A DNA stretch of 64,000 nt from Polycladidibacter stylochi. Lineage in GTDB: Bacteria; Pseudomonadota; Alphaproteobacteria; Rhizobiales; Stappiaceae. The position numbers and the translations under genes were made by a program. Each line of letters begins with the position of its first letter. Positions within the stretch are counted from its first letter, which is position 1. A model generated the notes under the pieces. It saw nothing but the letters and a program-made list of their open reading frames with translations. It made no database searches and was not told the origin of the DNA. This document shows, piece after piece, positions 1 through 64,000 of this stretch. The stretch spans positions 1-64,000 of the forward strand of contig NZ_LLWE01000041.1 in assembly GCF_001562055.1 (NCBI RefSeq), in the 5' to 3' direction.

Positions 1-3
1 TCG

Positions 4-351
4 ATGCTTTCATATTCTGCTCCTTCCCAGCCAGGAAATTCGTCACAGAAAATTCTAACTCAAATCGAGGGACTTTTCAGGGAGCACATCATTACATATC
101 GCCAAGCGCGTTCGAGAGACAACGTAGAAAAATTGAGACAGAAGCTCTCCACTATTCTTAAGCAAGTCCAAGACGGACTGGCAGCGGCCAGAAAACACGG
201 ACAGACCCCAGGCCGCCCACCGCTAAAACCAGAAACAAGCTCAGCGGTTCAAAACCTTGTTAAGGCTGGTACATCGACCCCTCAAGCGGCAAAACACCTT
301 AGAATAGGCAGGTCAACGGCTTACAGGTTGATGAGAGAAACTGAACATTGA
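4..351 (+). CDS. Resolvase/invertase-type helix-turn-helix protein, possibly partial
   Basis: The last 50 or so residues of this 115-residue protein look like the DNA-binding tail of serine recombinases: a basic linker (GLAAARKHGQTPGRPP) followed by a Hin-like helix-turn-helix ending in AKHLRIGRSTAYRLM. No serine-recombinase catalytic domain is visible in the first 50 residues, which are charged and helical. The frame is still open at the window edge, so the gene may start further upstream. It could be a truncated resolvase or a free-standing DNA-binding protein left by a mobile element; recombinase activity cannot be claimed. Confidence 0.55.
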   Translation: MLSYSAPSQPGNSSQKILTQIEGLFREHIITYRQARSRDNVEKLRQKLSTILKQVQDGLAAARKHGQTPGRPPLKPETSSAVQNLVKAGTSTPQAAKHLRIGRSTAYRLMRETEH

Positions 352-611
352 AATTGTTCTTTGTTCGTTCTTTCGTAGCGTGCTTTAACAAAGAAACCTT
401 CCGATGGGGCCTATATGAACATCAAAAAGTGGGGGAGGTACGATTAGTAAAGCTTTTCTTCATGAACTACCACACAAAGCACAATGTTATGGTAGCAGTT
501 GAATAACCAAGACAAAAGGGTCTTTATTCTCCTGAGAAAATTCTTAATTTATTTTGATTCCGAGAACGGGTCTTGCTGCAGTTCAACTGCAAAGTTTGCT
601 GGCCTGCGTAA

Positions 612-752
612 ACTTATCGTTTTCCCTCGCCACCAAGGCTGTGTAATTGGTTTTCACCAATGCTGTGTCAACCCTTCGGCTAAGTGGTGCAAAGCCGCCA
701 TGCCTGAAGTGCGCCATGAAAGCTCTACTGAGACCTCAATAAGGTTAAGTTG
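612..752 (-). repeat. Fossil dispersed repeat, copy 1
   Basis: This is one of four diverged copies of the same sequence. The best-conserved part reads AAGTGCGCC...CCTCAATaAGGTTAAGTTG on the plus strand. Translated on the minus strand the copies share a peptide like YQLNLIEVTVxLSGRTS, interrupted by stops in most copies. It is probably the decayed end of an insertion sequence whose family I do not recognise. The rest of the 352-785 gap shows no gene I can support. Confidence 0.6.
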
Positions 753-785
753 ACAATGCTGAGTACAAATAGAGTAATTGTCAAC

Positions 786-1973
786 TCATAGAATGTACAA
801 TTTTTTACCTATGTATTTAAAAACCATCTTCCATTTCTGTTGTTTCATTTTATTTTTTATTATTTCAATGCCTAAGGACGATTTTCTTCTGTTTAAAAAG
901 TAATCTGTAGACCAAGCCTTTTTTGAGTACCGCATATCGCTTTCTAGAAGTACTTCACATTTATCCACTATGATTTCATAGGAGTTCTGCTCTTTTTTTA
1001 AAAAGTAGTTATTTAAAAATTCTGTAGTCACGTTTCCTATATCATCTTTGCTAATTTGAGAGAAAGACTTTAAAAGACCGCTATTTAAAAAAACATGGTT
1101 CCCATATTTTTCATTAACGCCAAGGTCCAAAGGCAAAGCAACACGACATCCTGATGCAATTGCTTCAAGACTTGCAGTAGAGCTCATTGTTATGAGTAAA
1201 TCAACAGTATGCAAAATTTCAGATATTGGCGTGTAATCGATTTTAAAATTTTTAGGTATTCTTTTCGTATCTATTAAGTCTTCTGGATGGAAAGCCATCT
1301 TGTGAAAAGTATCTTCTCCCTTTTTGTGTCTGGGCTTGAGTATAACTTCACGATCTGGATAAGCTTGTGCGTATGCAATTAGCTTATCATACAAGTACAA
1401 TCTTTCTTTTTTCATAGACGGTACTGTTGGTTGATCAGCAAACAGGACCCTTTGTATTGGCTTTTCTTTACCTTGCAAAGGGTAAGAAGGTAAAAACGGC
1501 AAACCAGCTAAGGTAAGAGGTTCTTCGGGTAAATTAAGACGCCATGCTATCTCTTTGAAGTTATTGTAATCATCTACAGAATTCACAACAACAATATCGC
1601 AAGCAAAACGATCAAGGTAACCTTCAATCTGTTTCTCAAAAATTACACCAACCCATCCACTAATTATAATTGGTGATAATTCATTTCTATTATTATAGTA
1701 ATCAGATATCTTAAAAAGAAACTCAATAACTTTTGGGCCAGATAAGGCAGTGACAACAATATCCGCATTTGTTGCGATTGATACTGTTTCATTCCAACTT
1801 ACTCTTTCTACATCAGAAAATCCAGCATCGTGTATTTGCTTTTCTGATAAAGCTGATCGTATTTTCGGAATAATAATTCTGCATTGGTAGTTACGATTTT
1901 CGAACTCATCACTAATTTTTTTGCACCATTTTAGTTGTGAGTCAAAGGCTGCAATTAGTATTACTTTTTTCAT
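786..1973 (-). CDS. Putative glycosyltransferase of the sialic-acid locus
   Basis: This 395-residue protein begins MKKVILIAAFDSQLKWCKK, like the actinobacterial-type DUF6716 putative glycosyltransferases, and has the general look of a GT-B fold. A KPRHKKGED motif lies near residue 215 and an SSTASLEAIASG motif near residue 275. The latter resembles the nucleotide-sugar binding loop of capsule and sialic-acid transferases. There is no signal peptide or membrane segment, so it is likely cytoplasmic. It is the third gene of the nonulosonate operon, 120 bp after neuA, and is therefore a candidate transferase for the CMP-activated sugar. The acceptor is unknown. It is AT-richer than the two genes before it, suggesting a separate origin. 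Confidence 0.6.
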   Translation of the reverse strand: MKKVILIAAFDSQLKWCKKISDEFENRNYQCRIIIPKIRSALSEKQIHDAGFSDVERVSWNETVSIATNADIVVTALSGPKVIEFLFKISDYYNNRNELSPIIISGWVGVIFEKQIEGYLDRFACDIVVVNSVDDYNNFKEIAWRLNLPEEPLTLAGLPFLPSYPLQGKEKPIQRVLFADQPTVPSMKKERLYLYDKLIAYAQAYPDREVILKPRHKKGEDTFHKMAFHPEDLIDTKRIPKNFKIDYTPISEILHTVDLLITMSSTASLEAIASGCRVALPLDLGVNEKYGNHVFLNSGLLKSFSQISKDDIGNVTTEFLNNYFLKKEQNSYEIIVDKCEVLLESDMRYSKKAWSTDYFLNRRKSSLGIEIIKNKMKQQKWKMVFKYIGKKLYIL

Positions 1974-2093
1974 AGGCTTTTTTATTAATGAACCATGCTT
2001 TTGAATTCCAGTATATTAAGCATGGCCCATTAACACTAGCATTATCTTGAATTAAAGGGGCAGATAGTGATTTAATGGCAAAATTACTTTGTC

Positions 2094-3248
2094 TCAATCT
2101 ATTAATATATTTGCCATCTCTCTTAGAGCACCTTGCCCTCCTTTTGATATCAAGCAAACATCTGCTGCACTTTTGACGGCTTCAACAGCATTGGCAGGTG
2201 CAAAGCCTAGGCCGGCCTTTTGAATACAACCTAAATCGTTCAAATCATTACCAATATATGCAACGTCGCACCATTGCAAATTGTTAGATTTCAGCCATTT
2301 ATCAAGTGTCGAAACCTTATCGCCAATATTTTGCAATACTTCCATTTTTAGTTTTGCAGCTCTAGCCTGTACTACTGGATTAGATTCTTTAGACAAGACC
2401 AGTAATTTCAAGCCATTTTTACGAAGTATTTCTAAACCAAAACCGTCAGAGCGACTGCATTTAACGACTTCTATGCCTTCTTGATCCACATAAACACTGT
2501 CATCAGTATGGACACCATCAAAATCTGTGATCACGGCTTTAATCAAACTGCTATCAACAGAAGCCATTTTTTGCGAATAAGAAATGGCCCCATAAACGGC
2601 GTCTGCTATTTGCCAATCTTCAGGTGTATCAATTTCTAGGCTAGGACTTGATACGGGAACTAGGACCGTATTCCCACAAAAACGATTTTTAGCGGCTAGG
2701 AATTTTCCAACATTTGCTGCATAAATTGCGCCGTTTTCTCTGTAGCGTGGTGTCATTTCTTGACGAAGCTGACGTTGTTTCGTGTGATCGTGAGTAACGC
2801 CTTCTGCGAGACCAGCTTCACCCACTTCCCAAATGAAACCATGGTCCTCTGAGGCACTAAACGCGGAATGGACGTTTGGCTTATCAAGTGCAGAAACAAC
2901 CGTGTCGATTTCATCTGAAGATGTAAAAGGCGATGTACATTGCAAAAAAACCAGAGTGTCGTTTTCCGATGCCTCTATGTTTATCAAGGCATGCTCAAGT
3001 GCAGACTCTGAACTAGCATGAGAATCAGAGATTGCTTTTGGACGCAAGATTGGCTCGGCTCCGGCAGCCTCAGCAGCAGCAAGTATTTCTAAACTGTCAC
3101 TAGAAACGAGTACTCGATCAACTTTTTTAGCCCCAATCGCTGCCTTAACTGTTCTTGCAACTAAAGGCACACCATGAAAAGGTAAAATATTTTTGCGGGG
3201 GAGTCCAACGGACCCCCCGCGTGCAGGCACAATCGCTATTACACTCAT
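2094..3248 (-). CDS. neuA: CMP-nonulosonate synthetase fused to a HAD phosphatase
   Basis: This is a two-domain protein of 384 residues. Residues 1-230 are a cytidylyltransferase of the NeuA/KdsB type, with the nucleotide-binding start IAIVPARGGSVGLPRKN, which activates a nonulosonic acid with CTP. From about residue 240 there is a KdsC-like HAD phosphatase with motif I DFDGVHTDD, motif II VLSKE and the acidic motif GNDLND, so the catalytic residues appear intact. The ATG directly follows the neuB stop codon (TAAATG), indicating translational coupling. Fused NeuA-HAD proteins are known in bacteria, and animal CMP-sialate synthetases have a similar tail. The HAD domain may remove a 9-phosphate from the product of the preceding synthase, which is inference. 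Confidence 0.85.
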   Translation of the reverse strand: MSVIAIVPARGGSVGLPRKNILPFHGVPLVARTVKAAIGAKKVDRVLVSSDSLEILAAAEAAGAEPILRPKAISDSHASSESALEHALINIEASENDTLVFLQCTSPFTSSDEIDTVVSALDKPNVHSAFSASEDHGFIWEVGEAGLAEGVTHDHTKQRQLRQEMTPRYRENGAIYAANVGKFLAAKNRFCGNTVLVPVSSPSLEIDTPEDWQIADAVYGAISYSQKMASVDSSLIKAVITDFDGVHTDDSVYVDQEGIEVVKCSRSDGFGLEILRKNGLKLLVLSKESNPVVQARAAKLKMEVLQNIGDKVSTLDKWLKSNNLQWCDVAYIGNDLNDLGCIQKAGLGFAPANAVEAVKSAADVCLISKGGQGALREMANILID

Positions 3249-4169
3249 TTATGCTATCTCTTTAAGCTTACCATGCTTTTCTTCACGCCATTTCAATTTA
3301 TTGCGCTGTACAATCTCAACATCTAATAATTCTGTTTTTTTGAAGCTCAGGGATTTAGTTATGTTTTTTAGATCACGACACAATTTGCGCATTCCATCTG
3401 GTTCTAAACTTGCCGCGTGGTCCGTGCCTTTCCATGTGCGATCAAGAGTGAAGTGGCGCTCAATGTAACCGAAGTCGCCATAACCAAGGCGCTCTCTATT
3501 AGAGAGACCAAGCGCAAGAGCAGCCACATCTGCTGCAATGCCTAAATGATGTCCAGAAAATGCAATTGATTTAATCCGTTCTCCATACTGCTCTTGCAAT
3601 GCAGTGATTTCATACAGACAGATATCTTCAAAAGCGACTGGATAGCCCGATGTACAAGCATAAACTACTAGGTCTTTGGCGCGGCCACGATCCTCGTAGA
3701 ATTTGATCATCCTATCGATTTCATCTTTCGTGGTCATACCAGTCGAAACGTGAATTTCACCATCATAGTTTTTGCACAAGTAATCTTGCAGAGCATAATG
3801 CTGATTAGTTGCCGAAGGAATTTTAATCAACGATGGCTTCAGAGCAGCGATTTCAATGGCTGATGTCATGTCCCAAACAGATGTTGAATACTCAATACCA
3901 TTTATGCGACATTCTTCTGCTAGTTCTTTATGTTGACCCGCATTCAGTTCAAGGAATTCTCGATGCTCACCATATGTTGCTCCATACGCATTTGCAGGAA
4001 CTGGATGTGGTGCATTATACTCTTCAGTCGTTAGAAGCTCTTTGGGGCTTCGTTTTTGAAATTTCGCTACATCGGCTTTACATACATGTGCGGCAACTTG
4101 AATGAGCTCCTTAGCAATATCCATGCTACCCATATAATTGCATCCAATTTCTGCAATTACTTTTACCAT
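3249..4169 (-). CDS. neuB: NeuB-family nonulosonic acid synthase without SAF domain
   Basis: The protein belongs to the N-acetylneuraminate synthase family, which condenses phosphoenolpyruvate with an amino- or neutral hexose or its 6-phosphate. It has the TIM-barrel start VIAEIGCNYMGSMDIAKEL, the AKFQKR strand, and a metal/PEP region around SGHHLG and ERHFTLDRTWKGTDHAASL. Typical NeuB proteins are about 340-350 residues and end in an antifreeze-like SAF domain; this one is 306 residues and stops soon after the barrel. AAAGGA lies upstream of the ATG. It is the first gene of the operon. Without a NeuC epimerase in view, the substrate may be ManNAc, mannose or a 6-phosphate; the sequence does not decide this. 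Confidence 0.82.
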   Translation of the reverse strand: MVKVIAEIGCNYMGSMDIAKELIQVAAHVCKADVAKFQKRSPKELLTTEEYNAPHPVPANAYGATYGEHREFLELNAGQHKELAEECRINGIEYSTSVWDMTSAIEIAALKPSLIKIPSATNQHYALQDYLCKNYDGEIHVSTGMTTKDEIDRMIKFYEDRGRAKDLVVYACTSGYPVAFEDICLYEITALQEQYGERIKSIAFSGHHLGIAADVAALALGLSNRERLGYGDFGYIERHFTLDRTWKGTDHAASLEPDGMRKLCRDLKNITKSLSFKKTELLDVEIVQRNKLKWREEKHGKLKEIA

Positions 4170-5349
4170 TACTAAGCGTCCTTTAAAGTATCACTATATA
4201 CTGTAAAATTTTATAGTGCCCGCTACTTTAAGTTAATAGTTATAATCGATAGATATATTATCTTATCCCCATTTGAAATGCTGTATTATTGTAGTGTCTA
4301 TCAAGAGGCTAGAAAATGCAATTATTTCTAAAAAATGTATTACATATTCTTGGAATTTGTGACTTATCTAGAACCTTTTGAGGATACATTTTAAGTGTAC
4401 TCACCTCAGACAATTATCATGCATTAGGTGGGCACATGATGCCTACCGACGGTCGAACCTTCCTTTGAAAGATCAGCGGTAAAGTGTTACGCGCCATGAG
4501 TTCTGTTTGAAGATTCTAACCTACCCTTGATATGAACTAGGAGCACCATGTCTTCTCCCGGCCGTTCTTGTCTGGGCCCTTCTACCAAGTAAAATAACCA
4601 CTACAACTAACGCAAAAGTTTATCTTTATTGTGCAATCGGGCTACTTTTTGCTGACCTACTCAAGCGGATCATCTAGCAAGTCGTACTCCCTCAGCTAAA
4701 GAAGCCATAGCTTCAGGCTGGTACATGCCACCTCAAAATTCACTGCTATTTCATTAACGTAGCCGCCGCTTGCTTCAATAACTACACCATTTCTTGTTTA
4801 AATTTTTGTGTAAAATTTGCTCACCCTATAAAGTCCGTCCGTTTTATTTATCAAAGGTCCTTTCGCTTTTCCCCAAGTGCTCCAACACTTCCTAGCTTGG
4901 TACGAGGAAATGTTTCCTAGCAAACACATGCAAATCATGTCTAATGAAAAGCAAAGATAAGGCGGACGCTAGAACCGAGATCGATATCTATCTTTGCTTA
5001 CTTGGTATAGAGTAACCTTGCTCGTGCTTTTGCCATTTGCACCGATCTTCTTTTTTGGGCAAAAGATGTTTTTATAGAATACGCACGCGTTATGGGTGAG
5101 ATGTAACAGGTTGTTTCATTCTGTCGTACCAGCAACCGTTTGAAGAAAGCCTGGCACTAACAGCACTTAAGCGGTGCTGACGATTGACTACCCATCTCTC
5201 ACAGTGACAGGAGGAGCCTGTATTGCCTCGACATCTATCAAAGCGATTGAAGAAACAAAGCAAAACTCCTTCCTAGAAGGTTAAGGGCTACTGCTTTGAC
5301 TAAGCCATGGTTGAAACAGTTAACTTTAGGATACTAAAATTGAGTAATT
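4170..5349. other. Gene-poor region of 1.2 kb
   Basis: No coding frame with recognisable homology or convincing start signals was seen on either strand. The first 90 bases are AT-rich and probably hold the promoter of the neuB operon. The remainder is a patchwork that may be decayed mobile DNA, but no family could be identified. Confidence 0.6.
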
Positions 5350-6267
5350 CTAATCATTCCAAAGCCAAGCGGCACCCCGTACCCCAGAGCTGTCACCATG
5401 TTTCGCCTTACGAATTGTCACTGCGTAACCATCCGACATGATGTAAGGGCGCATTGCTTTTGGCAGATCCTCATATAACCGACCGACATTAGACATACCG
5501 CCCGCAAGAACAAAACAATCTGGGTCAATAAGGTTGGCAGACATGGCCAAGGCGCGGGCAAGGCGGCTTACATAACGTTGATAGGTAGCTGTTGCTGCTG
5601 CCTCACCAGATTCCATTGCAGCAATAATTTCTTGGCCGCTCAAGTGTTTGCCATAGTTGTGCTCATAGTCCCAGCGTAGACCTGTTCCCGAACATAGCAA
5701 ATCGATAGGGCTGTTGGCATTTGTCCAGTTTGTCGGACCAGGGAATTCATCTTCACGCAGCCAAGGTAACGAGGTGCTGCCCCATTCCCCTGAGATGCCA
5801 TTGGCACCGCGCAATACCTTGCCACCAACAACGATACCGGAACCACAACCAGTGCCAATAATAATTGCATGAACTACATGAAAGCCGGCACCAGCACCAT
5901 CGGTGGCCTCAGATACCGCCATACAATTGGCGTCGTTTTGAATACGGACCTCGCGGCTTAGTGCCTGCGCCAAGTCTTTATCTAGTGGCTTACCGTTCAA
6001 CCATGTTGTATTGGCATTTTTGACGAGACCGGATGAGGGCGATATCGAGCCGGGAATACCTAGCCCTAAGGTGCCTTCTGCCTTGCAATAGCTCTCAGCT
6101 GCTTCCACTAGGCCACAGACCTCGGCAATCGCTTGATTGTAGTCACCTTTCGGTGTTGGAACGCGCTTACGAAACAACTCCTCTCCATGTGAGGAAAGAG
6201 CGATGATTTCCAGCTTTGTGCCCCCCCAGTCTATACCGAGTTTAAGCTGCCCGTTATTTGCTTCCAT
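5350..6267 (-). CDS. ROK-family sugar kinase (Mak-like) lacking the zinc motif
   Basis: This ROK-family kinase resembles E. coli fructokinase Mak along its whole length. It has the phosphate-binding start GIDWGGTKLEIIAL, the GIPGSISPSSGLVKNANTTW segment, NDANCMAVSE with the catalytic Asp, IIGTGCGSGIV, and the tail RKAKHGDSSGVRGAAWLW. It would phosphorylate a hexose with ATP in the cytoplasm. The usual ROK zinc site is gone. The position that should read GEWGH reads GEWGS, and the CxCGxxGCxE segment reads NWTNANSPID, with no gap in the alignment. The neighbouring divergent NanR-like regulator hints at N-acetylmannosamine or a related amino sugar as substrate, but overall similarity favours fructose or mannose. 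The ATG at 6267 is preferred over an upstream TTG. Confidence 0.82.
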   Translation of the reverse strand: MEANNGQLKLGIDWGGTKLEIIALSSHGEELFRKRVPTPKGDYNQAIAEVCGLVEAAESYCKAEGTLGLGIPGSISPSSGLVKNANTTWLNGKPLDKDLAQALSREVRIQNDANCMAVSEATDGAGAGFHVVHAIIIGTGCGSGIVVGGKVLRGANGISGEWGSTSLPWLREDEFPGPTNWTNANSPIDLLCSGTGLRWDYEHNYGKHLSGQEIIAAMESGEAAATATYQRYVSRLARALAMSANLIDPDCFVLAGGMSNVGRLYEDLPKAMRPYIMSDGYAVTIRKAKHGDSSGVRGAAWLWND

Positions 6268-6530
6268 TGCCAATCACCATATATTTTGCTCGCCTTCTTT
6301 GTTTGCCAGATTATATGTTCCCTATGACCTCGCCAAGCTGTATCTTGACGAAGGCAGGGAACTCTTGCTCTTTGTGTTTAACCCCAGTGTTACTAGGGAG
6401 GATTGGGGATCCAAAAAGCAAGTTTCGGGGGATGACAAAGCCGATAAAGGCTTACCCGAAAGAATTTGAACACGCAAAGATAGGGCGACAGTTCACAACT
6501 ATAATCTTTTAGCATACAAAATGAATATAT

Positions 6531-6640
6531 TTGTACTACAATTCGTAACGTGTTGATATTAACAACAGCTATTTTGTCACATGAAGGATTTTTTTTTATG
6601 AAGAGGTACGGTTGTACAAAATGGTGAGTTTGTTGTACAA
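6531..6640. promoter_or_regulatory. Candidate operator with TTGTACAA boxes
   Basis: Two identical palindromes TTGTACAA lie at 6612-6619 and 6633-6640, 21 bp apart (two helical turns). A looser copy, TTGTACTACAA, lies at 6531-6541. They sit between the divergent ROK kinase and the NanR-like regulator, just upstream of the regulator's ATG. A two-box arrangement suits a dimeric GntR repressor that controls both genes. E. coli NanR binds a different sequence (GGTATA repeats), so the match is by position and symmetry only. Confidence 0.5.
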
Positions 6641-6701
6641 ATATAACAAAGAATTGCATCAACTGTTTTAATAAAATGATTGCGATTAAAAAGGGCTTCA
6701 A

Positions 6702-7421
6702 ATGATAGAAAAACAAGAACAAGGTGAAAGCACACGTGCCTCTGGAAGTATCGTTGCAGCCTTGATTAGTGATATTAATAATAACTTGTTAGCGGACGGG
6801 CACCCTATGCCTACAGAGCGCGAACTATGTGAACGTTTTGATGCTTCCAGAACAGTAGTAAGAGAAGCATTACTAACATTACAACTAAAGGGTTATATGG
6901 ACGTAGGCTCTGGTCGGCGACCTAGGGTTACCAAGCCATCACTTGAAACTGTAGTTAAATCAATTACAGAGCTAATGACAAATATTGTTGGCCAATCAGA
7001 AGCTGCTGCGCAATTAGAGCAGTTACGTTTATTTTTGGAATGCGGTGCGATCAGAGAAGTTACAGGGCGAGCAACGAACTTGCAAATCGCTCGCATAAAA
7101 CAAGCTCTAGAGGAAAACTATCAGGCATTAGGTAATGACAACTTTGTTAAGACTGATGTAGCTTTTCACCGTGCGATTATTGAGGTCGTCAGCAATCCGT
7201 TTATTCTAGCCGTTTATGATAATTTTTTAGAAAAAATGATCGCCTCACGGCCCGAGGGGGATGCACGCCTAGAACACGAGCGCGTTGTTTATCAAGAGCA
7301 TCTAGCTATGTATGAAGCTATTTTAAATGGTAATGGAATTGAAGCTTCCGAGCTGATGCGTAAACACTTAGAACGTTCTTATCGAGCCCGCCTTTTGGCT
7401 CCAACACCTTTAAAAGCATAA
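6702..7421 (+). CDS. NanR-like GntR/FadR-family transcriptional regulator
   Basis: The 239-residue protein has an N-terminal winged helix (residues 15-75, with PTERELCERFDASRTVVREAL) and a C-terminal FCD ligand-binding domain. The FCD part follows E. coli NanR closely in pattern: EQLRLFLECGAIR, then KTDVAFHRAIIEVVSNPF, then HERVVYQEHLAMYEAI. The FCD metal-binding Asp and His residues are present. E. coli NanR responds to N-acetylneuraminate. The gene is divergent from the ROK kinase, and palindromes in the shared promoter are likely its operators. AAGGG precedes the ATG at suitable spacing. A sialic-acid or amino-sugar effector is plausible but unproven. Confidence 0.8.
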   Translation: MIEKQEQGESTRASGSIVAALISDINNNLLADGHPMPTERELCERFDASRTVVREALLTLQLKGYMDVGSGRRPRVTKPSLETVVKSITELMTNIVGQSEAAAQLEQLRLFLECGAIREVTGRATNLQIARIKQALEENYQALGNDNFVKTDVAFHRAIIEVVSNPFILAVYDNFLEKMIASRPEGDARLEHERVVYQEHLAMYEAILNGNGIEASELMRKHLERSYRARLLAPTPLKA

Positions 7422-8324
7422 GTAATCCGCATAAAACGAGCATACTTATATTTTGGACAAACCTAAGAAATGTGGGGTGACCATGCCTCAATTTTTCAAG
7501 CTGTCGGTAGAACACGATTGGCAATTAATAACCTAACGCAAAGTGGTGCTGCCAGTTAAATTTTGGATCAGATTGATTATCTATTGGCTTGTCTATGACA
7601 AAGTCTAGGATTATCTACAAGCTTCATTGTTTTCCACCTCAGATTATCGTTCTCTGGTTTGGCTTTACCATAGCTTTTCACTCAACCTGCGTGGGGCTGA
7701 AAGGTAGAGCACAGCAGCCACAAAGGCCTCAATAATCGTACAGAAAAGTACATTTTACCTAGCGATTACGCGAGCAATCCATGCGGTAGTTCTAGTTTCC
7801 GGGCCAGCTTAAAAGGTTTCCATCAGCCATATCGCAGCATCGCAATCATTTCGTTTCCCCTCGTCACCAACCTAGTACAATCGATATTTGTGCGCAGTGC
7901 CTCAACGCTTTCGCTAGCTGGAGCTAAGGCGCAATGCTTGACGCCTTATTTCCCACCGTTAGGTCTGTTGTGATCTCAATCAGGTTAAGTTGGTAACATC
8001 CTGTAGATTATATATGTACTTAGGCAATTTAAAAAATGATATAACAAGGTTGCAAACACAGCAAAAAGCCTAAGCTCGATAAACTTAGGATTAAACCTTT
8101 GCCATTCGCAAGCCTAAAAATCCAACCCGATTAAATCAAATGCAATTTTATGTAATCACTGATTAATTAATACAACTATTGATATAAATTGATAACTTAT
8201 ATATTATTACTGATATGAAGAGACACTACGTCGTTTAATTGAATAGAAATTATGTGAATACAAGTTACTTGATTCGAGACATTGACGAGTATTCAACTAT
8301 ACAAGCAGATGCATTGATTTGAAG
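7422..8324. other. Non-coding stretch with promoter-like AT-rich end
   Basis: No supportable gene is seen here. It contains copy 2 of the fossil repeat. The last 170 bases before the next GntR gene are strongly AT-rich, with repeated TTGATA/GATAA-type runs, and probably carry its promoter. Confidence 0.55.
7843..7998 (-). repeat. Fossil dispersed repeat, copy 2
   Basis: This is the most diverged of the four copies. It keeps the terminal GATCTCAATCAGGTTAAGTTGG on the plus strand and, about 130 bp upstream, a TTTCCCCTCGTCACCAAC segment that matches copy 1 (TTTCCCTCGCCACCAAG). The minus-strand reading begins CYQLNLIEIT. Confidence 0.5.
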
Positions 8325-9035
8325 ATGAAGCAGCATAGTAGTAACGAGCAGCAAGGCGCTTCTCTAATAGATATAGCCTACTCTAAACTTAGAACTAGCA
8401 TTTTAATAGCTGAGTTGAAACCAGGGCAGAAGTTACGAATTCGGGAGATGTGTAACGCATTCGATATCGGTCCGACACCAATGCGTGAAGCCTTATCAAG
8501 ACTGGTTGCAGAAGGGCTTGTCGCGACTCAAAGTCATCGAGGGTTTTATCTGCCTGAATTAACAGTTACGGATGCACACGATATCCTAGATCAGCGATGT
8601 TTATTGCAAGCAGCTGCATTGCGCCTGGCAATGATGCAAAATGACCCCGAATGGCGTGAGGAAGTTAGAATTGCCTACCAAGAGCTTTTAAAAATAGAAG
8701 ACCTATGGCAAATGTCTCGCCGTAACTTTTGGAGCGAATGGTTACAGATGAACCGTCGCTTTCACAAGACCATGATTAGTGGAAGCAACTCAGTTTGGCA
8801 AAAGAAGTTTCTTGGTATATTACTGGATCAGTGCGAAAAGTACATTGCTTGTATTGAGCCCCATTTCTTCATCCCAGAAGTTATACTAGATTTAAACTGT
8901 AAAATCATGGATGCTATAATGGAAAACAATGTTAACCAAGGAGAAGAAGCTCTCAGCGCTTATATTACAGAGTTAAAAGACCGCGCACAAGAAGCTTTAT
9001 CAAAGCATACGAGTAGTATAAAACATCTCGACTGA
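8325..9035 (+). CDS. GntR-family regulator with FCD domain
   Basis: An N-terminal winged helix (about residues 10-70, with IREMCNAFDIGPTPMREALSRL) is followed by an all-helical FCD domain. The pattern RRFHKTMISGSNS supplies one of the family's metal or ligand His residues. ATG at 8325 is chosen over an in-frame TTG two codons earlier. No catabolic gene lies directly next to it, so its target is not evident. The following sequence is a decayed IS6 element, which may have separated it from its partners. Confidence 0.75.
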   Translation: MKQHSSNEQQGASLIDIAYSKLRTSILIAELKPGQKLRIREMCNAFDIGPTPMREALSRLVAEGLVATQSHRGFYLPELTVTDAHDILDQRCLLQAAALRLAMMQNDPEWREEVRIAYQELLKIEDLWQMSRRNFWSEWLQMNRRFHKTMISGSNSVWQKKFLGILLDQCEKYIACIEPHFFIPEVILDLNCKIMDAIMENNVNQGEEALSAYITELKDRAQEALSKHTSSIKHLD

Positions 9036-9179
9036 CAGTTTATTTTTAATTTTTGATTGCTACGGAAAGTGTTTCTGCATCGTGCTTGGGGTCTGAGGCT
9101 CTTAGGAGGAAAAAACTGTAGTGATCCTGTTGTATGTAGGAACATATAGTTTATCTAAGGAGCAATTCAGGCTCGGAGT

Positions 9180-9497
9180 TCATAGAAGTGGGGATGGAGG
9201 GCACTTCCGTTCCACTGATTGGATCCAGTCATGACGCTTGCCCTTCGTAAACATGCGCATAATTTCAAAGCCCTTAAGGCTTGTAGCTTCGGTCTGTAGG
9301 GACTTAAAATCCTGTATCGGCTTGATCGCGATTTCAGTTTGCTTTGAGCGCCTCAAGGCTCCGGCAAGCAAGCGTTTGCCGTTTTTCTGCCACTTTTGGA
9401 ATTAAACAGAAAACAATCGTATCGCCACGCTTATCAATGATCCGATACTAGCATTTCCCTTGACTCGCAATCTTTACATATGTTTCGTCACACTTAC
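9180..9497 (-). pseudogene. IS6-family transposase remnant (C-terminal part)
   Basis: Read on the minus strand from about 9497, the sequence gives CDETYVKIASQGKC, a stop codon, then YRIIDKRGDTIVFCLI, and later, in another frame, KGFEIMRMFTKGKR. These match the DDE core (W-x-x-DETY-x-K, YRAVDKxGDT) and the C-terminal GIEIMHMIxKGQ segment of IS6-family transposases. An internal stop and frameshifts show it is dead. It lies between two unrelated GntR genes. Confidence 0.8.
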
Positions 9498-9513
9498 GAA
9501 AACAGAATATCCA

Positions 9514-10236
9514 TTAAAGCCCGATTTTTGCTTTGCTGCGAATATCGTCCTCGAAGAAGGTAATGTGACCGCGCATGGCCTCTCTGGCAAGTTCAGGATC
9601 GCGTGAGCGAATGGCCTCCAGCACGTGGCGATGCTCTTTGAGTCCCTTTTCGACAGCAACATTCGGCAGCAAATTATAAAGGCCCCGTACAAGGTTGATA
9701 CCTATTAGTATCTGCGGCTGTATCGCTTCGAAAATAGCAACTGCAAATTCGTTTTTAGAAGCTTTCATAATGGCACGGTGAAAATCAAGGTCATCCTCAA
9801 CAGTGCCCAAAGAGTGCGGCCCGTCTTTCACAATTTGGGCCAGTGCGGCTTCCATTGCTTCCATGTCGCTTGGTTCCCAGCGCTGCGCCGCGAGTGCTGC
9901 CATTTCACCTTCAAATAACATACGGGCTTCATGGCACTTTAAAACATCGCTCATGCCGGTGATTTGAAAGTCATGAATGGGGCCAAGCGGCGTTTGGACA
10001 ACATTCTCGCCCGCACGCCCTTTGATAACGAAACTTCCCGAGCCGCGAATGGTTTCAATACGACCATTATCGCGCAACTGCTCCATTACACGGCGGATAA
10101 CCGATCTGGAAACGCCAAATTGCTGGCTAAGCTCTATTTCGGTCGGCAGTTTTAACCCTTCCGGGAACTCTCCTGCATCAATGAGCCCTGCAATTTCCTG
10201 GTATACTTTGTGAGAGAGTTTCGCTGGTCGAACCAC
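9514..10236 (-). CDS. FadR-type GntR regulator of the TRAP/dehydratase operon
   Basis: This 240-residue protein has an N-terminal winged helix (LPTEIELSQQFGVSRSVIRRVMEQL) and an FCD domain (DDLDFHRAIMKASKN, EHRHVLEAIRSRD). It uses a GTG start. It lies directly after the TRAP transporter genes on the same strand, from which a terminator-like hairpin separates it, so it may be transcribed by read-through or from its own promoter. By position it most likely senses the sugar acid or a breakdown product handled by this operon. Confidence 0.8.
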   Translation of the reverse strand: MVRPAKLSHKVYQEIAGLIDAGEFPEGLKLPTEIELSQQFGVSRSVIRRVMEQLRDNGRIETIRGSGSFVIKGRAGENVVQTPLGPIHDFQITGMSDVLKCHEARMLFEGEMAALAAQRWEPSDMEAMEAALAQIVKDGPHSLGTVEDDLDFHRAIMKASKNEFAVAIFEAIQPQILIGINLVRGLYNLLPNVAVEKGLKEHRHVLEAIRSRDPELAREAMRGHITFFEDDIRSKAKIGL

Positions 10237-10261
10237 AATAAGGCCTGTTTACTACGGAAAA

Positions 10262-10281
10262 GCCCCCCATAAGATAGGGGC
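10262..10281 (-). terminator. Rho-independent terminator after dctM
   Basis: The GCCCC...GGGGC stem is followed on the minus strand by TTTTCC. It sits between the dctM stop codon and the downstream GntR gene, so it would end or weaken the TRAP operon transcript. Confidence 0.6.
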
Positions 10282-10311
10282 CTTTGCATTACTATCAGAT
10301 TTCAACCGAAA

Positions 10312-11598
10312 TCACTGCGCAAGAGATGGCAGGAAAGTTGATATGGTTGGTACATATGTAATCAGAGCCATCGACACAAGCATTGCAAACAAGAAGGGTA
10401 TAACTTTCTTGATGATAGCTTCAACTTTGACCTCCGAAATTGTACTTGCAACAAACAAGTTGATACCAACGGGCGGCGTACAAAAACCGATTGCAAGATT
10501 ACATGTCATGATAATACCAAAATGCAACGGGTCAATACCAACAGCTTCAACAACAGGGAGTAAAATCGGTGCCAGAATGATGATAGCTGCAACCGGCTCC
10601 ATAAACATGCCCACCACAAGCAGCAGCAAATTCACTAGCATCATAATCACAACCATGCTGTTGGAAATGCCGGCAATCCAGTCGGCCAATTGTACCGGAA
10701 CTTGCTGAATGGTCAACAACCGGCCAAACGCAAAGGCCATAACCACCATAATCATAACTGTTGCCGAAACCATGCCGCTTTTGACAAAAATTCCGGTTAA
10801 ATCCTGTAGTTTTATCTCCTTATAAATGAATATGGAGACGAACAACGCGTAAATAACTGCAACACCTGCCGCTTCAGTTGGTGTGAAAACACCGCCGTAA
10901 ATACCACCAAGAATGATGACGGGAACAATAAGCGCCCATATGCCGCTTTTGCCATCACCAACTTCCATGATGCTATCATCTTGCTGGAGCCGGGTCGGGG
11001 CCTGATAGTTTTTATGCACAATCAGGCGGGCGACTACCATATAGCTAAGACCAAACAATATCCCGGGCAAGATACCGGCTAGGAACAAACTTCCCAAGGA
11101 AACATTGGCCGTAACACCGTAGATGATAAGGGGAATGGAAGGCGGTATCATAACACCGAGCATGCCCGAGGCCGCTGTGAGCGCCGCTGAAAAATCGCGC
11201 CGATAACCGCGTTTTTCCATCTCGGGTATCATGTTGGAGCCAATCGCGGCAACTGTGGCAGGCGATGAGCCGGAGATTGCCGCAAAGAACATGGAGGAAA
11301 GCACGTTCACATAGGCAAGGCCAGCGCGCACATTACCTACCAAAGAGTTGGCAGCAGCCACAATGCGCTTGGAGAGACCACCGGCAAGCATGATTTCACC
11401 TGCCAGAATAAACATGGGCACCGCAACAAGGGGAAAATTATCGGCGCCAACGATAGCATTTTTAATCAACAGTGTTGATTTAGGCGTACCGGCAACAAAC
11501 TCCATGACCACCAATGTGGCCAGACCGATTGAGACCCCCAAGGGAGTGCCCAGAATAATTGCGATGAAGAAAACGCCAAAAAGGACAAGCGTGCTCAT
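10312..11598 (-). CDS. dctM: TRAP transporter large permease (DctM type)
   Basis: The 428-residue, highly hydrophobic protein is the 12-helix channel subunit of a tripartite ATP-independent periplasmic transporter, which uses a sodium gradient to import organic or sugar acids. Family signatures are visible: PMFILAGEIMLAGGLSKRIV, ISGSSPATVAAIGSNMIPEM, GMLGVMIPPSIPLIIYGV and CTPPVGINLFVAS. Its ATG overlaps the stop of the small permease (ATGA), so the two membrane subunits are translationally coupled. Confidence 0.93.
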   Translation of the reverse strand: MSTLVLFGVFFIAIILGTPLGVSIGLATLVVMEFVAGTPKSTLLIKNAIVGADNFPLVAVPMFILAGEIMLAGGLSKRIVAAANSLVGNVRAGLAYVNVLSSMFFAAISGSSPATVAAIGSNMIPEMEKRGYRRDFSAALTAASGMLGVMIPPSIPLIIYGVTANVSLGSLFLAGILPGILFGLSYMVVARLIVHKNYQAPTRLQQDDSIMEVGDGKSGIWALIVPVIILGGIYGGVFTPTEAAGVAVIYALFVSIFIYKEIKLQDLTGIFVKSGMVSATVMIMVVMAFAFGRLLTIQQVPVQLADWIAGISNSMVVIMMLVNLLLLVVGMFMEPVAAIIILAPILLPVVEAVGIDPLHFGIIMTCNLAIGFCTPPVGINLFVASTISEVKVEAIIKKVIPFLFAMLVSMALITYVPTISTFLPSLAQ

Positions 11599-12110
11599 TG
11601 TTCCTGACCTTTCATGTTACGGATGTTTTTCAAATCTTCCAGGATATTTTGCAATAAGCGGTAGGCAGAAAGCGCTGAGCCAATGGGGAGCGTTGCATAC
11701 ATCCAGCCCTGGCCAACTTGTCCGCCAATAATTGGCCAGCTCATAACAACCGAGGTTTGGCGCAAAATAAAAGGCTTGGTGACTTGCTCATAGCCCAAGT
11801 AGCCGATCCAAAGGAAAAACAGGAGCATAACAATTTGAATAGCGATATTGATTTGTGTTTTTCTTAAGTCTGAAAACAAATCAACCACAACCGTTATGCG
11901 AATGTGTTGTCTAGTTTTGAAAGCGTATGCAATACCTATCCAGATTGTCCAAATGAATGTCCAGCGCACAAATTCTTCCGACCAGACAAGTGAATTTTGC
12001 AGGGCATAACGCATAAACACCTGAAGGCCGATGAAAATAACCATACTGGCCATGGCGGCGGCAATGAACCACCTCTCCAGGTTCTCATCAAGTAGTTTTA
12101 AAAAGCGCAT
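11595..12110 (-). CDS. dctQ: TRAP transporter small permease (DctQ type)
   Basis: This is the four-helix small membrane subunit of the TRAP complex, with typical segments FMRYALQNSLVWSEEFVRW and RIGIAYAFKTRQHIR-like residues (here WIGIAYAFKTRQHIRI). I place the start at the ATG at 12110 (MRFLKLLDEN). The upstream in-frame ATG at 12170 lies inside a strong hairpin, has no ribosome binding site and would add a non-family tail of 20 residues. The gene overlaps dctM by four bases. Confidence 0.88.
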   Translation of the reverse strand: MRFLKLLDENLERWFIAAAMASMVIFIGLQVFMRYALQNSLVWSEEFVRWTFIWTIWIGIAYAFKTRQHIRITVVVDLFSDLRKTQINIAIQIVMLLFFLWIGYLGYEQVTKPFILRQTSVVMSWPIIGGQVGQGWMYATLPIGSALSAYRLLQNILEDLKNIRNMKGQEQ

Positions 12111-12150
12111 GTTAGAACTCGCTTGCTTTTCTTTGGAGAAAAAGACCAGA

Positions 12151-12177
12151 GGGGGCCATATTTTAACCATGGCCCCC
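12151..12177 (-). terminator. Hairpin between dctP and dctQ
   Basis: GGGGGCCAT and ATGGCCCCC form a perfect 9-bp stem with a 9-base loop, 17 bases after the dctP stop. On the minus strand a CTTTTTC run follows a few bases later. It probably acts as a partial terminator or RNA stabiliser so that the binding protein is made in excess of the membrane subunits. Confidence 0.6.
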
Positions 12178-12194
12178 GTTTTGTTCTTCAGCTC

Positions 12195-13193
12195 TTAGTT
12201 GCTAGAAGCCTTGGCGACTGCATCTTTCAAAACCTTGTAGGTTTCTTCGCCAATCATTGCAGCCAGCTCACCTTCAATTTCAGAGATCTTGGCTTGGAAC
12301 GCACCGATTTGCTGCGGAGAAAGCGCATTGACTTTCGTACCGGTTTCTTCGATTTGTTTCACGTAGCCAGCTTCTTCCTTGTCGATCACATCAAGCTGGT
12401 AGCGCAGCGCATCTTGCAAGGTCGCTTTGACTTCACCCTGAATTTCTGTTGGAAGATTTTCCATAGATTCCGGGTTGGCCAACACAATGTATGCACTGTA
12501 AACGTGGTTTGTTAGCGAAACGTAATCTTGTACTTCATACATGCGGTTCGCTACGATGTTGATGAGCGGGTTTTCCTGACCATCGACAACTTTTTGTTGC
12601 AGTGCCGAATATAGCTCGGAAAATGCCATTGGAGTTGGGTTGGCACCCAAATGCTTGAACACGGCAATGTGGGCATCAACCGGCATCGTGCGGATTTTAA
12701 TGCCTTTCAAATCATCCGGTTTGGTGATTGGGCGCACATTGTTGGTGATTTGGCGGAAACCACCTTCGAACCAGCCAATAGAAGTCAGGCCCATTGGCTC
12801 AAGACGTGTGTTCAAGTAATCACCGAATTCACCATTGAGCACTTCAAGGGCGACATTCCGGTCCGGGAAAATGTAAGGAATACCCGGTGCTGAGAATGCT
12901 TTATCCCATGGCGCAAGCTTGGAAACGGTTGGCATCGCCAAATCAAGCGTACCATCTTGAACCAGTTCAACCAGCTCACGGTCGTTACCCATTTGTCCGC
13001 CTGGGTAAAGTGTTACTTCTACCTGGCCATTGGTGCGCTTTTCAAGTTCGTTCTTGAAGTAGATCGCTGCAAGGTTAATTGGGTTTTCTTCACCAATTGC
13101 CGCATGGGCCATAGATAAAGTGTAGTCGGCGGCTTGGCTGAGGGCCGTTGTTGCCATTAATAGGGCTGGTGCCAGTGCGAGAATTTTCTTCAT
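12195..13193 (-). CDS. dctP: TRAP transporter substrate-binding protein (DctP/SiaP family)
   Basis: This periplasmic binding protein has a clear signal peptide (MKKILALAPALLMATTALSQA). Family signatures include LKGIKIRTMPVD, with the carboxylate-binding Arg, and NPTPMAFSELYSALQQKVVD. The start at 13193 has a GGAGG site; a longer reading into the upstream hairpin is not credible. Coming directly after the enolase-superfamily gene, it most likely binds a sugar acid. The SiaP-like motif alone does not prove sialic acid as ligand because many DctP proteins share it. Confidence 0.92.
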   Translation of the reverse strand: MKKILALAPALLMATTALSQAADYTLSMAHAAIGEENPINLAAIYFKNELEKRTNGQVEVTLYPGGQMGNDRELVELVQDGTLDLAMPTVSKLAPWDKAFSAPGIPYIFPDRNVALEVLNGEFGDYLNTRLEPMGLTSIGWFEGGFRQITNNVRPITKPDDLKGIKIRTMPVDAHIAVFKHLGANPTPMAFSELYSALQQKVVDGQENPLINIVANRMYEVQDYVSLTNHVYSAYIVLANPESMENLPTEIQGEVKATLQDALRYQLDVIDKEEAGYVKQIEETGTKVNALSPQQIGAFQAKISEIEGELAAMIGEETYKVLKDAVAKASSN

Positions 13194-13210
13194 TTTTTCC
13201 TCCGTTAGAA

Positions 13211-13235
13211 CCTGCGGGTCTCCCGGACCCGCAGG
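13211..13235. terminator. Hairpin between the dehydratase gene and dctP
   Basis: CCTGCGGGTC and GACCCGCAGG form a perfect 10-bp stem with a 5-base loop. On the minus (operon) strand it lies just 5' of the dctP ribosome binding site with no U-run, so an RNA-processing or stabilising role is more likely than termination there. Confidence 0.6.
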
Positions 13236-13249
13236 CAAATTTGTTTTAT

Positions 13250-14305
13250 TTATTTTGTTTGGTATTGGGCGAGCAGTTCAAAATCGAGCTCTACGCCGTG
13301 ACCGGGGCGCTCAGAAGCTGTGGTGTAGCCATCAACAAACGTGATCGGGTTTTTCAAGAAGCGCTCAAGGCCAAAGCCGTGAATTTCCAGCAAGCTACCA
13401 TTCGGTATCGCGGCCAACAGCTGCAGGTTCAGGTCATGCACGCCATGCGATGTCACTTGAAGATTGTAGGATTCTGCCAGTCTTGCGATTTTCAGCCATG
13501 GCGTAATACCACCACAAGTGGCAACGTCCGGCTCTACAAAGGTAACACCCTCGGCACTAATGAGATGGCGGAACTCTTCAAGGTTATGGAAGTTCTCGCC
13601 GGCTGCAATTGGCACACCGCCCTCGCGCTGGATGCGGGCATAGCCTGTAATGTCATCCGGATTGGTTGGTTCTTCAAGCCAATGAATGTTGTAGTCGGCC
13701 ATTTTTCGTGCCGCTTGAATGGCCACATCTACCGGCCAGATCATGTTGGCATCAACCATAAAGGTGATATCGTCGCCAATGAGTTCACGTACAGCGCGCA
13801 CCCGGTCGATATCTTCGGAAAGCTTTTCACGGCCAACCTTCATTTTGATGGCTTTCAAGCCCTTTGCCAAATTGTCTTGTGTTTGTTGCAACAACTGGTC
13901 AATCGGCATTTGCAAATCAATACCGCCGGCATAGGCCTTAACTTTAGGATTGTTGCCACCCATCAGTTTCCAAAGTGGAGTTTTAAAGCTGCGTGCTTTT
14001 AAATCCCACAGGGCAACATCAACAGCTGCAATGGCAAATGCAGCAATACCGCCGCGGCCCACAAAATGCAGATGCCACCAGCTTTTCTGCCAAAGGTTTT
14101 CAATGCAATCTTCATCAGCATTAAGCAAAATTGGCTTAATATCTTCTTCAATCAAACAAGCAACAGCTTTTGAGCCGGCATTTACTGTGTAGGTATAACC
14201 AAGCCCCTCATTGCCTTCATCGTCGGTAATGCGGACAGTCACCATACCAAAATGGGTCATAATCCCATGGGTAGAATCCGACAGTACTGTGGGGAGTGGG
14301 ATCAT
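13250..14305 (-). CDS. Enolase-superfamily (mandelate racemase-type) sugar-acid dehydratase
   Basis: The protein belongs to the mandelate racemase/muconate lactonizing group. It has a capping domain, a barrel Lys pair (AIKMKVG), a metal-binding Asp (FMVDANMIW), a metal-binding Glu (HWLEEP) and a further one (AAGENF), and a C-terminal His (TSHGVHDLN). Members abstract a proton next to a carboxylate, usually dehydrating an acid sugar such as a galactarate or gluconate type. Together with the TRAP genes it forms a sugar-acid uptake and breakdown operon. The usable ATG at 14305 has no ribosome binding site. An ATG at 14338 with GGTGAG upstream is in frame and gives MAIQNV, a TAA stop at 14318-14320, then VDHF, which is what the missing N-terminus should look like. 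The gene may be impaired or carry a sequencing error. Confidence 0.85.
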   Translation of the reverse strand: MIPLPTVLSDSTHGIMTHFGMVTVRITDDEGNEGLGYTYTVNAGSKAVACLIEEDIKPILLNADEDCIENLWQKSWWHLHFVGRGGIAAFAIAAVDVALWDLKARSFKTPLWKLMGGNNPKVKAYAGGIDLQMPIDQLLQQTQDNLAKGLKAIKMKVGREKLSEDIDRVRAVRELIGDDITFMVDANMIWPVDVAIQAARKMADYNIHWLEEPTNPDDITGYARIQREGGVPIAAGENFHNLEEFRHLISAEGVTFVEPDVATCGGITPWLKIARLAESYNLQVTSHGVHDLNLQLLAAIPNGSLLEIHGFGLERFLKNPITFVDGYTTASERPGHGVELDFELLAQYQTK

Positions 14306-14615
14306 AAAATGATCAACTTATACGTTTTGTATTGCCATTACGCTCACCAGTTACTTTTCTCGATTGAGATTTTGGAAAACCGCGAATGATGTTCGTTTAT
14401 TTAGCTTATTTATCTTCGCAGTTATCTAATGAGGTTGATAAGCACATGATTATCAGGGAGATACTAGTGTATAAATACATATAATAGGATTTATTAGGTA
14501 ATTTATTTGTTTGTTGAATAACTCATTAAGAACATTAATAGAGTCTGAAGTTGGTATAAGCTGGTGCTATTATTGCGCTGTTGTTAGCTTGTTTTATTTA
14601 CGTGGTGTTAGGGCT

Positions 14616-14758
14616 GTTCTTCCTAACCAACAACGCTGTGTAATCGTCATTCGCTTACTGTGTCTCTACGTTTTTGCTAGGCGGAGAAAAACTACAATGC
14701 TTGAGGGCTGAAGTGCGCCCACAAAGTGCTACTGTGGCCTCAATCAGGTTAAATTGGC
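14616..14758 (-). repeat. Fossil dispersed repeat, copy 3
   Basis: It contains GAAGTGCGCCCACAAAGTG followed by GGCCTCAATCAGGTTAAATTGG, matching copies 1 and 4. The minus-strand reading is YSQFNLIEATVALCGRTS. Apart from this and the upstream AT-rich promoter region of the dehydratase gene, nothing else is recognised in 14306-14782. Confidence 0.6.
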
Positions 14759-14782
14759 TATACAAACATTAAGATAATAAAC

Positions 14783-15208
14783 CTACAGCGCTCTGTAAGT
14801 TAAATACGAGACAACATTGCACGATTTACTGTTTGTACTATAAGCTTCTACCCACACTTCCCAATAGCTATACATTTTCATATGGAAGTTTTTTGCAAAA
14901 AAACTGTACTGATTTGCCTCGTATTTCTCCAGTAAATCACTTCTGTTTCTTGATTTTATACTTTCAACGAAGCCATTTTCTTTCAATATAACTGAGAATT
15001 TACCGTAATCATTCCCGCAGTAGCGAGAAATCATATTGGAAATATTTGTATGCTGTATTCCTGAGCGCTGCGCTTCTATGATTTTTGACCTTATGCTTGC
15101 ATCCAGACCGTTGGCTTTATTTCGTATGAAAGTAAAGTAAAATAGGCCAATAATGAATACAAGTATGCCTAGAATTAAAACAACGTATTTTGATTTTCGA
15201 TAATTCAT
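14783..15208 (-). CDS. Hypothetical membrane-anchored protein
   Basis: This 141-residue protein has one N-terminal membrane segment (YVVLILGILVFIIGLFYFTF) after a short basic lead, then a soluble domain with two Cys residues that would lie outside the cytoplasm. I do not recognise a family. It is AT-rich and stands alone between a fossil repeat and the hipBA locus, which suggests horizontal transfer. Confidence 0.55.
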   Translation of the reverse strand: MNYRKSKYVVLILGILVFIIGLFYFTFIRNKANGLDASIRSKIIEAQRSGIQHTNISNMISRYCGNDYGKFSVILKENGFVESIKSRNRSDLLEKYEANQYSFFAKNFHMKMYSYWEVWVEAYSTNSKSCNVVSYLTYRAL

Positions 15209-15450
15209 CCTAATAAAAACCTAGTATATTGATTAAACATAAGAACTTAAATCTAACAGTTTTCAAGTATAAATTAACAAAATATATTTTCAAGAATGGA
15301 TTCGTCATCTCGTGATGAAAACTACGATAGAAAATGATTGGGGGGATTACCGGATCAATTACTAGCCCCAGAATTTACCGCCTCTGCTATCCTATCAAAC
15401 AGGCCCGAATGATTACTGGACAACACTCAAAGAGATGCTTATTTATAAAT

Positions 15451-15500
15451 TGCCTTTGAATATAATGTACAATATAATGGCATTAATGCGGAATATTCGA
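15451..15500 (+). promoter_or_regulatory. hipBA promoter and operator region
   Basis: TATAAT-like hexamers (AATATAATG twice) are followed by a palindromic GAATATTC at 15491-15498, immediately before hipB. HipB-type antitoxins repress their own promoter by binding such dyads. The 20-mer at 15479-15498 matches the reverse complement of the sequence upstream of repA (23817-23836) at 16 of 20 positions. Confidence 0.45.
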
Positions 15501-15513
15501 GATATATGCCAAT

Positions 15514-15810
15514 ATGGAAGCATTTAAGTTAAAATCGCCGTCAGAAGTCACGCTTGAGATCGGCGCACGACTCAAGCGTCGCCGGATACGTGAAAACCTC
15601 ACACAAAGAGAGCTTGCTGCCAAAAGTGGTGTTTCTTATAGCTCGTTGCGTTTGATGGAAAATGAAGGCAAAGGCGCTTTAGAGGCCTTTTTACTCGTCG
15701 CCTTTGTCCTTGATGCAGATCACGAATTTGACATGCTTTTCCCAACACCGGAGCCCAGTAGCATTGAGGAAGTGGTTGAAAATAGCGAACGCAAAAGGGT
15801 TCGAAAATGA
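15514..15810 (+). CDS. hipB: HipB-like antitoxin (XRE-family HTH)
   Basis: This 98-residue DNA-binding protein has a Cro/CI-type helix-turn-helix at residues 15-65 (IGARLKRRRIRENLTQRELAAKSGVSYSSLR, given here only in outline) and a charged tail. It is the antitoxin and autorepressor of the pair. Its stop overlaps the hipA start (ATGA). Such coupling is normal for HipBA operons. Confidence 0.85.
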   Translation: MEAFKLKSPSEVTLEIGARLKRRRIRENLTQRELAAKSGVSYSSLRLMENEGKGALEAFLLVAFVLDADHEFDMLFPTPEPSSIEEVVENSERKRVRK

Positions 15811-17132
15811 AAGTTCATCAAGAGATCAATCGATTATCCGTTGGCTTAGAGCTTGAAGGACAATTCAGAAAACTGGGTGAATTAGCTTGGAGTAAAAAGG
15901 AGCGATGCGCCTACTTTCAGTTTTCAAATGACTTCATTGAAAAGCCTCTACTGATCTCTCCCTTTCATTTGCCTGTCAAACCAGGTTTGCATCAAGCAAC
16001 TCAAGATCCATTTAGCGGTCTACATGGGTTGTTTAACGACAGTCTGCCAGATGGCTGGGGACGGCTACTTCTCAATAAAAAACTACAGAACATGGGGTTT
16101 GATTACCGCCGGTTTTCACCGCTCGAACGGCTTGCTGCTGTTGGTGAAAGTGGTATGGGAGCACTCACCTATCAGCCTGTTTTAGAAGGTGATGAACAGA
16201 TCATGGGCCGATCTAATCTTGATTGGATCGCTGATGAAATTAAAAAAATCCAACAAGACATCCCAAGCGCTGAATTGGATTTTTTACAAAAAGCTCAAGG
16301 CAGCTCAGGAGGGGCGCGCCCTAAAATTATGGTTGGGATTAACCGGGAAACAGATGGTGTCCGTTTGGACTTTGGCAAGCCTCTGCCCTGTGGCTATGAG
16401 CACTGGATGGTCAAGTTTGCTAGCCAATATGACCCCCATGAGATTGGTGTAGAAGAGCACGCCTATGCTTTAATGGCAAAAGCCGCTGGAGTGCAGATGG
16501 CTGATACAACCGTTATTGAAACCTCGAAGGGCAATAGACTGTTTGCCACCAAACGGTTTGATCGCGTGCCATCGGGACGCCTACACATGCATACTGCGAG
16601 TGGGCTTGTAAACGCAGCGCATACAGCTCCCACGCTAGATTACACAGAGCTTCTCAAGCTAACAAGAATGATGACTCGTGATCAGGGCGAAGTATCGCAA
16701 ATGTTTAAAAGGATGGTCTTTAATGTTTTTGCTCAAAATAGAGATGACCATGCAAAAAACCATGCTTTTTTAATGGGTGGCACAGGCCAGTGGTATTTAT
16801 CACCTACCTATGATTTAACCCTCTCGGATGGGATTAATGGTGAACATACCACTTCGATCGCCAATGAGGGCTTAAAGCCTGGTGAAGAACACATTATGCG
16901 TGTTGCCAAAAGTGCCTCTATTGCTGAAAAGCAGGCGAAACAAATCGTTGATGAGGTTCGTTGCGCAGTCGATGGCTGGCCAAAGTTTGCACAAGAAGCA
17001 GGCCTGTCAAATCAAAGAGCTCATGCCGTTGATACCGCCTTAAATGGGCCCCGTGCTTCTAGACAAGCAGAGCGCAGCACAGTGTTACCTGACCAGTCTG
17101 GCCCGAGTTTGAAACCATCCTTGAGCAGATGA
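15807..17132 (+). CDS. hipA: HipA-type serine/threonine kinase toxin
   Basis: The 441-residue protein has the HipA N-terminal subdomain (GLFNDSLPDGWGRLLL) and kinase core. A Gly-rich GSSGGARPK loop lies near residue 172, the catalytic loop NRDDHAKNHAF near 312 and the metal-binding YDLT near 336, so it appears active. E. coli HipA phosphorylates glutamyl-tRNA synthetase and slows growth to give persisters; other HipA homologues use other targets. Residues after about 410 form a low-complexity tail not usual in the family. On a plasmid-like replicon it may serve as an addiction module. Confidence 0.9.
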   Translation: MKVHQEINRLSVGLELEGQFRKLGELAWSKKERCAYFQFSNDFIEKPLLISPFHLPVKPGLHQATQDPFSGLHGLFNDSLPDGWGRLLLNKKLQNMGFDYRRFSPLERLAAVGESGMGALTYQPVLEGDEQIMGRSNLDWIADEIKKIQQDIPSAELDFLQKAQGSSGGARPKIMVGINRETDGVRLDFGKPLPCGYEHWMVKFASQYDPHEIGVEEHAYALMAKAAGVQMADTTVIETSKGNRLFATKRFDRVPSGRLHMHTASGLVNAAHTAPTLDYTELLKLTRMMTRDQGEVSQMFKRMVFNVFAQNRDDHAKNHAFLMGGTGQWYLSPTYDLTLSDGINGEHTTSIANEGLKPGEEHIMRVAKSASIAEKQAKQIVDEVRCAVDGWPKFAQEAGLSNQRAHAVDTALNGPRASRQAERSTVLPDQSGPSLKPSLSR

Positions 17133-17339
17133 CTACCCTCACCCCGAACGATGGGGGTTTACGGCAATTTGGATAAAAACATCACGTATCTATTCACAGT
17201 TAGGTTCGTTCACTCAACATAAAGCGAAAGGAGCGATGCGCAAATAGCTTGGTAAGAAGCCACCCAAGCCAAAACATGCTGCGAAAAATACTCCCTAACA
17301 TTAAAAAAGGGTTAGCCCGGTTCCATCTGTTGTTTGCAG

Positions 17340-17490
17340 GCACAATAGCGTTTCCCTAAACGCAATTCAGGCGTGAAGCTCAAAGAGGTGATTGAAGTGA
17401 AGCACCTTTGTTCCACCAACCACGGATTGGATACAGTCATCAAACTGGCACTTCTTGAATATTCGTCAAAATTCACCAACAGGGGTTACT
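17340..17490 (-). pseudogene. IS6-family element end, decayed
   Basis: The sequence lines up with the end of the IS6 remnant at 9160-9260: CAATTCAGGC...GAAG(T)TC, then GGATTGGATACAGTCAT against TGATTGGATCCAGTCAT, in the same orientation. No intact reading frame remains. The rest of the 17133-17527 gap is non-coding and may belong to the same lost element. Confidence 0.6.
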
Positions 17491-17527
17491 GCTGGGTCAA
17501 TTTAATCCTAGGCGATAAATAACACCT

Positions 17528-18712
17528 TCATGATTGTGCCAACGCGGGTTCGCGAAGAACCAGAATTGCTGCCAAGCCAAAGCACACAAATATAGCTGCT
17601 GCGATAAACAGGCCCGTTAAACCGGTGGAGCCTAGCAAGCCGCCGCCAATTGCAGCGCCAAGGCCAATAGCGCCATTAAACAGCGCCACATATACGGCAG
17701 ATGCCTGCAATGCTTCCTCGCCCGCTTCAATGAGCACCCACGTTTGTAGCCCCACCAGTATTGCCGCAATTGCACCGCCCCACAAAATAAGTGCGATTAT
17801 CACACCGAAAAGCCCCAGGGCATTGCCCCAAATCGCTAACAGTAGAAGCGAGCCAAATGCAATCGCAAGCGAAGTGGTTAAGATCGCTTTCAGTTGATTG
17901 TCAATTAGTGCACCGGTTAAAACATTGGCTGCAATTCCGGCGGCTCCAAAAACCAAAAGCAAAGGTGCGATCATTTCCTTTGGCATTGATGCGCTTTCAG
18001 ATAAAAAGGGCTCCACATATGTAAAGGCCATAAAATGTGCCGTTACCGTGAATAATGTCGCCCAGAAAATTCGTTGTAAACGTCTGTTTGCAAGCACATT
18101 TAAAAGGGATTTACTGCCAATACGGCCAGAGCCGGCTACTTTGGGTAGTGTTATACGCACTGCAATTGCCACGAAAACCGATAGAATGCCTATAATCATA
18201 AAGGCTGTACGCCATCCGCTATAATAGCCAATGTAGTTAGAAAGGGGCACACCAAGCACACTGGCAACAGAAACACCGCCAAAAATAATTGAGGTTGCCA
18301 AACCGACTTGCCTTGCTGGCACCAATTGCGCTCCCAATGTTCCGATCATAGCCCAAAAGGCACCATGGGCAAATGCGCCGACGATGCGTGCACTCATGAG
18401 CCATGCGTAGTTTTCGGCCAGCGCAGATAGGCAGCTCGATATGGCCAACACGCACATCAGTGTAATTAATATGGGGCGGCGCGGTAATCCGCCCAGCCAG
18501 ACGGCCGAGGCAATAGCAGCACCGGCTGCTATCCAGGCGTATAGTGTTACGATTAAACCCACTTGTGACGTGGGTCGCATCACATCGGCACTTATTTGTG
18601 AAAGCAAACCGATGGGTGCAAGCTCAGCGGTAACAATTGCAAAGCTGCCAATTCCAAGGGCCGTGACAGCAAGCCAAGCACGCCAACCGGCGTGCTGGTT
18701 TTGTGAATTCAT
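17528..18712 (-). CDS. MFS transporter, sugar/drug efflux type
   Basis: The 394-residue protein with about 12 hydrophobic helices belongs to the DHA1 branch near E. coli AraJ/SotB. It has the N-terminal LGIGSFAIVTAELAPIGLL and ARIVGAFAHGAFWAMIG in the region of helices 4-5. It would export a small molecule by proton exchange. AGGAG precedes the ATG. It is the last gene of a three-gene operon with an aldo-keto reductase and a CMD-family protein, and the substrate is unknown. Confidence 0.85.
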   Translation of the reverse strand: MNSQNQHAGWRAWLAVTALGIGSFAIVTAELAPIGLLSQISADVMRPTSQVGLIVTLYAWIAAGAAIASAVWLGGLPRRPILITLMCVLAISSCLSALAENYAWLMSARIVGAFAHGAFWAMIGTLGAQLVPARQVGLATSIIFGGVSVASVLGVPLSNYIGYYSGWRTAFMIIGILSVFVAIAVRITLPKVAGSGRIGSKSLLNVLANRRLQRIFWATLFTVTAHFMAFTYVEPFLSESASMPKEMIAPLLLVFGAAGIAANVLTGALIDNQLKAILTTSLAIAFGSLLLLAIWGNALGLFGVIIALILWGGAIAAILVGLQTWVLIEAGEEALQASAVYVALFNGAIGLGAAIGGGLLGSTGLTGLFIAAAIFVCFGLAAILVLREPALAQS

Positions 18713-18731
18713 CTATAACTCCTCTTAGATC

Positions 18732-19121
18732 TTAAGCATCTGCCTTGGCAAACGCCTTTTTAGCGGAGGTGATTGCGTTCATGGCGGCAGGAACACCGGC
18801 ATAAACCGAGATTTGATAGATTATTTCAATAATTTCCTCACGGCTCACACCACAATTCATGGCGGCGCGCATATGGAAATCCAGTTGTTCTGGTGCGGTA
18901 CCCATTGCACCCAACATAGCCACTGTGAGCATTTCGCGGGTTTTTAAATCAATGCCGTCACGGCTCAGCACATCAGTAAAGGCAAAACCAAGAATAACTT
19001 CTGCGGCATCCGGGGCGAACTTGCCCAAGTTCTCGGTCACTCTTTGCGGGGCCCCCTCTTCCAAGCGGGCCAACACTTCGAGCGCTTTTTCAAGGCGCGG
19101 TGAGTTGCTTTTCTGGTTCAT
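18732..19121 (-). CDS. Carboxymuconolactone decarboxylase-family protein
   Basis: The 129-residue protein carries the CMD fold: [41 protein letters not shown] in outline, with the conserved Glu and His. A Cys is present in NCGVS but the second Cys of AhpD-type CxxC is absent, so it is more like the lactone decarboxylase or unknown-function branch than a peroxidase partner. The start at 19121 overlaps the aldo-keto reductase stop by ATGA. These proteins often accompany oxidoreductases under LysR control. Confidence 0.82.
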
Positions 19122-20101
19122 GCGTTGACCCCTTTCATACCTTCTGCTGTATATCTTTCGCCAATCACAGGTAGTTGGCTGACAGCGCTTTCCAGCTGTT
19201 CGCACTCTTGGGCACTCAATTGAATATCGACAGCTTTTGTATTTTCAATCAGGTACTTGGGGTTCTTTGTGCCTGGAATTGGAACGAGATAGTCGCCCTT
19301 TGCTAATATCCAGGCGAGTGAGAGCTGGGCTGGTGTGCAGCCTTTCTGGCGGGAGATATCGGCAATCACATCGGCAATTCTATTGTTCTGCGTGATCGCG
19401 CCTTCGGCAAAACGTGGCAACGTGGCACGAAAATCGCCTTTTGAAAATTCATCGGCACTTTGGAAACGGCCGGTTAAAAAGCCTCTTCCGAGCGGTGAGT
19501 AGGGAACGAAACCAATACGAAGCTTTTGGCAGGTGGGCAGGATATCTTCCTCCGCTTGGCGAGACCATAACGAGTACTCGGTTTGAACGGCTGTAACTGG
19601 ATGTACTGCATGGGCCCGTTGTAGGGTTTTAGCGCTCACTTCACTAAGGCCAATATGACCAATTTTGCCCTCTTTCACCAGCTGGGCCAGCCCTTCCATC
19701 GTTTCTTCGATCGGCTGGTCGGGGTTGATCCGATGCACGTAGTATAAATCAATGTAATCGACACCAAGGCGTTTGAGAGAAGCCTCGCACGCCGTGCGGG
19801 CATATTGGGGGCTATTGTCTATGGAGCGTTTATATTCTCCCGCATTACGCAGTATGCCGAACTTGGTTGCGATGCGAATATCCGCGCCACTTTCGCGCAA
19901 GAATCTACCGATGAGCTCCTCATTATGGTGCGGGCCGTACATATCTGCAGTATCAAAAAAATTGATGCCGAGTTCATAGGCTTTGGCCAAAACATTTAAT
20001 GATTCTGCATCATCGCGCGGTCCATAGAACTCGCTCATTCCCATACAGCCAAGCCCAATTGCAGATACTTCAAGGCCTTGGCCTAGTCTGCGTTTATTCA
20101 T
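19118..20101 (-). CDS. Aldo-keto reductase
   Basis: This NADPH-dependent aldo-keto reductase is close to the YakC/AKR13 type. The catalytic Asp and Tyr are in FDTADMYG, the Lys in IATKFG and the His in YYVHRINPD; cofactor binding is by [13 protein letters not shown]. It would reduce an aldehyde or ketone in the cytoplasm. GGGAG lies upstream of the ATG. It is the first gene of the reductase-CMD-MFS operon and divergent from the LysR gene. Confidence 0.9.
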
Positions 20102-20130
20102 TGCTCGTCTCCCTGTTTATTCTAGATACA

Positions 20131-21093
20131 ATGTGGCATGTTGGAAGAATGAAAAAACTAGAGAATTCCGAGAACTTGGTTTCCAATATCGGAAATCAGA
20201 ATTTGCAAAAACTGGTTTGGGATGATGCACGGGCCTTTTTGGCGGTGGCACGTACGGGCACCCTAAGTGCTGCTGCATCTTCATTGAACATCGGAATTGC
20301 AACATTGTCGCGCCGCGTCGACCGCCTCGAAGAAGCCTTGGGAATTCCGTTGTTTATTCGTCAGCAAAGCGGCTACCAGTTGACGGAGGATGGTACAAAT
20401 CTCGTTGAAAAAGCCGAGGAACTGGAGGCTGCCGCCATTGCTTTTAGTATGGGCGGTATGGCGCAAACCCAATTAACAGGAAAGGTGCGTTTAGCAACCG
20501 CGGAAAACCTGGCAAGTGATTTAATTGTTCCTGCGCTGCACCAATTCAACGAAAAACACCCCTCGCTTATGATTGAAATCATTACCGATGTGAGCACGGT
20601 TAATGTGCACCGAAGAGATGCTGACCTTGCTATACGAATGGTCAAACCAGAGCGAGGCAACGTGACTTTGCGCCGCTTGGGCATTTTAGGTTACGGGCTC
20701 TATGCGAGTGCTGATTATGTGCAAAAACGGCAAGCAAGTGATAATCTTGGCTCCTATGAAACCGACCAGTTTATTACTTGGGGTGAAGTGCAAGCACACT
20801 TGCCAGCAGCACAATGGGTTGAGCGTATTTTGCGTGGCCGCCAACCAGCAATTACAACAACATCGCTTTCCACCCAAATTGCAGCCGCTTCTGCCGGGCT
20901 CGGGCTTGCTTTAATACCGCATTTTTTGGCTAAAAAAGCTAATTTGGTATGTATTGACTCTGATATTGGTATCGATCAGCCTATATATTTGGTTATTCAG
21001 TCAGACTTGGCACAGTCACGCCGTATCCGCGCTTTGGCTGACTTCCTCGCAGAACTTGTTGTTGACAATCGTCACTCGCTACGCGGCTATTAA
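20131..21093 (+). CDS. LysR-family transcriptional regulator
   Basis: It has the N-terminal LysR helix-turn-helix (DDARAFLAVARTGTLSAAASSL...ATLSRRVDRLEEALG) and a C-terminal effector domain. The start is uncertain: ATG at 20131 or 20149 (GGAAG close by). Longer readings overlap the divergent aldo-keto reductase and add a non-family tail. The 30-bp shared promoter is typical of a LysR regulator controlling its divergent neighbour. The effector domain belongs to the branch seen in regulators such as those of small dehydrogenases; the inducer is unknown. Confidence 0.85.
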   Translation: MWHVGRMKKLENSENLVSNIGNQNLQKLVWDDARAFLAVARTGTLSAAASSLNIGIATLSRRVDRLEEALGIPLFIRQQSGYQLTEDGTNLVEKAEELEAAAIAFSMGGMAQTQLTGKVRLATAENLASDLIVPALHQFNEKHPSLMIEIITDVSTVNVHRRDADLAIRMVKPERGNVTLRRLGILGYGLYASADYVQKRQASDNLGSYETDQFITWGEVQAHLPAAQWVERILRGRQPAITTTSLSTQIAAASAGLGLALIPHFLAKKANLVCIDSDIGIDQPIYLVIQSDLAQSRRIRALADFLAELVVDNRHSLRGY

Positions 21094-21309
21094 ATTACTA
21101 GAAGAATTCATAGGTTAACACCAATGTTAAAATTATAGTTATACTTGTTTGAATGGTGAACTGTAGAGACTAGATAGATTTTATAATGGATACTATTCCT
21201 GTATTATTGATGAAGAGTTCAAAGCGCTCGAAGAAAACCAGCGCTTTGCAAAAGACGATGTCATCAGCTTAACCTAGAGCAGGCATAATATTCTTATGCA
21301 AAGGTTCTT

Positions 21310-21408
21310 CAAACATCATTGCCTTGCCTAATGGAAACAACTGCCACGCATGGCACCGTAAGTGCGCCCAGAAATGGCTGCTGTAACCTCAATCTGGTTA
21401 CGTTGATA
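21310..21408 (-). repeat. Fossil dispersed repeat, copy 4
   Basis: It contains GTAAGTGCGCCCAGAAATGG and GTAACCTCAATCTGGTTACGTTG. The minus-strand reading is YQRNQIEVTAAISGRTYGAMR. It occupies the space between the LysR gene and the end of repB, exactly where a repABC replicon should carry repC. Confidence 0.6.
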
Positions 21409-21515
21409 GCTCAAGATAATACTGGTGTTTATAACTGAGCAGAGCGGAGGCCATAATCACAACCTATCAGATCCACCCGGTTCGAGAGCTAAGTTGACGA
21501 CTTCAAAACTTCCCT

Positions 21516-22580
21516 TCAATTCTTCTGTGCTTTATCATCAAACTGTTGCAGCAGTTCGGGTAGTTGGTCGAGTAAAAACTCTTTTAGGCCCGGTGTCTGC
21601 CTGTGGTTAATGGTAAAGCTGGTGGTTGTCTCGCTGCTTTTCACTGCAACACTATCGATCTTGCTCCAGCTCTTGGGAAGCTCGAATGCTTTGCTCTCAG
21701 CTTTTTCCTTTTTACTCTTGTTTTCTTGCGGATCACCGTCAGATTTTAATTTTTGCAACAGCTGCAAGAGCATAACAAACCGGTCGTCAGAGGCAGCCTG
21801 AACAAATGCCTCGCTCTCAATGCTTTTGTCTACTGCGCTTTGATAGGCTTCCGGTAACAAGCCGTTTTGAAAAAAGCTTGCCAATTCTTCCCAGCGAGGG
21901 CGGCCGATTTTTGGTGCAGGTCCAATAGAGCGCAAATAAAGCTCGGGCACCGTTTCAGCCAAACGACGATATTTAGAGACCAGCGATTTGTCTTTACCGA
22001 TGGCTTTAACAATTAACGATTGCGGGTAGTCTTGTGCCAAGCGGCGTACAAAAAGGCAGGTCTCGATAAAACTTAAGTCTTTACGCTCGTGGTTTTCTTG
22101 ACCTTGCGCAATCAACAGCTCTTCGTCTGTTAGCTCGCGAATGGTGCCTTTAACAGCAATACCAAGTGCCTGACAGGCCCGCCAGCGACGATGGCCATAG
22201 GCAATTTGATAGCATCCTTCCTGCTTGGGGGCAGGGCGCACCAAAATCGGCACCTGCTGGCCGGTCTCACTAATGGATTCTTTGAGGGCTTCAAAGGCGG
22301 GATCAAACGCAACTTCCATACGATCGGCAATAAATGAGGGCAGAACCTTTTGCGTATCCAACTCTACTATTTGTGCGCTGCCCTCAACTTTAGAGCTGAG
22401 CTGTTTTAACTCTTCTTTCAGTTTGTCGCGCTCATCCTTAATCAAATTGATTTCGGCCGCGCCAATGGCACCGGAAGAAAGGCGAGGCCGCTGCACAGCA
22501 CCGCTTGCCCCCATAGGAGACATGGGACCACTGGCGAACAATGAATCAAGCGCGTTCTTACGGTCTTTTGCCTTCGTCAT
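21516..22580 (-). CDS. repB: RepB/ParB partition protein of repABC type
   Basis: This ParB-family centromere-binding protein has the RepB-type N-terminus (KDRKNALDSLFAS). The ParB nuclease-like/CTPase motif is ENHERKDLS with the GHRRWRA box, and an HTH follows (IGKDKSLVSKYRRLAETVP). It would load at parS and work with RepA in segregation. The start at 22580 overlaps the repA stop by ATGA. No repC follows. No sequence that fits the usual repABC parS palindrome (GTT-N4-GC-N4-AAC) was found nearby by eye. Confidence 0.9.
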   Translation of the reverse strand: MTKAKDRKNALDSLFASGPMSPMGASGAVQRPRLSSGAIGAAEINLIKDERDKLKEELKQLSSKVEGSAQIVELDTQKVLPSFIADRMEVAFDPAFEALKESISETGQQVPILVRPAPKQEGCYQIAYGHRRWRACQALGIAVKGTIRELTDEELLIAQGQENHERKDLSFIETCLFVRRLAQDYPQSLIVKAIGKDKSLVSKYRRLAETVPELYLRSIGPAPKIGRPRWEELASFFQNGLLPEAYQSAVDKSIESEAFVQAASDDRFVMLLQLLQKLKSDGDPQENKSKKEKAESKAFELPKSWSKIDSVAVKSSETTTSFTINHRQTPGLKEFLLDQLPELLQQFDDKAQKN

Positions 22581-23797
22581 TGTCCACGCCCCCACGATGC
22601 CCACATTAAATCCTCGATTTCTTTATTCACCGAATCCATTGATTCCAAAGCGCGTTTTAGTGTTTCGCGACCTATGGCACCAGGCTCAAGTTCGTAAAGC
22701 GATTTCTTTTCCAAGCCAGCGTTGGCAACGGCGGTAGATTCCAGAGCAGGAGCTGTCATAACATCTTCGCCAAAAAGTGCCCGTAGTAAGCCAACCACGC
22801 GGGTTTGCGGGCTATCATTGGGGTTATGACGGGTGATTAAAAAGCGCATCCAGTCCAGATCCATTTCGCCGCCATTGTTTTCAATAACCGCCATCAGGTC
22901 CGAACTCATGCCAAGAAACTGGTTACAACTGGCCAAATCCAGCATTTGCGGATGTAGAGTTATCAGCAGTCCTGTGGCTGCAAACAAGGCACCCAGAGTT
23001 AAAAAACCCAGCTGCGGCGGACAATCAATCACCACCACATCATAATTGCCCTCAACTTCAGCCAGTACGCTTTTAATACGGCGGAAAAAGATATTCTCGC
23101 CCGTTGAGGCACCAGTGGCAATCGCCGTTGGAACAATATGTTCAAATTCGGCAAGCTCGAGATTGGCGGGCACCAAATCAAGGCTATCAAAGTATGTGGG
23201 GCGGATGACTTCTTCCAGCGGGCGGCGCTCGTCATCGTAACGCAAAGCACCGAACAAAGTGCTGTTGGGCTCCACGTCAAATTCCGGTTGAATGCCAAAC
23301 ATGGCCGAGAGCGATGCTTGCGGGTCCAAATCAATCGCCAGTACGCGATACCCCCGTAAGGCCAAATAATGCACCAGGTGGGTAGAGGTGGTGGTTTTTG
23401 CCGAGCCGCCTTTAAAATTGGCACAGGCGATGACCTGCATACGCTCTCCCTCGCGCCGTTGCGGAAGAACGTTCACCACTTCGTCGCCTTTTTTACGCGT
23501 AGCAAGAACACGGCGAATATCGTTTATTTGAGCAAGCGTATAACTGCGCCGTCCATTCGACAGGCGGGTAGGGGAAGGGCCTTCGCCATCTAGGTCCATT
23601 TGCCGAATGGTGGATTCAGATACACCGATAAGGCGTGCAACATCTACAGAGGAAAAGCCACGCAGGTTTTTGTGCGCTTCCGGCGGGTATAACTCTTGCC
23701 GCAGGCGTTGAAGCTGTCCGGATAACAGCTGCGAATAGCGCGAAATACGCTCGGAAGGAGATTCCTCTAGAGATAAAGTGGTGTCACTGTATTGCAC
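22577..23797 (-). CDS. repA: RepA/ParA partition ATPase of repABC type
   Basis: This 406-residue Walker-type ATPase has the N-terminal MerR-like DNA-binding region typical of RepA (FSSVDVARLIGVSESTIRQMD), the deviant Walker A FKGGSAKTTTS at about residue 130 and the Walker B-like VVVIDCPPQLGF. It positions the replicon before division and represses its own operon. It is the first gene of repA-repB. Direct repeats just upstream of the ATG are probable operator sites. Confidence 0.93.
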   Translation of the reverse strand: MQYSDTTLSLEESPSERISRYSQLLSGQLQRLRQELYPPEAHKNLRGFSSVDVARLIGVSESTIRQMDLDGEGPSPTRLSNGRRSYTLAQINDIRRVLATRKKGDEVVNVLPQRREGERMQVIACANFKGGSAKTTTSTHLVHYLALRGYRVLAIDLDPQASLSAMFGIQPEFDVEPNSTLFGALRYDDERRPLEEVIRPTYFDSLDLVPANLELAEFEHIVPTAIATGASTGENIFFRRIKSVLAEVEGNYDVVVIDCPPQLGFLTLGALFAATGLLITLHPQMLDLASCNQFLGMSSDLMAVIENNGGEMDLDWMRFLITRHNPNDSPQTRVVGLLRALFGEDVMTAPALESTAVANAGLEKKSLYELEPGAIGRETLKRALESMDSVNKEIEDLMWASWGRGQ

Positions 23798-23814
23798 TTT
23801 GATGTGTCCTTAAA

Positions 23815-23845
23815 CGGAATATTGCCAATAAATGCCGAATATTGC
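23815..23845. promoter_or_regulatory. Direct repeats upstream of repA
   Basis: GGAATATTGC (23816-23825) and CGAATATTGC (23836-23845) are spaced exactly 20 bp, on one helix face, 20-50 bp before the repA start. They suit an autoregulatory site for RepA/RepB, or a centromere. The rest of 23798-24112 is AT-rich and holds the divergent promoter for the phosphatase gene. Confidence 0.5.
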
Positions 23846-24112
23846 GTCTAGATGGTACATTACCTGAGTCAAAAAACAATAGAAATTAACCATAAAAACG
23901 GGGGCAATTATCATTTTAGCTCAAAAACCGCCGTTCATTTAAGTGCTCCGGACTGTCTTCATTCTTTTACAGTGATGTTATAATATCTCATAACTACCCG
24001 AAATCATTATGTAATTTAATTCTTGAATCTAAGACTCTTGTAATAAAAACGTCATCACAAGTAACTAATGAACTTCCTAGGGAATACTACTAGAACCTAA
24101 GGAGCGTTTATT

Positions 24113-25600
24113 ATGAAACGTGTCGTTCAAGCCTTGCTTATGGCTTCTGTTTGCTCAACAGCTGCGTTTGCTGGCGAAAATTTACCACAAGCCAACAGTA
24201 GTTGGTACAAGGACGCGCAAAAAGAATTGCAACAAAAACTTGCGCGCACGCCTAACACGAACCGGGCAAAAAACGTTATCATCCTGATCGCCGATGGTAA
24301 CGGTGTTGGTACCAACTATGCAACGCGTATTTGGCAGGGACAGCAAGAGGGTAAATTGGGCGAAGAACACGTACTTTCCTACGAAAAATTCCCTTACATC
24401 GCACTTTCCAAAACTTACAACTCCAACGCTCAGACCCCGGATTCTGCTGGCACAGGTACCGCAATGCAAACCGGTATCAAAACAAAAGCCGGCGTTATTG
24501 GCGTTGACGAAAGCGTGAACCGCGGTGACTGTGCTGCTGTTACCAAAGGTTCTGTTGCCACGATTGGCGAGTTACTCGCTGCTGAAGGCAAGTCCATTGG
24601 CTTCGTTTCTACCGCGCGTATTACCCACGCCACGCCTGCTTCCGGTTATGCCCACTCGGCTGATCGTAACTTTGAAGATAACTCAAAACTGCCAGAAGGC
24701 TGTGCGCAAAAAGATATTGCCGACCAGCTGATCGAACAGATGAAAGCCGGTGTTGTTGATTTGGCTATGGGCGGTGGTCGCCGTCACTTCCTGCCTAAAG
24801 ATGTTAAAGGTGAAGAAGGCAAGGGTGGTAAGCGTACCGATGGCCGTAACCTTATTGAGGAAGCCAAATCAGCTGGTATTTCTTATGTATGGAATGACGA
24901 GACCCTTGGTGCTGTTGACTTGAAAAAGGGTCCGGTTCTGGGTCTATTTGAATCTTCCCACATGAAGTACGAGTATGATCGTACTGGCGAGCCTTCTCTT
25001 GCTGAAATGGTCGAAGCTTCTATCAACGCGTTGAAAGACAACGAAAACGGCTTCTTCTTGCAAGTGGAAGCGGGCCGCGTTGATCATGCTAACCATGCCG
25101 GTAACCTTTACCGCGTATTGACTGACGGTGTGGCTTTTGCTGATGCAGTTGCCAAGGCTGCGGAAATGACCTCCGCTGAAGACACCTTGATTATTGTGAC
25201 AGCCGACCACGAGCACGCCATTGCCTTTAACGGCTATTGTGGCCGCGGTACACCGATCCATGGCCTTTGCTATGATATCGACCCGAAAGGCACCAAGCAC
25301 ACAGACAAGTTGAAAACCTTCAAGGATGGCAAGCCATACACCGTTGTGGGTTACCTGAACGGCCCTGGCTCTGTCATGCGCGAAGATAAAGACTGGACCG
25401 GCACCCGCGCCGAGCTGACACAAGAACAGGCTATTGACCCTGATTTCTTGCAGCAGTCTTTAAACCCAAGCTCTTCTGAAACCCACTCGGGTGAAGACGT
25501 TGCCATTTACGCACGTGGCCCATGGGCACACCTTGTAGATGGTACTGTAGAGCAAAACTACATCTTCCACGTGATGCACTACGCCGCGACCGGCAAGTAA
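24113..25600 (+). CDS. phoA: Alkaline phosphatase (PhoA family)
   Basis: A signal peptide (MKRVVQALLMASVCSTAAFA) sends this 495-residue enzyme to the periplasm, where it would release phosphate from monoesters. The catalytic Ser 111 is in TPDSAGTGTA. Zinc and magnesium ligands are visible in VEAGRVDHANHAGN, TADHEH and ETHSGED. The first metal motif reads DGNG rather than the more common DGMG. The ATG has AAGGAG upstream. A CTGTCTTCATTCTTTTACAG sequence near 23952 could be a degenerate Pho box but is not a good match. Because the enzyme needs zinc, the metal-related operon that follows may be linked to it. Confidence 0.93.
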   Translation: MKRVVQALLMASVCSTAAFAGENLPQANSSWYKDAQKELQQKLARTPNTNRAKNVIILIADGNGVGTNYATRIWQGQQEGKLGEEHVLSYEKFPYIALSKTYNSNAQTPDSAGTGTAMQTGIKTKAGVIGVDESVNRGDCAAVTKGSVATIGELLAAEGKSIGFVSTARITHATPASGYAHSADRNFEDNSKLPEGCAQKDIADQLIEQMKAGVVDLAMGGGRRHFLPKDVKGEEGKGGKRTDGRNLIEEAKSAGISYVWNDETLGAVDLKKGPVLGLFESSHMKYEYDRTGEPSLAEMVEASINALKDNENGFFLQVEAGRVDHANHAGNLYRVLTDGVAFADAVAKAAEMTSAEDTLIIVTADHEHAIAFNGYCGRGTPIHGLCYDIDPKGTKHTDKLKTFKDGKPYTVVGYLNGPGSVMREDKDWTGTRAELTQEQAIDPDFLQQSLNPSSSETHSGEDVAIYARGPWAHLVDGTVEQNYIFHVMHYAATGK

Positions 25601-25622
25601 TCATCAATAACGAATAGAGTGC

Positions 25623-25669
25623 AGGGGGGCGCAAGCGTTCCCCTGGCCTTTTCGCCCTACGGGGCTTTT
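25623..25669 (+). terminator. Tandem terminators after phoA
   Basis: Two hairpins follow one another: AGGGGGGCG-CAAG-CGTTCCCCT followed by GGCCTTTT, then GCCC-TACG-GGGC followed directly by TTTT. They separate phoA from the ABC operon 20 bases further on. Confidence 0.75.
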
Positions 25670-25689
25670 GCTAGTTTGGAGCGACTTCC

Positions 25690-26133
25690 ATGGACCGCCG
25701 AGCATTTTTAGGCACCAGTATGGGGGCGCTGGCTTGCTCTGCCGTGCCGCTATTTACCACCCCCGTCTTTGCACGTAGCAACGCTGTACGATTGCGCGAT
25801 CTCTATAACAAAGACATGAGTTTTACCCCCTACGCCAACAAAATGAATGGCCAGGCTGTGGCGATTGAAGGCTTCATGGCTCCGCCCTTAAAAGCCGATG
25901 CCATGTTTTTTGTGCTCACAACGCGGCCCATGTCGGTTTGTCCGTTTTGCGAAACTGAAGCCGAGTGGCCCGACGACATTTTGGTTGTTTACACCAAACG
26001 CCCCATCGAAGTTGTCAGCTTTAATGTGCCGATTGTGGTTGAAGGGCTATTGGAAATTGGCAGTTTTGAAGATTATGAAACCGGCTTTTTAAGCCGGGTG
26101 CGCCTGCGCGGTGCCAGTTACTTTGAGGTGTGA
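25690..26133 (+). CDS. Tat-exported DUF3299-like protein
   Basis: The N-terminus has a twin-arginine signal (MDRRAFLGTSMGALACSAVPL), so the folded protein would be periplasmic. The mature part resembles DUF3299: MNGQAVAIEGFMAPPLK, then SVCPFCETE with a CxxC-like pair (C-P-F-C) that may bind metal or be redox-active. It opens an operon with a MacB-like ABC transporter and a His-rich metal-binding protein. Similar sets, often zinc-controlled, occur in vibrios and pseudomonads; I infer a metal-handling role, with zinc most likely. Confidence 0.65.
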   Translation: MDRRAFLGTSMGALACSAVPLFTTPVFARSNAVRLRDLYNKDMSFTPYANKMNGQAVAIEGFMAPPLKADAMFFVLTTRPMSVCPFCETEAEWPDDILVVYTKRPIEVVSFNVPIVVEGLLEIGSFEDYETGFLSRVRLRGASYFEV

Positions 26134-26135
26134 GC

Positions 26136-26909
26136 ATGGCTTTATTGCATGCCAAACCACCACAGCTCGCCATTGAGGGGCTCAAAGTGCAGGCAGCCAA
26201 AGGGCGCACACTGTTGGATGTGGCCCAACTCACCGTAAGGGCAGGGCAGTCCATTGCGATTTCCGGTCCCTCTGGTGCGGGCAAATCCACATTGTTAATG
26301 GCGCTTGCCGGGCTAACCAAACACACAAGTGGCACAGTTCAATGGGGAGCAAGCGACATTATTGCGTGTAGTGAGCGTGAAAAAGCGCGACTACGTCGCA
26401 CGCTCATGGGCTTTGTTTTTCAAGATTATTTATTGTTCGAAGAGCTCAGCGCGCTTGATAACGCGGCGATTGACGCATGCTATGCACCCAAAGCTCGGCG
26501 GGCAGAAATATATGAACGCGCCGCGCACCTTTTGGAACTGTTGGGCCTGAAAGATACCATGCGCCGCAGTGTTGCCAGCTTCTCCGGTGGAGAGCGCCAG
26601 CGGGTTTCTGTGGCACGGGCACTTTCACACGATCCGGCTGTTTTGCTGGCTGACGAACCAACTGCCAGCCTGGACCGCACAACGGCAGACCGATTGATAG
26701 AAGATTTACTGAGCCTGACCGAATGCCAAGGCAAAACATTGCTGGTGGTGAGTCATGATAGCCAGCTCATCCGCTTGCTGCAACGACGCTTGCATGTGGA
26801 AGAGGGACGTATTGTGCAAGACAATTTGCACGACGCGGCATCTTTGGCAAACTATCGCCCCGCTGATGCGCAGGCAGTTATAAATGAATCGGAAGGACTT
26901 GGCTTATGA
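26136..26909 (+). CDS. ABC transporter ATP-binding protein (LolD/MacB type)
   Basis: The cytoplasmic ATPase has Walker A SGPSGAGKSTLL, signature SFSGGERQRVSVARAL, Walker B VLLADEPTASLD and H-loop VVSHD. It is of the LolD/MacB branch, whose members power lipoprotein release or efflux rather than solute import. ATG at 26136 with GAGGTG upstream is preferred to a GTG two codons earlier. It pairs with the permease encoded immediately downstream with a 4-bp overlap. Confidence 0.9.
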   Translation: MALLHAKPPQLAIEGLKVQAAKGRTLLDVAQLTVRAGQSIAISGPSGAGKSTLLMALAGLTKHTSGTVQWGASDIIACSEREKARLRRTLMGFVFQDYLLFEELSALDNAAIDACYAPKARRAEIYERAAHLLELLGLKDTMRRSVASFSGGERQRVSVARALSHDPAVLLADEPTASLDRTTADRLIEDLLSLTECQGKTLLVVSHDSQLIRLLQRRLHVEEGRIVQDNLHDAASLANYRPADAQAVINESEGLGL

Positions 26910-28243
26910 GTGCGCTTTTAAGTTCTTTTGGTCTGTCACTATCTGCTCAAGTGGAAGATATCTTGTTGTTATTGCTGCTGTTATTGCCAGCTCTAATACT
27001 GGGGTATTTTGTGGTACGTGCCAGTAAACCCGGCAAACTGGTGCGTGCGTTATTGTGGCGCTTTCGCTGGACCAACCTGTTGTTTATCGCCCTTATCGCA
27101 GTTTCTGTCGGTCTGGGTGTGGGGTTGATTGCCCAGGAGCGCGGCTTGCGCCGTGGTTCGGCCCGCGCGGCCGAAAAATTTGATTTGGTGATAACGGCAC
27201 CGGGTAGTGAGGTGACCATGACCTTGGCAAGTGTATATTTACAGCCAAGTGATGCCCCGCTGCTTTCTGGTGCACTCTATGATGAAATCGCCAACCATAA
27301 GGATGTGGATATTGCCGCGCCATTAGCCTATGGCGATAGCTACAACGGTTCACCCGTGGTGGGTTCTACCGCCGCTTTTGTGCAGCATTTAAGCGGCTCA
27401 CTGCAAAAAGGGCAGATATTCGGGCGTATTGGCGAGGCGGTTGTGGGCGCACAAGTGCCTTTGGCTATGGGGGCGCAATTCACCCCGGCGCATGGCCATG
27501 GCAAGGCTGCCAAAGCTGACACTCATGCAGGTATTGTTTACACAGTTACCGGGCGCATGCAGGCCACCGGTAGCCCGTGGGATAAAGCAATTGTGGTGCC
27601 GGTTGAAGCCGTATGGCAAGCGCACAACTTGCCAGTTGGCCATGCGCCCACAACGAGCAGGGCAGGGGCGGATATACAAATCGGCCCCCCATTTGACCCC
27701 GCTCACTTTCCAGGTACGCCCGCTATTATGGTGCATGCAAAAAAAATATGGGCCAATTACGCGCTTAAATCGCAGTTCACCAGTGCGCAATCAATGGCAT
27801 TCTTTCCGGGCACTGTGTTGGCGCAAATGCACCGCTTGCTCGGAGATGTCCGCCAACTGATGTCGGCACTTGCTGGCATAACAGAGGTGTTGGTCGCAGC
27901 GGGCGTTTTGGCAGGTCTTGCCACTTTACTCCAACTCTTTGCACGTCGGCTTGCCTTGCTCCGTGCCTTGGGGGCTCCACAACGCTTTGTATTTGCTGTG
28001 GTTTGGGCTTACGCAGCCCTATTGATTATTGTAGGCGCACTATTGGGGCTGTTGGTGGGTATGGCTGCCACAATGGTGATATCAACGCTCATTACGGCGC
28101 ACACCAATATTTTGGTGGAAGCACAAATGGGTATGAGTGAGCTGCACTTGGTGGCCGGATTTGTCTCGTTGGCACTTACGATCAGCTTGACCTGTGGCTG
28201 GGCAGCACTACGCCGTCCGGTTTTGAAGGACTTAAGAGGTTAG
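26906..28243 (+). CDS. ABC transporter permease (FtsX/MacB type)
   Basis: The 445-residue permease has N-terminal membrane segments, a periplasmic domain of about 250 residues, and three C-terminal helices with the FtsX-type segment RRLALLRALGAPQRFVFAVVW. The periplasmic loop includes a small His-containing patch (FTPAHGHGKAAKADTH) that could bind metal. It overlaps the ATPase gene by ATGA. The mechanotransmission layout suggests action on periplasmic or outer-membrane partners rather than simple uptake. Confidence 0.85.
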   Translation: MSALLSSFGLSLSAQVEDILLLLLLLLPALILGYFVVRASKPGKLVRALLWRFRWTNLLFIALIAVSVGLGVGLIAQERGLRRGSARAAEKFDLVITAPGSEVTMTLASVYLQPSDAPLLSGALYDEIANHKDVDIAAPLAYGDSYNGSPVVGSTAAFVQHLSGSLQKGQIFGRIGEAVVGAQVPLAMGAQFTPAHGHGKAAKADTHAGIVYTVTGRMQATGSPWDKAIVVPVEAVWQAHNLPVGHAPTTSRAGADIQIGPPFDPAHFPGTPAIMVHAKKIWANYALKSQFTSAQSMAFFPGTVLAQMHRLLGDVRQLMSALAGITEVLVAAGVLAGLATLLQLFARRLALLRALGAPQRFVFAVVWAYAALLIIVGALLGLLVGMAATMVISTLITAHTNILVEAQMGMSELHLVAGFVSLALTISLTCGWAALRRPVLKDLRG

Positions 28244-28313
28244 CCAGCGGGGCTTATTACTCCGCAGCCAAATGAAAGATGTGATCCAAACTTAATCTCT
28301 AAGGATTTGTAAA

Positions 28314-28916
28314 ATGACTTTTAAAAAGAGCTTCACAACCATATCGATGGGCTTGCTTCTCGCAGTTGGTATGAGCGCTCCAAGCTTTGCCGATAATCAT
28401 GGGCACGGGCACAAGGAGCACGGACACAAGGAGCATGAAACGCACAAAGGCCATGAGAGCCACGAAGCCCATAAAGAAGGTGCAGAGCACGACCACGCAG
28501 AACATAGTGAACATTTAAGTGTACATGATGGATTGCGTGTGGTGCATGCCTGGACACCGGCGACCAAAGAAGACCATGCACTCGTGTATTTTGAGCTCGA
28601 AAACGAGAGCAAGCAAACCAAAGAGTTAAAAGGTGCAGAAAGTGCCATTGCAACTTCTGCGCAAATCGTTGGTTTTCGCTTTAAGAATGGCGAAGGTGGC
28701 TATGACAGTATTAACGTGCTGCCATTAGGTGCTGGCCAGCATATGGAATTTGCCCCCAATGAGCTGGCGGTATTATTGGATGGTTTGAAAAAGCCGCTAC
28801 ACCAAGGCGATTCTTTCGAACTTGAGCTGCATATTGATAATCACCACATGGATATTCATGTGGCCGTGGAAGCACAAGGAGCTACACAGCACAGCCATGC
28901 AGGGCACCAACATTGA
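28314..28916 (+). CDS. His-rich periplasmic protein with PCu(A)C-like domain
   Basis: A signal peptide (MTFKKSFTTISMGLLLAVGM..SFA) is followed by about 45 residues very rich in His (HGHGHKEHGHKEHETHKGHE and onward), then a PCu(A)C-like beta domain (VVHAWTPATKEDHALVYFEL to LDGLKKPLHQGDSFELELHI) and a final HSHAGHQH. Standard PCu(A)C copper chaperones use a His-Met set ending in HxM. Here the corresponding strands read SAQIVGFRF and LAVLLDGL, without those ligands. The His-rich arms are therefore the likely metal sites, and zinc is more probable than copper. It is the last gene of the operon, with an AAGGA site. Confidence 0.72.
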   Translation: MTFKKSFTTISMGLLLAVGMSAPSFADNHGHGHKEHGHKEHETHKGHESHEAHKEGAEHDHAEHSEHLSVHDGLRVVHAWTPATKEDHALVYFELENESKQTKELKGAESAIATSAQIVGFRFKNGEGGYDSINVLPLGAGQHMEFAPNELAVLLDGLKKPLHQGDSFELELHIDNHHMDIHVAVEAQGATQHSHAGHQH

Positions 28917-28997
28917 TAGAAATGATGGTTTTTAATCCACCAACATAAAACTAATCATGCACCGGTATTGTTCTATTTGTAGATGATAATAATGATG

Positions 28998-29026
28998 GGG
29001 CGAAAACAATTTGTTTTCGCCCTTTT
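28998..29026 (+). terminator. Terminator at the end of the metal-related operon
   Basis: GGGCGAAAAC-AATTT-GTTTTCGCCC followed by TTTT is a perfect 10-bp hairpin. It lies between convergent operons and could also serve the opposite strand. Confidence 0.85.
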
Positions 29027-29130
29027 ACTTCATGTAACTAACCGTTATCAGCATTTCTACAATACTTACTTGGTCAGCTCCTATACTAAAATGTTAGACA
29101 CAATTGCTATTCAATAGGTCAGAGGCATTT

Positions 29131-30300
29131 TTAACGGTATGATTTTTGGGTAATTTCCAAAATATCCTGTTTGCTTAAGGTGTATTTATCCAGATCAATG
29201 CCCACAACATCGTAGGTAATGTCGGCAATACGCTGGCAGTCTTCATAGCTAATGCCATAATCGCTCATGGCAAGTTTGCGCATGCCGGTTTGGTCCATGA
29301 GTTCAATCAGAGCGTTAATAAAGCACTGCCCTTTATCACCTGCAACCGGGGTTGCACCCATCATGATGCCGATATCTTCCAGCAGTTGCGGGACAAACTC
29401 TTTAATCCGCTTGTAGTACTCTTCAGCGAGCACAATAAGCGTTGCGCCGTGTGCAAAGGTTGGCGCAATACCGCCAATAGTCTGACCGATAATGTGATGC
29501 GAAGTTACGGTACAAAGTGCCTGTGTGTAGCCACTCAAGATATTCGCCGCATAAGAAATATTAACACGGGCTTCCAAATTGTTCGGCTCGGCAATAACCA
29601 CCGGCAACCACTTGGCCACATGGCGGATAGAATCTTCTGCATACAGGTCAACCAAGCGGTTTTCACCACGGTTGGTGATGTAGCATTCCAGCGCGTGGAA
29701 CAAAGCATCGAAACCTTGGTATATTGTCAAAAGCTTTGGCAACGACAACATCAATTCAGGGTCGATGATAGAAATCGCCGGGAACAAGGCATCACAGGCA
29801 AAATCCAGCTTTTCTGCGGTATCTTCGTTGGTAATAACACAGAACGGGTCGGTTTCTGTGCCCGTACCAGCCGTGGTTGTAATGGTAACAATGGGCGCAG
29901 CTTTGGTTATTTCGCGCCGTCCACCCGTTCCGGTATAAGCATAATCCCAAAGATCGCCCGGATTAACCAGCATTGCAGCTGTTGCTTTTGCAGTATCTGT
30001 GGAGCTACCACCGCCAAGGCCAATGGTGAAATCGCAGCCATTATCCAGCGCCAGTTTAGCAGCGTTCATAACACCGGTGCGGGTTGGGTTTGGGCTGACT
30101 TCGTCGAAAACTACGGCTTCAACGCCATTTTCTTCCAGTAGCTTCAGCACACGGCCTTGAATGCCCAATTTTTCCATTAAGCCATCGCTGGTCACACAGA
30201 TAAGGGCTTTTTTACCAGGCAATTGTAGTTTGTTTAATTCATTAAGACGTCCAGCGCCGAAGATAACTCGAGTTGGAATATAACTATCGATATTGTACAT
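29131..30300 (-). CDS. Iron-containing alcohol dehydrogenase
   Basis: This group III alcohol dehydrogenase has the NAD-binding GLGGGSSTDTAKA and TTTAGTGTETDPF motifs, and iron ligands in GFDALFHALE and TSHHIIGQ with a later HG (TFAHGA). It would oxidise or reduce a short hydroxy- or oxo-acid or alcohol. ATG at 30300 with AAGGATC upstream is chosen over ATG 30315. It is the last gene of the aconitase X operon and probably handles a late intermediate. It is not closely similar to the second Fe-dehydrogenase at 43.6 kb. Confidence 0.88.
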   Translation of the reverse strand: MYNIDSYIPTRVIFGAGRLNELNKLQLPGKKALICVTSDGLMEKLGIQGRVLKLLEENGVEAVVFDEVSPNPTRTGVMNAAKLALDNGCDFTIGLGGGSSTDTAKATAAMLVNPGDLWDYAYTGTGGRREITKAAPIVTITTTAGTGTETDPFCVITNEDTAEKLDFACDALFPAISIIDPELMLSLPKLLTIYQGFDALFHALECYITNRGENRLVDLYAEDSIRHVAKWLPVVIAEPNNLEARVNISYAANILSGYTQALCTVTSHHIIGQTIGGIAPTFAHGATLIVLAEEYYKRIKEFVPQLLEDIGIMMGATPVAGDKGQCFINALIELMDQTGMRKLAMSDYGISYEDCQRIADITYDVVGIDLDKYTLSKQDILEITQKSYR

Positions 30301-30338
30301 GATCGATCCTTGCATGTTCTTTATTATTATGGGGGAGC

Positions 30339-30370
30339 GGCCAGTTTCCCAGGAGAATTAGAAACTGGCC
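30339..30370. repeat. Intercistronic hairpin before the Fe-dehydrogenase gene
   Basis: GGCCAGTTTC and GAAACTGGCC form a perfect 10-bp stem with a 12-base loop, between the small aconitase X subunit and the dehydrogenase. There is no U-run on the operon strand, so a processing or stability element is likely. Confidence 0.6.
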
Positions 30371-30414
30371 TGTTGAGCTTCGGCACTCAACCTGATCGCT
30401 TATTGTTGGCAGCT

Positions 30415-30831
30415 TTAGTTTGCGATCAGAACTTCTTTATCCTTAAAGATCTGTATGGTCTTATGACCTGAAAGTGAGGCGAAATCCTCTTCGCTCAGGT
30501 TAATCACCGGCAGCAGTTGATTGTAAAAGTGTTTCGCAATCAATGGCCCGGTTAAGATAACAGGATCAGTACGGATATTAATGATGCCGGCAGGTGCTGT
30601 ACCCACCCGCAGCATTTCCATCAGCACAAGACCGGCACCGCTTGAACCTTTCCCGAAAGGAAATGCAAATATTTTACCGGTGATTTGCTTTTTAAAGGCC
30701 GGGTGGCGGTAATCTTGTACGATACCGTCTTGAATACAAACACCACCAACGAAGCTAAATGGTTTATCGGCGTAAACCAATTCTGCTGTGATATCGTCAG
30801 AAATGACGTTTTTACAGTTTAATTCCACCAT
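30415..30831 (-). CDS. Aconitase X small subunit (swivel domain, DUF126)
   Basis: This 138-residue protein matches the DUF126 swivel domain of aconitase X, with the GKIFAFPFGKGSSGAG motif that contributes the active-site Ser. It works only with the large subunit encoded just upstream, whose 3' end it overlaps by 13 bp. Characterised bacterial aconitase X enzymes dehydrate cis-3-hydroxy-L-proline; archaeal ones act on mevalonate 5-phosphate. The substrate here is not fixed by sequence. Confidence 0.85.
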   Translation of the reverse strand: MVELNCKNVISDDITAELVYADKPFSFVGGVCIQDGIVQDYRHPAFKKQITGKIFAFPFGKGSSGAGLVLMEMLRVGTAPAGIINIRTDPVILTGPLIAKHFYNQLLPVINLSEEDFASLSGHKTIQIFKDKEVLIAN

Positions 30832-32084
30832 TTTTTCTTCGCCCTTACAACTTTACCAGCAATAGCTGTTTCAACACAGTCTTTATAGTTGCCAAATACT
30901 GGATGAATGCCAATTTTCGAGTAGCAATAGTTTGCAAATTTACCCGAGTTGGTCATGATTGACTTGGTGTCCCACTTGTCGATTGGGTATTCCATTGTAC
31001 AACCATCCAGAAATACTTTAACGCCCAGTGCTTTGATACGATCAAGCAAGCCACTATCTGTGGTGCTTTGCTGGGTGCAGCGGCTGGTGAATACCCAAAA
31101 CTCAGTGTCACTAGGCAGCTTGCGTCCGGCAAAAGCCTGTTCCAAAGCTTCAAATTCGGCATAGGAGAAGTGCGGGCAACCTATTGAAATCAGGTCCACT
31201 TTGCCTTCATGCTCGAAGTTACACAAATCCTGCTCGGCTTCACGGAGCATTTCTTTGGTAATGAGGACTTCTTTCTCCGGCTTACCCCCTTGGAAAGCCA
31301 TTTCCAAGGTGTGGGCTTCAGGTGTGAGGCCAATCAAGTGGAATAGGGCAATGCCACCAGAAGACGCAGCAGTAGAAGAAAACTGTTTCAAGTTATCAAG
31401 GGTAACATTGGTTGGCATACCCTCTAACGCCCAAATCTGATCACCGGCAATTTTACCATAAAGGTGCGAGATGAGGTTATAGATGTCATTATCCTCGAAC
31501 ATATCCGGGGTAATGTCATCGGCAAGACGCATAAGGCTTACAGCTTTACGGTTTTCTGTTTTGTGTAAGCCAAAGTATGGCACACGACCGGCGATACCTG
31601 CCAAAAGCTCCAGCGGGCCGGCATAACGGTTGGTACGCGCACCAATGATTGAATTCACATAATTGATAACGTTGGATTCCGCGCAGGCCACTTGTTGGCC
31701 AAAGCTTGGGGCAAAACCTGCCTGATAGGGGGCGCAGGTCCAGTTTGCAGCGGCACCCAGTTGCAGGTGTGAGGCTTCAATTCTGCGGGTTGCGGTCATC
31801 CAGGAACGGTCGTGGCGCTGTTCTTTCCACTTATTCATGTCCAGCGCGCAAGCATTGGTCGAGGTTGGGACGGCGAACTTGCCGCCAATGTCTACCAGGT
31901 GTTCGGTAAAAGCAACTTGCGCCTCGCCGAAGTAAACGGTGCTGTCATCGTGGCACGAAACAATTTCTACAAAGCGATCCACTTCATAATACTGTGCCAT
32001 ATCGTAGAGCACATTCATGGCCATGCGGCGGGCTTCGCCATGATCGCCTTGTAAAAGTGCTTTTTCATAGTCTGTTAAGTGCAT
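30819..32084 (-). CDS. Aconitase X large (catalytic) subunit, DUF521
   Basis: The 421-residue catalytic subunit shows the family motifs: TCAPYQAGFAPSFGQQVA, AESNVINYVNSIIGARTNR, SIGCPHFSYAEFE, FLDGCTMEYP and MTNSGKFANYC. The Cys residues in these motifs are the expected iron-sulfur ligands. With the small subunit it forms a dehydratase. An AGGAGG site precedes the ATG. The operon context (DapA-family enzyme, BCCT transporter, Fe-dehydrogenase) suggests breakdown of a hydroxylated amino or imino acid such as a hydroxyproline, which is inference. Confidence 0.88.
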   Translation of the reverse strand: MHLTDYEKALLQGDHGEARRMAMNVLYDMAQYYEVDRFVEIVSCHDDSTVYFGEAQVAFTEHLVDIGGKFAVPTSTNACALDMNKWKEQRHDRSWMTATRRIEASHLQLGAAANWTCAPYQAGFAPSFGQQVACAESNVINYVNSIIGARTNRYAGPLELLAGIAGRVPYFGLHKTENRKAVSLMRLADDITPDMFEDNDIYNLISHLYGKIAGDQIWALEGMPTNVTLDNLKQFSSTAASSGGIALFHLIGLTPEAHTLEMAFQGGKPEKEVLITKEMLREAEQDLCNFEHEGKVDLISIGCPHFSYAEFEALEQAFAGRKLPSDTEFWVFTSRCTQQSTTDSGLLDRIKALGVKVFLDGCTMEYPIDKWDTKSIMTNSGKFANYCYSKIGIHPVFGNYKDCVETAIAGKVVRAKKKWWN

Positions 32085-32097
32085 GTTGTCCTCCTGG

Positions 32098-32120
32098 GCG
32101 GCCTTCTTAAAGAAGGCCGC
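32098..32120. repeat. Intercistronic hairpin between BCCT and aconitase X genes
   Basis: GCGGCCTTC-TTAAA-GAAGGCCGC is a perfect 9-bp stem placed 14 bases after the transporter stop and just before the AGGAGG of the aconitase X large subunit. Confidence 0.6.
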
Positions 32121-32134
32121 TAAGATTTAGTCTG

Positions 32135-33709
32135 CTATTTGGCTTGGCTCGCATCAGAAGCGTTTTCTGATGCTGCAGAACCTGGCTCTTCCTTTGCAAC
32201 AAGCATACGAGCGGTCTTTACAGCAGAGACGCAAATAGCAAGCACGAGGAACATGAGCGGGAAACCGATGAGGGTGAACATACCGCGGATACCATCGATA
32301 CCACCTGTGGCGATAATGATGTAACCTACAGTACCAATTGCTGGACCCCAGATCAGTTTGAGATATTTCGGAGCTTCTTCATCAACACTGGAGCTTTTGC
32401 AGCTCAGTGTGGCCAAAACAGAAGTCATTGGGTCAGCATATGTTACCAGTGACGCAATAATGGCAATAATGAAGATAACCATGGTTACTTTGGCAAGTGG
32501 CAAGCTACCGAAAATAGCGAACACAGTAGAAGCCATACCGTTAGTCTGAATGTTTGCCCAGATATCCAGCGTACCTGTTGATTGCAGGTGAATTGCAGAA
32601 CCACCGAAGATCGCAATCCAAACAAAACAGAACAAGCTTGGGCCGAACAGTGTCATGGCAATGAATTCACGTACTGTACGTCCACGTCCCAAACGGGCAT
32701 AAAACAGACCAATCAAAGGAGCAACAACGAAGAAGGATGCCCAGAACTGTACTGTCCAGCCTTTTGCCCACTCGTCTGTTGTCATTGCATTGGTGATGGT
32801 TGCTTTATTGAAGAACTTGGTGAGGAAATCGCCAAAAGCAGTTACACCAATATCAGCAATGAAGATTGAAGGACCAAAGATAAGTACGAAGATGGCCAGA
32901 CCAATGAAGATTTTGGTGTTGGCATCAGCAATCATACTCAGGCCTTTTTTCATGCCTGAAATACTGGATGTTGTGAACACAACCGTGATGACAACCGCTG
33001 TAATCAGCCATACAAAATTGCCGGATTCAATACCGAAGACATTTTCCAGACCAGATGCGATGAGTAGCAAAGCACCACCTAAAGAACTGGCAACGGCACC
33101 ACCAAGAGTAAAGATACAAACAGCATTGATGATTGTACCAACAACACCCGAGTGCTTTTTGCCAAGCAGGCCATAAAGTGTTGTACTGACTGAGTAAGAT
33201 TCATCGCGGCTGTAAACAACCATGGCAACGGCCAATGCACAAATTGTGTACATAGAATATTGCATGATGGTCCAGTGGAATGCAGTCTGCGAAATTGCGG
33301 TAATGCCAGCTTCGCGGCTAAACGGTTCTACGTTCCAAGCTTGTGCTGGTTCAGCGAAGAAGAACATAGGTTCAGCTGATGCCCAGAACAGCAAACCGGT
33401 ACCGATGCCAGAGCAAAGGCAGATACTAAACCATTGCCAGAGTGATAAATCTGGTTTGGCGTCTTTACCACCAAGGCGGATATCACCGTATTTTGAGAAT
33501 AACAGGTAAATGATAGTAAAGAAGGCTATGAGACCGGAAATCATAAATAGCCAGCCGAAGCGTGCCGAAATCGTGTCCAAAACACCATTTAGGAAGCCGC
33601 CCATTTGGTCGGTAAACATAATACCGGCAAAAATGAATACTGCCATGCAGATAAATGCAGGCCAGAAAGACAACGGCTGAATACTCGTTTTGTCTTGCCC
33701 GTTTTTCAT
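32135..33709 (-). CDS. BCCT-family transporter with altered substrate box
   Basis: This betaine/choline/carnitine-type secondary transporter has about 12 helices, with GIGTGLLFWASAEPMFFF and LGRGRTVREFIAMTLFGP. The aromatic box that holds quaternary amines in BetP is only partly kept. Helix 4 reads FHWTIMQYSMY (BetP Trp194 position is Tyr). Helix 8 reads FWASFFVVAPLIG, so the Trp374 and Trp377 positions are Phe and Val. The substrate is therefore probably not a simple betaine. The start at 33709 has GGGAG upstream. It is the second gene of the operon, where import of the aconitase X pathway substrate is the natural guess. Confidence 0.87.
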   Translation of the reverse strand: MKNGQDKTSIQPLSFWPAFICMAVFIFAGIMFTDQMGGFLNGVLDTISARFGWLFMISGLIAFFTIIYLLFSKYGDIRLGGKDAKPDLSLWQWFSICLCSGIGTGLLFWASAEPMFFFAEPAQAWNVEPFSREAGITAISQTAFHWTIMQYSMYTICALAVAMVVYSRDESYSVSTTLYGLLGKKHSGVVGTIINAVCIFTLGGAVASSLGGALLLIASGLENVFGIESGNFVWLITAVVITVVFTTSSISGMKKGLSMIADANTKIFIGLAIFVLIFGPSIFIADIGVTAFGDFLTKFFNKATITNAMTTDEWAKGWTVQFWASFFVVAPLIGLFYARLGRGRTVREFIAMTLFGPSLFCFVWIAIFGGSAIHLQSTGTLDIWANIQTNGMASTVFAIFGSLPLAKVTMVIFIIAIIASLVTYADPMTSVLATLSCKSSSVDEEAPKYLKLIWGPAIGTVGYIIIATGGIDGIRGMFTLIGFPLMFLVLAICVSAVKTARMLVAKEEPGSAASENASDASQAK

Positions 33710-33938
33710 TGTATTTCTCCCGCGCCTCAAATGCTTTTGTTACCCGAATGAGGCTTTTATTTTAGGATTTACGTTGACGTTAAGTCGCGTCCTCCAAACA
33801 CATGGCACTTAACATCTAGGTCAGTAGTTATTTTGTTGTGGCAGTTTGTCTTGGAACAACAAAATATTGTGTGTTTCAATCAGTTATTGGAATCCGTAGT
33901 TTCCTCCTCTTAAAACCTCTGCCAAATGTTGGGGGAGT

Positions 33939-33960
33939 GGCTGATGGGGGAACATCAGCC
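33939..33960. repeat. Intercistronic hairpin between DapA-family and BCCT genes
   Basis: GGCTGATG-GGGGAA-CATCAGCC is a perfect 8-bp stem eight bases after the stop of the DapA-family gene. The 230 bp that follow to the transporter start hold no gene. Confidence 0.6.
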
Positions 33961-33968
33961 AGCATGAA

Positions 33969-34856
33969 TTAGCGTAAATCTACCGATGCAATAAGTTTCT
34001 CGATTGCCGCTTTTTCATCATTGGTTAAAGGTTGCCGCGGACTTCTGGCTGTACCGCCGGTTAAGCCCATTTTCTCTTGGAAATACTTGGTTGTTTGCAC
34101 AACTTTGCCAGCAGTTTCCAAGTAGCGAGCTACTGGTAGGTAGCCGTGATACAGCTTGCGGGCACCGTCCCAATCGCCTTTTTCAACGGCAGTTGTGAAA
34201 ATGTCGCGTGTCATATTTGGTGCGAAGTTGCCGCCCATGCAGACCCAGCCTTTGGCACCAGCTGCAAAAGACTCAAAGCACATATCTTCCCAACCACAAA
34301 ATACGGTGATTTTGTCGGAGAGCTCGGCCACAATTTGTGAAACCCGTTTCACGTCACCGGAAGATTCTTTGATGCACTCAACATTTGGCAAATCAGCGAT
34401 GCGTGCCAATGTGTCAACTTCAATATCCAGACCCGAGCTACCTGGATTGTTATAGACCATAATAGGCAGGCGCACGTTTTCGGCGACTTGCTTGTAATAG
34501 GCGTAGATTTCTTCTTGCTCAATACCGGAGCCTGGAGGCGATAACACCATAACGCCAGCGGCACCAAGATCGGCAACATGATTGGATAGCTCGATGGTTA
34601 AATCGGCGCGCGCTGTAATGGTGCCGACAATTACCGGCACTTTGCCAGCTACTTTTTCAAGCACAAATGCACTCAGTTCTTTGCGCTCTTTGTAGTCGAG
34701 AGTGAGATACTCACCCAATGCACCACACACCATAATGCCTTGAACATTCTGTTCGAGTAAGTGCTTCAGGTTACTTTCTACCCCGTCATAATTGATGGAG
34801 CCATCTGAGTGCATTGGTGTCGATAATACGACGAAAACACCTTGCAACTTGCTCAT
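33969..34856 (-). CDS. DapA-family (dihydrodipicolinate synthase/aldolase) enzyme
   Basis: This class I TIM-barrel lyase or deaminase has 295 residues. The Schiff-base Lys lies in VECIKESSGD near residue 163 and the catalytic Tyr in IMVYNNPGSSG near 135. Family members include dihydrodipicolinate synthase, N-acetylneuraminate lyase, keto-deoxy-sugar-acid aldolases and the pyrroline-4-hydroxy-2-carboxylate deaminase of hydroxyproline breakdown. It is the first gene of the aconitase X operon and divergent from an IclR gene, so a catabolic role is favoured over lysine synthesis. A sialate lyase role cannot be excluded. Confidence 0.82.
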   Translation of the reverse strand: MSKLQGVFVVLSTPMHSDGSINYDGVESNLKHLLEQNVQGIMVCGALGEYLTLDYKERKELSAFVLEKVAGKVPVIVGTITARADLTIELSNHVADLGAAGVMVLSPPGSGIEQEEIYAYYKQVAENVRLPIMVYNNPGSSGLDIEVDTLARIADLPNVECIKESSGDVKRVSQIVAELSDKITVFCGWEDMCFESFAAGAKGWVCMGGNFAPNMTRDIFTTAVEKGDWDGARKLYHGYLPVARYLETAGKVVQTTKYFQEKMGLTGGTARSPRQPLTNDEKAAIEKLIASVDLR

Positions 34857-34876
34857 AATTTATTTCCCTAGCAGTA

Positions 34877-34906
34877 GTTCCATATTGCAGAACCGTGTTC
34901 CATATT
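34877..34906. promoter_or_regulatory. Candidate IclR operator upstream of the aconitase X operon
   Basis: GTTCCATATT occurs at 34877-34886 and again at 34897-34906, 20 bp apart. The first box is part of a dyad GTTC-N9-GAAC. It lies between the divergent DapA-family and IclR genes. Position and spacing fit an IclR-type dimer-of-dimers site. Confidence 0.5.
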
Positions 34907-35078
34907 ATGATTTAAACGCTATAACACATAATTCGTCAATAAGTTAAATTTAGTATTGTGCTAAGGGCTAGGTCATGGCTTAAATGAAATAAAAGCGATA
35001 AACGCTTGCCGTAATAATGTGAATATTGAATATAATTGATATATATATTAGATATAAAAGATAAGGATAGATAAGCAA

Positions 35079-35852
35079 ATGACAGCAGATGATAATAAAA
35101 AAGCTACAAACGCAATGGGATCTGTAGTTAAAACATTTAATGTACTAGAGGCTCTATCCAATTACCAATCATGCGAGCTTACTTATATTGTTAAGAAGAC
35201 GGGATATCCGAAATCTACTGTTCATAGAATACTATTGACGCTGATAGAGCTTGGTTATGTCAAGCAGTTTTCAGAAACAAATAAATATGGTTGTACGTTC
35301 CGCATTTTGAACCTTGGTTCCAAAATAGTGGGAAAAAACACAATCGTTTTAGCCGCAAAAGCGATTCTGGAAGAAATGGAGACAATTACCAACGAGAACA
35401 TAAACCTCTGCCTGCCCGATGGAAATGTTTTGGTAATCGTTTCCAAGCGCGAAAGCAATTACTCGTTACGCCCTTCCCAGCCAATAGGTCAACGCTTACC
35501 ATTCCATGATTCTGCAAATGGCCGCGCCTATTTGGCGCACTGTAATCAGGAAATGCGCCGCGGAATCATCGAGCGTCTTTATAATGATGGCTCAATCTCG
35601 GATATTCTGAGTTTTGAAGATAGGCTGGCAAATATTCGCCGGGAGGGTGTTGCCCTGGAAATTGAAGAGCATATCAAAGGCGTGGGTTGTATTGCCTCGC
35701 CTTTGTTTGATCATACAGGTCGCGCTATTGGTACTTTGGGCATCGCGACTCCCACCGTACGCTTAAAAGAAGAAAAAATATCACAATTCCGCAGCCTGGT
35801 GATCACCAAGGCAAGAGAGCTCTCGAACCAGCTGGGTGCGGAATTATCTTAA
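35079..35852 (+). CDS. IclR-family transcriptional regulator
   Basis: The protein has an N-terminal winged helix (VVKTFNVLEALSNYQSCELTYIVKKTGYPKSTVHR in outline) and a C-terminal GAF-like effector domain (IASPLFDHTGRAIGTLGIATP). It is divergent from the DapA-aconitase X operon across a 220-bp promoter region with repeated GTTCCATATT boxes, and is its probable regulator. It converges with a second IclR gene 15 bp away. Confidence 0.87.
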   Translation: MTADDNKKATNAMGSVVKTFNVLEALSNYQSCELTYIVKKTGYPKSTVHRILLTLIELGYVKQFSETNKYGCTFRILNLGSKIVGKNTIVLAAKAILEEMETITNENINLCLPDGNVLVIVSKRESNYSLRPSQPIGQRLPFHDSANGRAYLAHCNQEMRRGIIERLYNDGSISDILSFEDRLANIRREGVALEIEEHIKGVGCIASPLFDHTGRAIGTLGIATPTVRLKEEKISQFRSLVITKARELSNQLGAELS

Positions 35853-35867
35853 TTAACTCTTCACTTC

Positions 35868-36674
35868 CTAACCATGGCCTAGAGAGCGGCTAATATTGCG
35901 AGCAGCATGGAGTAAGTGAGGGCATATTTCATCTTCAATGGTGCTTGGGTCGCCCTTACCCCATAGCATATTAACAACTATGGCAGCGGTGCAATCACCT
36001 TCAGATGTACAAATAGGTGCCGCGAAATTCAGCTCACCGGGAATGAACTCGTCCCTTTGAAGCGCGTAACCTGCAATTCTGGCTTCTTTGAGCTTTTCGA
36101 TGATGTCTTCAACATTCGTTGCTGTCTTCGGGGTTAGTTGCGGTCTCGGATTTTCATGCAATAGCTTTTGAACATCACTAATTGGCATTTGGGATAGAAT
36201 AGCACGTCCGCCCGAAGTACAAAAAGCGGGTTGGCGTTCTCCCATATAAGCGTTGGGATAATAGAACTCCCCCCTTTTCAAGCGAGCGATATAAACAATA
36301 TCGGCACTATCCAGCTCAACGAGAGCAACTGACCTGTTGAGCTTTTCACTCAGTTCAACAAGGTTTGGCATTGCTACACTAAGTAATGGATTTGCATTTA
36401 AGTAGTTGAAACCGAAACAAAGTGCACGCGGCGTCAATGAATATCGCCTGGTTTTAGAATCTTTTTTCAAGAAACCAAGTTCAAACAAAGTATTCACTAA
36501 GCGTTGTGCACCGCTTTTTTCTAGACCCGTGATTCGAGAAATATCAGTGATTCCTAAATCTCTACGCCTATTGCCGAAGCACTCAAGCACTTTAAGCCCC
36601 TTGGCAAGTGAGCCAACGAACATTGGTGAGGAGCTCAGATTTTTTTTCTCTTTTTTTTCAACGATATGTGACAT
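35868..36674 (-). CDS. IclR-family transcriptional regulator (second)
   Basis: A 268-residue IclR protein with an N-terminal HTH (LGITDISRITGLEKSGAQRLVNTLFELGFL in outline) and effector domain (GELNFAAPICTSEGDCTAAIVVNM). It is divergent from the polyamine-type ABC operon and is the likely regulator of that cluster. It is clearly diverged from the other IclR protein, so the pair is not a recent tandem duplication. Confidence 0.87.
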   Translation of the reverse strand: MSHIVEKKEKKNLSSSPMFVGSLAKGLKVLECFGNRRRDLGITDISRITGLEKSGAQRLVNTLFELGFLKKDSKTRRYSLTPRALCFGFNYLNANPLLSVAMPNLVELSEKLNRSVALVELDSADIVYIARLKRGEFYYPNAYMGERQPAFCTSGGRAILSQMPISDVQKLLHENPRPQLTPKTATNVEDIIEKLKEARIAGYALQRDEFIPGELNFAAPICTSEGDCTAAIVVNMLWGKGDPSTIEDEICPHLLHAARNISRSLGHG

Positions 36675-36687
36675 TTTTTAATTTTTT

Positions 36688-36707
36688 CCTGCTGTACAAC
36701 CAGTAGG
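36688..36707. promoter_or_regulatory. Dyad operator upstream of the ABC-amidase operon
   Basis: CCTGCTG-TACAAC-CAGTAGG is a near-perfect dyad (6 of 7 pairs) 14 bp upstream of the second IclR gene and 80 bp before the ABC binding-protein gene. It is a good candidate site for that IclR protein. Confidence 0.5.
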
Positions 36708-36789
36708 GGTTATTGACTAATAATGCAATACGAATAATGATATCTAATATCACATATTAAATATTACAACACAAGAGGGGAATTTTAAT

Positions 36790-37881
36790 ATGATTGATCA
36801 AAAGACACAACGTGGTTTAACACGACGTAGTATGCTCACACTTACCGGCGGTGCTGCTCTCGGTGCCTTGGCCGCGCCAAGTATATTGAGGGCTGAAACT
36901 AAAATTGGCGGCGAGTTATACTTGGAAACATTTGGCGGAAGTTATGCTGAAGCTGTTACCAACATTATTGTGAAGCCTTTTGAGGAGCGCTACGGCGTTA
37001 AGGTTCACATTTCGCAGTTTGGTAATAACGCTGAAGTACTTGCAAAACTACAAGCCGGGAATTCGCGGGTTGATGTTTCAACGCTAGGGGGGGGAGAAGT
37101 ATACCTAGCTGCGAAAAACAAAATTTTGCGACCGCTCAACTTGAGCAATATTCCCAATTTTGCGCAGCAACACGATAAGTTCCGCAAACCAAATTATGAA
37201 CTGGGCGATACGAATAACTTTAGTGCGGGTCTTGTTTGGGGTGACCGCGCAATTGCTTATAATTTTGATAGTATTGATGAAGCGCCCACATCTTGGGAAG
37301 CATTATGGGACCCGCGTTTTGCTGGCATCTCTTCTGCTTATTTGCCTTTCCCGGGTCCAATTGAAATTGGTGCGCTGGTTCTTGGCCAGGACATGAACAA
37401 CATTAGTGATCTTGATGCGATCGAGAAAAAACTGATGGAGCTAAAAGGCAACTTGCTCAAGTGGTGGAGCAGCGGTTCCGAGCTGACCCAACTGTTTGCT
37501 ATGGGTGAGGTCGCAATTTCCGACTTCTGGCGCGGCCGTGTGAACACAATGAAAGAGCAAGGTCTTCCAGTTGATTATGTTGTTCCGCAAGAAGGTGCTC
37601 CTTCGTGGGTAGACACCATGGTTGTTCCGAAAACCTGTCAAAACGTGCCTGCTGCAGAAGCTTTCATTAACACAATGCTTGACGCAGAAATTCAAAGGCA
37701 ATTTGTGCTTCATGGTATTAACTATGCGCCAAGTAACATTGAAACAAAGCTCACTGAGAATGAAAAAATTCGCTTGGGTGCATCTGAAAATATTTTCGAT
37801 ACCGCCATTTTCGCTGATGCTGCCTACGTTGCAAGCCAGGCCAATGATTGGAATTTGGTTCTAAACCGTTTGAAATCATAG
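36790..37881 (+). CDS. ABC transporter substrate-binding protein, polyamine type
   Basis: The PotD/AfuA-like periplasmic binding protein has a Tat-like signal (RRSMLTLTGGAALGALAAPS). The mature part has the type-II binding-protein pattern LYLETFGGSYAEAV, QAGNSRVDVSTLGGGE and SAGLVWGDRAIAYN. It would deliver an amine, amide or related solute to the permease pair encoded downstream. AGAGGGG precedes the ATG. A hairpin separates it from the other transporter genes. Confidence 0.87.
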   Translation: MIDQKTQRGLTRRSMLTLTGGAALGALAAPSILRAETKIGGELYLETFGGSYAEAVTNIIVKPFEERYGVKVHISQFGNNAEVLAKLQAGNSRVDVSTLGGGEVYLAAKNKILRPLNLSNIPNFAQQHDKFRKPNYELGDTNNFSAGLVWGDRAIAYNFDSIDEAPTSWEALWDPRFAGISSAYLPFPGPIEIGALVLGQDMNNISDLDAIEKKLMELKGNLLKWWSSGSELTQLFAMGEVAISDFWRGRVNTMKEQGLPVDYVVPQEGAPSWVDTMVVPKTCQNVPAAEAFINTMLDAEIQRQFVLHGINYAPSNIETKLTENEKIRLGASENIFDTAIFADAAYVASQANDWNLVLNRLKS

Positions 37882-37888
37882 GGGTTTA

Positions 37889-37938
37889 GAAAGCCGGTGA
37901 CTTACACCACCCCAACGGCCTAGTAGGTCGCCGGTTTC
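37889..37938 (+). repeat. Hairpin after the binding-protein gene
   Basis: GAAAGCCGGTGAC pairs with GTCGCCGGTTTC, with one bulge and a G-U pair, around a 25-base loop. It lies just after the stop of the binding-protein gene and probably limits read-through or protects the upstream mRNA. Confidence 0.55.
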
Positions 37939-37966
37939 TTACGTATTGGTCTAGCAGGAAATAAAA

Positions 37967-39052
37967 ATGACAAAATTTGACGTCGAACTGGATAATGTAT
38001 CCAAGCGTTTCGGTGAGTTCACTGCCGTCGACAATGTTAACTTCAAAATTAACAAGGGCGAATTCTTCTCCCTTCTAGGGCCGAGTGGTTGTGGCAAAAC
38101 AACACTCATGCGGATGATTTCTGGTTTCGAAGCACCTAGCGAGGGAACCATAAGAATCTCCGGAAAAGACGTGACCCACGATCGTCCATATGAGCGTCCT
38201 ACAAACCTTGTTTTTCAGCATTTGGCATTGTTTCCCCATCTAACAATTGCAGAAAACATTGCCTTTGGTCTCCGCCTGAAGAAACTGAGTAACGGCGAAA
38301 TTGACCGCCGTGTGGACGAGATGCTGGAGCTGGTGCGTCTACCAGGGCTTGGCAACCGTAAGATCTCCCAGCTTTCCGGTGGGCAAAAGCAGCGTATTGC
38401 CATTGCCCGCGCATTGGTAAACAGACCGGCTGTTCTATTGCTAGACGAGCCACTTGCAGCACTTGATCTTAAACTGCGTGAACAAATGCAGTTGGAATTG
38501 AAGCGCATTCAAAGTGAAATTGGTACCACTTTCATTTATGTAACCCATGACCAAAGCGAAGCGATTACCATGTCCGATGTAATCGCCGTAGTAAATAAGG
38601 GTAAGATTGAGCAGATGGCGGATGCAACCACCATCTATGAAAAACCCCAGTCTGCCTTCGTCGCCAACTTTATTGGTGAGACCAACCTGCTTGAGGGCGA
38701 AATTGCTTCAATCAACGGTGATGCAACTGTTGTTGTCGTTGAAGGCGTGCCAATCAAGGTAAAATCGGTAGCTGGTGCCCATGTTGGCCAAAAAGCTCAT
38801 GTTTCTGTACGCCCTGAGAAAATCATCTTCGATGCAATTGATGCCGATAGCTGCAACCACTTTGAAGCGGTAATTGATAACGCCATCTACATGGGTAACT
38901 ACACGCACTATCAAATGCATCTTGGCCAAGGCCTTAAGCTTGGAATTGATGTGCAAAACGCAACCCATTGCGAGCGCAAATCAATTGGCGAAAGCGTACA
39001 CATTGCTTGGTCTGCAGACCTTGGGGTTCTATTGCCTGGAGAAGTACAATGA
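37967..39052 (+). CDS. potA: ABC transporter ATP-binding protein (PotA-like)
   Basis: The 361-residue ATPase has Walker A GPSGCGKTTLM, signature LSGGQKQRIAIARAL, Walker B VLLLDEPLAALD and switch VTHDQ, followed by a TOBE regulatory domain from about residue 280. It is closest in layout to PotA-type importers of polyamines and related cations. Its stop overlaps the first permease start (ATGA). Confidence 0.9.
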   Translation: MTKFDVELDNVSKRFGEFTAVDNVNFKINKGEFFSLLGPSGCGKTTLMRMISGFEAPSEGTIRISGKDVTHDRPYERPTNLVFQHLALFPHLTIAENIAFGLRLKKLSNGEIDRRVDEMLELVRLPGLGNRKISQLSGGQKQRIAIARALVNRPAVLLLDEPLAALDLKLREQMQLELKRIQSEIGTTFIYVTHDQSEAITMSDVIAVVNKGKIEQMADATTIYEKPQSAFVANFIGETNLLEGEIASINGDATVVVVEGVPIKVKSVAGAHVGQKAHVSVRPEKIIFDAIDADSCNHFEAVIDNAIYMGNYTHYQMHLGQGLKLGIDVQNATHCERKSIGESVHIAWSADLGVLLPGEVQ

Positions 39053-39936
39053 GTGGTGCTATGCCCATGCGCCCTGAGTACAATTCAGAGGCGATACAGC
39101 TTCGCAAACGTATAGCGATGTTATTGAGCCCGGGCTTATTGTGGCTCTTAGTGTTCTTTGCGCTGCCAATGTTCTTTGTACTGCGTAGTAGTTTTGATAG
39201 TTTTGCCGGCGGCGTCATGACCTCCGATTTCACTTTGCAAAACTATGCGAGAATATTCACCGAACCCCTTTATATTCAAGTTTTGTTTAAAAGCTTGTTG
39301 ACGGGTTTGTTCGTGACTGTCTCGTGCCTGGTTATCGGCTATCCAGTGGCGCACTTAATTGCGCGAAGCACGGGCAAAAAACGTAATCTCCTGCTTATCG
39401 GCCTGGTGATCCCGTTTTGGACCAGTCTGGTTGTACGCACGTATGCATGGAAACTACTGCTGGGGACCAACGGTGTCGTGAACTATCACCTTATGCAATT
39501 GGGTATTATCGATACGCCATTGCGCATGCTATTCACAACAGGTGCTGTTGTTGTTGGCTTGGTTCATGTGTTTTTGCCATTTATGATCTTGCCGCTTTAT
39601 GCATCGATTGAAAAGCTTGATGCCAGTCTTGAAGAAGCCTCGCAGGACCTCGGTGCAAATGCTGTCCAGACCTTCTTCAAGGTAACACTCCCTCTCACGC
39701 TCCCCGGCGTTACCACCGGTTGTATGCTTGTTTTCATTATGACCGTTAGCTCATTCCTCACGCCGGATCTTTTGGGCGGAGCAGGAAATGCCATGATCTC
39801 AAACATCATTCAGTCTGAGTTTTTCGGCACCTTTAACTGGCCATTCGGTAGTGCACTTGCCATCAGCTTCTTGTTGTTCTCGTTACTTTTCGTAGCGGTC
39901 TACAACAAGTTTTTTAACCGCGAACAGAAAGGCTAG
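39049..39936 (+). CDS. potB: ABC transporter permease (PotB-like)
   Basis: An inner-membrane permease with six helices and the EAA loop EEASQDLGANAVQTFFKVTLPL near residue 200, which docks on the ATPase. The start at 39049 (MSGAMPMRPEYN) overlaps the ATPase stop by four bases; longer in-frame readings run into the ATPase gene in another frame and are rejected. Confidence 0.9.
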   Translation: MSGAMPMRPEYNSEAIQLRKRIAMLLSPGLLWLLVFFALPMFFVLRSSFDSFAGGVMTSDFTLQNYARIFTEPLYIQVLFKSLLTGLFVTVSCLVIGYPVAHLIARSTGKKRNLLLIGLVIPFWTSLVVRTYAWKLLLGTNGVVNYHLMQLGIIDTPLRMLFTTGAVVVGLVHVFLPFMILPLYASIEKLDASLEEASQDLGANAVQTFFKVTLPLTLPGVTTGCMLVFIMTVSSFLTPDLLGGAGNAMISNIIQSEFFGTFNWPFGSALAISFLLFSLLFVAVYNKFFNREQKG

Positions 39937-39939
39937 ACC

Positions 39940-40725
39940 ATGCTTGGACGCGTAACACAAAAAACCTGGTCAATGCTGGTTTACCTGTTCTTGTTTGCTC
40001 CTATTTTGGCAGTAACGTTGATGTCGTTTAATGCCTCTCGCTTTTCCAAATACCCGCCTACCGGGTATACACTGGATTGGTATGTAGATGCATTTGAAGA
40101 CCCGGCGATTGTACAGGCAATCTTGACCAGTGCCTTTATTGCAATTGTTGCTGCTAGTCTTGCAACCATTATTGGTACTTTGGCAGCGGTGGCGATTTCC
40201 CGCTATTCTTTCCGCCTACACGAGTTCTTTCGTGCCACATTCATGGCCCCGCTGATTATACCCGAGGTGGTGATTGCAGTGGCATTGTTAGCATTGTCTG
40301 CCAACTTGAACTTGCAAGGCGGCCTGCCAATTGTCATCGCCGGTCATGTTCTTATCGGCCTACCATTTGTGCTCACAGTTGTCTCGGCAAGGTTGCATGG
40401 TCTTGGTGTGGACGTCGAAGAAGCCGCAATGGACTTGGGTGCGAATGAGGTACAAACCTTTTTTAAGGTGACATTGCCTTTGGCAATGCCGGGCGTCATA
40501 GCAGGGCTTGTTCTTGCCTTTACGATCTCATTCGACAACTTCTTGGTTACCTACATGACAGCAGGTTCGGGAACCGTCACGATTCCGATCAAGATCTATT
40601 CGATGCTGCGTTTCGAGGTAAGCCCGAAAATCCACGCGGCTTCAACAATAGTGATCGCTCTGACTGTCGCTCTGATGCTGCTCTACCAGTTCTTCAGCAG
40701 GGAATCGGAAGAGAAAACCCATTAA
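39940..40725 (+). CDS. potC: ABC transporter permease (PotC-like)
   Basis: The second permease (261 residues, six helices) has the EAA loop EEAAMDLGANEVQTFFKVTLPL, very like that of its partner, and starts three bases after it. Together they form the heterodimeric channel of the importer. Confidence 0.9.
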   Translation: MLGRVTQKTWSMLVYLFLFAPILAVTLMSFNASRFSKYPPTGYTLDWYVDAFEDPAIVQAILTSAFIAIVAASLATIIGTLAAVAISRYSFRLHEFFRATFMAPLIIPEVVIAVALLALSANLNLQGGLPIVIAGHVLIGLPFVLTVVSARLHGLGVDVEEAAMDLGANEVQTFFKVTLPLAMPGVIAGLVLAFTISFDNFLVTYMTAGSGTVTIPIKIYSMLRFEVSPKIHAASTIVIALTVALMLLYQFFSRESEEKTH

Positions 40726-40767
40726 TAACGCCAATTGGCTTTCATAAATAATAATAGGAAAACAACC

Positions 40768-42204
40768 ATGAAGTTCCGCGAGTATGATCAGTGGGACGCG
40801 GTGGAGATGTCTGAGCTTGTGCACGCCAAGGCTATCAGCCCGACAGAGCTGTTAGAAAGTGCGATTGAGACAATTGAAACAAGAAACCCAGCTATCAACG
40901 CCGTAACTACTAAAACCTATGATGAAGCGAGAGCACAAATTGCCAAAGGACTTGGCGATGGCCCATTAGCCGGTGTGCCACTGCTTCTGAAAGATTTAGC
41001 TATTCAATATAAGGGTGTTGTTACATCTGCGGGTAGTCGCTTATGTGCAGATGCGGTTGCAGATCATCACAGCACGCTGACGCAAAGGTATATGCAAGCT
41101 GGCGCTGTTATTCTTGGAAAAAGCAATAGCCCCGAATTCGGGGTATCCGGCTCCACAGAGTCGGAGCTACTAGGCCCCTGCAAAAACCCATGGGATACGA
41201 GCCGCAGTGCAGGCGGCTCCAGCGGCGGGGCAGCCGCAGCAGTTGCTGCAAGGTTGACGCCGGTGGCCCATGCATCTGACGCCGGCGGCTCCATTCGTAA
41301 CCCCTCTTCGGTTTGCGGCGTCTTTGGCCTTAAAACCACGCGTGCCCGCACGCCGTTGGGCCCTCTCATCTCCGAAGGTAGTGGAGGCTTGTCCATTCAG
41401 CATGTGATCACAAGAAGTGTACGCGATAGCGCTGCGTTTCTAGATGCATCTGCCGGCCCCGCAACAGGTGATGCATATACGGCACCGGGTACAAATGGTT
41501 TTTTAAAGGCTCTTGCCTCGCCGCTCACGCGGAAACTACGTATCGCAGTGCATACCGAACCTTATCACAATGTTGCAATTGATCACTCTTGCATTGAGGC
41601 AGTGCAACAAACTGCCAAGCTTTGCGAGAGTCTGGGGCATATTGTTGAGGAGGGGCAGCCAGATATTAACGGCGATGAAGAAATGGCCGTCAATAGCGTT
41701 CTGTGGAGTGTAAATCTGGCCAATACGGCCAAGTCCTTGTTTGCGGCAAAAGGCATAGCGCCATCACCGCAGTACATGGAGAAAAACACTTGGAATATGG
41801 TCGAGTTAGGGCTCGCAACCAGTGGGACCGATTACATTCAGGCGGTTCAGAAAATGCACCGTACCAGCCGCAAGATAGCTGCCCTGTTTGAAACTTACGA
41901 CGTTGTATTGTCGCCAGTACTGTCCCGTCCTGCCTGGAAACTGGGAACCTATGAAGCAGGCTGCGATGATGTTGCAGCATATTTCCGAAGAATCTTCGAT
42001 CACTCTCCATTCTGCTGGCCCTACAACATGAGCGGTCAGCCGGCCATGTCTGTTCCAATGCACTGGAATGATGGTGGCTTACCGGTTGGTGTGCAGTTTG
42101 CCGGAAGATATGGCGATGAAAAAACTCTGCTGCTCTTGGCAGCTCAGCTGGAACAAGCACAGCCATGGGCCCATCGGGCACCAGACCTTGTTTTAAACTC
42201 CTAG
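40768..42204 (+). CDS. Amidase (amidase-signature family)
   Basis: The Ser-cisSer-Lys hydrolase shows the catalytic Lys in LLLKDLA near residue 74, the Gly/Ser-rich GGSSGGAAAAVAA near 149 and the nucleophile region ASDAGGSIRNPSSVCG. It hydrolyses an amide to acid and amine or ammonia. A TAGGA site supports the ATG at 40768. Placed after a polyamine-type importer and before an aldehyde dehydrogenase, it probably acts on the imported compound, for example an N-acyl amine or acid amide. GatA function is unlikely because no GatB/C genes are present. Confidence 0.88.
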   Translation: MKFREYDQWDAVEMSELVHAKAISPTELLESAIETIETRNPAINAVTTKTYDEARAQIAKGLGDGPLAGVPLLLKDLAIQYKGVVTSAGSRLCADAVADHHSTLTQRYMQAGAVILGKSNSPEFGVSGSTESELLGPCKNPWDTSRSAGGSSGGAAAAVAARLTPVAHASDAGGSIRNPSSVCGVFGLKTTRARTPLGPLISEGSGGLSIQHVITRSVRDSAAFLDASAGPATGDAYTAPGTNGFLKALASPLTRKLRIAVHTEPYHNVAIDHSCIEAVQQTAKLCESLGHIVEEGQPDINGDEEMAVNSVLWSVNLANTAKSLFAAKGIAPSPQYMEKNTWNMVELGLATSGTDYIQAVQKMHRTSRKIAALFETYDVVLSPVLSRPAWKLGTYEAGCDDVAAYFRRIFDHSPFCWPYNMSGQPAMSVPMHWNDGGLPVGVQFAGRYGDEKTLLLLAAQLEQAQPWAHRAPDLVLNS

Positions 42205-42213
42205 GACAATAAA

Positions 42214-43590
42214 ATGGTAGAAACACTTAAATGCATTTCTCCGATAGATCAGTCGGTGTGTGTGGAGAGAACATGCAGTAGCCTTGAAGATGCCCGCCAA
42301 GTTGTTAAAGCTGCACAAAAGGCCCAGATAGAATGGCAGGCGCGTACGCTTGAAGAGCGTATTTCGATGGTTCTAGCTGCTGTCGATAAACTTGCCGATT
42401 ACGATGATGAAATCGTCAAAGAACTTGCGGTTATGATGGGGCGTCCCGTGCGTTTTGGCGGCGAGTATGCCGGAGTTAAAAGCCGCTCTGTGTATATGGC
42501 AGGTATTGCAAAGGACGCGCTTGCGGATCAAATCATCGACTTGGACGATGGAGCAGACCGAAAAATCAAGCGTGTTCCTCTTGGTACATTGCTGGTAGTT
42601 GCCCCGTGGAACTATCCGTATCTCACGGCCATAAACACTATCGTGCCTGGCCTGATTGCCGGTAACACGGTTGTGCTCAAGCACGCTTCACAAACCTTGC
42701 TGGTTGGGGAACGGTTCCAACAAGCGTTTGATGCTGCCGGCATTCCCGCTGGTGTTTTCCAAAATGTTTTCCTTGATCATGATACCACTTCTACATTGAT
42801 TGCTGAGGGCGCATTTAACCTGGTCAACTTCACCGGTTCTGTTGGTGGCGGCCGGGCAATGGAAAAAGCAGCTGCAGGAACTTTCACCGCGATCGGCTTG
42901 GAACTCGGCGGTAAAGACCCGGGCTACATTACCCAAAATGCCGATTTGGATGCCGCTGTGGCGAGCTTGGTCGATGGCGCTATGTTCAACTCCGGTCAGT
43001 GTTGCTGTGGTATCGAGCGTATTTACGTGCACGAAAGCCGCTATGACGAAGCAGTTGAGAAAATTGTTGATCTGGTCAAGCAGTACCAGCTTGGAAATCC
43101 ACTTGATGAAGCCACCACTTTAGGGCCGATGGCACATGAACGCTTTGCGCATGAAGTGCGCGAACAAATAACTGATGCACTGGAAACGGGCGCAACCGCA
43201 CATATAGATACATTCCCCGAAGATGATGGCAAAACCTATTTGTCGCCTCAGGTATTGACAGATGTCACCCATGACATGCGGATCATGCAAGAAGAAAGCT
43301 TTGGTCCGGTGGTCGGCATCATGAAAGTCCGAGATGACCAGGAAGCCATTACGCTGATGAATGATAGCGAGTTTGGTCTTACCTGTTCTGTCTGGACCAA
43401 TGACATGAAACAGGCCGAGGCGATTGGCGACCAGCTGGAAACCGGGACTGTTCTTATCAACCGCGCAGATCATGTTGACCCTGCACTGTGCTGGACGGGC
43501 AGTAAAGATACCGGTCGCGGTGGCGCACTTTCTGCAATCGGTTTTCAAAACCTGACACGTCCAAAATCCTACTATCTAAAGAAAGTCTAA
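42214..43590 (+). CDS. Aldehyde dehydrogenase
   Basis: The NAD(P)-dependent ALDH has catalytic Cys in NSGQCCCGIERI near residue 262 and general-base Glu in LELGGKDPGY near 229. Its C-terminal NLTRPKSYYLKK resembles a small ALDH branch. It has 458 residues, shorter than most betaine-aldehyde types and near the Sad/YneI group. It would oxidise the aldehyde produced by the Fe-dehydrogenase encoded next to it or by an amine oxidase elsewhere. The gene starts ten bases after the amidase stop. Confidence 0.9.
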   Translation: MVETLKCISPIDQSVCVERTCSSLEDARQVVKAAQKAQIEWQARTLEERISMVLAAVDKLADYDDEIVKELAVMMGRPVRFGGEYAGVKSRSVYMAGIAKDALADQIIDLDDGADRKIKRVPLGTLLVVAPWNYPYLTAINTIVPGLIAGNTVVLKHASQTLLVGERFQQAFDAAGIPAGVFQNVFLDHDTTSTLIAEGAFNLVNFTGSVGGGRAMEKAAAGTFTAIGLELGGKDPGYITQNADLDAAVASLVDGAMFNSGQCCCGIERIYVHESRYDEAVEKIVDLVKQYQLGNPLDEATTLGPMAHERFAHEVREQITDALETGATAHIDTFPEDDGKTYLSPQVLTDVTHDMRIMQEESFGPVVGIMKVRDDQEAITLMNDSEFGLTCSVWTNDMKQAEAIGDQLETGTVLINRADHVDPALCWTGSKDTGRGGALSAIGFQNLTRPKSYYLKKV

Positions 43591-43592
43591 TA

Positions 43593-44738
43593 ATGCAACT
43601 CAACGGCAACTGGAACTATCCAACAAAAATTCGTTTTGGCGAGGGGCGTATCTCAGAATTACCCGAGGTTTGCCAAGCAGCTGGAATTAAGAAACCTTTG
43701 CTAGTCACAGATCGTGGGCTCGCTAAACTGCCGATCACGGAACAAACACTCGCAATTCTTGCAGATGCCGGGATTGAGTGTGGTTTATTTGGTGAGGTTG
43801 ACCCAAATCCGACAGACATCAACCTGACAGCAGGTGTACAGGCATTTAATCAAGGTGGTCACGATGGTGTCATTGCCTTTGGTGGTGGTTCTGGCCTCGA
43901 TTTGGGTAAGATGGTCGCCTTTATGTCTGGCCAATCACGGCCTGTATGGGACTTTGAAGAAGGTGAAGACCGCTGGATGCGTGCAGACCCGACAGGTATT
44001 GCGCCAATTATTGCGGTACCAACAACCGCAGGCACCGGCTCTGAAGTTGGCCGCGCTTCTGTTATTACCAATTCGCAGACGCACGAGAAGAAAATTATCT
44101 TCCATCCTGATGTTCTTCCAAAAATTGTGATTTGTGATCCGGTATTGACAGTGGGCATGCCAAAATTCATCACAGCTGGTACAGGGTTGGATGCCTTTGC
44201 GCATTGTGTCGAAGCGTTCTCCTCACCTTTCTATCATCCAATGAGCCAGGGTGTGGCCTTGGAGGGTATGCGTCTGGTTAAAGATTATCTTCCACGTGCT
44301 TATGCAGATGGAACAGATATCGAAGCACGCGCGCATATGATGAGTGCGGCAGCGATGGGAGCAACAGCTTTCCAAAAGGGTCTTGGCGCTATTCATGCAC
44401 TTAGCCACCCGGTTGGTGCACTCTACAACACGCATCATGGCACGACCAATGCCGTTGTTATGTTGCCTGTTCTGCGCCTCAATGAGCCTGTGATCAGAGA
44501 GCGTTTCGACACTGCAGCGCGTTACTTGGGTATTGACGGTGGTTTCGATGGCTTCTGCCAGTTTGTGCAAGAGTTTAACGATCATTTCAGTATTCCAAAG
44601 TCATTAACCGACTTGGGCGTGAAAGATGTTGAAATGGATAAACTCATTGAAATGGTTCTTGCCGACCCTTGTTGCGAAGGTAACCCGGTTGAACTGACGC
44701 ATGATAATGTCCGCCAATTGATTGAAAACTCTTTGTAA
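43593..44738 (+). CDS. Iron-containing alcohol dehydrogenase (second)
   Basis: This group III dehydrogenase has NAD-binding AFGGGSGLDLGKM and PTTAGTGSEVGRA motifs and iron ligands in GLDAFAHCVE and HALSHPVGALYNTHHG. It follows the ALDH gene by two bases, so the pair likely performs alcohol-aldehyde-acid conversion of a carbon chain released by the amidase. A strong terminator follows. Confidence 0.9.
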   Translation: MQLNGNWNYPTKIRFGEGRISELPEVCQAAGIKKPLLVTDRGLAKLPITEQTLAILADAGIECGLFGEVDPNPTDINLTAGVQAFNQGGHDGVIAFGGGSGLDLGKMVAFMSGQSRPVWDFEEGEDRWMRADPTGIAPIIAVPTTAGTGSEVGRASVITNSQTHEKKIIFHPDVLPKIVICDPVLTVGMPKFITAGTGLDAFAHCVEAFSSPFYHPMSQGVALEGMRLVKDYLPRAYADGTDIEARAHMMSAAAMGATAFQKGLGAIHALSHPVGALYNTHHGTTNAVVMLPVLRLNEPVIRERFDTAARYLGIDGGFDGFCQFVQEFNDHFSIPKSLTDLGVKDVEMDKLIEMVLADPCCEGNPVELTHDNVRQLIENSL

Positions 44739-44748
44739 AAGCCTGCAA

Positions 44749-44778
44749 ATGAAAAGGCGGGCACTCTCGCCTTTTCAT
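44749..44778 (+). terminator. Terminator of the ABC-amidase operon
   Basis: ATGAAAAGGCG and CGCCTTTTCAT form a perfect 11-bp stem with an 8-base loop; a CCTTTTT run follows about 10 bases later. Confidence 0.75.
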
Positions 44779-44870
44779 AACCTCGCCTTTTTATAACTAT
44801 GAAAAATCTACGCATGGAAAGAGCGAGATTGTGTTGTAACCAGCGCTCTTAGCCAATTAATTGATAAAGC

Positions 44871-45929
44871 CTAGGCAACTTCACCCCTGTATTGGTTAGT
44901 TGCTCGCCATTCTGTTGGGTTTTTTCCGGTAATGCGAAGAAATTCTCTATTGAAGTTTGATTTACTTTGAAAACCGGTTTCATCTATTATTCGGGTCACT
45001 GAATACTCTGTAGTAGCAAGTAACCGACAAGCCTCTTCAATACGAAACTGGTTGACATATTGTGAAACGTTCATAGAACGACTGCGGTTTACTGCAATCG
45101 ATATTTGTCGGGAAGGTACACCTGCACGCCTTGCCAATCTGCTTAAACTTAAATTCGGGTCTTTAAAAAGCCCTTTATTTTGTAGCAAGGTGTCAATTGC
45201 ACTCAAAATCTCAGTGTCAAGTATAACATCATCTGCACTCAAGATGTTACTTGCCTCTTTTGTTTCTATCTCTATCTCATCATTGCTCGAAGTATCTGTA
45301 TTCTCTCCGGCTGTTGTTGCAGCAATACAAAGGCAAAGTAAAATCAGTAGATTGGAAGCGGATAGAATAGTAGCAACATGAGCTCCTTGCCACTGTATGA
45401 AGTCAAGGAGTACCAGAGCATCTATAATCCCAGTACTTAACAACAAGTAGGCAGCGACTTTTAAAGCTGTGTAAGCGGGTAAAACACCATTTAAAGAAAC
45501 TCTGTGTAATGCAGAGGGTCCAATTCGAACAGTGTGAAATAATGCAATGCTATAACCAAAACTCAAAGCTATGAGTACATAATCTATCAAATTTGCATCA
45601 ACAACTAATAAGAGACCAATAAGCGGAACTGGTAAAAGATGGAGCCAGACTTTCCAGTCTTTAATCTGCACGGATTGCGGGCGAATATGTGTAAATGCAG
45701 CCCAAGTTAAAACAGGTAAGCTTGCTGCTACCAATGGCTGTAAATACTTGGCCTCTGTTAAATGATAATTCCAACGTAAGCCACTCAAAATCGTTTGTGT
45801 GATACAAACAATAAATAGAAGCAGAAAAAATATTTTTTCAGTAAGTTTTTGATCACCTGCCCGCAATATTTTCACAAACAGCAATAATAGCATCAATGTA
45901 ACAACAAAGGGGAGCGGAATTGTAAGCAT
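44871..45929 (-). CDS. AraC-family regulator with membrane-embedded sensor
   Basis: The first 210 residues carry about seven hydrophobic helices. A short acidic linker (around residues 215-240) leads to a C-terminal AraC double helix-turn-helix (LARRAGVPSRQISIAVNRS and TRIIDETGFQSKSNFNREFL). The protein therefore binds DNA while anchored in the inner membrane, probably sensing a membrane or extracytoplasmic cue. It could control the efflux operon beginning 4.8 kb away, but an IS3 fragment lies between them and no operator was identified. Confidence 0.85.
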   Translation of the reverse strand: MLTIPLPFVVTLMLLLLFVKILRAGDQKLTEKIFFLLLFIVCITQTILSGLRWNYHLTEAKYLQPLVAASLPVLTWAAFTHIRPQSVQIKDWKVWLHLLPVPLIGLLLVVDANLIDYVLIALSFGYSIALFHTVRIGPSALHRVSLNGVLPAYTALKVAAYLLLSTGIIDALVLLDFIQWQGAHVATILSASNLLILLCLCIAATTAGENTDTSSNDEIEIETKEASNILSADDVILDTEILSAIDTLLQNKGLFKDPNLSLSRLARRAGVPSRQISIAVNRSRSMNVSQYVNQFRIEEACRLLATTEYSVTRIIDETGFQSKSNFNREFLRITGKNPTEWRATNQYRGEVA

Positions 45930-46109
45930 TCAACTTTCCTGAATGATCTATTAATTAATAACTATTAATACTATCAGATATAGATAACAATTATCAGTTG
46001 AATATTAGTAGACTGTAAACATTCAATAAGGTGGAATATTTCAACATTTCCACTTCATGTTTGAGTTACCACTTCCACCCTGAGTTAAGATTTACTGATT
46101 TTTTAAAAT

Positions 46110-46352
46110 TCATTCTATAAAATGTTCACTTGATGCAAAGGCTAACAACCGCAGGCTACGGGGCAACTCTATTACTGTAGCCTTATGTGTAACTTCTGTT
46201 ACCCCCCCACCTTGCAATTCTCGTTGCCAGGACTCTAAAATTACGGTTGCAATACCTAACTCTCCGGCTATTTCGTCGACTTTGCGCCCGCTCACTTCAA
46301 CCAGCCGCACAGCTTCTCTCTTAAACACTTCTGCATCTATTGGTTGACACAT
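46110..46352 (-). pseudogene. IS3-family transposase orfA fragment
   Basis: The first 45 residues (VFKREAVRLVEVSGRKVDEIAGELGIATVILESW in outline) match the N-terminal helix-turn-helix of IS3/IS911 OrfA. The rest of the gene and orfB are missing, and the reading continues into unrelated sequence. It is a scar of an insertion between the AraC gene and the efflux operon. Confidence 0.75.
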
Positions 46353-46494
46353 AAAACTCTCCCATAATTAGTTTACCTCAAAGCTCTCCAGATTTTCATT
46401 GTTTGCATAAATACTTCATTGCTGCCTAGCCAACATTAGAGCCGATAAGAGGAAAGACTGTTTGAGCTCCAAACGTTCTGCAAACAGGCTTCGT

Positions 46495-46525
46495 GTCTCC
46501 GCCGTATTAGATCCAATACGGAGAC
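46495..46525 (-). terminator. Hairpin at the end of the efflux operon
   Basis: On the minus strand GTCTC-CGTATT pairs with AATACG-GAGAC across a loop with a 3-base bulge, starting directly after the stop codon of the last permease gene. There is no clear U-run. Confidence 0.45.
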
Positions 46526-47716
46526 TTAACTTCGCCTTGTCATAGCTAGGCGGAGTGGAATTCGTGTTGCATGTAGAGCAGGCAGTCCTCCGCCAATAGC
46601 ACCCACCAGTAAGGCCAATAAAACAGCGTTGGCGGCCATAGAAAATGATAGCTTAAGTTCAAATGCAATTTGTGTGTTATCTGTACCAACTGTTGAAGCG
46701 GCCCAACCATCTAGTAGCAATAGTGCGGCACATAAGCCTATAAAACAGCCGACCAATGTGAGGAGCAGTCCTTCCAGCCACGTGCCCACAAAAGCTGAAA
46801 TCCGGCTAAACCCTAATGCACGCACCGTAGCTATTTCTACCTGCCGATCAGAAACAGAGCTGTACAATGTTGTTAGAGCGCCAATAATTGCCCCCAGTGC
46901 CATTACCAGTGATATTGGCCATCCAAGCCATAAAATTATTTGGCTGACCCGTTCTGATTGTGCTGAAAAATACTGCTTTTCTGAAAGTACTCGAACCGGT
47001 AGACGTGGGTTGGCATCGATATAAGAAGTAAGCTGTTCTAAGCTATTTGGTCCAGCTAATTGTGCACGCAAGCTTTGAACTTGGTTCGGACGATTAAATA
47101 ATATTTGAACTACTTTCACATCGCTAAGTAATTCAGACTCGAAGACCGATCCATTTGCTTCAAAAATACCAACAATTTTCCAACGTGAGCGGCCAAACTC
47201 TATTGTATCATTCAAAGTTAGCCCCTCGTACTCTTGAGAGAGGCGCTGGCCGACGATCAACTCATTAGCACCTAGTGTAAATAGTCTACCAGAAACAAGT
47301 TTTATAGATGGACGCAACGTCAACCCATGAGCCCCGATACCACGTAGCGAAACTGTTGCGGGCAGGTGATCCTGTTTGCCTAACACATCAACTGGAACAA
47401 TTGTTTCTGCAGATAATACAGTTGTTCCCTGAGGATTTTTGACAAGGCCTGGCGCTTCTTCCAGTAAATGGATGTGCGGTGGAGCAATGCTGCTTCCGAG
47501 CTCAGATCGCGCACCCAGCCCCATAACAATTGCTACGTCTTCGCTCCCCATTTGTGTTAGGGTTTTGTTAAATCCATTTGCCATTGCAAGAAAGCCAAGC
47601 AATATCATAGTTACCAGAGTCACAGAAAATACAAGAGATATGGAAATCCATTGACGCCGGCCAAGACTACGCAAATTTGCGTTTGTGATAGCAACACATT
47701 GACGAAGTAAATTCAT
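46526..47716 (-). CDS. ABC transporter permease, MacB/FtsX type (second permease)
   Basis: A 396-residue protein with one N-terminal helix, a large periplasmic MacB-core-like domain and three C-terminal helices with QVEIATVRALGFSRISAFVGTW, the FtsX coupling segment. It is the last gene of the adaptor-ATPase-permease-permease operon and probably pairs with the preceding permease as a heterodimer. Confidence 0.85.
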   Translation of the reverse strand: MNLLRQCVAITNANLRSLGRRQWISISLVFSVTLVTMILLGFLAMANGFNKTLTQMGSEDVAIVMGLGARSELGSSIAPPHIHLLEEAPGLVKNPQGTTVLSAETIVPVDVLGKQDHLPATVSLRGIGAHGLTLRPSIKLVSGRLFTLGANELIVGQRLSQEYEGLTLNDTIEFGRSRWKIVGIFEANGSVFESELLSDVKVVQILFNRPNQVQSLRAQLAGPNSLEQLTSYIDANPRLPVRVLSEKQYFSAQSERVSQIILWLGWPISLVMALGAIIGALTTLYSSVSDRQVEIATVRALGFSRISAFVGTWLEGLLLTLVGCFIGLCAALLLLDGWAASTVGTDNTQIAFELKLSFSMAANAVLLALLVGAIGGGLPALHATRIPLRLAMTRRS

Positions 47717-47728
47717 AAAATCACCTAT

Positions 47729-48883
47729 TTAACTATGCTTGAGAGCATTGGCAATTGGTTGGCGAAAAGCGCGGTACGCGGGTAGAAAGCCGGTAAGAAA
47801 ACTCAACAGGAGCGCAAAACCTAGAAGCTGTAGAACAGTTTGTAATGATAAACTTATACCAGGAACAACACTGGAAAGTAGCTCATTCAAAACAGGCATT
47901 AGTAAAGCGGTTAATCCAACGGCAGCCAATGTTCCCATTGCAAAAATAATCAAGGTTTCTGCAAAAATACTGAGCATAATAATAGTGCCCGAAAACCCAA
48001 GTACTTTTAAGATACCTATTTCAGAAATGCGTTCACGTATGGCGAAAGTCATCGTGTTAGCAACAATCATCAAAATTGTAATGAATGATGCTGAAACAAT
48101 AACTCCGACGAGTAGTTCCACATTGGCAAATTGGTTCATGAAGGCTTTCATAAAAGCGATTTCAGATTGACTACGCGTTTCATGACTTGAATTTGCAAAG
48201 CCTTCATCAATACGTTTTGCAACCACATCGATTGATTCTGTATCATTCGGCAGCACGCCCAATAGTGAGACAGTATCCTGACCATGCACTAATGCTTCGT
48301 TGAAATAATCATAGTTTACCACCAAGAAGGCAGTATCAACATTGGGTTTCAGCCCATCAAAAATACCAGCCACCTCAAACGACCAATCATGCGTACCATC
48401 TTGATTAAAGTGACGGAAGCTGGTGAGCGTTATTTTCTGTCCAACTTGCCAGCCTTCTTTCATCGCCAATGTACGGCCGACTAAAGCCCCATCACGCTTT
48501 TGCCCCATCATGCGCACTAAGTTCTCTGTGATACTGTACGTGTTTAGAAAAATACGATAGTAGCTGGGAATATCGACAGCATTGGCGCCAAGAATATTAT
48601 ATTCGTTCTTATAATAGGCGCGCAGGCGCGTCATGTGCGTGGCCTCCTGCACCCCTTCAATTTGCCTAATTTTATTCCAATAGCTAAGCGGAAGTACTTC
48701 ATTACTACCAATCTTATTGGTTACAACCAAGCGTTCGGCAATAGCTTCAGCTCCTTCGAAACTTTTTTGAAAGCTGGAAAGAACGCCGTAAATAAGAAAG
48801 GCATTCATAATACAAAGGACAAGCAATACGCTGCGAAGCATTTTACGACTAAGATTTTTAAATATCAAAGAAGCATAGCTCAT
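47729..48883 (-). CDS. ABC transporter permease, MacB/FtsX type (first permease)
   Basis: A 384-residue permease of the same design, with coupling segment RISEIGILKVLGFSGTIIM. Its ATG overlaps the ATPase stop by ATGA. The two permeases are only distantly similar, which fits a heterodimer like LolCE or a two-permease peptide/lipid exporter. Confidence 0.85.
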   Translation of the reverse strand: MSYASLIFKNLSRKMLRSVLLVLCIMNAFLIYGVLSSFQKSFEGAEAIAERLVVTNKIGSNEVLPLSYWNKIRQIEGVQEATHMTRLRAYYKNEYNILGANAVDIPSYYRIFLNTYSITENLVRMMGQKRDGALVGRTLAMKEGWQVGQKITLTSFRHFNQDGTHDWSFEVAGIFDGLKPNVDTAFLVVNYDYFNEALVHGQDTVSLLGVLPNDTESIDVVAKRIDEGFANSSHETRSQSEIAFMKAFMNQFANVELLVGVIVSASFITILMIVANTMTFAIRERISEIGILKVLGFSGTIIMLSIFAETLIIFAMGTLAAVGLTALLMPVLNELLSSVVPGISLSLQTVLQLLGFALLLSFLTGFLPAYRAFRQPIANALKHS

Positions 48884-49581
48884 TGGGCTGCCTCCAGCTC
48901 TTTACGCACAAATTGGCCCTTATCCAAATGAAGGGTCCGCTTTGCGTATGCTGTGGCGCTGGGGTCATGGGTGACCATGACGATTGTTTTGCCCATTTCA
49001 GTGTTCAGGATTTTTAGGATATCTAGGATTTCCTCAGCCGATTGGCGATCTAAATCTCCAGTTGGTTCATCGCAAAGCAGTACCTGCGGATCCATTGCGA
49101 TTGCACGCGCGATGCCAACGCGCTGCTGCTGGCCTCCAGATAGTTCTGAAGGTAAATGCTTGCCCCGTTTGGACAGTCCAACTATATCGAGAATGGTTTT
49201 AACCCGTTCGGCCCTTTCATAACGGCTCAACGATGTTAACAGCAATGGCAGTTCAATATTTTGCGCAGCTGTAAGCATTGGCAACAAGTTATAGAACTGG
49301 AACACAAAGCCAATATGCGTAGAGCGCCATTGGCTCAGCTTAGCCTCGGACATTTGGTCGATGCGCAAAGAACCCACTGTAATTTGACCACTGGAAATAC
49401 GATCTATACCGCCAATCAAATTCAAGATTGTAGACTTGCCAGAGCCGGATGGTCCCATAATTGCCAAGAAATCACCCGTTGGAATATTCAGTGTGACCTC
49501 ATCAAAAATAGTTATTTCATTTTTCCCGAGCTGATAGCATTTCGAAATTTCTTTAAGATGAATGCTTGTATCTAACGTCAT
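48880..49581 (-). CDS. ABC transporter ATP-binding protein (MacB/LolD type)
   Basis: The 233-residue ATPase has Walker A MGPSGSGKSTILN, signature LSGGQQQRVGIARAI, Walker B VLLCDEPTGDLD and H-loop MVTHD. It powers the two FtsX-type permeases encoded downstream. Confidence 0.92.
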   Translation of the reverse strand: MTLDTSIHLKEISKCYQLGKNEITIFDEVTLNIPTGDFLAIMGPSGSGKSTILNLIGGIDRISSGQITVGSLRIDQMSEAKLSQWRSTHIGFVFQFYNLLPMLTAAQNIELPLLLTSLSRYERAERVKTILDIVGLSKRGKHLPSELSGGQQQRVGIARAIAMDPQVLLCDEPTGDLDRQSAEEILDILKILNTEMGKTIVMVTHDPSATAYAKRTLHLDKGQFVRKELEAAQ

Positions 49582-49617
49582 GTGAACAGTCTCTTTTTTA
49601 ATAAAGCGTTACAGTTA

Positions 49618-50718
49618 TTAATTTGCAGGCAGTTTAAAAGTGACTTTTGCCGACATATTAGGGAACATACTGGGTAGCGGCTTTGCAATGGCAAGCCGGA
49701 CAGCAACAGTGCCCTTCTGCCTAGAGGCAAAAGGTATAATAGCGCTAACGGTGACTGGTATTTGCATTTCAGGATAAGCATCCAGTCGGGCTATACCCTT
49801 TTGGCCTTGCTGAAGTTGAGCTATATTTACTTCAGCAATATCAATATCAATACGCAGTTGTTGCGGATCAATAACCTGTACAAGCCCTGCGTTAGCCGGT
49901 CCACCGTCAAGTCCAGACTGTAAAACTTCGCCAACTTCGCTCAATCTTGTAACAACAACCCCATCAAACGGAGCGCGGATTGTATAATAGTGTAGCTGTT
50001 GCGAAAGCTTTTCAACTTCAAGTTCTTCAGTAGCTAAGGCCCGTCGAGCACGAACAAGAGCGCTATGCATACGCTCTTTTTTTAGTAACGCCGCATTGAA
50101 CATTGCTTTGCTCACTACGCCTTTTTGATGCAAAATCGAAAGACGCTCTACAGGCTCTTGCGCTTCGGCAAGAGCTGCTTGAGCTTCTATAACCTCAGCT
50201 GCAGCCTTATTCACTTTCGATCTGGCAATATTCAAAGACATTACAAGTAATGTGCTATCAAATTGAGCCAGCATTTGTCCCTTCTTGACAATATCGCCCG
50301 GCTCAACCTCGAAGAGGATAATGCGTCCGCTAATTTCGGGCTTTATTGTCACCACATGATCCGCTACCACATAACCGGAGCCAACTATGGTTTGTGACGT
50401 AATTGCCATCTCTTCATTATCATTGAGTACGTCGGATACTGATGTGTTGTGGAGCGACTTTGCAGTTCTTTCAGTTTGTGTCCTATCGGCTGGTGCCCTA
50501 ATAGAAACGACTGCTTGCTCGGGTTGCTCTGCTGGGAAGAAGTACTTTGCTCCATCAAAATAGGCATAGGAAATACCTGCCAAGCACATAACAATGACAG
50601 CGCTTACCACTGGTGAATGCCATTTTGCACCTTGTTTTCGTGCTGACGGCTGCGGCGCTTCATTTCTATCTATCTGTAAGCTTTTCAGCTTATCTGAAAG
50701 TTCTGCTTTGTGTAACAC
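49618..50718 (-). CDS. Periplasmic adaptor protein (HlyD/MacA type)
   Basis: A 366-residue membrane-fusion protein has one N-terminal helix (VSAVIVMCLAGISYAYF), a biotinyl-lipoyl half (KPEISGRIILFEVEPGDIVKKG), a coiled-coil hairpin (about residues 150-215) and a beta-barrel ending (TIRAPFDGVVVTRLSEVGE). It links the inner-membrane ABC pump to an outer-membrane channel, which is not encoded here. It has a GTG start and is the first gene of the operon. Confidence 0.88.
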   Translation of the reverse strand: MLHKAELSDKLKSLQIDRNEAPQPSARKQGAKWHSPVVSAVIVMCLAGISYAYFDGAKYFFPAEQPEQAVVSIRAPADRTQTERTAKSLHNTSVSDVLNDNEEMAITSQTIVGSGYVVADHVVTIKPEISGRIILFEVEPGDIVKKGQMLAQFDSTLLVMSLNIARSKVNKAAAEVIEAQAALAEAQEPVERLSILHQKGVVSKAMFNAALLKKERMHSALVRARRALATEELEVEKLSQQLHYYTIRAPFDGVVVTRLSEVGEVLQSGLDGGPANAGLVQVIDPQQLRIDIDIAEVNIAQLQQGQKGIARLDAYPEMQIPVTVSAIIPFASRQKGTVAVRLAIAKPLPSMFPNMSAKVTFKLPAN

Positions 50719-51032
50719 GGTGTTTTTCCAAGTTCGGGGCTCTTTGAAAGCATTTACAAACTATGGAAACGAATGACCTTTTGTGCGACCCATATTGCGT
50801 TACAGGTCGTCCTTGATTGCAATCTAGGGAGATTAGTTGGTTACTTTTGGGACCAACTTTAATTCAGATAGGTGGTATATTGATGAACAGTGGTGAGAAA
50901 TTTGATGAGTAAAAACAGTTATGTAATTTAGTTTTCGAGTCTTCTTGAAAAAGCCAAAACCAAAAAAGCGAAGCTGCTGAGTTTATGTTCCCTATGCCTA
51001 CAGCTATCAAACACATAGTAACACAACCTAAA

Positions 51033-51059
51033 CCAAAGGCCCCGGATTGGGGCCTTTGG
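51033..51059 (-). terminator. Terminator after the orphan dctP
   Basis: CCAAAGGCCCC-GGATT-GGGGCCTTTGG is a perfect 11-bp stem; TTTAGGTT follows on the minus strand. Confidence 0.7.
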
Positions 51060-51103
51060 CATTCATTGGCGTTTCTTTGCCGCCTTAAAGGTGATGGGGC
51101 TGG

Positions 51104-52087
51104 TTAGTCAGCTATTGCTTTAATGCGTTTAATCAAATCAGCCACTTTGGGGTCTGCTTTTGCCGCTTCTTCATGCATCGGCATTACTTTTTCAATGAAA
51201 GGTTCTTTTTTGACATCAATAAACTTAACACCAAGAGTCGTCTTCGCTGTTTCAATGGCTTCCAGTGTTTGCTCATTGTAGAGCTTACGGTGGAAGTCCA
51301 TCATTTCACGGGCAGCGGTTTTCAAAGCTTTCTGTTGGTCTTCTGGCAATGCGTCCCAACTTTGAGCCGATATCATGAGCACACCCGGTATCATAGTGTG
51401 CTCATCTTTAGAGTAGATTTTTGCCACTTCACCATGGCGCACATCGACAAGTGCTTGCGGGTTATTTTCTGCGCCATCAACAACACCTTGTTGTAATGCC
51501 GAGTACAGCTCGCCAAAGGCGATAGGTGTTGGGTTACCACCCAGCAGCTCGACCATTTTAATGGCTGATGGGCTTGGTTGGACGCGGATTTTCATGCCTT
51601 TCAGATCAGCGGGTGTATTGATTGCTTTGTTGGCATAGAAGGAGCGCGATCCATCCACCATGAATGCCAGACCAATAAAGCCTTTTTTGTAGCTTGATTG
51701 ATAAATATCCTCGGCAATGTCGCTGGTGAGAACTTTGTAATAATGTGGCTCACTGGTAAAGATGTAGGGCAGTGTGAGAGCCGAATAAGCACTGTCAAAG
51801 GCTTCCATTTCACTTGCGTTCGAGCGGGCCATATCTAGTAGGCCGTTTTGCATCAGCTCTACCGACTCACGCTGTGAGCCAAGTTGTGCATTTGGGAAAA
51901 CTCTTATGCGCAATTTGCCATCGGTGATTTCTTTCACCCGTTTGGCCATGAACTCTAGAGAGATATGGGCAGGGTTATCGGTTGGCAAGTTATGACTTAA
52001 ACGCAATGACTTCGCTTCGGCCACTGTTGCTCCCACCATGAGTGCCGACGTTAACAATGCGCCTAACATATGTTTATTACGGAACAT
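51104..52087 (-). CDS. TRAP substrate-binding protein without partner permeases
   Basis: This DctP-family periplasmic protein has a signal peptide (HMLGALLTSALMVGATVAEA), LKGMKIRVQPSPSAI with the carboxylate-binding Arg, and NPTPIAFGELYSALQQGVVDGAE. The start at 52087 has GGGAG upstream. No DctQ or DctM genes are adjacent, so it must use permeases encoded elsewhere or serve as a binding sensor. It is divergent from a succinate-semialdehyde dehydrogenase-like gene, so both may belong to one regulon. Confidence 0.9.
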   Translation of the reverse strand: MFRNKHMLGALLTSALMVGATVAEAKSLRLSHNLPTDNPAHISLEFMAKRVKEITDGKLRIRVFPNAQLGSQRESVELMQNGLLDMARSNASEMEAFDSAYSALTLPYIFTSEPHYYKVLTSDIAEDIYQSSYKKGFIGLAFMVDGSRSFYANKAINTPADLKGMKIRVQPSPSAIKMVELLGGNPTPIAFGELYSALQQGVVDGAENNPQALVDVRHGEVAKIYSKDEHTMIPGVLMISAQSWDALPEDQQKALKTAAREMMDFHRKLYNEQTLEAIETAKTTLGVKFIDVKKEPFIEKVMPMHEEAAKADPKVADLIKRIKAIAD

Positions 52088-52183
52088 AATATTCTCCCAG
52101 ACTACAGATTGTTCTGCCAATTATTGGTGTGCAGGACCAAATTTGCAGGGCCTGCGTATCTGGATAATGAACCAAAAAATAAA

Positions 52184-52195
52184 TTGGTCAACCAA
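52184..52195. promoter_or_regulatory. GntR-like palindromic operator
   Basis: TTGGTCAACCAA is a perfect 12-bp palindrome of the TTGGT-N-ACCAA type used by FadR-branch GntR regulators. It lies about 100 bp upstream of the orphan dctP. A half-matching TTGGTTAACTG and a further perfect palindrome TTGGCCGGCCAA (52329-52340) lie in the same divergent region. Three GntR genes at 6.7-10.2 kb are candidate binders. Confidence 0.5.
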
Positions 52196-52519
52196 AAATT
52201 ACGGATTATGTATTGACACATAGGCCAACCCTCCAAAATTGGTTAACTGAAAACTTTTGTCCTGCCAACAATGCTAACAATCACCTGCTTTGTGTTCACC
52301 TGATTTATGCCTTTTGGCATCCATAATATTGGCCGGCCAAAGTAATTTGAAATTACTCGATATTGAAATCATGTGTACCCCATTCAAAACACAAGGTAAT
52401 TTTCATCAATGAAGGTGATCTTGCTAAACTATAGTATGGTATAATTTAAAATTGGCTATATCCCCTATATGCTATGATCACAGCTTCAACAGCATACAAA
52501 GGCATTCCAAGGGGGCACC

Positions 52520-53980
52520 ATGTTAAACACGCAATTAGCGAATACAGAGCTCTTTCAGCAAGCTGCGTTTATTGATGGTGCCTTTGTACAAGCAGCCTCA
52601 TGCAAAAACATAGAGGTACGAAACCCTGCGAATGATGAGCTCATAGGCTTTGTGCCCAATTGCGATGCGCATGAAACCCGCCAAGCCATTGATAGTGCAC
52701 AACAGGCACAAAAACACTGGGCAAAAAGAGCAGCAATTGAGCGCGCCAATATTTTATTAAACTGGTATGATCTTATCATGTCAGCGCAAGAAGACCTTGC
52801 ATGCTTGCTAACCGCAGAACAGGGAAAACCATTGCCCGAAGCACGCGGCGAAATTGCCTATGGTGCCAGCTTTATTCGTTGGTTTGCTGAAGAGTGCCGC
52901 CGCGCATCTGGTCAAATTATACCGACATTTCAAAATGATAAACGTTTGCTCGTCATGAGGCAGCCCATTGGTGTTGTTGGTGCCATAACACCATGGAATT
53001 TCCCCAATGCGATGATAACCCGCAAGGTTGCCCCTGCGCTTGCTGCAGGTTGTGCTGTGGTATTAAAACCAGCCGCGCAAACACCCTATTCTGCCCTAGC
53101 TCTTGCTGTACTGGCACAACAGGCAGGCTTACCGGCAGGGCTTTTTTCGGTTGTCACGGGTGATGCAGCTCCCATTGGTAATGAGCTCACCTCCAATCCT
53201 ATCGTCCGCAAGCTCACATTTACCGGCTCCACCGCTGTGGGGGCCAAGTTATACGCCGCTTGCGCACCAACAATTAAAAAAGTGAGTCTGGAGTTGGGCG
53301 GCAATGCCCCCTTCATCGTTTTTGATGATGCAGATATAGACGCAGCGGTTGAGGGCGGGTTGATTGCTAAATTTCGTAATAATGGACAAACCTGCGTTTG
53401 TGCAAACCGGATTTATGTCCAAGCGGGCATTTATGATGCGTTCTTGCAAAAGTTGACCGCGCGCTTGGCAAAAGAAAAAACTGGTAATGGCTTTGAAGCG
53501 GGGGTTGCCTTTGGACCCTTGATAGATCAAGCAGCCCTGGAAAAGGTTGAAGAGCATATTGCCGATGCAGTGGCCAAAGGAGCAAAGGTAGAACTGGGCG
53601 GAAAGCGCCACCAACTCGGCGGTACTTTCTTTGAGCCAACAGTGCTTTCAAACAGTCTGGATACGATGCTGATTGCGCGTGAAGAAACATTTGGTCCTGT
53701 TGCGCCTATCTTCCGCTTTGAAAGTGAAGAGGAAGTTATAAAGCGGGCGAATGATAGCGAATACGGCTTGGCTTCCTACTTTTATTCAAAAGATCTCGCG
53801 CGATGCTTTCGGGTGAGTGAAGCGCTTGACTATGGTATGGTCGGAGTTAATAGCGGAATTATTTCTACTGAAGTTGCCCCATTTGGCGGGGTCAAGCTCT
53901 CCGGCATTGGGCGTGAAGGGGCAAGCACTGGCCTAGAGGAGTTTGAAGAGCTTAAGTATGTGTGTATGGGCGGAATTTGA
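52520..53980 (+). CDS. gabD: Succinate-semialdehyde dehydrogenase-like ALDH
   Basis: A 486-residue ALDH close to GabD: GVVGAITPWNFPNAMITRK, catalytic Glu in SLELGGNAPFIV near residue 257, Cys in NNGQTCVCANRIY near 290, ending EELKYVCMGGI. GabD oxidises succinate semialdehyde to succinate in 4-aminobutyrate breakdown; closely related enzymes use glutarate semialdehyde or 2-oxoglutarate semialdehyde. No aminotransferase accompanies it here, so the exact aldehyde is uncertain. Confidence 0.87.
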   Translation: MLNTQLANTELFQQAAFIDGAFVQAASCKNIEVRNPANDELIGFVPNCDAHETRQAIDSAQQAQKHWAKRAAIERANILLNWYDLIMSAQEDLACLLTAEQGKPLPEARGEIAYGASFIRWFAEECRRASGQIIPTFQNDKRLLVMRQPIGVVGAITPWNFPNAMITRKVAPALAAGCAVVLKPAAQTPYSALALAVLAQQAGLPAGLFSVVTGDAAPIGNELTSNPIVRKLTFTGSTAVGAKLYAACAPTIKKVSLELGGNAPFIVFDDADIDAAVEGGLIAKFRNNGQTCVCANRIYVQAGIYDAFLQKLTARLAKEKTGNGFEAGVAFGPLIDQAALEKVEEHIADAVAKGAKVELGGKRHQLGGTFFEPTVLSNSLDTMLIAREETFGPVAPIFRFESEEEVIKRANDSEYGLASYFYSKDLARCFRVSEALDYGMVGVNSGIISTEVAPFGGVKLSGIGREGASTGLEEFEELKYVCMGGI

Positions 53981-54222
53981 AACCTTTTGCTTTTTAGGTA
54001 GCTTCATTCTTACATAATAATAACTGAATGTAATTTTATTGTCGTTCTATTCATAGATAAAGTTGTTTTAAGATATAGTGCGCTGTCCATCTCAGCGCCC
54101 TAAGAATTATTTCTATTAATAATATAAGATGCTTTTTCACTACCTACATTACGCGAGGTGCCAAAGGTTCATTTGTGTGGCGAAATGTACCGGTTGCTAC
54201 AAACAAAATGGTACTTTTTTAG

Positions 54223-55281
54223 ATGCACTATCATATAGCCACTGTGATGAGTAAAGGCATGCATTTTACCGAAGAGGGAGCCACCTCTATCGATCTATGT
54301 GCCCGTGATTTTATCCAGAACAGCAATTATAAAGATACAACCACTGTTTTTTGTGGCGCAGAAGCGCAGTATTTTGCCGGCTTCAATTGCATTCCCTATC
54401 CGGTTGGCAAACGTGCACAGTTGGCAGTGCAACTTAAAAAAGCGCAGCCGGATGTGATTGTGGTGCACCAAAGGGTCGCCTTGGCCGCCTATTTGGCGCG
54501 TAAATTGCCTGACACTCCTGTTATTGTGCATCGGCATAATTTTGTAAAACCCAAACGCATGTGGCTCAAGCGGTTTCTGGTGGGGGTAAGATACCGCAAT
54601 TTGGCGGCGGTTGTTTTTGTCAGTAATGCTTGTAAAGACCACTTTGAAAAGCACTGGCCGCAAATTAAAACCCCGCGATATGTCGTGCATAACGGTCTGG
54701 ATTTTTCACAATGGCAAGCACAATCGCAAAAGCAAAAATCCGTGCTGTTCGCCGGGCGTATGTCGCCAGATAAAGGGGTTTTAGAGCTGGCTCAAGCGGC
54801 ATCGTTATTCCTACCCCAGCACCCAGATTGGACACTGCGGCTGATCTGTGCTTGTCAAGAAAAAGATAGGGAGTATCGCGAGCGCGTTTTTACCGCGCTT
54901 GAGCCTGTTAAGGATCAGGTCGATTATCAGGAAAACCTGCCATTCGAAAAGGTTAAGCAGGCATATGAGCAAGCGGCCATTGCGTTGGTCCCGTCAAAAT
55001 TTGAAGAGCCTTTCGGGCGTACGGCCATCGAGGCCTTTGCCGGTGGTGCGGCCCTTATCACCTCAGGCACGGGGGGGCTGCGTGAAGTCTGCGGAGACAA
55101 TGTATTGTATCTAGAAAACCTCGAACCGGAAACCATAGCGCGTAATACATTGATTTTAATGGAAAATGATCAGGTGCGAGTCGGTCTTGCCCAAGCGGGG
55201 CGCAACCATGCACTCAAGCATTACCCGATAAAATCACTAAGTGAAAAATTAGATGTGATTATTGAAGGCTGCGTTGCATAA
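54223..55281 (+). CDS. Family 4 glycosyltransferase
   Basis: This GT-B glycosyltransferase has the GT4 signature: the donor-site VLFAGRMSPDKGVLEL and the E-x7-E-type loop KFEEPFGRTAIEAFAGG. It is soluble and cytoplasmic, and would add a sugar to a lipid-linked or core oligosaccharide. It starts a two-gene unit with an ABC exporter, suggesting lipopolysaccharide or polysaccharide assembly. Confidence 0.88.
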   Translation: MHYHIATVMSKGMHFTEEGATSIDLCARDFIQNSNYKDTTTVFCGAEAQYFAGFNCIPYPVGKRAQLAVQLKKAQPDVIVVHQRVALAAYLARKLPDTPVIVHRHNFVKPKRMWLKRFLVGVRYRNLAAVVFVSNACKDHFEKHWPQIKTPRYVVHNGLDFSQWQAQSQKQKSVLFAGRMSPDKGVLELAQAASLFLPQHPDWTLRLICACQEKDREYRERVFTALEPVKDQVDYQENLPFEKVKQAYEQAAIALVPSKFEEPFGRTAIEAFAGGAALITSGTGGLREVCGDNVLYLENLEPETIARNTLILMENDQVRVGLAQAGRNHALKHYPIKSLSEKLDVIIEGCVA

Positions 55282-55295
55282 TCAAATGTGTTGTT

Positions 55296-57143
55296 GTGCA
55301 AACGTCAAGCCAGCGCAAGGGGGCCGAATTGAAACACTGGATTCAGGCAAAGCTGGATAAAGCTGGTGCAGATCGCTCGACAACCCGCGGTATCATTGCT
55401 CGTATTTTTGCCGATAACTTCTTGGAATTCGCCCCCAAATACGCCATAGCGTTTGCTTTTATGGCGGCTGTGGCAGCAACAACATCGCTAAGTGCCTGGA
55501 TTATGCGCGACGTTGTGAATGAGATATTCGTTGCAAAAGATTTTAGCCGCCTATTACAAGTCACGCTGGCCATTATCACAATTTTTGCCGTTAAAGGGGT
55601 TGCCAGCTATGGGCAAATGGTCACCCTAAGCCGGGTGGGCAATGCCATTGTGGCTAAAAATCAAAAGCGGCTCTATGCTCATTTGCTCATCTGTGATGCG
55701 GCCTTTTTCCAGCAACATGGTGCGAGCGATTTAATTACCCGAATTTCCCATAGTGCCAATGCTGTCCGCGAGGTTATCAATTTGCTGGTAACCAGTATCG
55801 GCCGTGATTTGCTCTCGCTTATCGGTCTGGTTACGGTCATGGTACTTCAAGACCCGTTGCTCTCGCTCATATCGATGGTTATTGCCCCACCGGCCATATT
55901 GGGCATCGCCTATCTGGTGCGCCGGGTGCGCGCACTGGCACGTGCCGAGGTGCTATCGCTGGCCCGTATTGTGCAGGTCATGCAAGAAACCGCTATCGGT
56001 ATCCGCATCATCCAAAGTTTTGGCATACAGCCCCACATGAAGCGGGAAATGAACAAGGCAATTGGTGACGTTGAGGCCAGAGCCAACAAGATTTCCGAGT
56101 TGGGCGCGCGCTCCAGCCCCCTAATGGAAACCTTGGGAGGCTGTGCGTTTGCAACGGTTATTTTGTATAGTGGCTGGCAAAGTATTTTGCTTGGCAAAAG
56201 TCCGGGCGAGTTTATTTCGTTCCTCACTGCCTTATTACTGGCCTACGAGCCTGCAAAACGTATCAGCCGGTTGCAAGTCCATTTGGAAACAGGGCTGATT
56301 GGTGGTCGAATGATCTATGAAATCCTTGAGAAAAAGCCCAATGTTGTAGATCAGGAAAAGGCCCCCCAACTCAAAGTGGGTAGGGGTGAAATTGTGCTTC
56401 ACAATACCGGGTTTTGCTATATTTCGGGCTATCCTGTTTTGCATGAGCTTGATTTGCATGTGAAAGCGGGTGAGGTTACGGCCCTTGTCGGCCCCTCTGG
56501 CGGCGGGAAATCAACCATATTAGCGCTGGTGCAACGGCTTTATGATGTGAATAGCGGCAGTGTTTCAATTGATGGGCAAAACGTTAAAGACGTTCAGCTC
56601 TCTTCTTTGCATGAAGCCATATCACTGGTCACGCAAGATACGGTTTTGTTTACGGGTACCATCAAAGACAATATTGCATTTGGCCGCCCTGATGCCAGTT
56701 TTGAGCAAATCAAGCAGGCCGCGAAAAGCGCATTGGCAGACGAGTTTATTGAATCATTTGCAAACGGTTATGAAACGCGAATTGGCGAGGCGGGTATCAG
56801 CCTTTCGGGCGGGCAGCGCCAACGATTGGCGATTGCGCGGGCGATTTTGAAAAATGCGCCAATCCTTTTGCTGGATGAGGCCACATCTGCGCTTGATAAT
56901 GAAACCGAAGCCAAGCTGCAAAAGGCTTTGGAGCATCTCATGCGCGGGCGCACAACGCTGGTTATCGCCCACAGGCTTTCCACCATTCGTCATGCCGACA
57001 CCATTTGCCTGATTAAAAACGGCAGTCTGGTTGAAGCAGGTAATCATAGCACGCTTATGGCCAACAATGGGCCTTATGCGGCGCTTTACGGCATGCAGTT
57101 TTCACGCGAGGAGGCGGCAGTACTGCAGCGCAAACTGTCATAG
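55296..57143 (+). CDS. ABC exporter, fused membrane and ATPase domains (MsbA-like)
   Basis: This half-transporter of about 615 residues has six helices in residues 40-330 and an ATPase domain with Walker A GPSGGGKSTIL near 400, signature LSGGQRQRLAIARAIL near 505, Walker B ILLLDEATSALD and H-loop VIAHRLS. It works as a homodimer to flip lipids or export glycans. The start is uncertain: GTG at 55296 is the best available and has no clear ribosome binding site. It follows the GT4 gene by 14 bases, so the flipped substrate may be the product of that enzyme. Confidence 0.87.
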   Translation: MQTSSQRKGAELKHWIQAKLDKAGADRSTTRGIIARIFADNFLEFAPKYAIAFAFMAAVAATTSLSAWIMRDVVNEIFVAKDFSRLLQVTLAIITIFAVKGVASYGQMVTLSRVGNAIVAKNQKRLYAHLLICDAAFFQQHGASDLITRISHSANAVREVINLLVTSIGRDLLSLIGLVTVMVLQDPLLSLISMVIAPPAILGIAYLVRRVRALARAEVLSLARIVQVMQETAIGIRIIQSFGIQPHMKREMNKAIGDVEARANKISELGARSSPLMETLGGCAFATVILYSGWQSILLGKSPGEFISFLTALLLAYEPAKRISRLQVHLETGLIGGRMIYEILEKKPNVVDQEKAPQLKVGRGEIVLHNTGFCYISGYPVLHELDLHVKAGEVTALVGPSGGGKSTILALVQRLYDVNSGSVSIDGQNVKDVQLSSLHEAISLVTQDTVLFTGTIKDNIAFGRPDASFEQIKQAAKSALADEFIESFANGYETRIGEAGISLSGGQRQRLAIARAILKNAPILLLDEATSALDNETEAKLQKALEHLMRGRTTLVIAHRLSTIRHADTICLIKNGSLVEAGNHSTLMANNGPYAALYGMQFSREEAAVLQRKLS

Positions 57144-57404
57144 GGCTTAAGCCGGTTGCGTTTGGCCACAGTAGTTGACGGTTATATGCCGTGGCTCTTT
57201 CTGTTCAACGCCAAAGCCGGTTGCTCTTTTAAGAATGATGCGCTCATTTGCATTCAAACCTCGCCTCACCACACCTCACTTTACTATGTGATGCACGGCC
57301 CTTTCGTCTGGTTTCAGCCAATCAAGCAGCATGCGCTTCAAAGTTGGCGGGCTGTTTTTTTTGGTTCAGCCGGCCGTTGTTTGGCGTGTCTTTAACCGCC
57401 CTCA

Positions 57405-58517
57405 TTAGGGGGCTGTATAATAGCCGGTTTCTTGATCTCCCAGAATGTGGATCGTGGTGGCCAGCTCCGGGTTTGCAACCAATTGCGTTTTCAAATTGGC
57501 GTCTGCATAGGGATATCCATAGGAGTTGGAGTTTTCGTGAATGACCTTGGCATACCCGTTGCCGCCATTCTCAAAAGGTTTTTGCTTCACAAAATTGCTG
57601 CTGTCGTTCGGGCCGTTCCTACTAAAATAGCCCTCGTTAAAACCAAGGAATATATTGCGCAGCACCGAATTTAGCATAATGTCGCGTGTCTCGCTCGGGC
57701 TGCCCTTAATAACCTGGATATTTTGCGCAAATAACTGGTTGTTATAGTGGTAGGTTCCGCCGCCCGACTGGTAAATATACTTGGTTTCAAGCTGGCTTCG
57801 TGCAATTTCCAGCTTATTGCCATTTTGGTCGTGCATAGCAATAAGCATGCCGTCATTGCTTGCAGGCTCTTGTAGTTTTCCTTTAAATATCAGTTGTTCT
57901 TGTGCAACCATGTCCGATTTTATTAAAAGGGGCACCCCGTCACCACCGTGCGCCAGGCTCAGTTTTTCAACATAAGGGGCAAAGCTTGGGTAGGCTTGCG
58001 GCCATATGTTGGGCGCAACCACTTTCTTGCCACCATCAGCCAAGCCAATAACAGGCGGTGCCACCCCCACAAAAAGCGGCTCTAGAGCGTTGATTAAAGA
58101 TTTCGCGCCAGATGCGGGCAGTTGATCGGGGTTTGCCTGCATGGGCAGCTTGTAGCCAAGCGACTTTGGCATATGGTTTTGTGTGCCCGAAAGCGCCAAT
58201 GGTAAGCCCAGCATATCGACGTTGCTGAGGTTAATCCAAAGTTCGTCTTTTGCACTGAGCCTGCTAAATTCAACCCACCCAAAGTAGTGGGTAATGTCCG
58301 TTACTTGCGGTGCGGCGGTCATGGGCGATGTTGCAATATAAAGGCGGGCGGCGTCAATTGTATCAAAGCATATTTTGCTGTTTTGCGTGAGTGGCTGGCA
58401 TGCTCCTGGCACCAAGGCACCGGGTTCTTTGGGGTCTGGTGGGAACATGCTGTTGGCGGTTAGTAGCGCATAAAGCTGTTGGTTTTTGCGGTGGTTATCT
58501 ATCGAGATTGTGGTCAA
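57405..58517 (-). CDS. GH64-like (beta-1,3-glucanase/thaumatin-type) protein
   Basis: The 370-residue protein has the pattern of glycoside hydrolase family 64: a beta-sandwich with YFGWVEFSRL, LWINLSNVDMLGLPLAL with the acidic residues expected near the active site, and a C-terminal GGNGYAKVIHENSNSYGYPYAD. Family members cut beta-1,3-glucan. No signal peptide is seen, so it would need another export route, or act inside the cell or on lysis. It stands alone, convergent with the ABC exporter. A 260-bp gap before its end contains no gene. Confidence 0.6.
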   Translation of the reverse strand: MTTISIDNHRKNQQLYALLTANSMFPPDPKEPGALVPGACQPLTQNSKICFDTIDAARLYIATSPMTAAPQVTDITHYFGWVEFSRLSAKDELWINLSNVDMLGLPLALSGTQNHMPKSLGYKLPMQANPDQLPASGAKSLINALEPLFVGVAPPVIGLADGGKKVVAPNIWPQAYPSFAPYVEKLSLAHGGDGVPLLIKSDMVAQEQLIFKGKLQEPASNDGMLIAMHDQNGNKLEIARSQLETKYIYQSGGGTYHYNNQLFAQNIQVIKGSPSETRDIMLNSVLRNIFLGFNEGYFSRNGPNDSSNFVKQKPFENGGNGYAKVIHENSNSYGYPYADANLKTQLVANPELATTIHILGDQETGYYTAP

Positions 58518-58685
58518 AATGCCCTCCCAGTTGTTTCTTTCAGGTTTGGCGCGTGTATCCTAATGAAGACCAGCGAGGGCACTATGCGTGAAGGGGCGCG
58601 GTGTGGTTTTTGCATCTATGTAAATTTAATCTTAAAGCACACCCGTAAATGGAGGTTGTTTTAAAATTTGGCTTTTGCCATGACC

Positions 58686-59288
58686 CTAAAGTAAATCGTA
58701 GAGAATGAGCACAATTGCCAGCACCAGAACTGCGGCCATGACCCGGTTAAAAGCTGCTAAATTGCCCGTCATTCGGGCCAGTTTGGCACCAATAAGAGCC
58801 CACGAAGTAAGCGATAAACTGCAAATAACAAAAAAGATGATGGCAAAGCCTAGCAAACGGATGTTGTAATCCACGTGCGGCGCTACATAAATTGTTATGG
58901 CTGAGAGTGAAACAATCCAGGCTTTGGGGTTGAGAGCCTGTGTCACAAAGCCTGATACAAAGCCAACCCGCTTGGCGTCAGTGCTGTTAAGGGCAAGCTT
59001 ACCGTTATCGGCAGCAATCTTATAGGCAAGGTAAAGCATATACAAAGAACCGGCGAGGGTAAGAGGTATGGTAAATTGCTCAACCAGCGCCAGAATAGAG
59101 TGAACACCAAACCCCAGTAACAACAAAATGGCCACAAAACTGGTTGTTGCGCCAAGAACATAGGGCAAGCTGCCGAGTGTGCCAAAGCGTGCCCCGGACA
59201 TGGCAAGAATAACATTTACCGGGCCGGGTGAGGCAGAGGTAGCAAGCGCAAATAGCGCCATGGGAAGAATAGCAGAGCTGAATGACAT
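58686..59288 (-). CDS. LysE-family amino-acid exporter
   Basis: The protein has six hydrophobic helices and the family start SFSSAILPMALFALATSASPGPVNVILAMSG in outline, including the conserved SPGPxN. It would export an amino acid or homoserine lactone-like compound. The start at 59288 is chosen because it begins directly with the family N-terminus. It lies downstream of an AraC gene on the same strand, a common regulator-exporter pair. Confidence 0.88.
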   Translation of the reverse strand: MSFSSAILPMALFALATSASPGPVNVILAMSGARFGTLGSLPYVLGATTSFVAILLLLGFGVHSILALVEQFTIPLTLAGSLYMLYLAYKIAADNGKLALNSTDAKRVGFVSGFVTQALNPKAWIVSLSAITIYVAPHVDYNIRLLGFAIIFFVICSLSLTSWALIGAKLARMTGNLAAFNRVMAAVLVLAIVLILYDLL

Positions 59289-59492
59289 CGCCTTAACTCT
59301 CTGTATCAAAGGGTTTGGCACCTATGTAAAATGGGGTGCAGATGAAAACGAATAAGCAATCGGCCCGCTTTATTGGTGCATTCAAGTTGCACGGCTTAAT
59401 ATTTTCGGGCCCACTACGTTTCAAAGCGCACAGCCTAGCTCACAACTACATGGAATAATTGTACAAAACTTATATTTGCCAAGAATGGGGAT

Positions 59493-60317
59493 TTAGGGGT
59501 GATGAACCACCAGCCTTTGCGGGGTAATGCCATTTATTTTCCGAAAGTGGCGAATAAAGTGCGATTGGTCGTAAAAACCCAAATCAAGTGCCACCTGCAA
59601 GGGGCTTCCCCCGCTTGCTATCATTTGCTTGGCACGGTGGATTTTAGTCAAAATCAGGTATTGGCGGGGTGAAATGCCCCGTTGTTTGGAAAAGCTTTGA
59701 ATGAAGTAATTGCCATTCAAGCCAACTTCACCGGCAATATCGCTAATGCTTAAGGGCGCTGTTGGCTGGGTGTTCACATGGTCGTGCATCATCTCTATGG
59801 CGCGGCGAATGGCCTTATTCTCTTTGCCTGCAGCTCGTATGCTGCTGCCTCCATGGCGGGAGAAGACACAAGCAAGCAGCGTTACGAGCGTTTCTTCTAT
59901 GCCAAGTCGGCCGGTTGCGTCGGGCCGGTTAAGTTGCCGGGCTAATTGCAAAAAATGCCTGGTTATCAAGCCATCATGATCCATGGGGTTAATTTGGTGA
60001 AAGCCGGTTGGTGTGCCCACCTCCAACAGGTGCCTGACGGTACTTTCGCTGATATAAAGCATCTTGTAATGCAGCGCCCCGTCCACAGCATGGCCGGTAT
60101 GAGGCTCCTCGGGATTCATCAAGGATAATGTGCGCGGCGGGCATAGGTGGTTGCTGCCCCGGCACATATAGCCCCCCACACCTTTGGTGATAGCACCAAC
60201 AGCAAAACCGGCGTGGGCGTGACGGCTAAATACCATATCATCAAAGTTGGCTTCAAACAGCTCAATTCCCTGTAGCCAGCTTAAAAGGTGCAGCTTGTTT
60301 TTATCAGTTGCCACCAA
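59493..60317 (-). CDS. AraC-family regulator with cupin sensor domain
   Basis: It has an N-terminal AraC-type cupin (FSRHAHAGFAVGAITKG, MNPEEPHTGHAVDG) and a C-terminal pair of helix-turn-helix motifs (ISDIAGEVGLNGNYFIQSFSKQ and ALDLGFYDQSHFIRHFRKI). It probably controls the LysE exporter gene downstream, in response to the exported compound. Confidence 0.88.
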   Translation of the reverse strand: MVATDKNKLHLLSWLQGIELFEANFDDMVFSRHAHAGFAVGAITKGVGGYMCRGSNHLCPPRTLSLMNPEEPHTGHAVDGALHYKMLYISESTVRHLLEVGTPTGFHQINPMDHDGLITRHFLQLARQLNRPDATGRLGIEETLVTLLACVFSRHGGSSIRAAGKENKAIRRAIEMMHDHVNTQPTAPLSISDIAGEVGLNGNYFIQSFSKQRGISPRQYLILTKIHRAKQMIASGGSPLQVALDLGFYDQSHFIRHFRKINGITPQRLVVHHP

Positions 60318-60470
60318 AATTCGCAGTACCTCGACATGTGCTGCCCCAAGGCTACTTCGCCCCTAGGACATCTCGCCCCGGTTTGACTAAAGCGTCAATT
60401 CAAAAACAACCACACACAAAACAGCTGCACGTGGTTCTCCAGTACCATCATAGGGTGAAAATCGGGTACG

Positions 60471-60522
60471 CTGATTGAATAATTCTGGTGCAACTCATAG
60501 GCAATATCAAGCGAACTCAAAC
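60471..60522 (+). repeat. 52-bp direct repeat, left copy
   Basis: The sequence beginning CTGATTGAATAATTCTGGTG and ending ATCAAGCGAACTCAAAC recurs at 62713-62764 with only two or three changed bases in the middle (ATAGG against TTCGG). The two copies flank a 2.2-kb mosaic of small genes. Confidence 0.85.
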
Positions 60523-60651
60523 GTAATCCCCCAGCGCTCTATGGTTTCATAGGAGAGCATAATCCCGCGTTCCAACAGCATCTCGTCGACCACGCGCAGG
60601 CTGAGCGAAAAGTGGTGGCAAAGCCAAACCACGTGAGCGATAGTCTAAAGA
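60523..60651 (-). pseudogene. IS6-family transposase remnant (N-terminal part)
   Basis: The minus strand reads IAHVVWLCHHFSLSLRVVDE, then MLLERGIMLSYETIERW, then diverges and stops at the direct repeat. This is the N-terminal region of IS6-family transposases (xVWLYFRFxLSLRDVEEMLxERGxxVSYETVRRW). The element is cut off on both sides. Confidence 0.8.
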
Positions 60652-60676
60652 AGGAAACAGTGGTGCTTGTAACTGA

Positions 60677-60808
60677 TCGGAGCTGAAGTCATACCCCTTT
60701 GCTATCCGATCAATTGCTGGGGGATTACCAAACCACATTGATCGAGTTGAAAAAACATTAGACACTGCGCGGGATGTTGCGAAAAAAGCAAAAGAGATAT
60801 TTGAATGA
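60677..60808 (+). pseudogene. C-terminal tip of a lost protein, possibly a toxin
   Basis: An open frame without a start gives a peptide from SELKSYPFAIRSIAGGLPN to ARDVAKKAKEIFE and ends in a TGA that overlaps the ATG of the next gene (ATGA). Such coupling implies it is the genuine 3' end of a gene whose front part is gone. In polymorphic toxin loci a toxin tip followed at once by its immunity gene looks just like this. No toxin family is recognised. Confidence 0.5.
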
Positions 60809-61380
60809 TCGACTATTGTGAAATCTATTTCAGGGCAAAAGCTGGAGGACTACTAAAGGATGATGCGGGTGCAGTTAAATCTGCAATCTTTTCGCAAAAT
60901 GAAAATATTCCATATCACGCAATGCTGGCTTTCGGCCTTTGTGAAGACCCCTCAAAACGAAACCTAGAAAGAGTTGCAGATATTGCCGATATTTGTTTCT
61001 TGAAGGAAGATGACGATCTACTAAAAGCTTGTTTGATAACTGGATGCATTTACTGGGATACTTCCGAAAAATTTTGCCAAATTTCTCGAAAAGTGCTGGA
61101 CGTGGATGACGAAAGCATATTTCAAGAATCCGCCATTACTGCTGTGACTTGCGTGTCGACAGTTGCTAGAGCTAACCACTCTGAAGAATTGCTCGCGTAT
61201 CTAGTATCCCTTGCAAAAAAGAGTTTAATTGCTGGAGAACGAATGCAGGCTAAAGTCTTAACAGACAAAGCACTGTATGCCGCAACAGGCGAAAAATGGA
61301 TTACTAGCTCGCAAAGACGGGCGTTCCTCGATGAGGCTGCATTGAATTCAATTCAATTTGGTATGCCCCTTCCGTCTTAA
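60805..61380 (+). CDS. Hypothetical protein, immunity-like
   Basis: The 191-residue soluble, mainly helical and acidic protein begins MIDYCEIYFRAKAGGLLKDD. I recognise no family. Its ATG overlaps the stop of the preceding gene tip, and it is followed by another gene tip and another small gene, a layout typical of immunity genes in toxin arrays. AT-rich composition differs from the flanking LysE and LapG genes. Confidence 0.5.
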   Translation: MIDYCEIYFRAKAGGLLKDDAGAVKSAIFSQNENIPYHAMLAFGLCEDPSKRNLERVADIADICFLKEDDDLLKACLITGCIYWDTSEKFCQISRKVLDVDDESIFQESAITAVTCVSTVARANHSEELLAYLVSLAKKSLIAGERMQAKVLTDKALYAATGEKWITSSQRRAFLDEAALNSIQFGMPLPS

Positions 61381-61418
61381 AACCGAACGATTTTGCAACG
61401 TTTTCTGTTCATGGCTTC

Positions 61419-61757
61419 TTGTTGGATGGAAAATATACAACGCTACGTGAGGCCGGTTATATGCTCGCAGGACAAAATGCTGCTGCGCTTAGAAAGACAT
61501 ATAAAGAATTTCAGCAGAAAGCAGGAAGAGTTCATCAGGCAGACTATTTAGCTATATTTCCTGAAGCTGTAGCGTTAGTGCATAAGTCACTCAGGCGTAA
61601 TTTCCCCTTGAGGGATATGATAATACCCAAGTCTGATGGGGTCACATTTGGGACATACCCTAATTGGGGCGAAATAGATTACCAAAGAACACGTAGTGAA
61701 TACGGTTATTTAAAAGGCGTTGAAATCTGTTTACAAAATAAAAACTTCAACAAATAA
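61419..61757 (+). CDS. Hypothetical protein fragment, toxin-tip-like
   Basis: The open frame continues upstream of the nominal TTG start into the end of the previous gene (..LKPNDFATFSVHGFLLDGKY), and no ATG with a ribosome site is present. This suggests the 3' end of a larger gene, such as the C-terminal module of a secreted protein. Visible features are TTLREAGYMLAGQNAAALRKT and EIDYQRTRSEYGYLKGVE. It is followed 15 bases later by a small membrane protein, the probable partner. Function is not known. Confidence 0.4.
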   Translation: MLDGKYTTLREAGYMLAGQNAAALRKTYKEFQQKAGRVHQADYLAIFPEAVALVHKSLRRNFPLRDMIIPKSDGVTFGTYPNWGEIDYQRTRSEYGYLKGVEICLQNKNFNK

Positions 61758-61772
61758 TAGGGAACTCATAAT

Positions 61773-62168
61773 ATGATTGGGAAAATGAAATATTTAATAT
61801 TTCCTCTCGTTCTTTTTATAGGTATTTTTCTAGGTTTGGCTCTAGTTGTTGTCGATATTGGAGTTTTAAATATATCAAATACTTGGGTCGAAACCAGCTG
61901 TTCTCCTCAAGGCAATACCTGTCTTAAAGTACTAAAAGAAAGTACGTCCGGAGTTGACTATACAACCACCACCACCATAGTTTGGGAGAAGTACTTCTTC
62001 TGGTTCAGCTCGCTACCTGCTAACTATTTAGTTTTTGATCCAGAAACCTACGTGGATGTAATCTGGCTATCTGAAGATAGTGTAAAGTTTGCTTACGAAG
62101 GTGGCGATTATAAGTTGATTGGCGCAAAGCCCCAAGATATATCTTTCGAATTTGAAAGAAACGGCTGA
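61773..62168 (+). CDS. Hypothetical membrane-anchored protein, immunity-like
   Basis: A 131-residue protein with one N-terminal membrane segment (YLIFPLVLFIGIFLGLALVV) and an extracytoplasmic domain containing two Cys residues. AATAGGGAAC precedes the ATG. Size, topology and position directly after a gene tip fit a membrane immunity protein, but no family match is recognised. Confidence 0.5.
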   Translation: MIGKMKYLIFPLVLFIGIFLGLALVVVDIGVLNISNTWVETSCSPQGNTCLKVLKESTSGVDYTTTTTIVWEKYFFWFSSLPANYLVFDPETYVDVIWLSEDSVKFAYEGGDYKLIGAKPQDISFEFERNG

Positions 62169-62332
62169 TTATAAAATAACGTTAAGGTAAGATAAATCGT
62201 AGCAAAAATCTTACTATATAGCGTGTTGTTGGTTTGAGGCTTGGCTTATTTTGAGGAAAAAAGGGCTGCGAGTACTAGGTAAACTCACAATAATCAGCGG
62301 CGCTTTTTCTGGCCGTTGACGAGCTGCTTGTT

Positions 62333-62674
62333 CTATAACAAAGCGGGTCTGATACTTAAGTCTATCGGGCCCTGCTTATTGTGGGTATTTGTTATGGTTA
62401 GCGCAATTATATCGGGCATTTTAAGTTGGGCTGGCCAATATTGTGACCACTCAAAATTATCCTCTCCTTTTAAAATACCAGTTTTCTTTAATGTTTTGGC
62501 GTAGCGCCACTGGATTGCCTTTGTGCCACTTAATAAGGTTATAGGGCTTTTGCTATGGGCGGGGATTAGGCTTTCAAAGCGTATCTGGACTGATTTTTGG
62601 TCTTTATCGCAGGTTATTATGGTGCGAAAGGGTGTTGTCACGTTAACTTTCGTGCCAGACTGATAGGATAGCAA
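62333..62674 (-). pseudogene. C-terminal fragment resembling type II secretion pseudopilin GspJ
   Basis: The 113-residue reading ends with a pattern typical of minor pseudopilin J: a stretch SPITLLSGTKAIQWRYAKT, then WSQYWPAQLKMPDIIALTIT. The N-terminal prepilin signal and helix are missing; a stop codon precedes the first TTG. No other secretion genes are present, so this is a displaced fragment. Confidence 0.45.
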
Positions 62675-62712
62675 AAGTTATGAGCCAACCGCTAACTCGT
62701 CAAGCTGATGCA

Positions 62713-62764
62713 CTGATTGAATAATTCTGGTGCAACTCTTCGGCAATATCAAGCGAACTCAAAC
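62713..62764 (+). repeat. 52-bp direct repeat, right copy
   Basis: This copy matches 60471-60522 and ends exactly at the stop codon of the LapG-like gene. It is probably the native sequence after that gene, while the left copy was created when the intervening 2.2 kb was inserted or duplicated. Confidence 0.85.
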
Positions 62765-63934
62765 TCACCCCACCTGATGCAGCCATTGGTAGGTGCCCAC
62801 ATCTTCGCGGCGGCGCAAGCGCTGGCTGCGGTTATCGAGTATGTATTGCGCTCCGTTAAAAGTTACCTGCAATATGGCATGGAACTCTTTGAGCTTCCGG
62901 TCATAAACCGCCACGACTTGCATTTTATCGCGATCAAAACCCAAATGCACCAGCAGCCAGTATTTTAAAATAGCATAATCCTCGCAATCGCCGCGTAGTG
63001 TTTGCAGTACTTCACGTGGCGCTGCCCAGTAATCCTCTATGCCCCAAACTTTCTGGTCGCTTTCATATAGTATCATCTGGTTGACCCGCTTGTTTATGGC
63101 AGCCAGTTGCCAACCTCTTGGCATTTCGCGCAGCTTATCCGTCAACTTACGGGCAGGGGCGGGCAGGGGCATAAGTTTGCCCGCTGTTGGTTGTTGCAGT
63201 GATACACGGGTGTACTCTAGAGTTTTGTATTGGCGGCGTTGTATTTCCTGCCAGCGTCTATCCAGTTCGGCCTTGGTCGAGCTGTGCTGTTGTTGCGTTG
63301 TGGCCATCTGGTTCAGCTGCAATCGCTGGCGTATGCTAAGCATCGGTTTTTGAAAAATACTGTGCTTGCGTTCGGGCGTTAAGGGCGGGTTTGGTGCCAG
63401 CGCGGTGCGCAGCTCGAGTGCCGGTTTGCTTTGGGGCAGGGGGGGCACACGAGCATCTGCCAGCTTCTGTTGCCACGCCGCTTTGCTGGCGGCGCGGCTA
63501 ATGGCAATCCTGCGCTCTTTGTGGGCTTTGCGGGCCTTGTAGGCCATGTGTGTTTTTGCTTCCAAGCGCACCCACGCAATGGCGGCTTTATAGCTTTGCA
63601 AATCTGCCCGTAAAATATGGCGGAGTGCTTGAAACTCAGTTTTGGCCGCCCGATAAAAATCTTCGATCAGATATGTAAACAGCAAATCATGGGGAGCACT
63701 ATTATAAGGCCCCCTTGCTTCATCGGGGTTTCGAGCTTGTGCCGTGTCATGACGCGCCTGCGCATGGCGCGTGGACCTGTTATTTTCTGTGTGCTTTAGC
63801 GCGCTGTGTTTTGGGGGCGTTAATATGCCTTGCGCATGTAATTCGGGCACAAAAGCGTGGACGCAGCTAGGCAAGAAAAAGGCTTGCACCCAGAGCAGGC
63901 CAATTGCAGCAAAAATGAGCCTTTTTGAACACAT
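62765..63934 (-). CDS. LapG-type transglutaminase-like cysteine protease (BTLCP)
   Basis: The C-terminal 160 residues are a bacterial transglutaminase-like cysteine proteinase: Cys in LRGDCEDYAILKYWLL, His in KEFHAILQV and Asp in YILDNRSQ. LapG enzymes sit in the periplasm and clip large adhesins from the cell surface when LapD releases them under low cyclic-di-GMP. A signal peptide follows the ATG at 63934 (MCSKRLIFAAIGLLWVQAFF). Unusually, about 200 residues rich in Ala, Arg, Lys and Gln separate the signal from the protease; typical LapG proteins lack such a region. No adhesin or LapD gene is in view. Confidence 0.8.
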   Translation of the reverse strand: MCSKRLIFAAIGLLWVQAFFLPSCVHAFVPELHAQGILTPPKHSALKHTENNRSTRHAQARHDTAQARNPDEARGPYNSAPHDLLFTYLIEDFYRAAKTEFQALRHILRADLQSYKAAIAWVRLEAKTHMAYKARKAHKERRIAISRAASKAAWQQKLADARVPPLPQSKPALELRTALAPNPPLTPERKHSIFQKPMLSIRQRLQLNQMATTQQQHSSTKAELDRRWQEIQRRQYKTLEYTRVSLQQPTAGKLMPLPAPARKLTDKLREMPRGWQLAAINKRVNQMILYESDQKVWGIEDYWAAPREVLQTLRGDCEDYAILKYWLLVHLGFDRDKMQVVAVYDRKLKEFHAILQVTFNGAQYILDNRSQRLRRREDVGTYQWLHQVG

Positions 63935-64000
63935 ATTGAACCGGTTTGCAGCCGGTTTGCACACTTTTACAACAAACGTATGTAATGGCGTTTGAAGCTT

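Follow-up and report, generated by a model that had tools for sequence, protein, structure and literature searches.

Gene content and organisation of the locus

The window analysed here is the whole 64,000-nucleotide stretch of Polycladidibacter stylochi DNA, and the operon of interest occupies positions 29131-34856. In this interval, five intact open reading frames lie on the minus strand, each scoring above the curated Pfam cut-off of its family. They encode a DapA/DHDPS-family lyase of 295 amino acids (33969-34856; PF00701, 195.4 bits), which we propose to be a HypD-like deaminase of 4-hydroxy-pyrroline-2-carboxylate, a BCCT-family importer (32135-33709; PF02028, 421.1 bits), the large subunit of an aconitase X (AcnXL, 421 amino acids, 30819-32084; PF04412 (AcnX), 392.2 bits), the small or swivel subunit thereof (AcnXs, 138 amino acids, 30415-30831; PF01989 (AcnX_swivel_put), 70 bits) and a member of the Fe-containing alcohol dehydrogenase family (Fe-ADH, 29131-30300; PF00465, 158.8 bits). 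Beyond the operon, a divergent IclR-family regulator of 257 amino acids (PF01614 (IclR_C), 109.6 bits, and PF09339) is encoded on the plus strand at 35079-35852. A preliminary description of this DNA had reported the five genes with their own divergent IclR gene as a unit of import and degradation; the genes proved to be real, with positions and Pfam families as described, and the functional reading is supported by the results below.

The AcnXL and AcnXs genes overlap by 13 bases, and the remaining gaps measure 50, 114 and 259 bases with the preferred starts. As the genes of Pseudovibrio flavus align from there, we preferred the shorter starts, i.e. BCCT probably starts at the ATG codon of position 33709 and not at the listed TTG (33730), and Fe-ADH probably at the ATG at 30300 rather than the listed position 30315. 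The gap between the IclR and DapA genes holds the imperfect palindrome GTTCCATATTGCAGAAC as candidate operator (34877-34893, plus strand); a further half copy lies at 34897-34906. A terminator-like hairpin 3' of the operon (28997-29023, both strands) is weak evidence for a transcript end, because the number of such sites in the region (8) is no higher than that expected by chance (8.8). Module and window do not differ in GC content (0.459 vs 0.461), and composition therefore does not mark a foreign origin. An adjacent ABC/ALDH/Fe-ADH unit (36790-44738) was rejected as part of the pathway, since tblastn found no such ALDH in the four related genomes described next.

Occurrence of the gene set in other genomes

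The same AcnX was located in Pseudovibrio flavus (L059), Vibrio rhodolitus (L057), an uncultured Eubacteriales genome (L060) and Butyricicoccus (L061); Pseudovibrio is reported from marine sponges and V. rhodolitus from rhodoliths. P. flavus carries the whole set, with the block from IclR to Fe-ADH collinear with the window, and blastn similarity between the two is limited to this block. V. rhodolitus has BCCT, AcnX and DapA together, and the Eubacteriales genome combines BCCT, DapA, AcnX and Fe-ADH with a gene resembling trans-3-hydroxyproline dehydratases (t3HypD). In Butyricicoccus, AcnX is found with a PF02423 gene of the pyrroline-2-carboxylate reductase family, and DapA, BCCT and Fe-ADH were not detected there by tblastn. 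DapA accompanies AcnX of this subfamily in four of the five genomes. Because the block is collinear in P. flavus, and BCCT, AcnX and DapA recur in V. rhodolitus and the Eubacteriales genome, we regard the set as more than a chance neighbourhood.

The window AcnXs is 59-75% identical to the small subunits of the four relatives, BCCT 40-75% to that of three related loci and IclR 59% to the divergent IclR of P. flavus. Fe-ADH identity amounts to 77% in P. flavus and 59% in the Eubacteriales genome, with no tblastn match in V. rhodolitus or Butyricicoccus; two plasmid neighbourhoods of Fe-ADH relatives gave no pathway clue. A first scan of genome contigs with the single AcnX protein returned no matches, and the scan with a two-sequence AcnX alignment, which used only two 7-residue patterns, returned 29 stretches and the four relatives, leaving room for further members. 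No close AcnX was present in plasmid records (160 records, all <60%). The PF05544 gene of the Eubacteriales genome has Ser/Cys at the catalytic positions and fits the t3HypD model best, at 301.7 bits below the cut-off of 550, followed by proline racemase at 285.0 bits. A further lineage (L079) carries DapA side by side with a different AcnX pair and a proline-racemase-family gene.

A distinct aconitase X subfamily with an altered pocket

The window protein has the AcnX and swivel domains, the catalytic Ser, Lys and Tyr and the cluster Cys of the AcnX superfamily. In our tree, which included no characterised Type IIa sequence, the five members formed one branch (support 100/100) on a stem of 1.15 changes per column, sister (97/94) to a 31-row branch that unites a large two-subunit group with the Type I enzymes, the cis-3-hydroxyproline dehydratases. 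The domains and the residues aligned with Ser70, Asp203, Asn233, Cys273, Glu292, Ser293, Asn294, Lys530 and Tyr534 are shared with Type I, the nine residues being kept in all five members. The window AcnX differs from Type I in consisting of two subunits, as Type IIa does, in having one Cys in place of Cys-X-Cys and a Cys at position 449, in its separate branch, and in Val, Ser, Gly and Val at the positions of Trp35, Cys71, Thr72 and Ile206. Val, Gly and Val replace Trp35, Thr72 and Ile206 in 5/5 members, so that only Asp203 is kept of the landmark set Trp35/Thr72/Asp203/Ile206. According to the published structure-function work, Asp203 binds the amine, i.e. the ring NH, and Trp35 and Ile206 contact ring C4-C5, which was put forward to explain why 2,3-cis-3,4-cis-dihydroxyproline serves poorly as substrate (PMC8184944). 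As both positions contact C4-C5, the smaller residues of this subfamily could admit a 4-hydroxyl group.

The archaeal mevalonate 5-phosphate dehydratases (Type IIb) likewise have two subunits and a Cys at position 449, where their [Fe-S] cluster has one of its ligands (PMC8184944). However, Type IIb is marked by a non-polar residue, Ala, at Asp203, whereas Asp is present in 5/5 members here, and the two groups lie far apart in the tree; we rejected this assignment. Subclasses IIc-IIf were left without function for want of landmark residues (PMC8184944), and the window set may or may not belong to one of them. Several AcnX matches were flagged '1 TGA', and a selenocysteine AcnX was considered and dropped, as four loci (L025, L026, L027, L036) gave no supporting evidence; a stop in the aligned stretch occurred only in L027, close to the C-terminal end (query residue 415).

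The DapA-family enzyme and the known hydroxyproline routes

The window DapA carries Lys163, Tyr135 and GALGE, which we take to be the Schiff-base Lys, the Tyr and the GxxGE motif of the DHDPS superfamily; being common to the whole superfamily, they are not diagnostic of HypD. It is not assigned as a true DapA (4-hydroxy-tetrahydrodipicolinate synthase), since it scores 184.1 bits against a cut-off of 206.15, and GALGE and a Ser replace GTTGE and the Arg of YNVPGRTG (Arg138), presumably DapA motifs; the Eubacteriales DapA passes the same cut-off with 211.1. The DapA proteins of the window, P. flavus, V. rhodolitus and the Eubacteriales genome form one clade (88/89), in a tree whose deeper branches are weak and on which the hydroxyproline-cluster rows need three changes. 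The window DapA scored 151-193 bits against 11 of 12 DapA proteins from hydroxyproline-type clusters, a comparison biased by nine of the 12 having been chosen as its best matches, and 83-124 bits against E. coli DapA, NanA, YagE (124) and YjhH (119). Sinorhizobium meliloti HypD, on a long branch in the tree, gave the lowest score of all (64.7). The difference is smaller for the other members: the V. rhodolitus DapA scored 116 against the hydroxyproline-cluster row H34, below YagE (122) and YjhH (119), and the Eubacteriales DapA 128 against row H41 and 127 against YjhH. Among the plasmid DapA relatives in the matches listed, 15 of 20 show the 4-hydroxyproline pattern, their clusters including genes for an aldehyde dehydrogenase and an FAD oxidase, four lack it and only four have a proline racemase, many of the rows being near-copies from rhizobia. 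No chain named hydroxyproline deaminase was among the best 60 of 147 PDB sequence matches.

The preliminary description had noted that proline racemase and hydroxyproline epimerase were missing, that a pyrroline-2-carboxylate reductase had not been seen and that the standard hydroxyproline routes fit poorly. The first point was borne out, as the whole genome gave no PF05544 match. For the reductase, none was seen here either, which stops short of establishing absence: the ornithine cyclodeaminase model fits the one PF02423 gene of the genome with 541.6 bits (cut-off 350), and a match to a model named pyrroline-2-carboxylate reductase was obtained for neither of the two Ldh_2 genes. The fit is better than assumed there, because the t3HypD-like gene of the Eubacteriales genome, the reductase-family gene of Butyricicoccus and the 15 of 20 listed plasmid DapA relatives of 4-hydroxyproline type all bring hydroxyproline chemistry closer. 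The trans-3-hydroxy-L-proline pathway (t3HypD and delta1-pyrroline-2-carboxylate reductase) shares the 3-hydroxyproline dehydration and has counterparts in these two relatives, but the window operon has DapA and Fe-ADH and no reductase. The trans-4-hydroxy-L-proline pathway consists of an epimerase, D-hydroxyproline oxidase, a DHDPS-family Pyr4H2C deaminase and 2-oxoglutarate semialdehyde dehydrogenase; such deaminases consume delta1-pyrroline-4-hydroxy-2-carboxylate-type compounds (PMC4113996). A DHDPS-family enzyme proposed to act on a 4-hydroxy-pyrroline is common to both, whereas here AcnX dehydration would take the place of epimerase and oxidase, Fe-ADH that of the aldehyde dehydrogenase, and import would be by BCCT.

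Predicted pathway and alternative substrates

Our best reading, at a probability of about 0.45, is that the operon imports and degrades a 3,4-dihydroxyproline or else a closely similar, proline-like amino acid with 3,4-dihydroxy substitution. The zwitterion would be imported by BCCT, and the AcnX pair would dehydrate the 2,3-cis isomer across C2-C3, removing the 3-hydroxyl to give 4-hydroxy-delta1-pyrroline-2-carboxylate. The DapA-family enzyme, as a HypD-like Schiff-base lyase, would remove water and ammonia to yield 2-oxoglutarate semialdehyde, which Fe-ADH might reduce, unless its substrate is a related aldehyde/alcohol pair; the operon would be switched by IclR. There is a precedent for the dehydration: 2,3-cis-3,4-cis-dihydroxy-L-proline is a substrate of P. 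aeruginosa LhpI, although the enzyme works on it some 300-fold slower than on cis-3-hydroxyproline, with delta1-pyrroline-4S-hydroxy-2-carboxylate inferred as product by reductase coupling (PMC5144071). Besides this precedent, we counted for dihydroxyproline the AcnX branch with its pocket changes, the DapA scores, the relatives L060, L061 and L079, the occurrence of 3,4-dihydroxyproline in diatom cell walls and the origins of V. rhodolitus and Pseudovibrio. Against it count the bias of the DapA comparison, the plasmid rows without the pattern or without a proline racemase, the Eubacteriales DapA above the true-DapA cut-off, the near-level DapA scores for V. rhodolitus and Eubacteriales, the low-scoring S. 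meliloti HypD, the weak deep DapA branches, the use of aldehyde dehydrogenase in 4-hydroxyproline-type clusters versus Fe-ADH here, the missing Fe-ADH match in V. rhodolitus, the Butyricicoccus AcnX lacking DapA, BCCT and Fe-ADH, and the KdgR-like IclR.

More tentatively, the operon may represent a dedicated pathway joining two hydroxyproline routes, in which an enlarged-pocket AcnX enters at the 3-hydroxyl and a HypD-like DapA exits via the 4-hydroxyl, with marine Proteobacteria and Clostridia sharing it by horizontal transfer and the t3HypD-like gene of the Eubacteriales genome serving 2,3-trans isomers. No such 3,4-dihydroxyproline degradation route appeared among the literature matches listed. 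The uncharacterised AcnX subfamily gains a concrete, testable predicted substrate; if true, what is a slow side activity in one known AcnX would be the main reaction of another, and an amino acid of diatom cell-wall proteins would have a route for its breakdown. The occurrence of 3,4-dihydroxyproline in diatom cell walls is described in two reports (PMC5501833, PMC4557024).

Plain cis-3-hydroxy-L-proline catabolism, in which AcnX yields delta1-pyrroline-2-carboxylate for an unlinked reductase to convert to proline while DapA and Fe-ADH serve otherwise, would suit the sister position to the cis-3-hydroxyproline dehydratases, the retained Asp203, the Butyricicoccus pairing of AcnX with a reductase-family gene and the one Ldh_2 gene of the genome without assigned role. 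We consider it unlikely, given Val at the Ile206 position (Ile in 9/9 Type I rows), Trp35 and Thr72 positions unlike the one Type I row compared, a Trp35 position unlike 19/20 two-subunit rows, the lack of a linked reductase in the window and a DapA clade that accompanies this AcnX with no known role in such a route. An acyclic 2-amino-3,4-dihydroxy acid such as D-glucosaminate is also improbable. Here AcnX would eliminate the 3-hydroxyl, ammonia would be lost to leave a 2-keto-3-deoxy acid, DapA would cleave it as class I aldolase to pyruvate and an aldehyde, and Fe-ADH would reduce the latter. Every gene is thereby used, Fe-ADH included, the amine could bind to Asp203, KdgR is the best match of IclR, and the DapA family includes 2-keto-3-deoxy-acid aldolases such as YagE, which stand nearly level with the hydroxyproline-cluster rows against the V. 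rhodolitus and Eubacteriales proteins. However, the window DapA itself is nearer to 11/12 hydroxyproline-cluster proteins than to YagE or YjhH, the proline-racemase-family gene of Eubacteriales and the PF02423 gene of Butyricicoccus point to ring imino acids, and LhpI is inactive on L-serine (PMC5144071).

Another 3-hydroxy ring imino acid or natural product, e.g. hydroxypipecolate, seems rather doubtful: the altered AcnX pocket does not reveal what fills it, but a HypD-like DapA would require its substrate to carry a hydroxyl on the next carbon along, a restriction on the candidates. Import and degradation of a betaine, e.g. hydroxyproline betaine, we judge very unlikely. Betaines are the best-known substrates of the BCCT family, the solved sequences nearest to the window BCCT are DddT and a trimethylamine transporter, and many DapA relatives lie with glycine-betaine/proline ABC transporters. 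Yet WAWW of DddT and 8zw8, which we take to be the tryptophan-rich motif of betaine-transporting BCCT, reads WAS in three of the set's four BCCT proteins and FAS in the fourth, and the window BCCT reaches 359.3 bits against the betaine-transporter model (cut-off 650), for which reasons it was not assigned to that group. Moreover, Pfam shows no demethylase among the five operon genes, and AcnX keeps the Asp that binds the ring NH. Of the earlier guess at the substrate, the hydroxylated amino or imino acid is thus supported as likely, whereas the betaine became less so because the tryptophan motif of the two carriers used for comparison is incomplete in BCCT.

The regulator and its candidate operator

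The IclR protein is closest to KdgR (158.8 bits, below the cut-off of 275), followed by BhcR (145.8), a resemblance that hints at a sugar acid. The palindrome in the IclR-DapA gap is also found, with one mismatch, in the corresponding gap of P. flavus, the pattern having been picked after viewing both sequences, so that its chance figure is not independent. GTTCCATATTGYRGAAC is a candidate IclR site.

Operon and gene families

The preliminary description of a five-gene set with its own divergent regulator was borne out, since open reading frames, each above its Pfam cut-off, were found on the minus strand at 29131-34856 in the order DapA, BCCT importer, large and small subunits of aconitase X (AcnX) and Fe-dependent dehydrogenase (Fe-ADH), with the IclR gene (35079-35852) divergent. 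In an NCBIfam scan, none of the six encoded proteins exceeded the cut-off of any model; the large AcnX subunit scored 308.7 bits (cut-off 700) against the cis-3-hydroxyproline dehydratase model and the importer 359.3 bits (cut-off 650) against the betaine-transporter model. The proline racemase said to be missing was indeed absent, as a PF05544 search of the whole genome retrieved no gene. The same genome carries one PF02423 gene, an ornithine cyclodeaminase, and two Ldh_2 genes, one closest to ureidoglycolate dehydrogenase (338.5 bits, cut-off 356) and the other unassigned. Titles and abstract openings of literature on AcnX, DUF521, BCCT, hydroxyproline and dihydroxyproline contained no description of the operon, and those on dihydroxyproline with catabolism, diatoms or bacteria contained none of a dihydroxyproline pathway. 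The component families are already known; what looks new is the way they are combined and the AcnX subfamily.

A separate aconitase X subfamily

According to PMC8184944, Asp203 holds the amine of cis-3-hydroxyproline and is replaced by Ala in the archaeal mevalonate enzyme, and Trp35 and Ile206 contact C4-C5 of the ring. For the window AcnX and those of Pseudovibrio flavus, Vibrio rhodolitus, an uncultured Eubacteriales (L060) and Butyricicoccus faecihominis (L061), large subunits were compared with nine Type I rows and small subunits with one Type I and 20 two-subunit rows. All five members keep the residues aligned with Ser70, Asp203, Asn233, Cys273, Glu292, Ser293, Asn294, Lys530 and Tyr534, and all five show Trp35 to Val, Cys71 to Ser, Thr72 to Gly and Ile206 to Val. 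Like the archaeal mevalonate enzyme they have Cys at position 449, and they differ from Type I in a single Cys in place of Cys-X-Cys, where the register is uncertain. A 46-row tree of large subunits, with unusual composition flagged in four of the five members, joins these in one branch (100/100); its sister (97/94) is a 31-row branch holding Type I and a two-subunit group, in which Asp203 is kept save in L069 (Gly) and L018 (Asn). The kept Asp203, the changed ring-contact residues and the tree position identify the five, at the level of sequence, as a separate AcnX subfamily beside the cis-3-hydroxyproline dehydratases, predicted to act probably still on an alpha-amino acid, with extra space near C4.

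Other AcnX rows vary at these positions. The L069 pair (3466-5105) has Cys at Trp35 besides the Gly at Asp203, an isolated change inside the Type I-holding branch, and L025, L026, L027, L028, L030 and L031 have HMxxD or HIMGD around position 203, Glu292 to Asp, Ala at 449 and Tyr534 to Ile.

Distribution of the module

Searches with the large AcnX subunit gave matches in 40 of 385 genomes of the class and 35 of 150 of the order (both E<=1e-3), in 19 of 398 of the phylum and 4 of 87 of the window's family (both E<=1e-60) and, around G817, apparently V. rhodolitus, in 1 of 121 of its family (E<=1e-60) and 1 of 369 of its class (E<=1e-100). Some genomes belong to more than one of these sets, and the class, order, phylum and window-family figures include the window genome. 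That genome aside, only G1002 (87%), two stretches of which are identical to the P. flavus locus (L059), and G817 (64%) exceeded 60% identity in the class-to-family lists; a scan of named genomes added L060 (67%) and L061 (65%). By tblastn, P. flavus matched the window throughout (IclR 59%, DapA 71%, BCCT 75%, AcnX 87/75%, Fe-ADH 77%), V. rhodolitus (L057/L062) in BCCT (61%), AcnX (64/59%) and DapA (40%) with no match for Fe-ADH, L060 in BCCT (40%), DapA (39%), AcnX (67/68%) and Fe-ADH (59%), and L061 in AcnX (65/63%) and nothing else of the set. Adjoining regulators (IclR, LysR, GntR) and gene order vary among the loci. Similarity between the window and L059 in blastn was confined to L059 6641-13033, and the block therefore lies at different sites in the two genomes. 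Together with the presence of the module in 2 of 16 same-genus genomes, the window's own counted, this suggests horizontal spread; GC content did not distinguish the block from the window.

Between AcnX and Fe-ADH, L060 carries a proline-racemase-family gene, whose product has Ser in the first catalytic position and Cys in the second. Its best model is trans-3-hydroxyproline dehydratase (301.7 bits, cut-off 550), ahead of proline racemase (285.0) and 4-hydroxyproline epimerase (236.7), both likewise below cut-off. In L061, the closest solved structure to the product of a PF02423 (ornithine-cyclodeaminase-family) gene is a delta1-pyrroline-2-carboxylate reductase (E 1.4e-42), almost equalled by an alanine dehydrogenase (E 3.5e-42); its best NCBIfam scores, all below cut-off, were 258.5 for the general family, 208.3 for pyrroline/piperideine-2-carboxylate reductase and 203.7 for alanine dehydrogenase. 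Neither gene proves 3-hydroxyproline chemistry, though both are compatible with it. A possible gene remnant between AcnX and the PF02423 gene (L061 11682-12142) resembles a sodium/alanine symporter, and an EutH-like gene (PF04346; L060 14563-14988) follows Fe-ADH, apparently truncated at the contig end.

DapA and its plasmid relatives

A single clade (88/89) unites the four DapA proteins of the set, and DapA and AcnX have thus probably moved as companions. The window DapA matched 1727 records of the plasmid collection, and neighbourhoods were taken from the 20 matches listed, mostly rhizobia and so not 20 independent cases. In half of these (H33, H34, H36, H37, H38, H42, H43, H44, H45, H47) the annotation puts an aldehyde dehydrogenase and an FAD oxidoreductase in one cluster with a DapA-family gene, and tblastn located these genes in five more (H39, H40, H46, H48, H49; 3-6 kb off in H40). 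H41 carries genes for a proline racemase and an ornithine-cyclodeaminase-family protein, only an ABC ATPase and a distant FAD oxidase were seen in H31, H32 and H35, and H50, which is without annotation, stands outside the count. Proline-racemase-family genes occur in 4 of the 20 (H33, H36, H41, H47). The 15 clusters that combine a DHDPS-family gene with an oxidase and an aldehyde dehydrogenase match 4-hydroxyproline catabolism; in that pathway, according to PMC4113996, the DHDPS-family member deaminates 4-hydroxy-pyrroline-2-carboxylate. Against a HypD-like DapA, Sinorhizobium meliloti HypD is the reference farthest from the window protein (64.7 bits), the V. rhodolitus and L060 DapA score roughly as high against YagE and YjhH, two aldolases of E. 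coli, as against the lower-scoring hydroxyproline-cluster rows, and the L060 DapA lies above the cut-off of the true-DapA model; deep branches of the DapA tree are weakly supported. In L079 (G784, same order; 5338-9015), a DapA (31%), a proline-racemase-family gene and an AcnX pair of another kind adjoin; in the tree, that DapA joins the DapA proteins from two Lhp-type clusters (100/99). The L079 AcnX retains Trp at position 35, which argues for a predicted specificity that probably differs from that of the window AcnX.

Proposed substrate and route

A 3,4-dihydroxyproline would be the simplest substrate to employ both AcnX and DapA. AcnX would yield a 4-hydroxy-pyrroline, which a HypD-like DapA would convert to 2-oxoglutarate semialdehyde. 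The first diatom 3,4-dihydroxyproline isomer described was the 2,3-cis form. PMC5501833 and PMC4557024 place 3,4-dihydroxyproline in diatom cell walls, and PMC5144071 states that P. aeruginosa LhpI acts on 2,3-cis-3,4-cis-dihydroxy-L-proline at about 1/300 of the cis-3-hydroxyproline rate, giving delta1-pyrroline-4S-hydroxy-2-carboxylate as deduced via a coupled reductase, and does not dehydrate L-serine. We give the 3,4-dihydroxyproline reading as a whole somewhat less than even odds (about 0.45). The weakest link of this route is the Fe-ADH step. The gene was found in three of the five loci by tblastn, and the closest solved structures to the window protein are alcohol dehydrogenases; Fe-ADH reveals little about the substrate. 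In the importer, the site that reads WAWW in DddT and 8zw8, a tryptophan motif that we take to mark betaine transport in BCCT proteins, is WAS in three of the four proteins of the set and FAS in the fourth.

Beside the operon, a second IclR gene adjoins a separate unit (35868-44738) with an ABC importer of polyamine-type binding protein and, presumably, from our reading of the sequence, amidase-like and aldehyde dehydrogenase-like frames and another Fe-ADH; this is possibly a distinct catabolic operon for an amide or polyamine.
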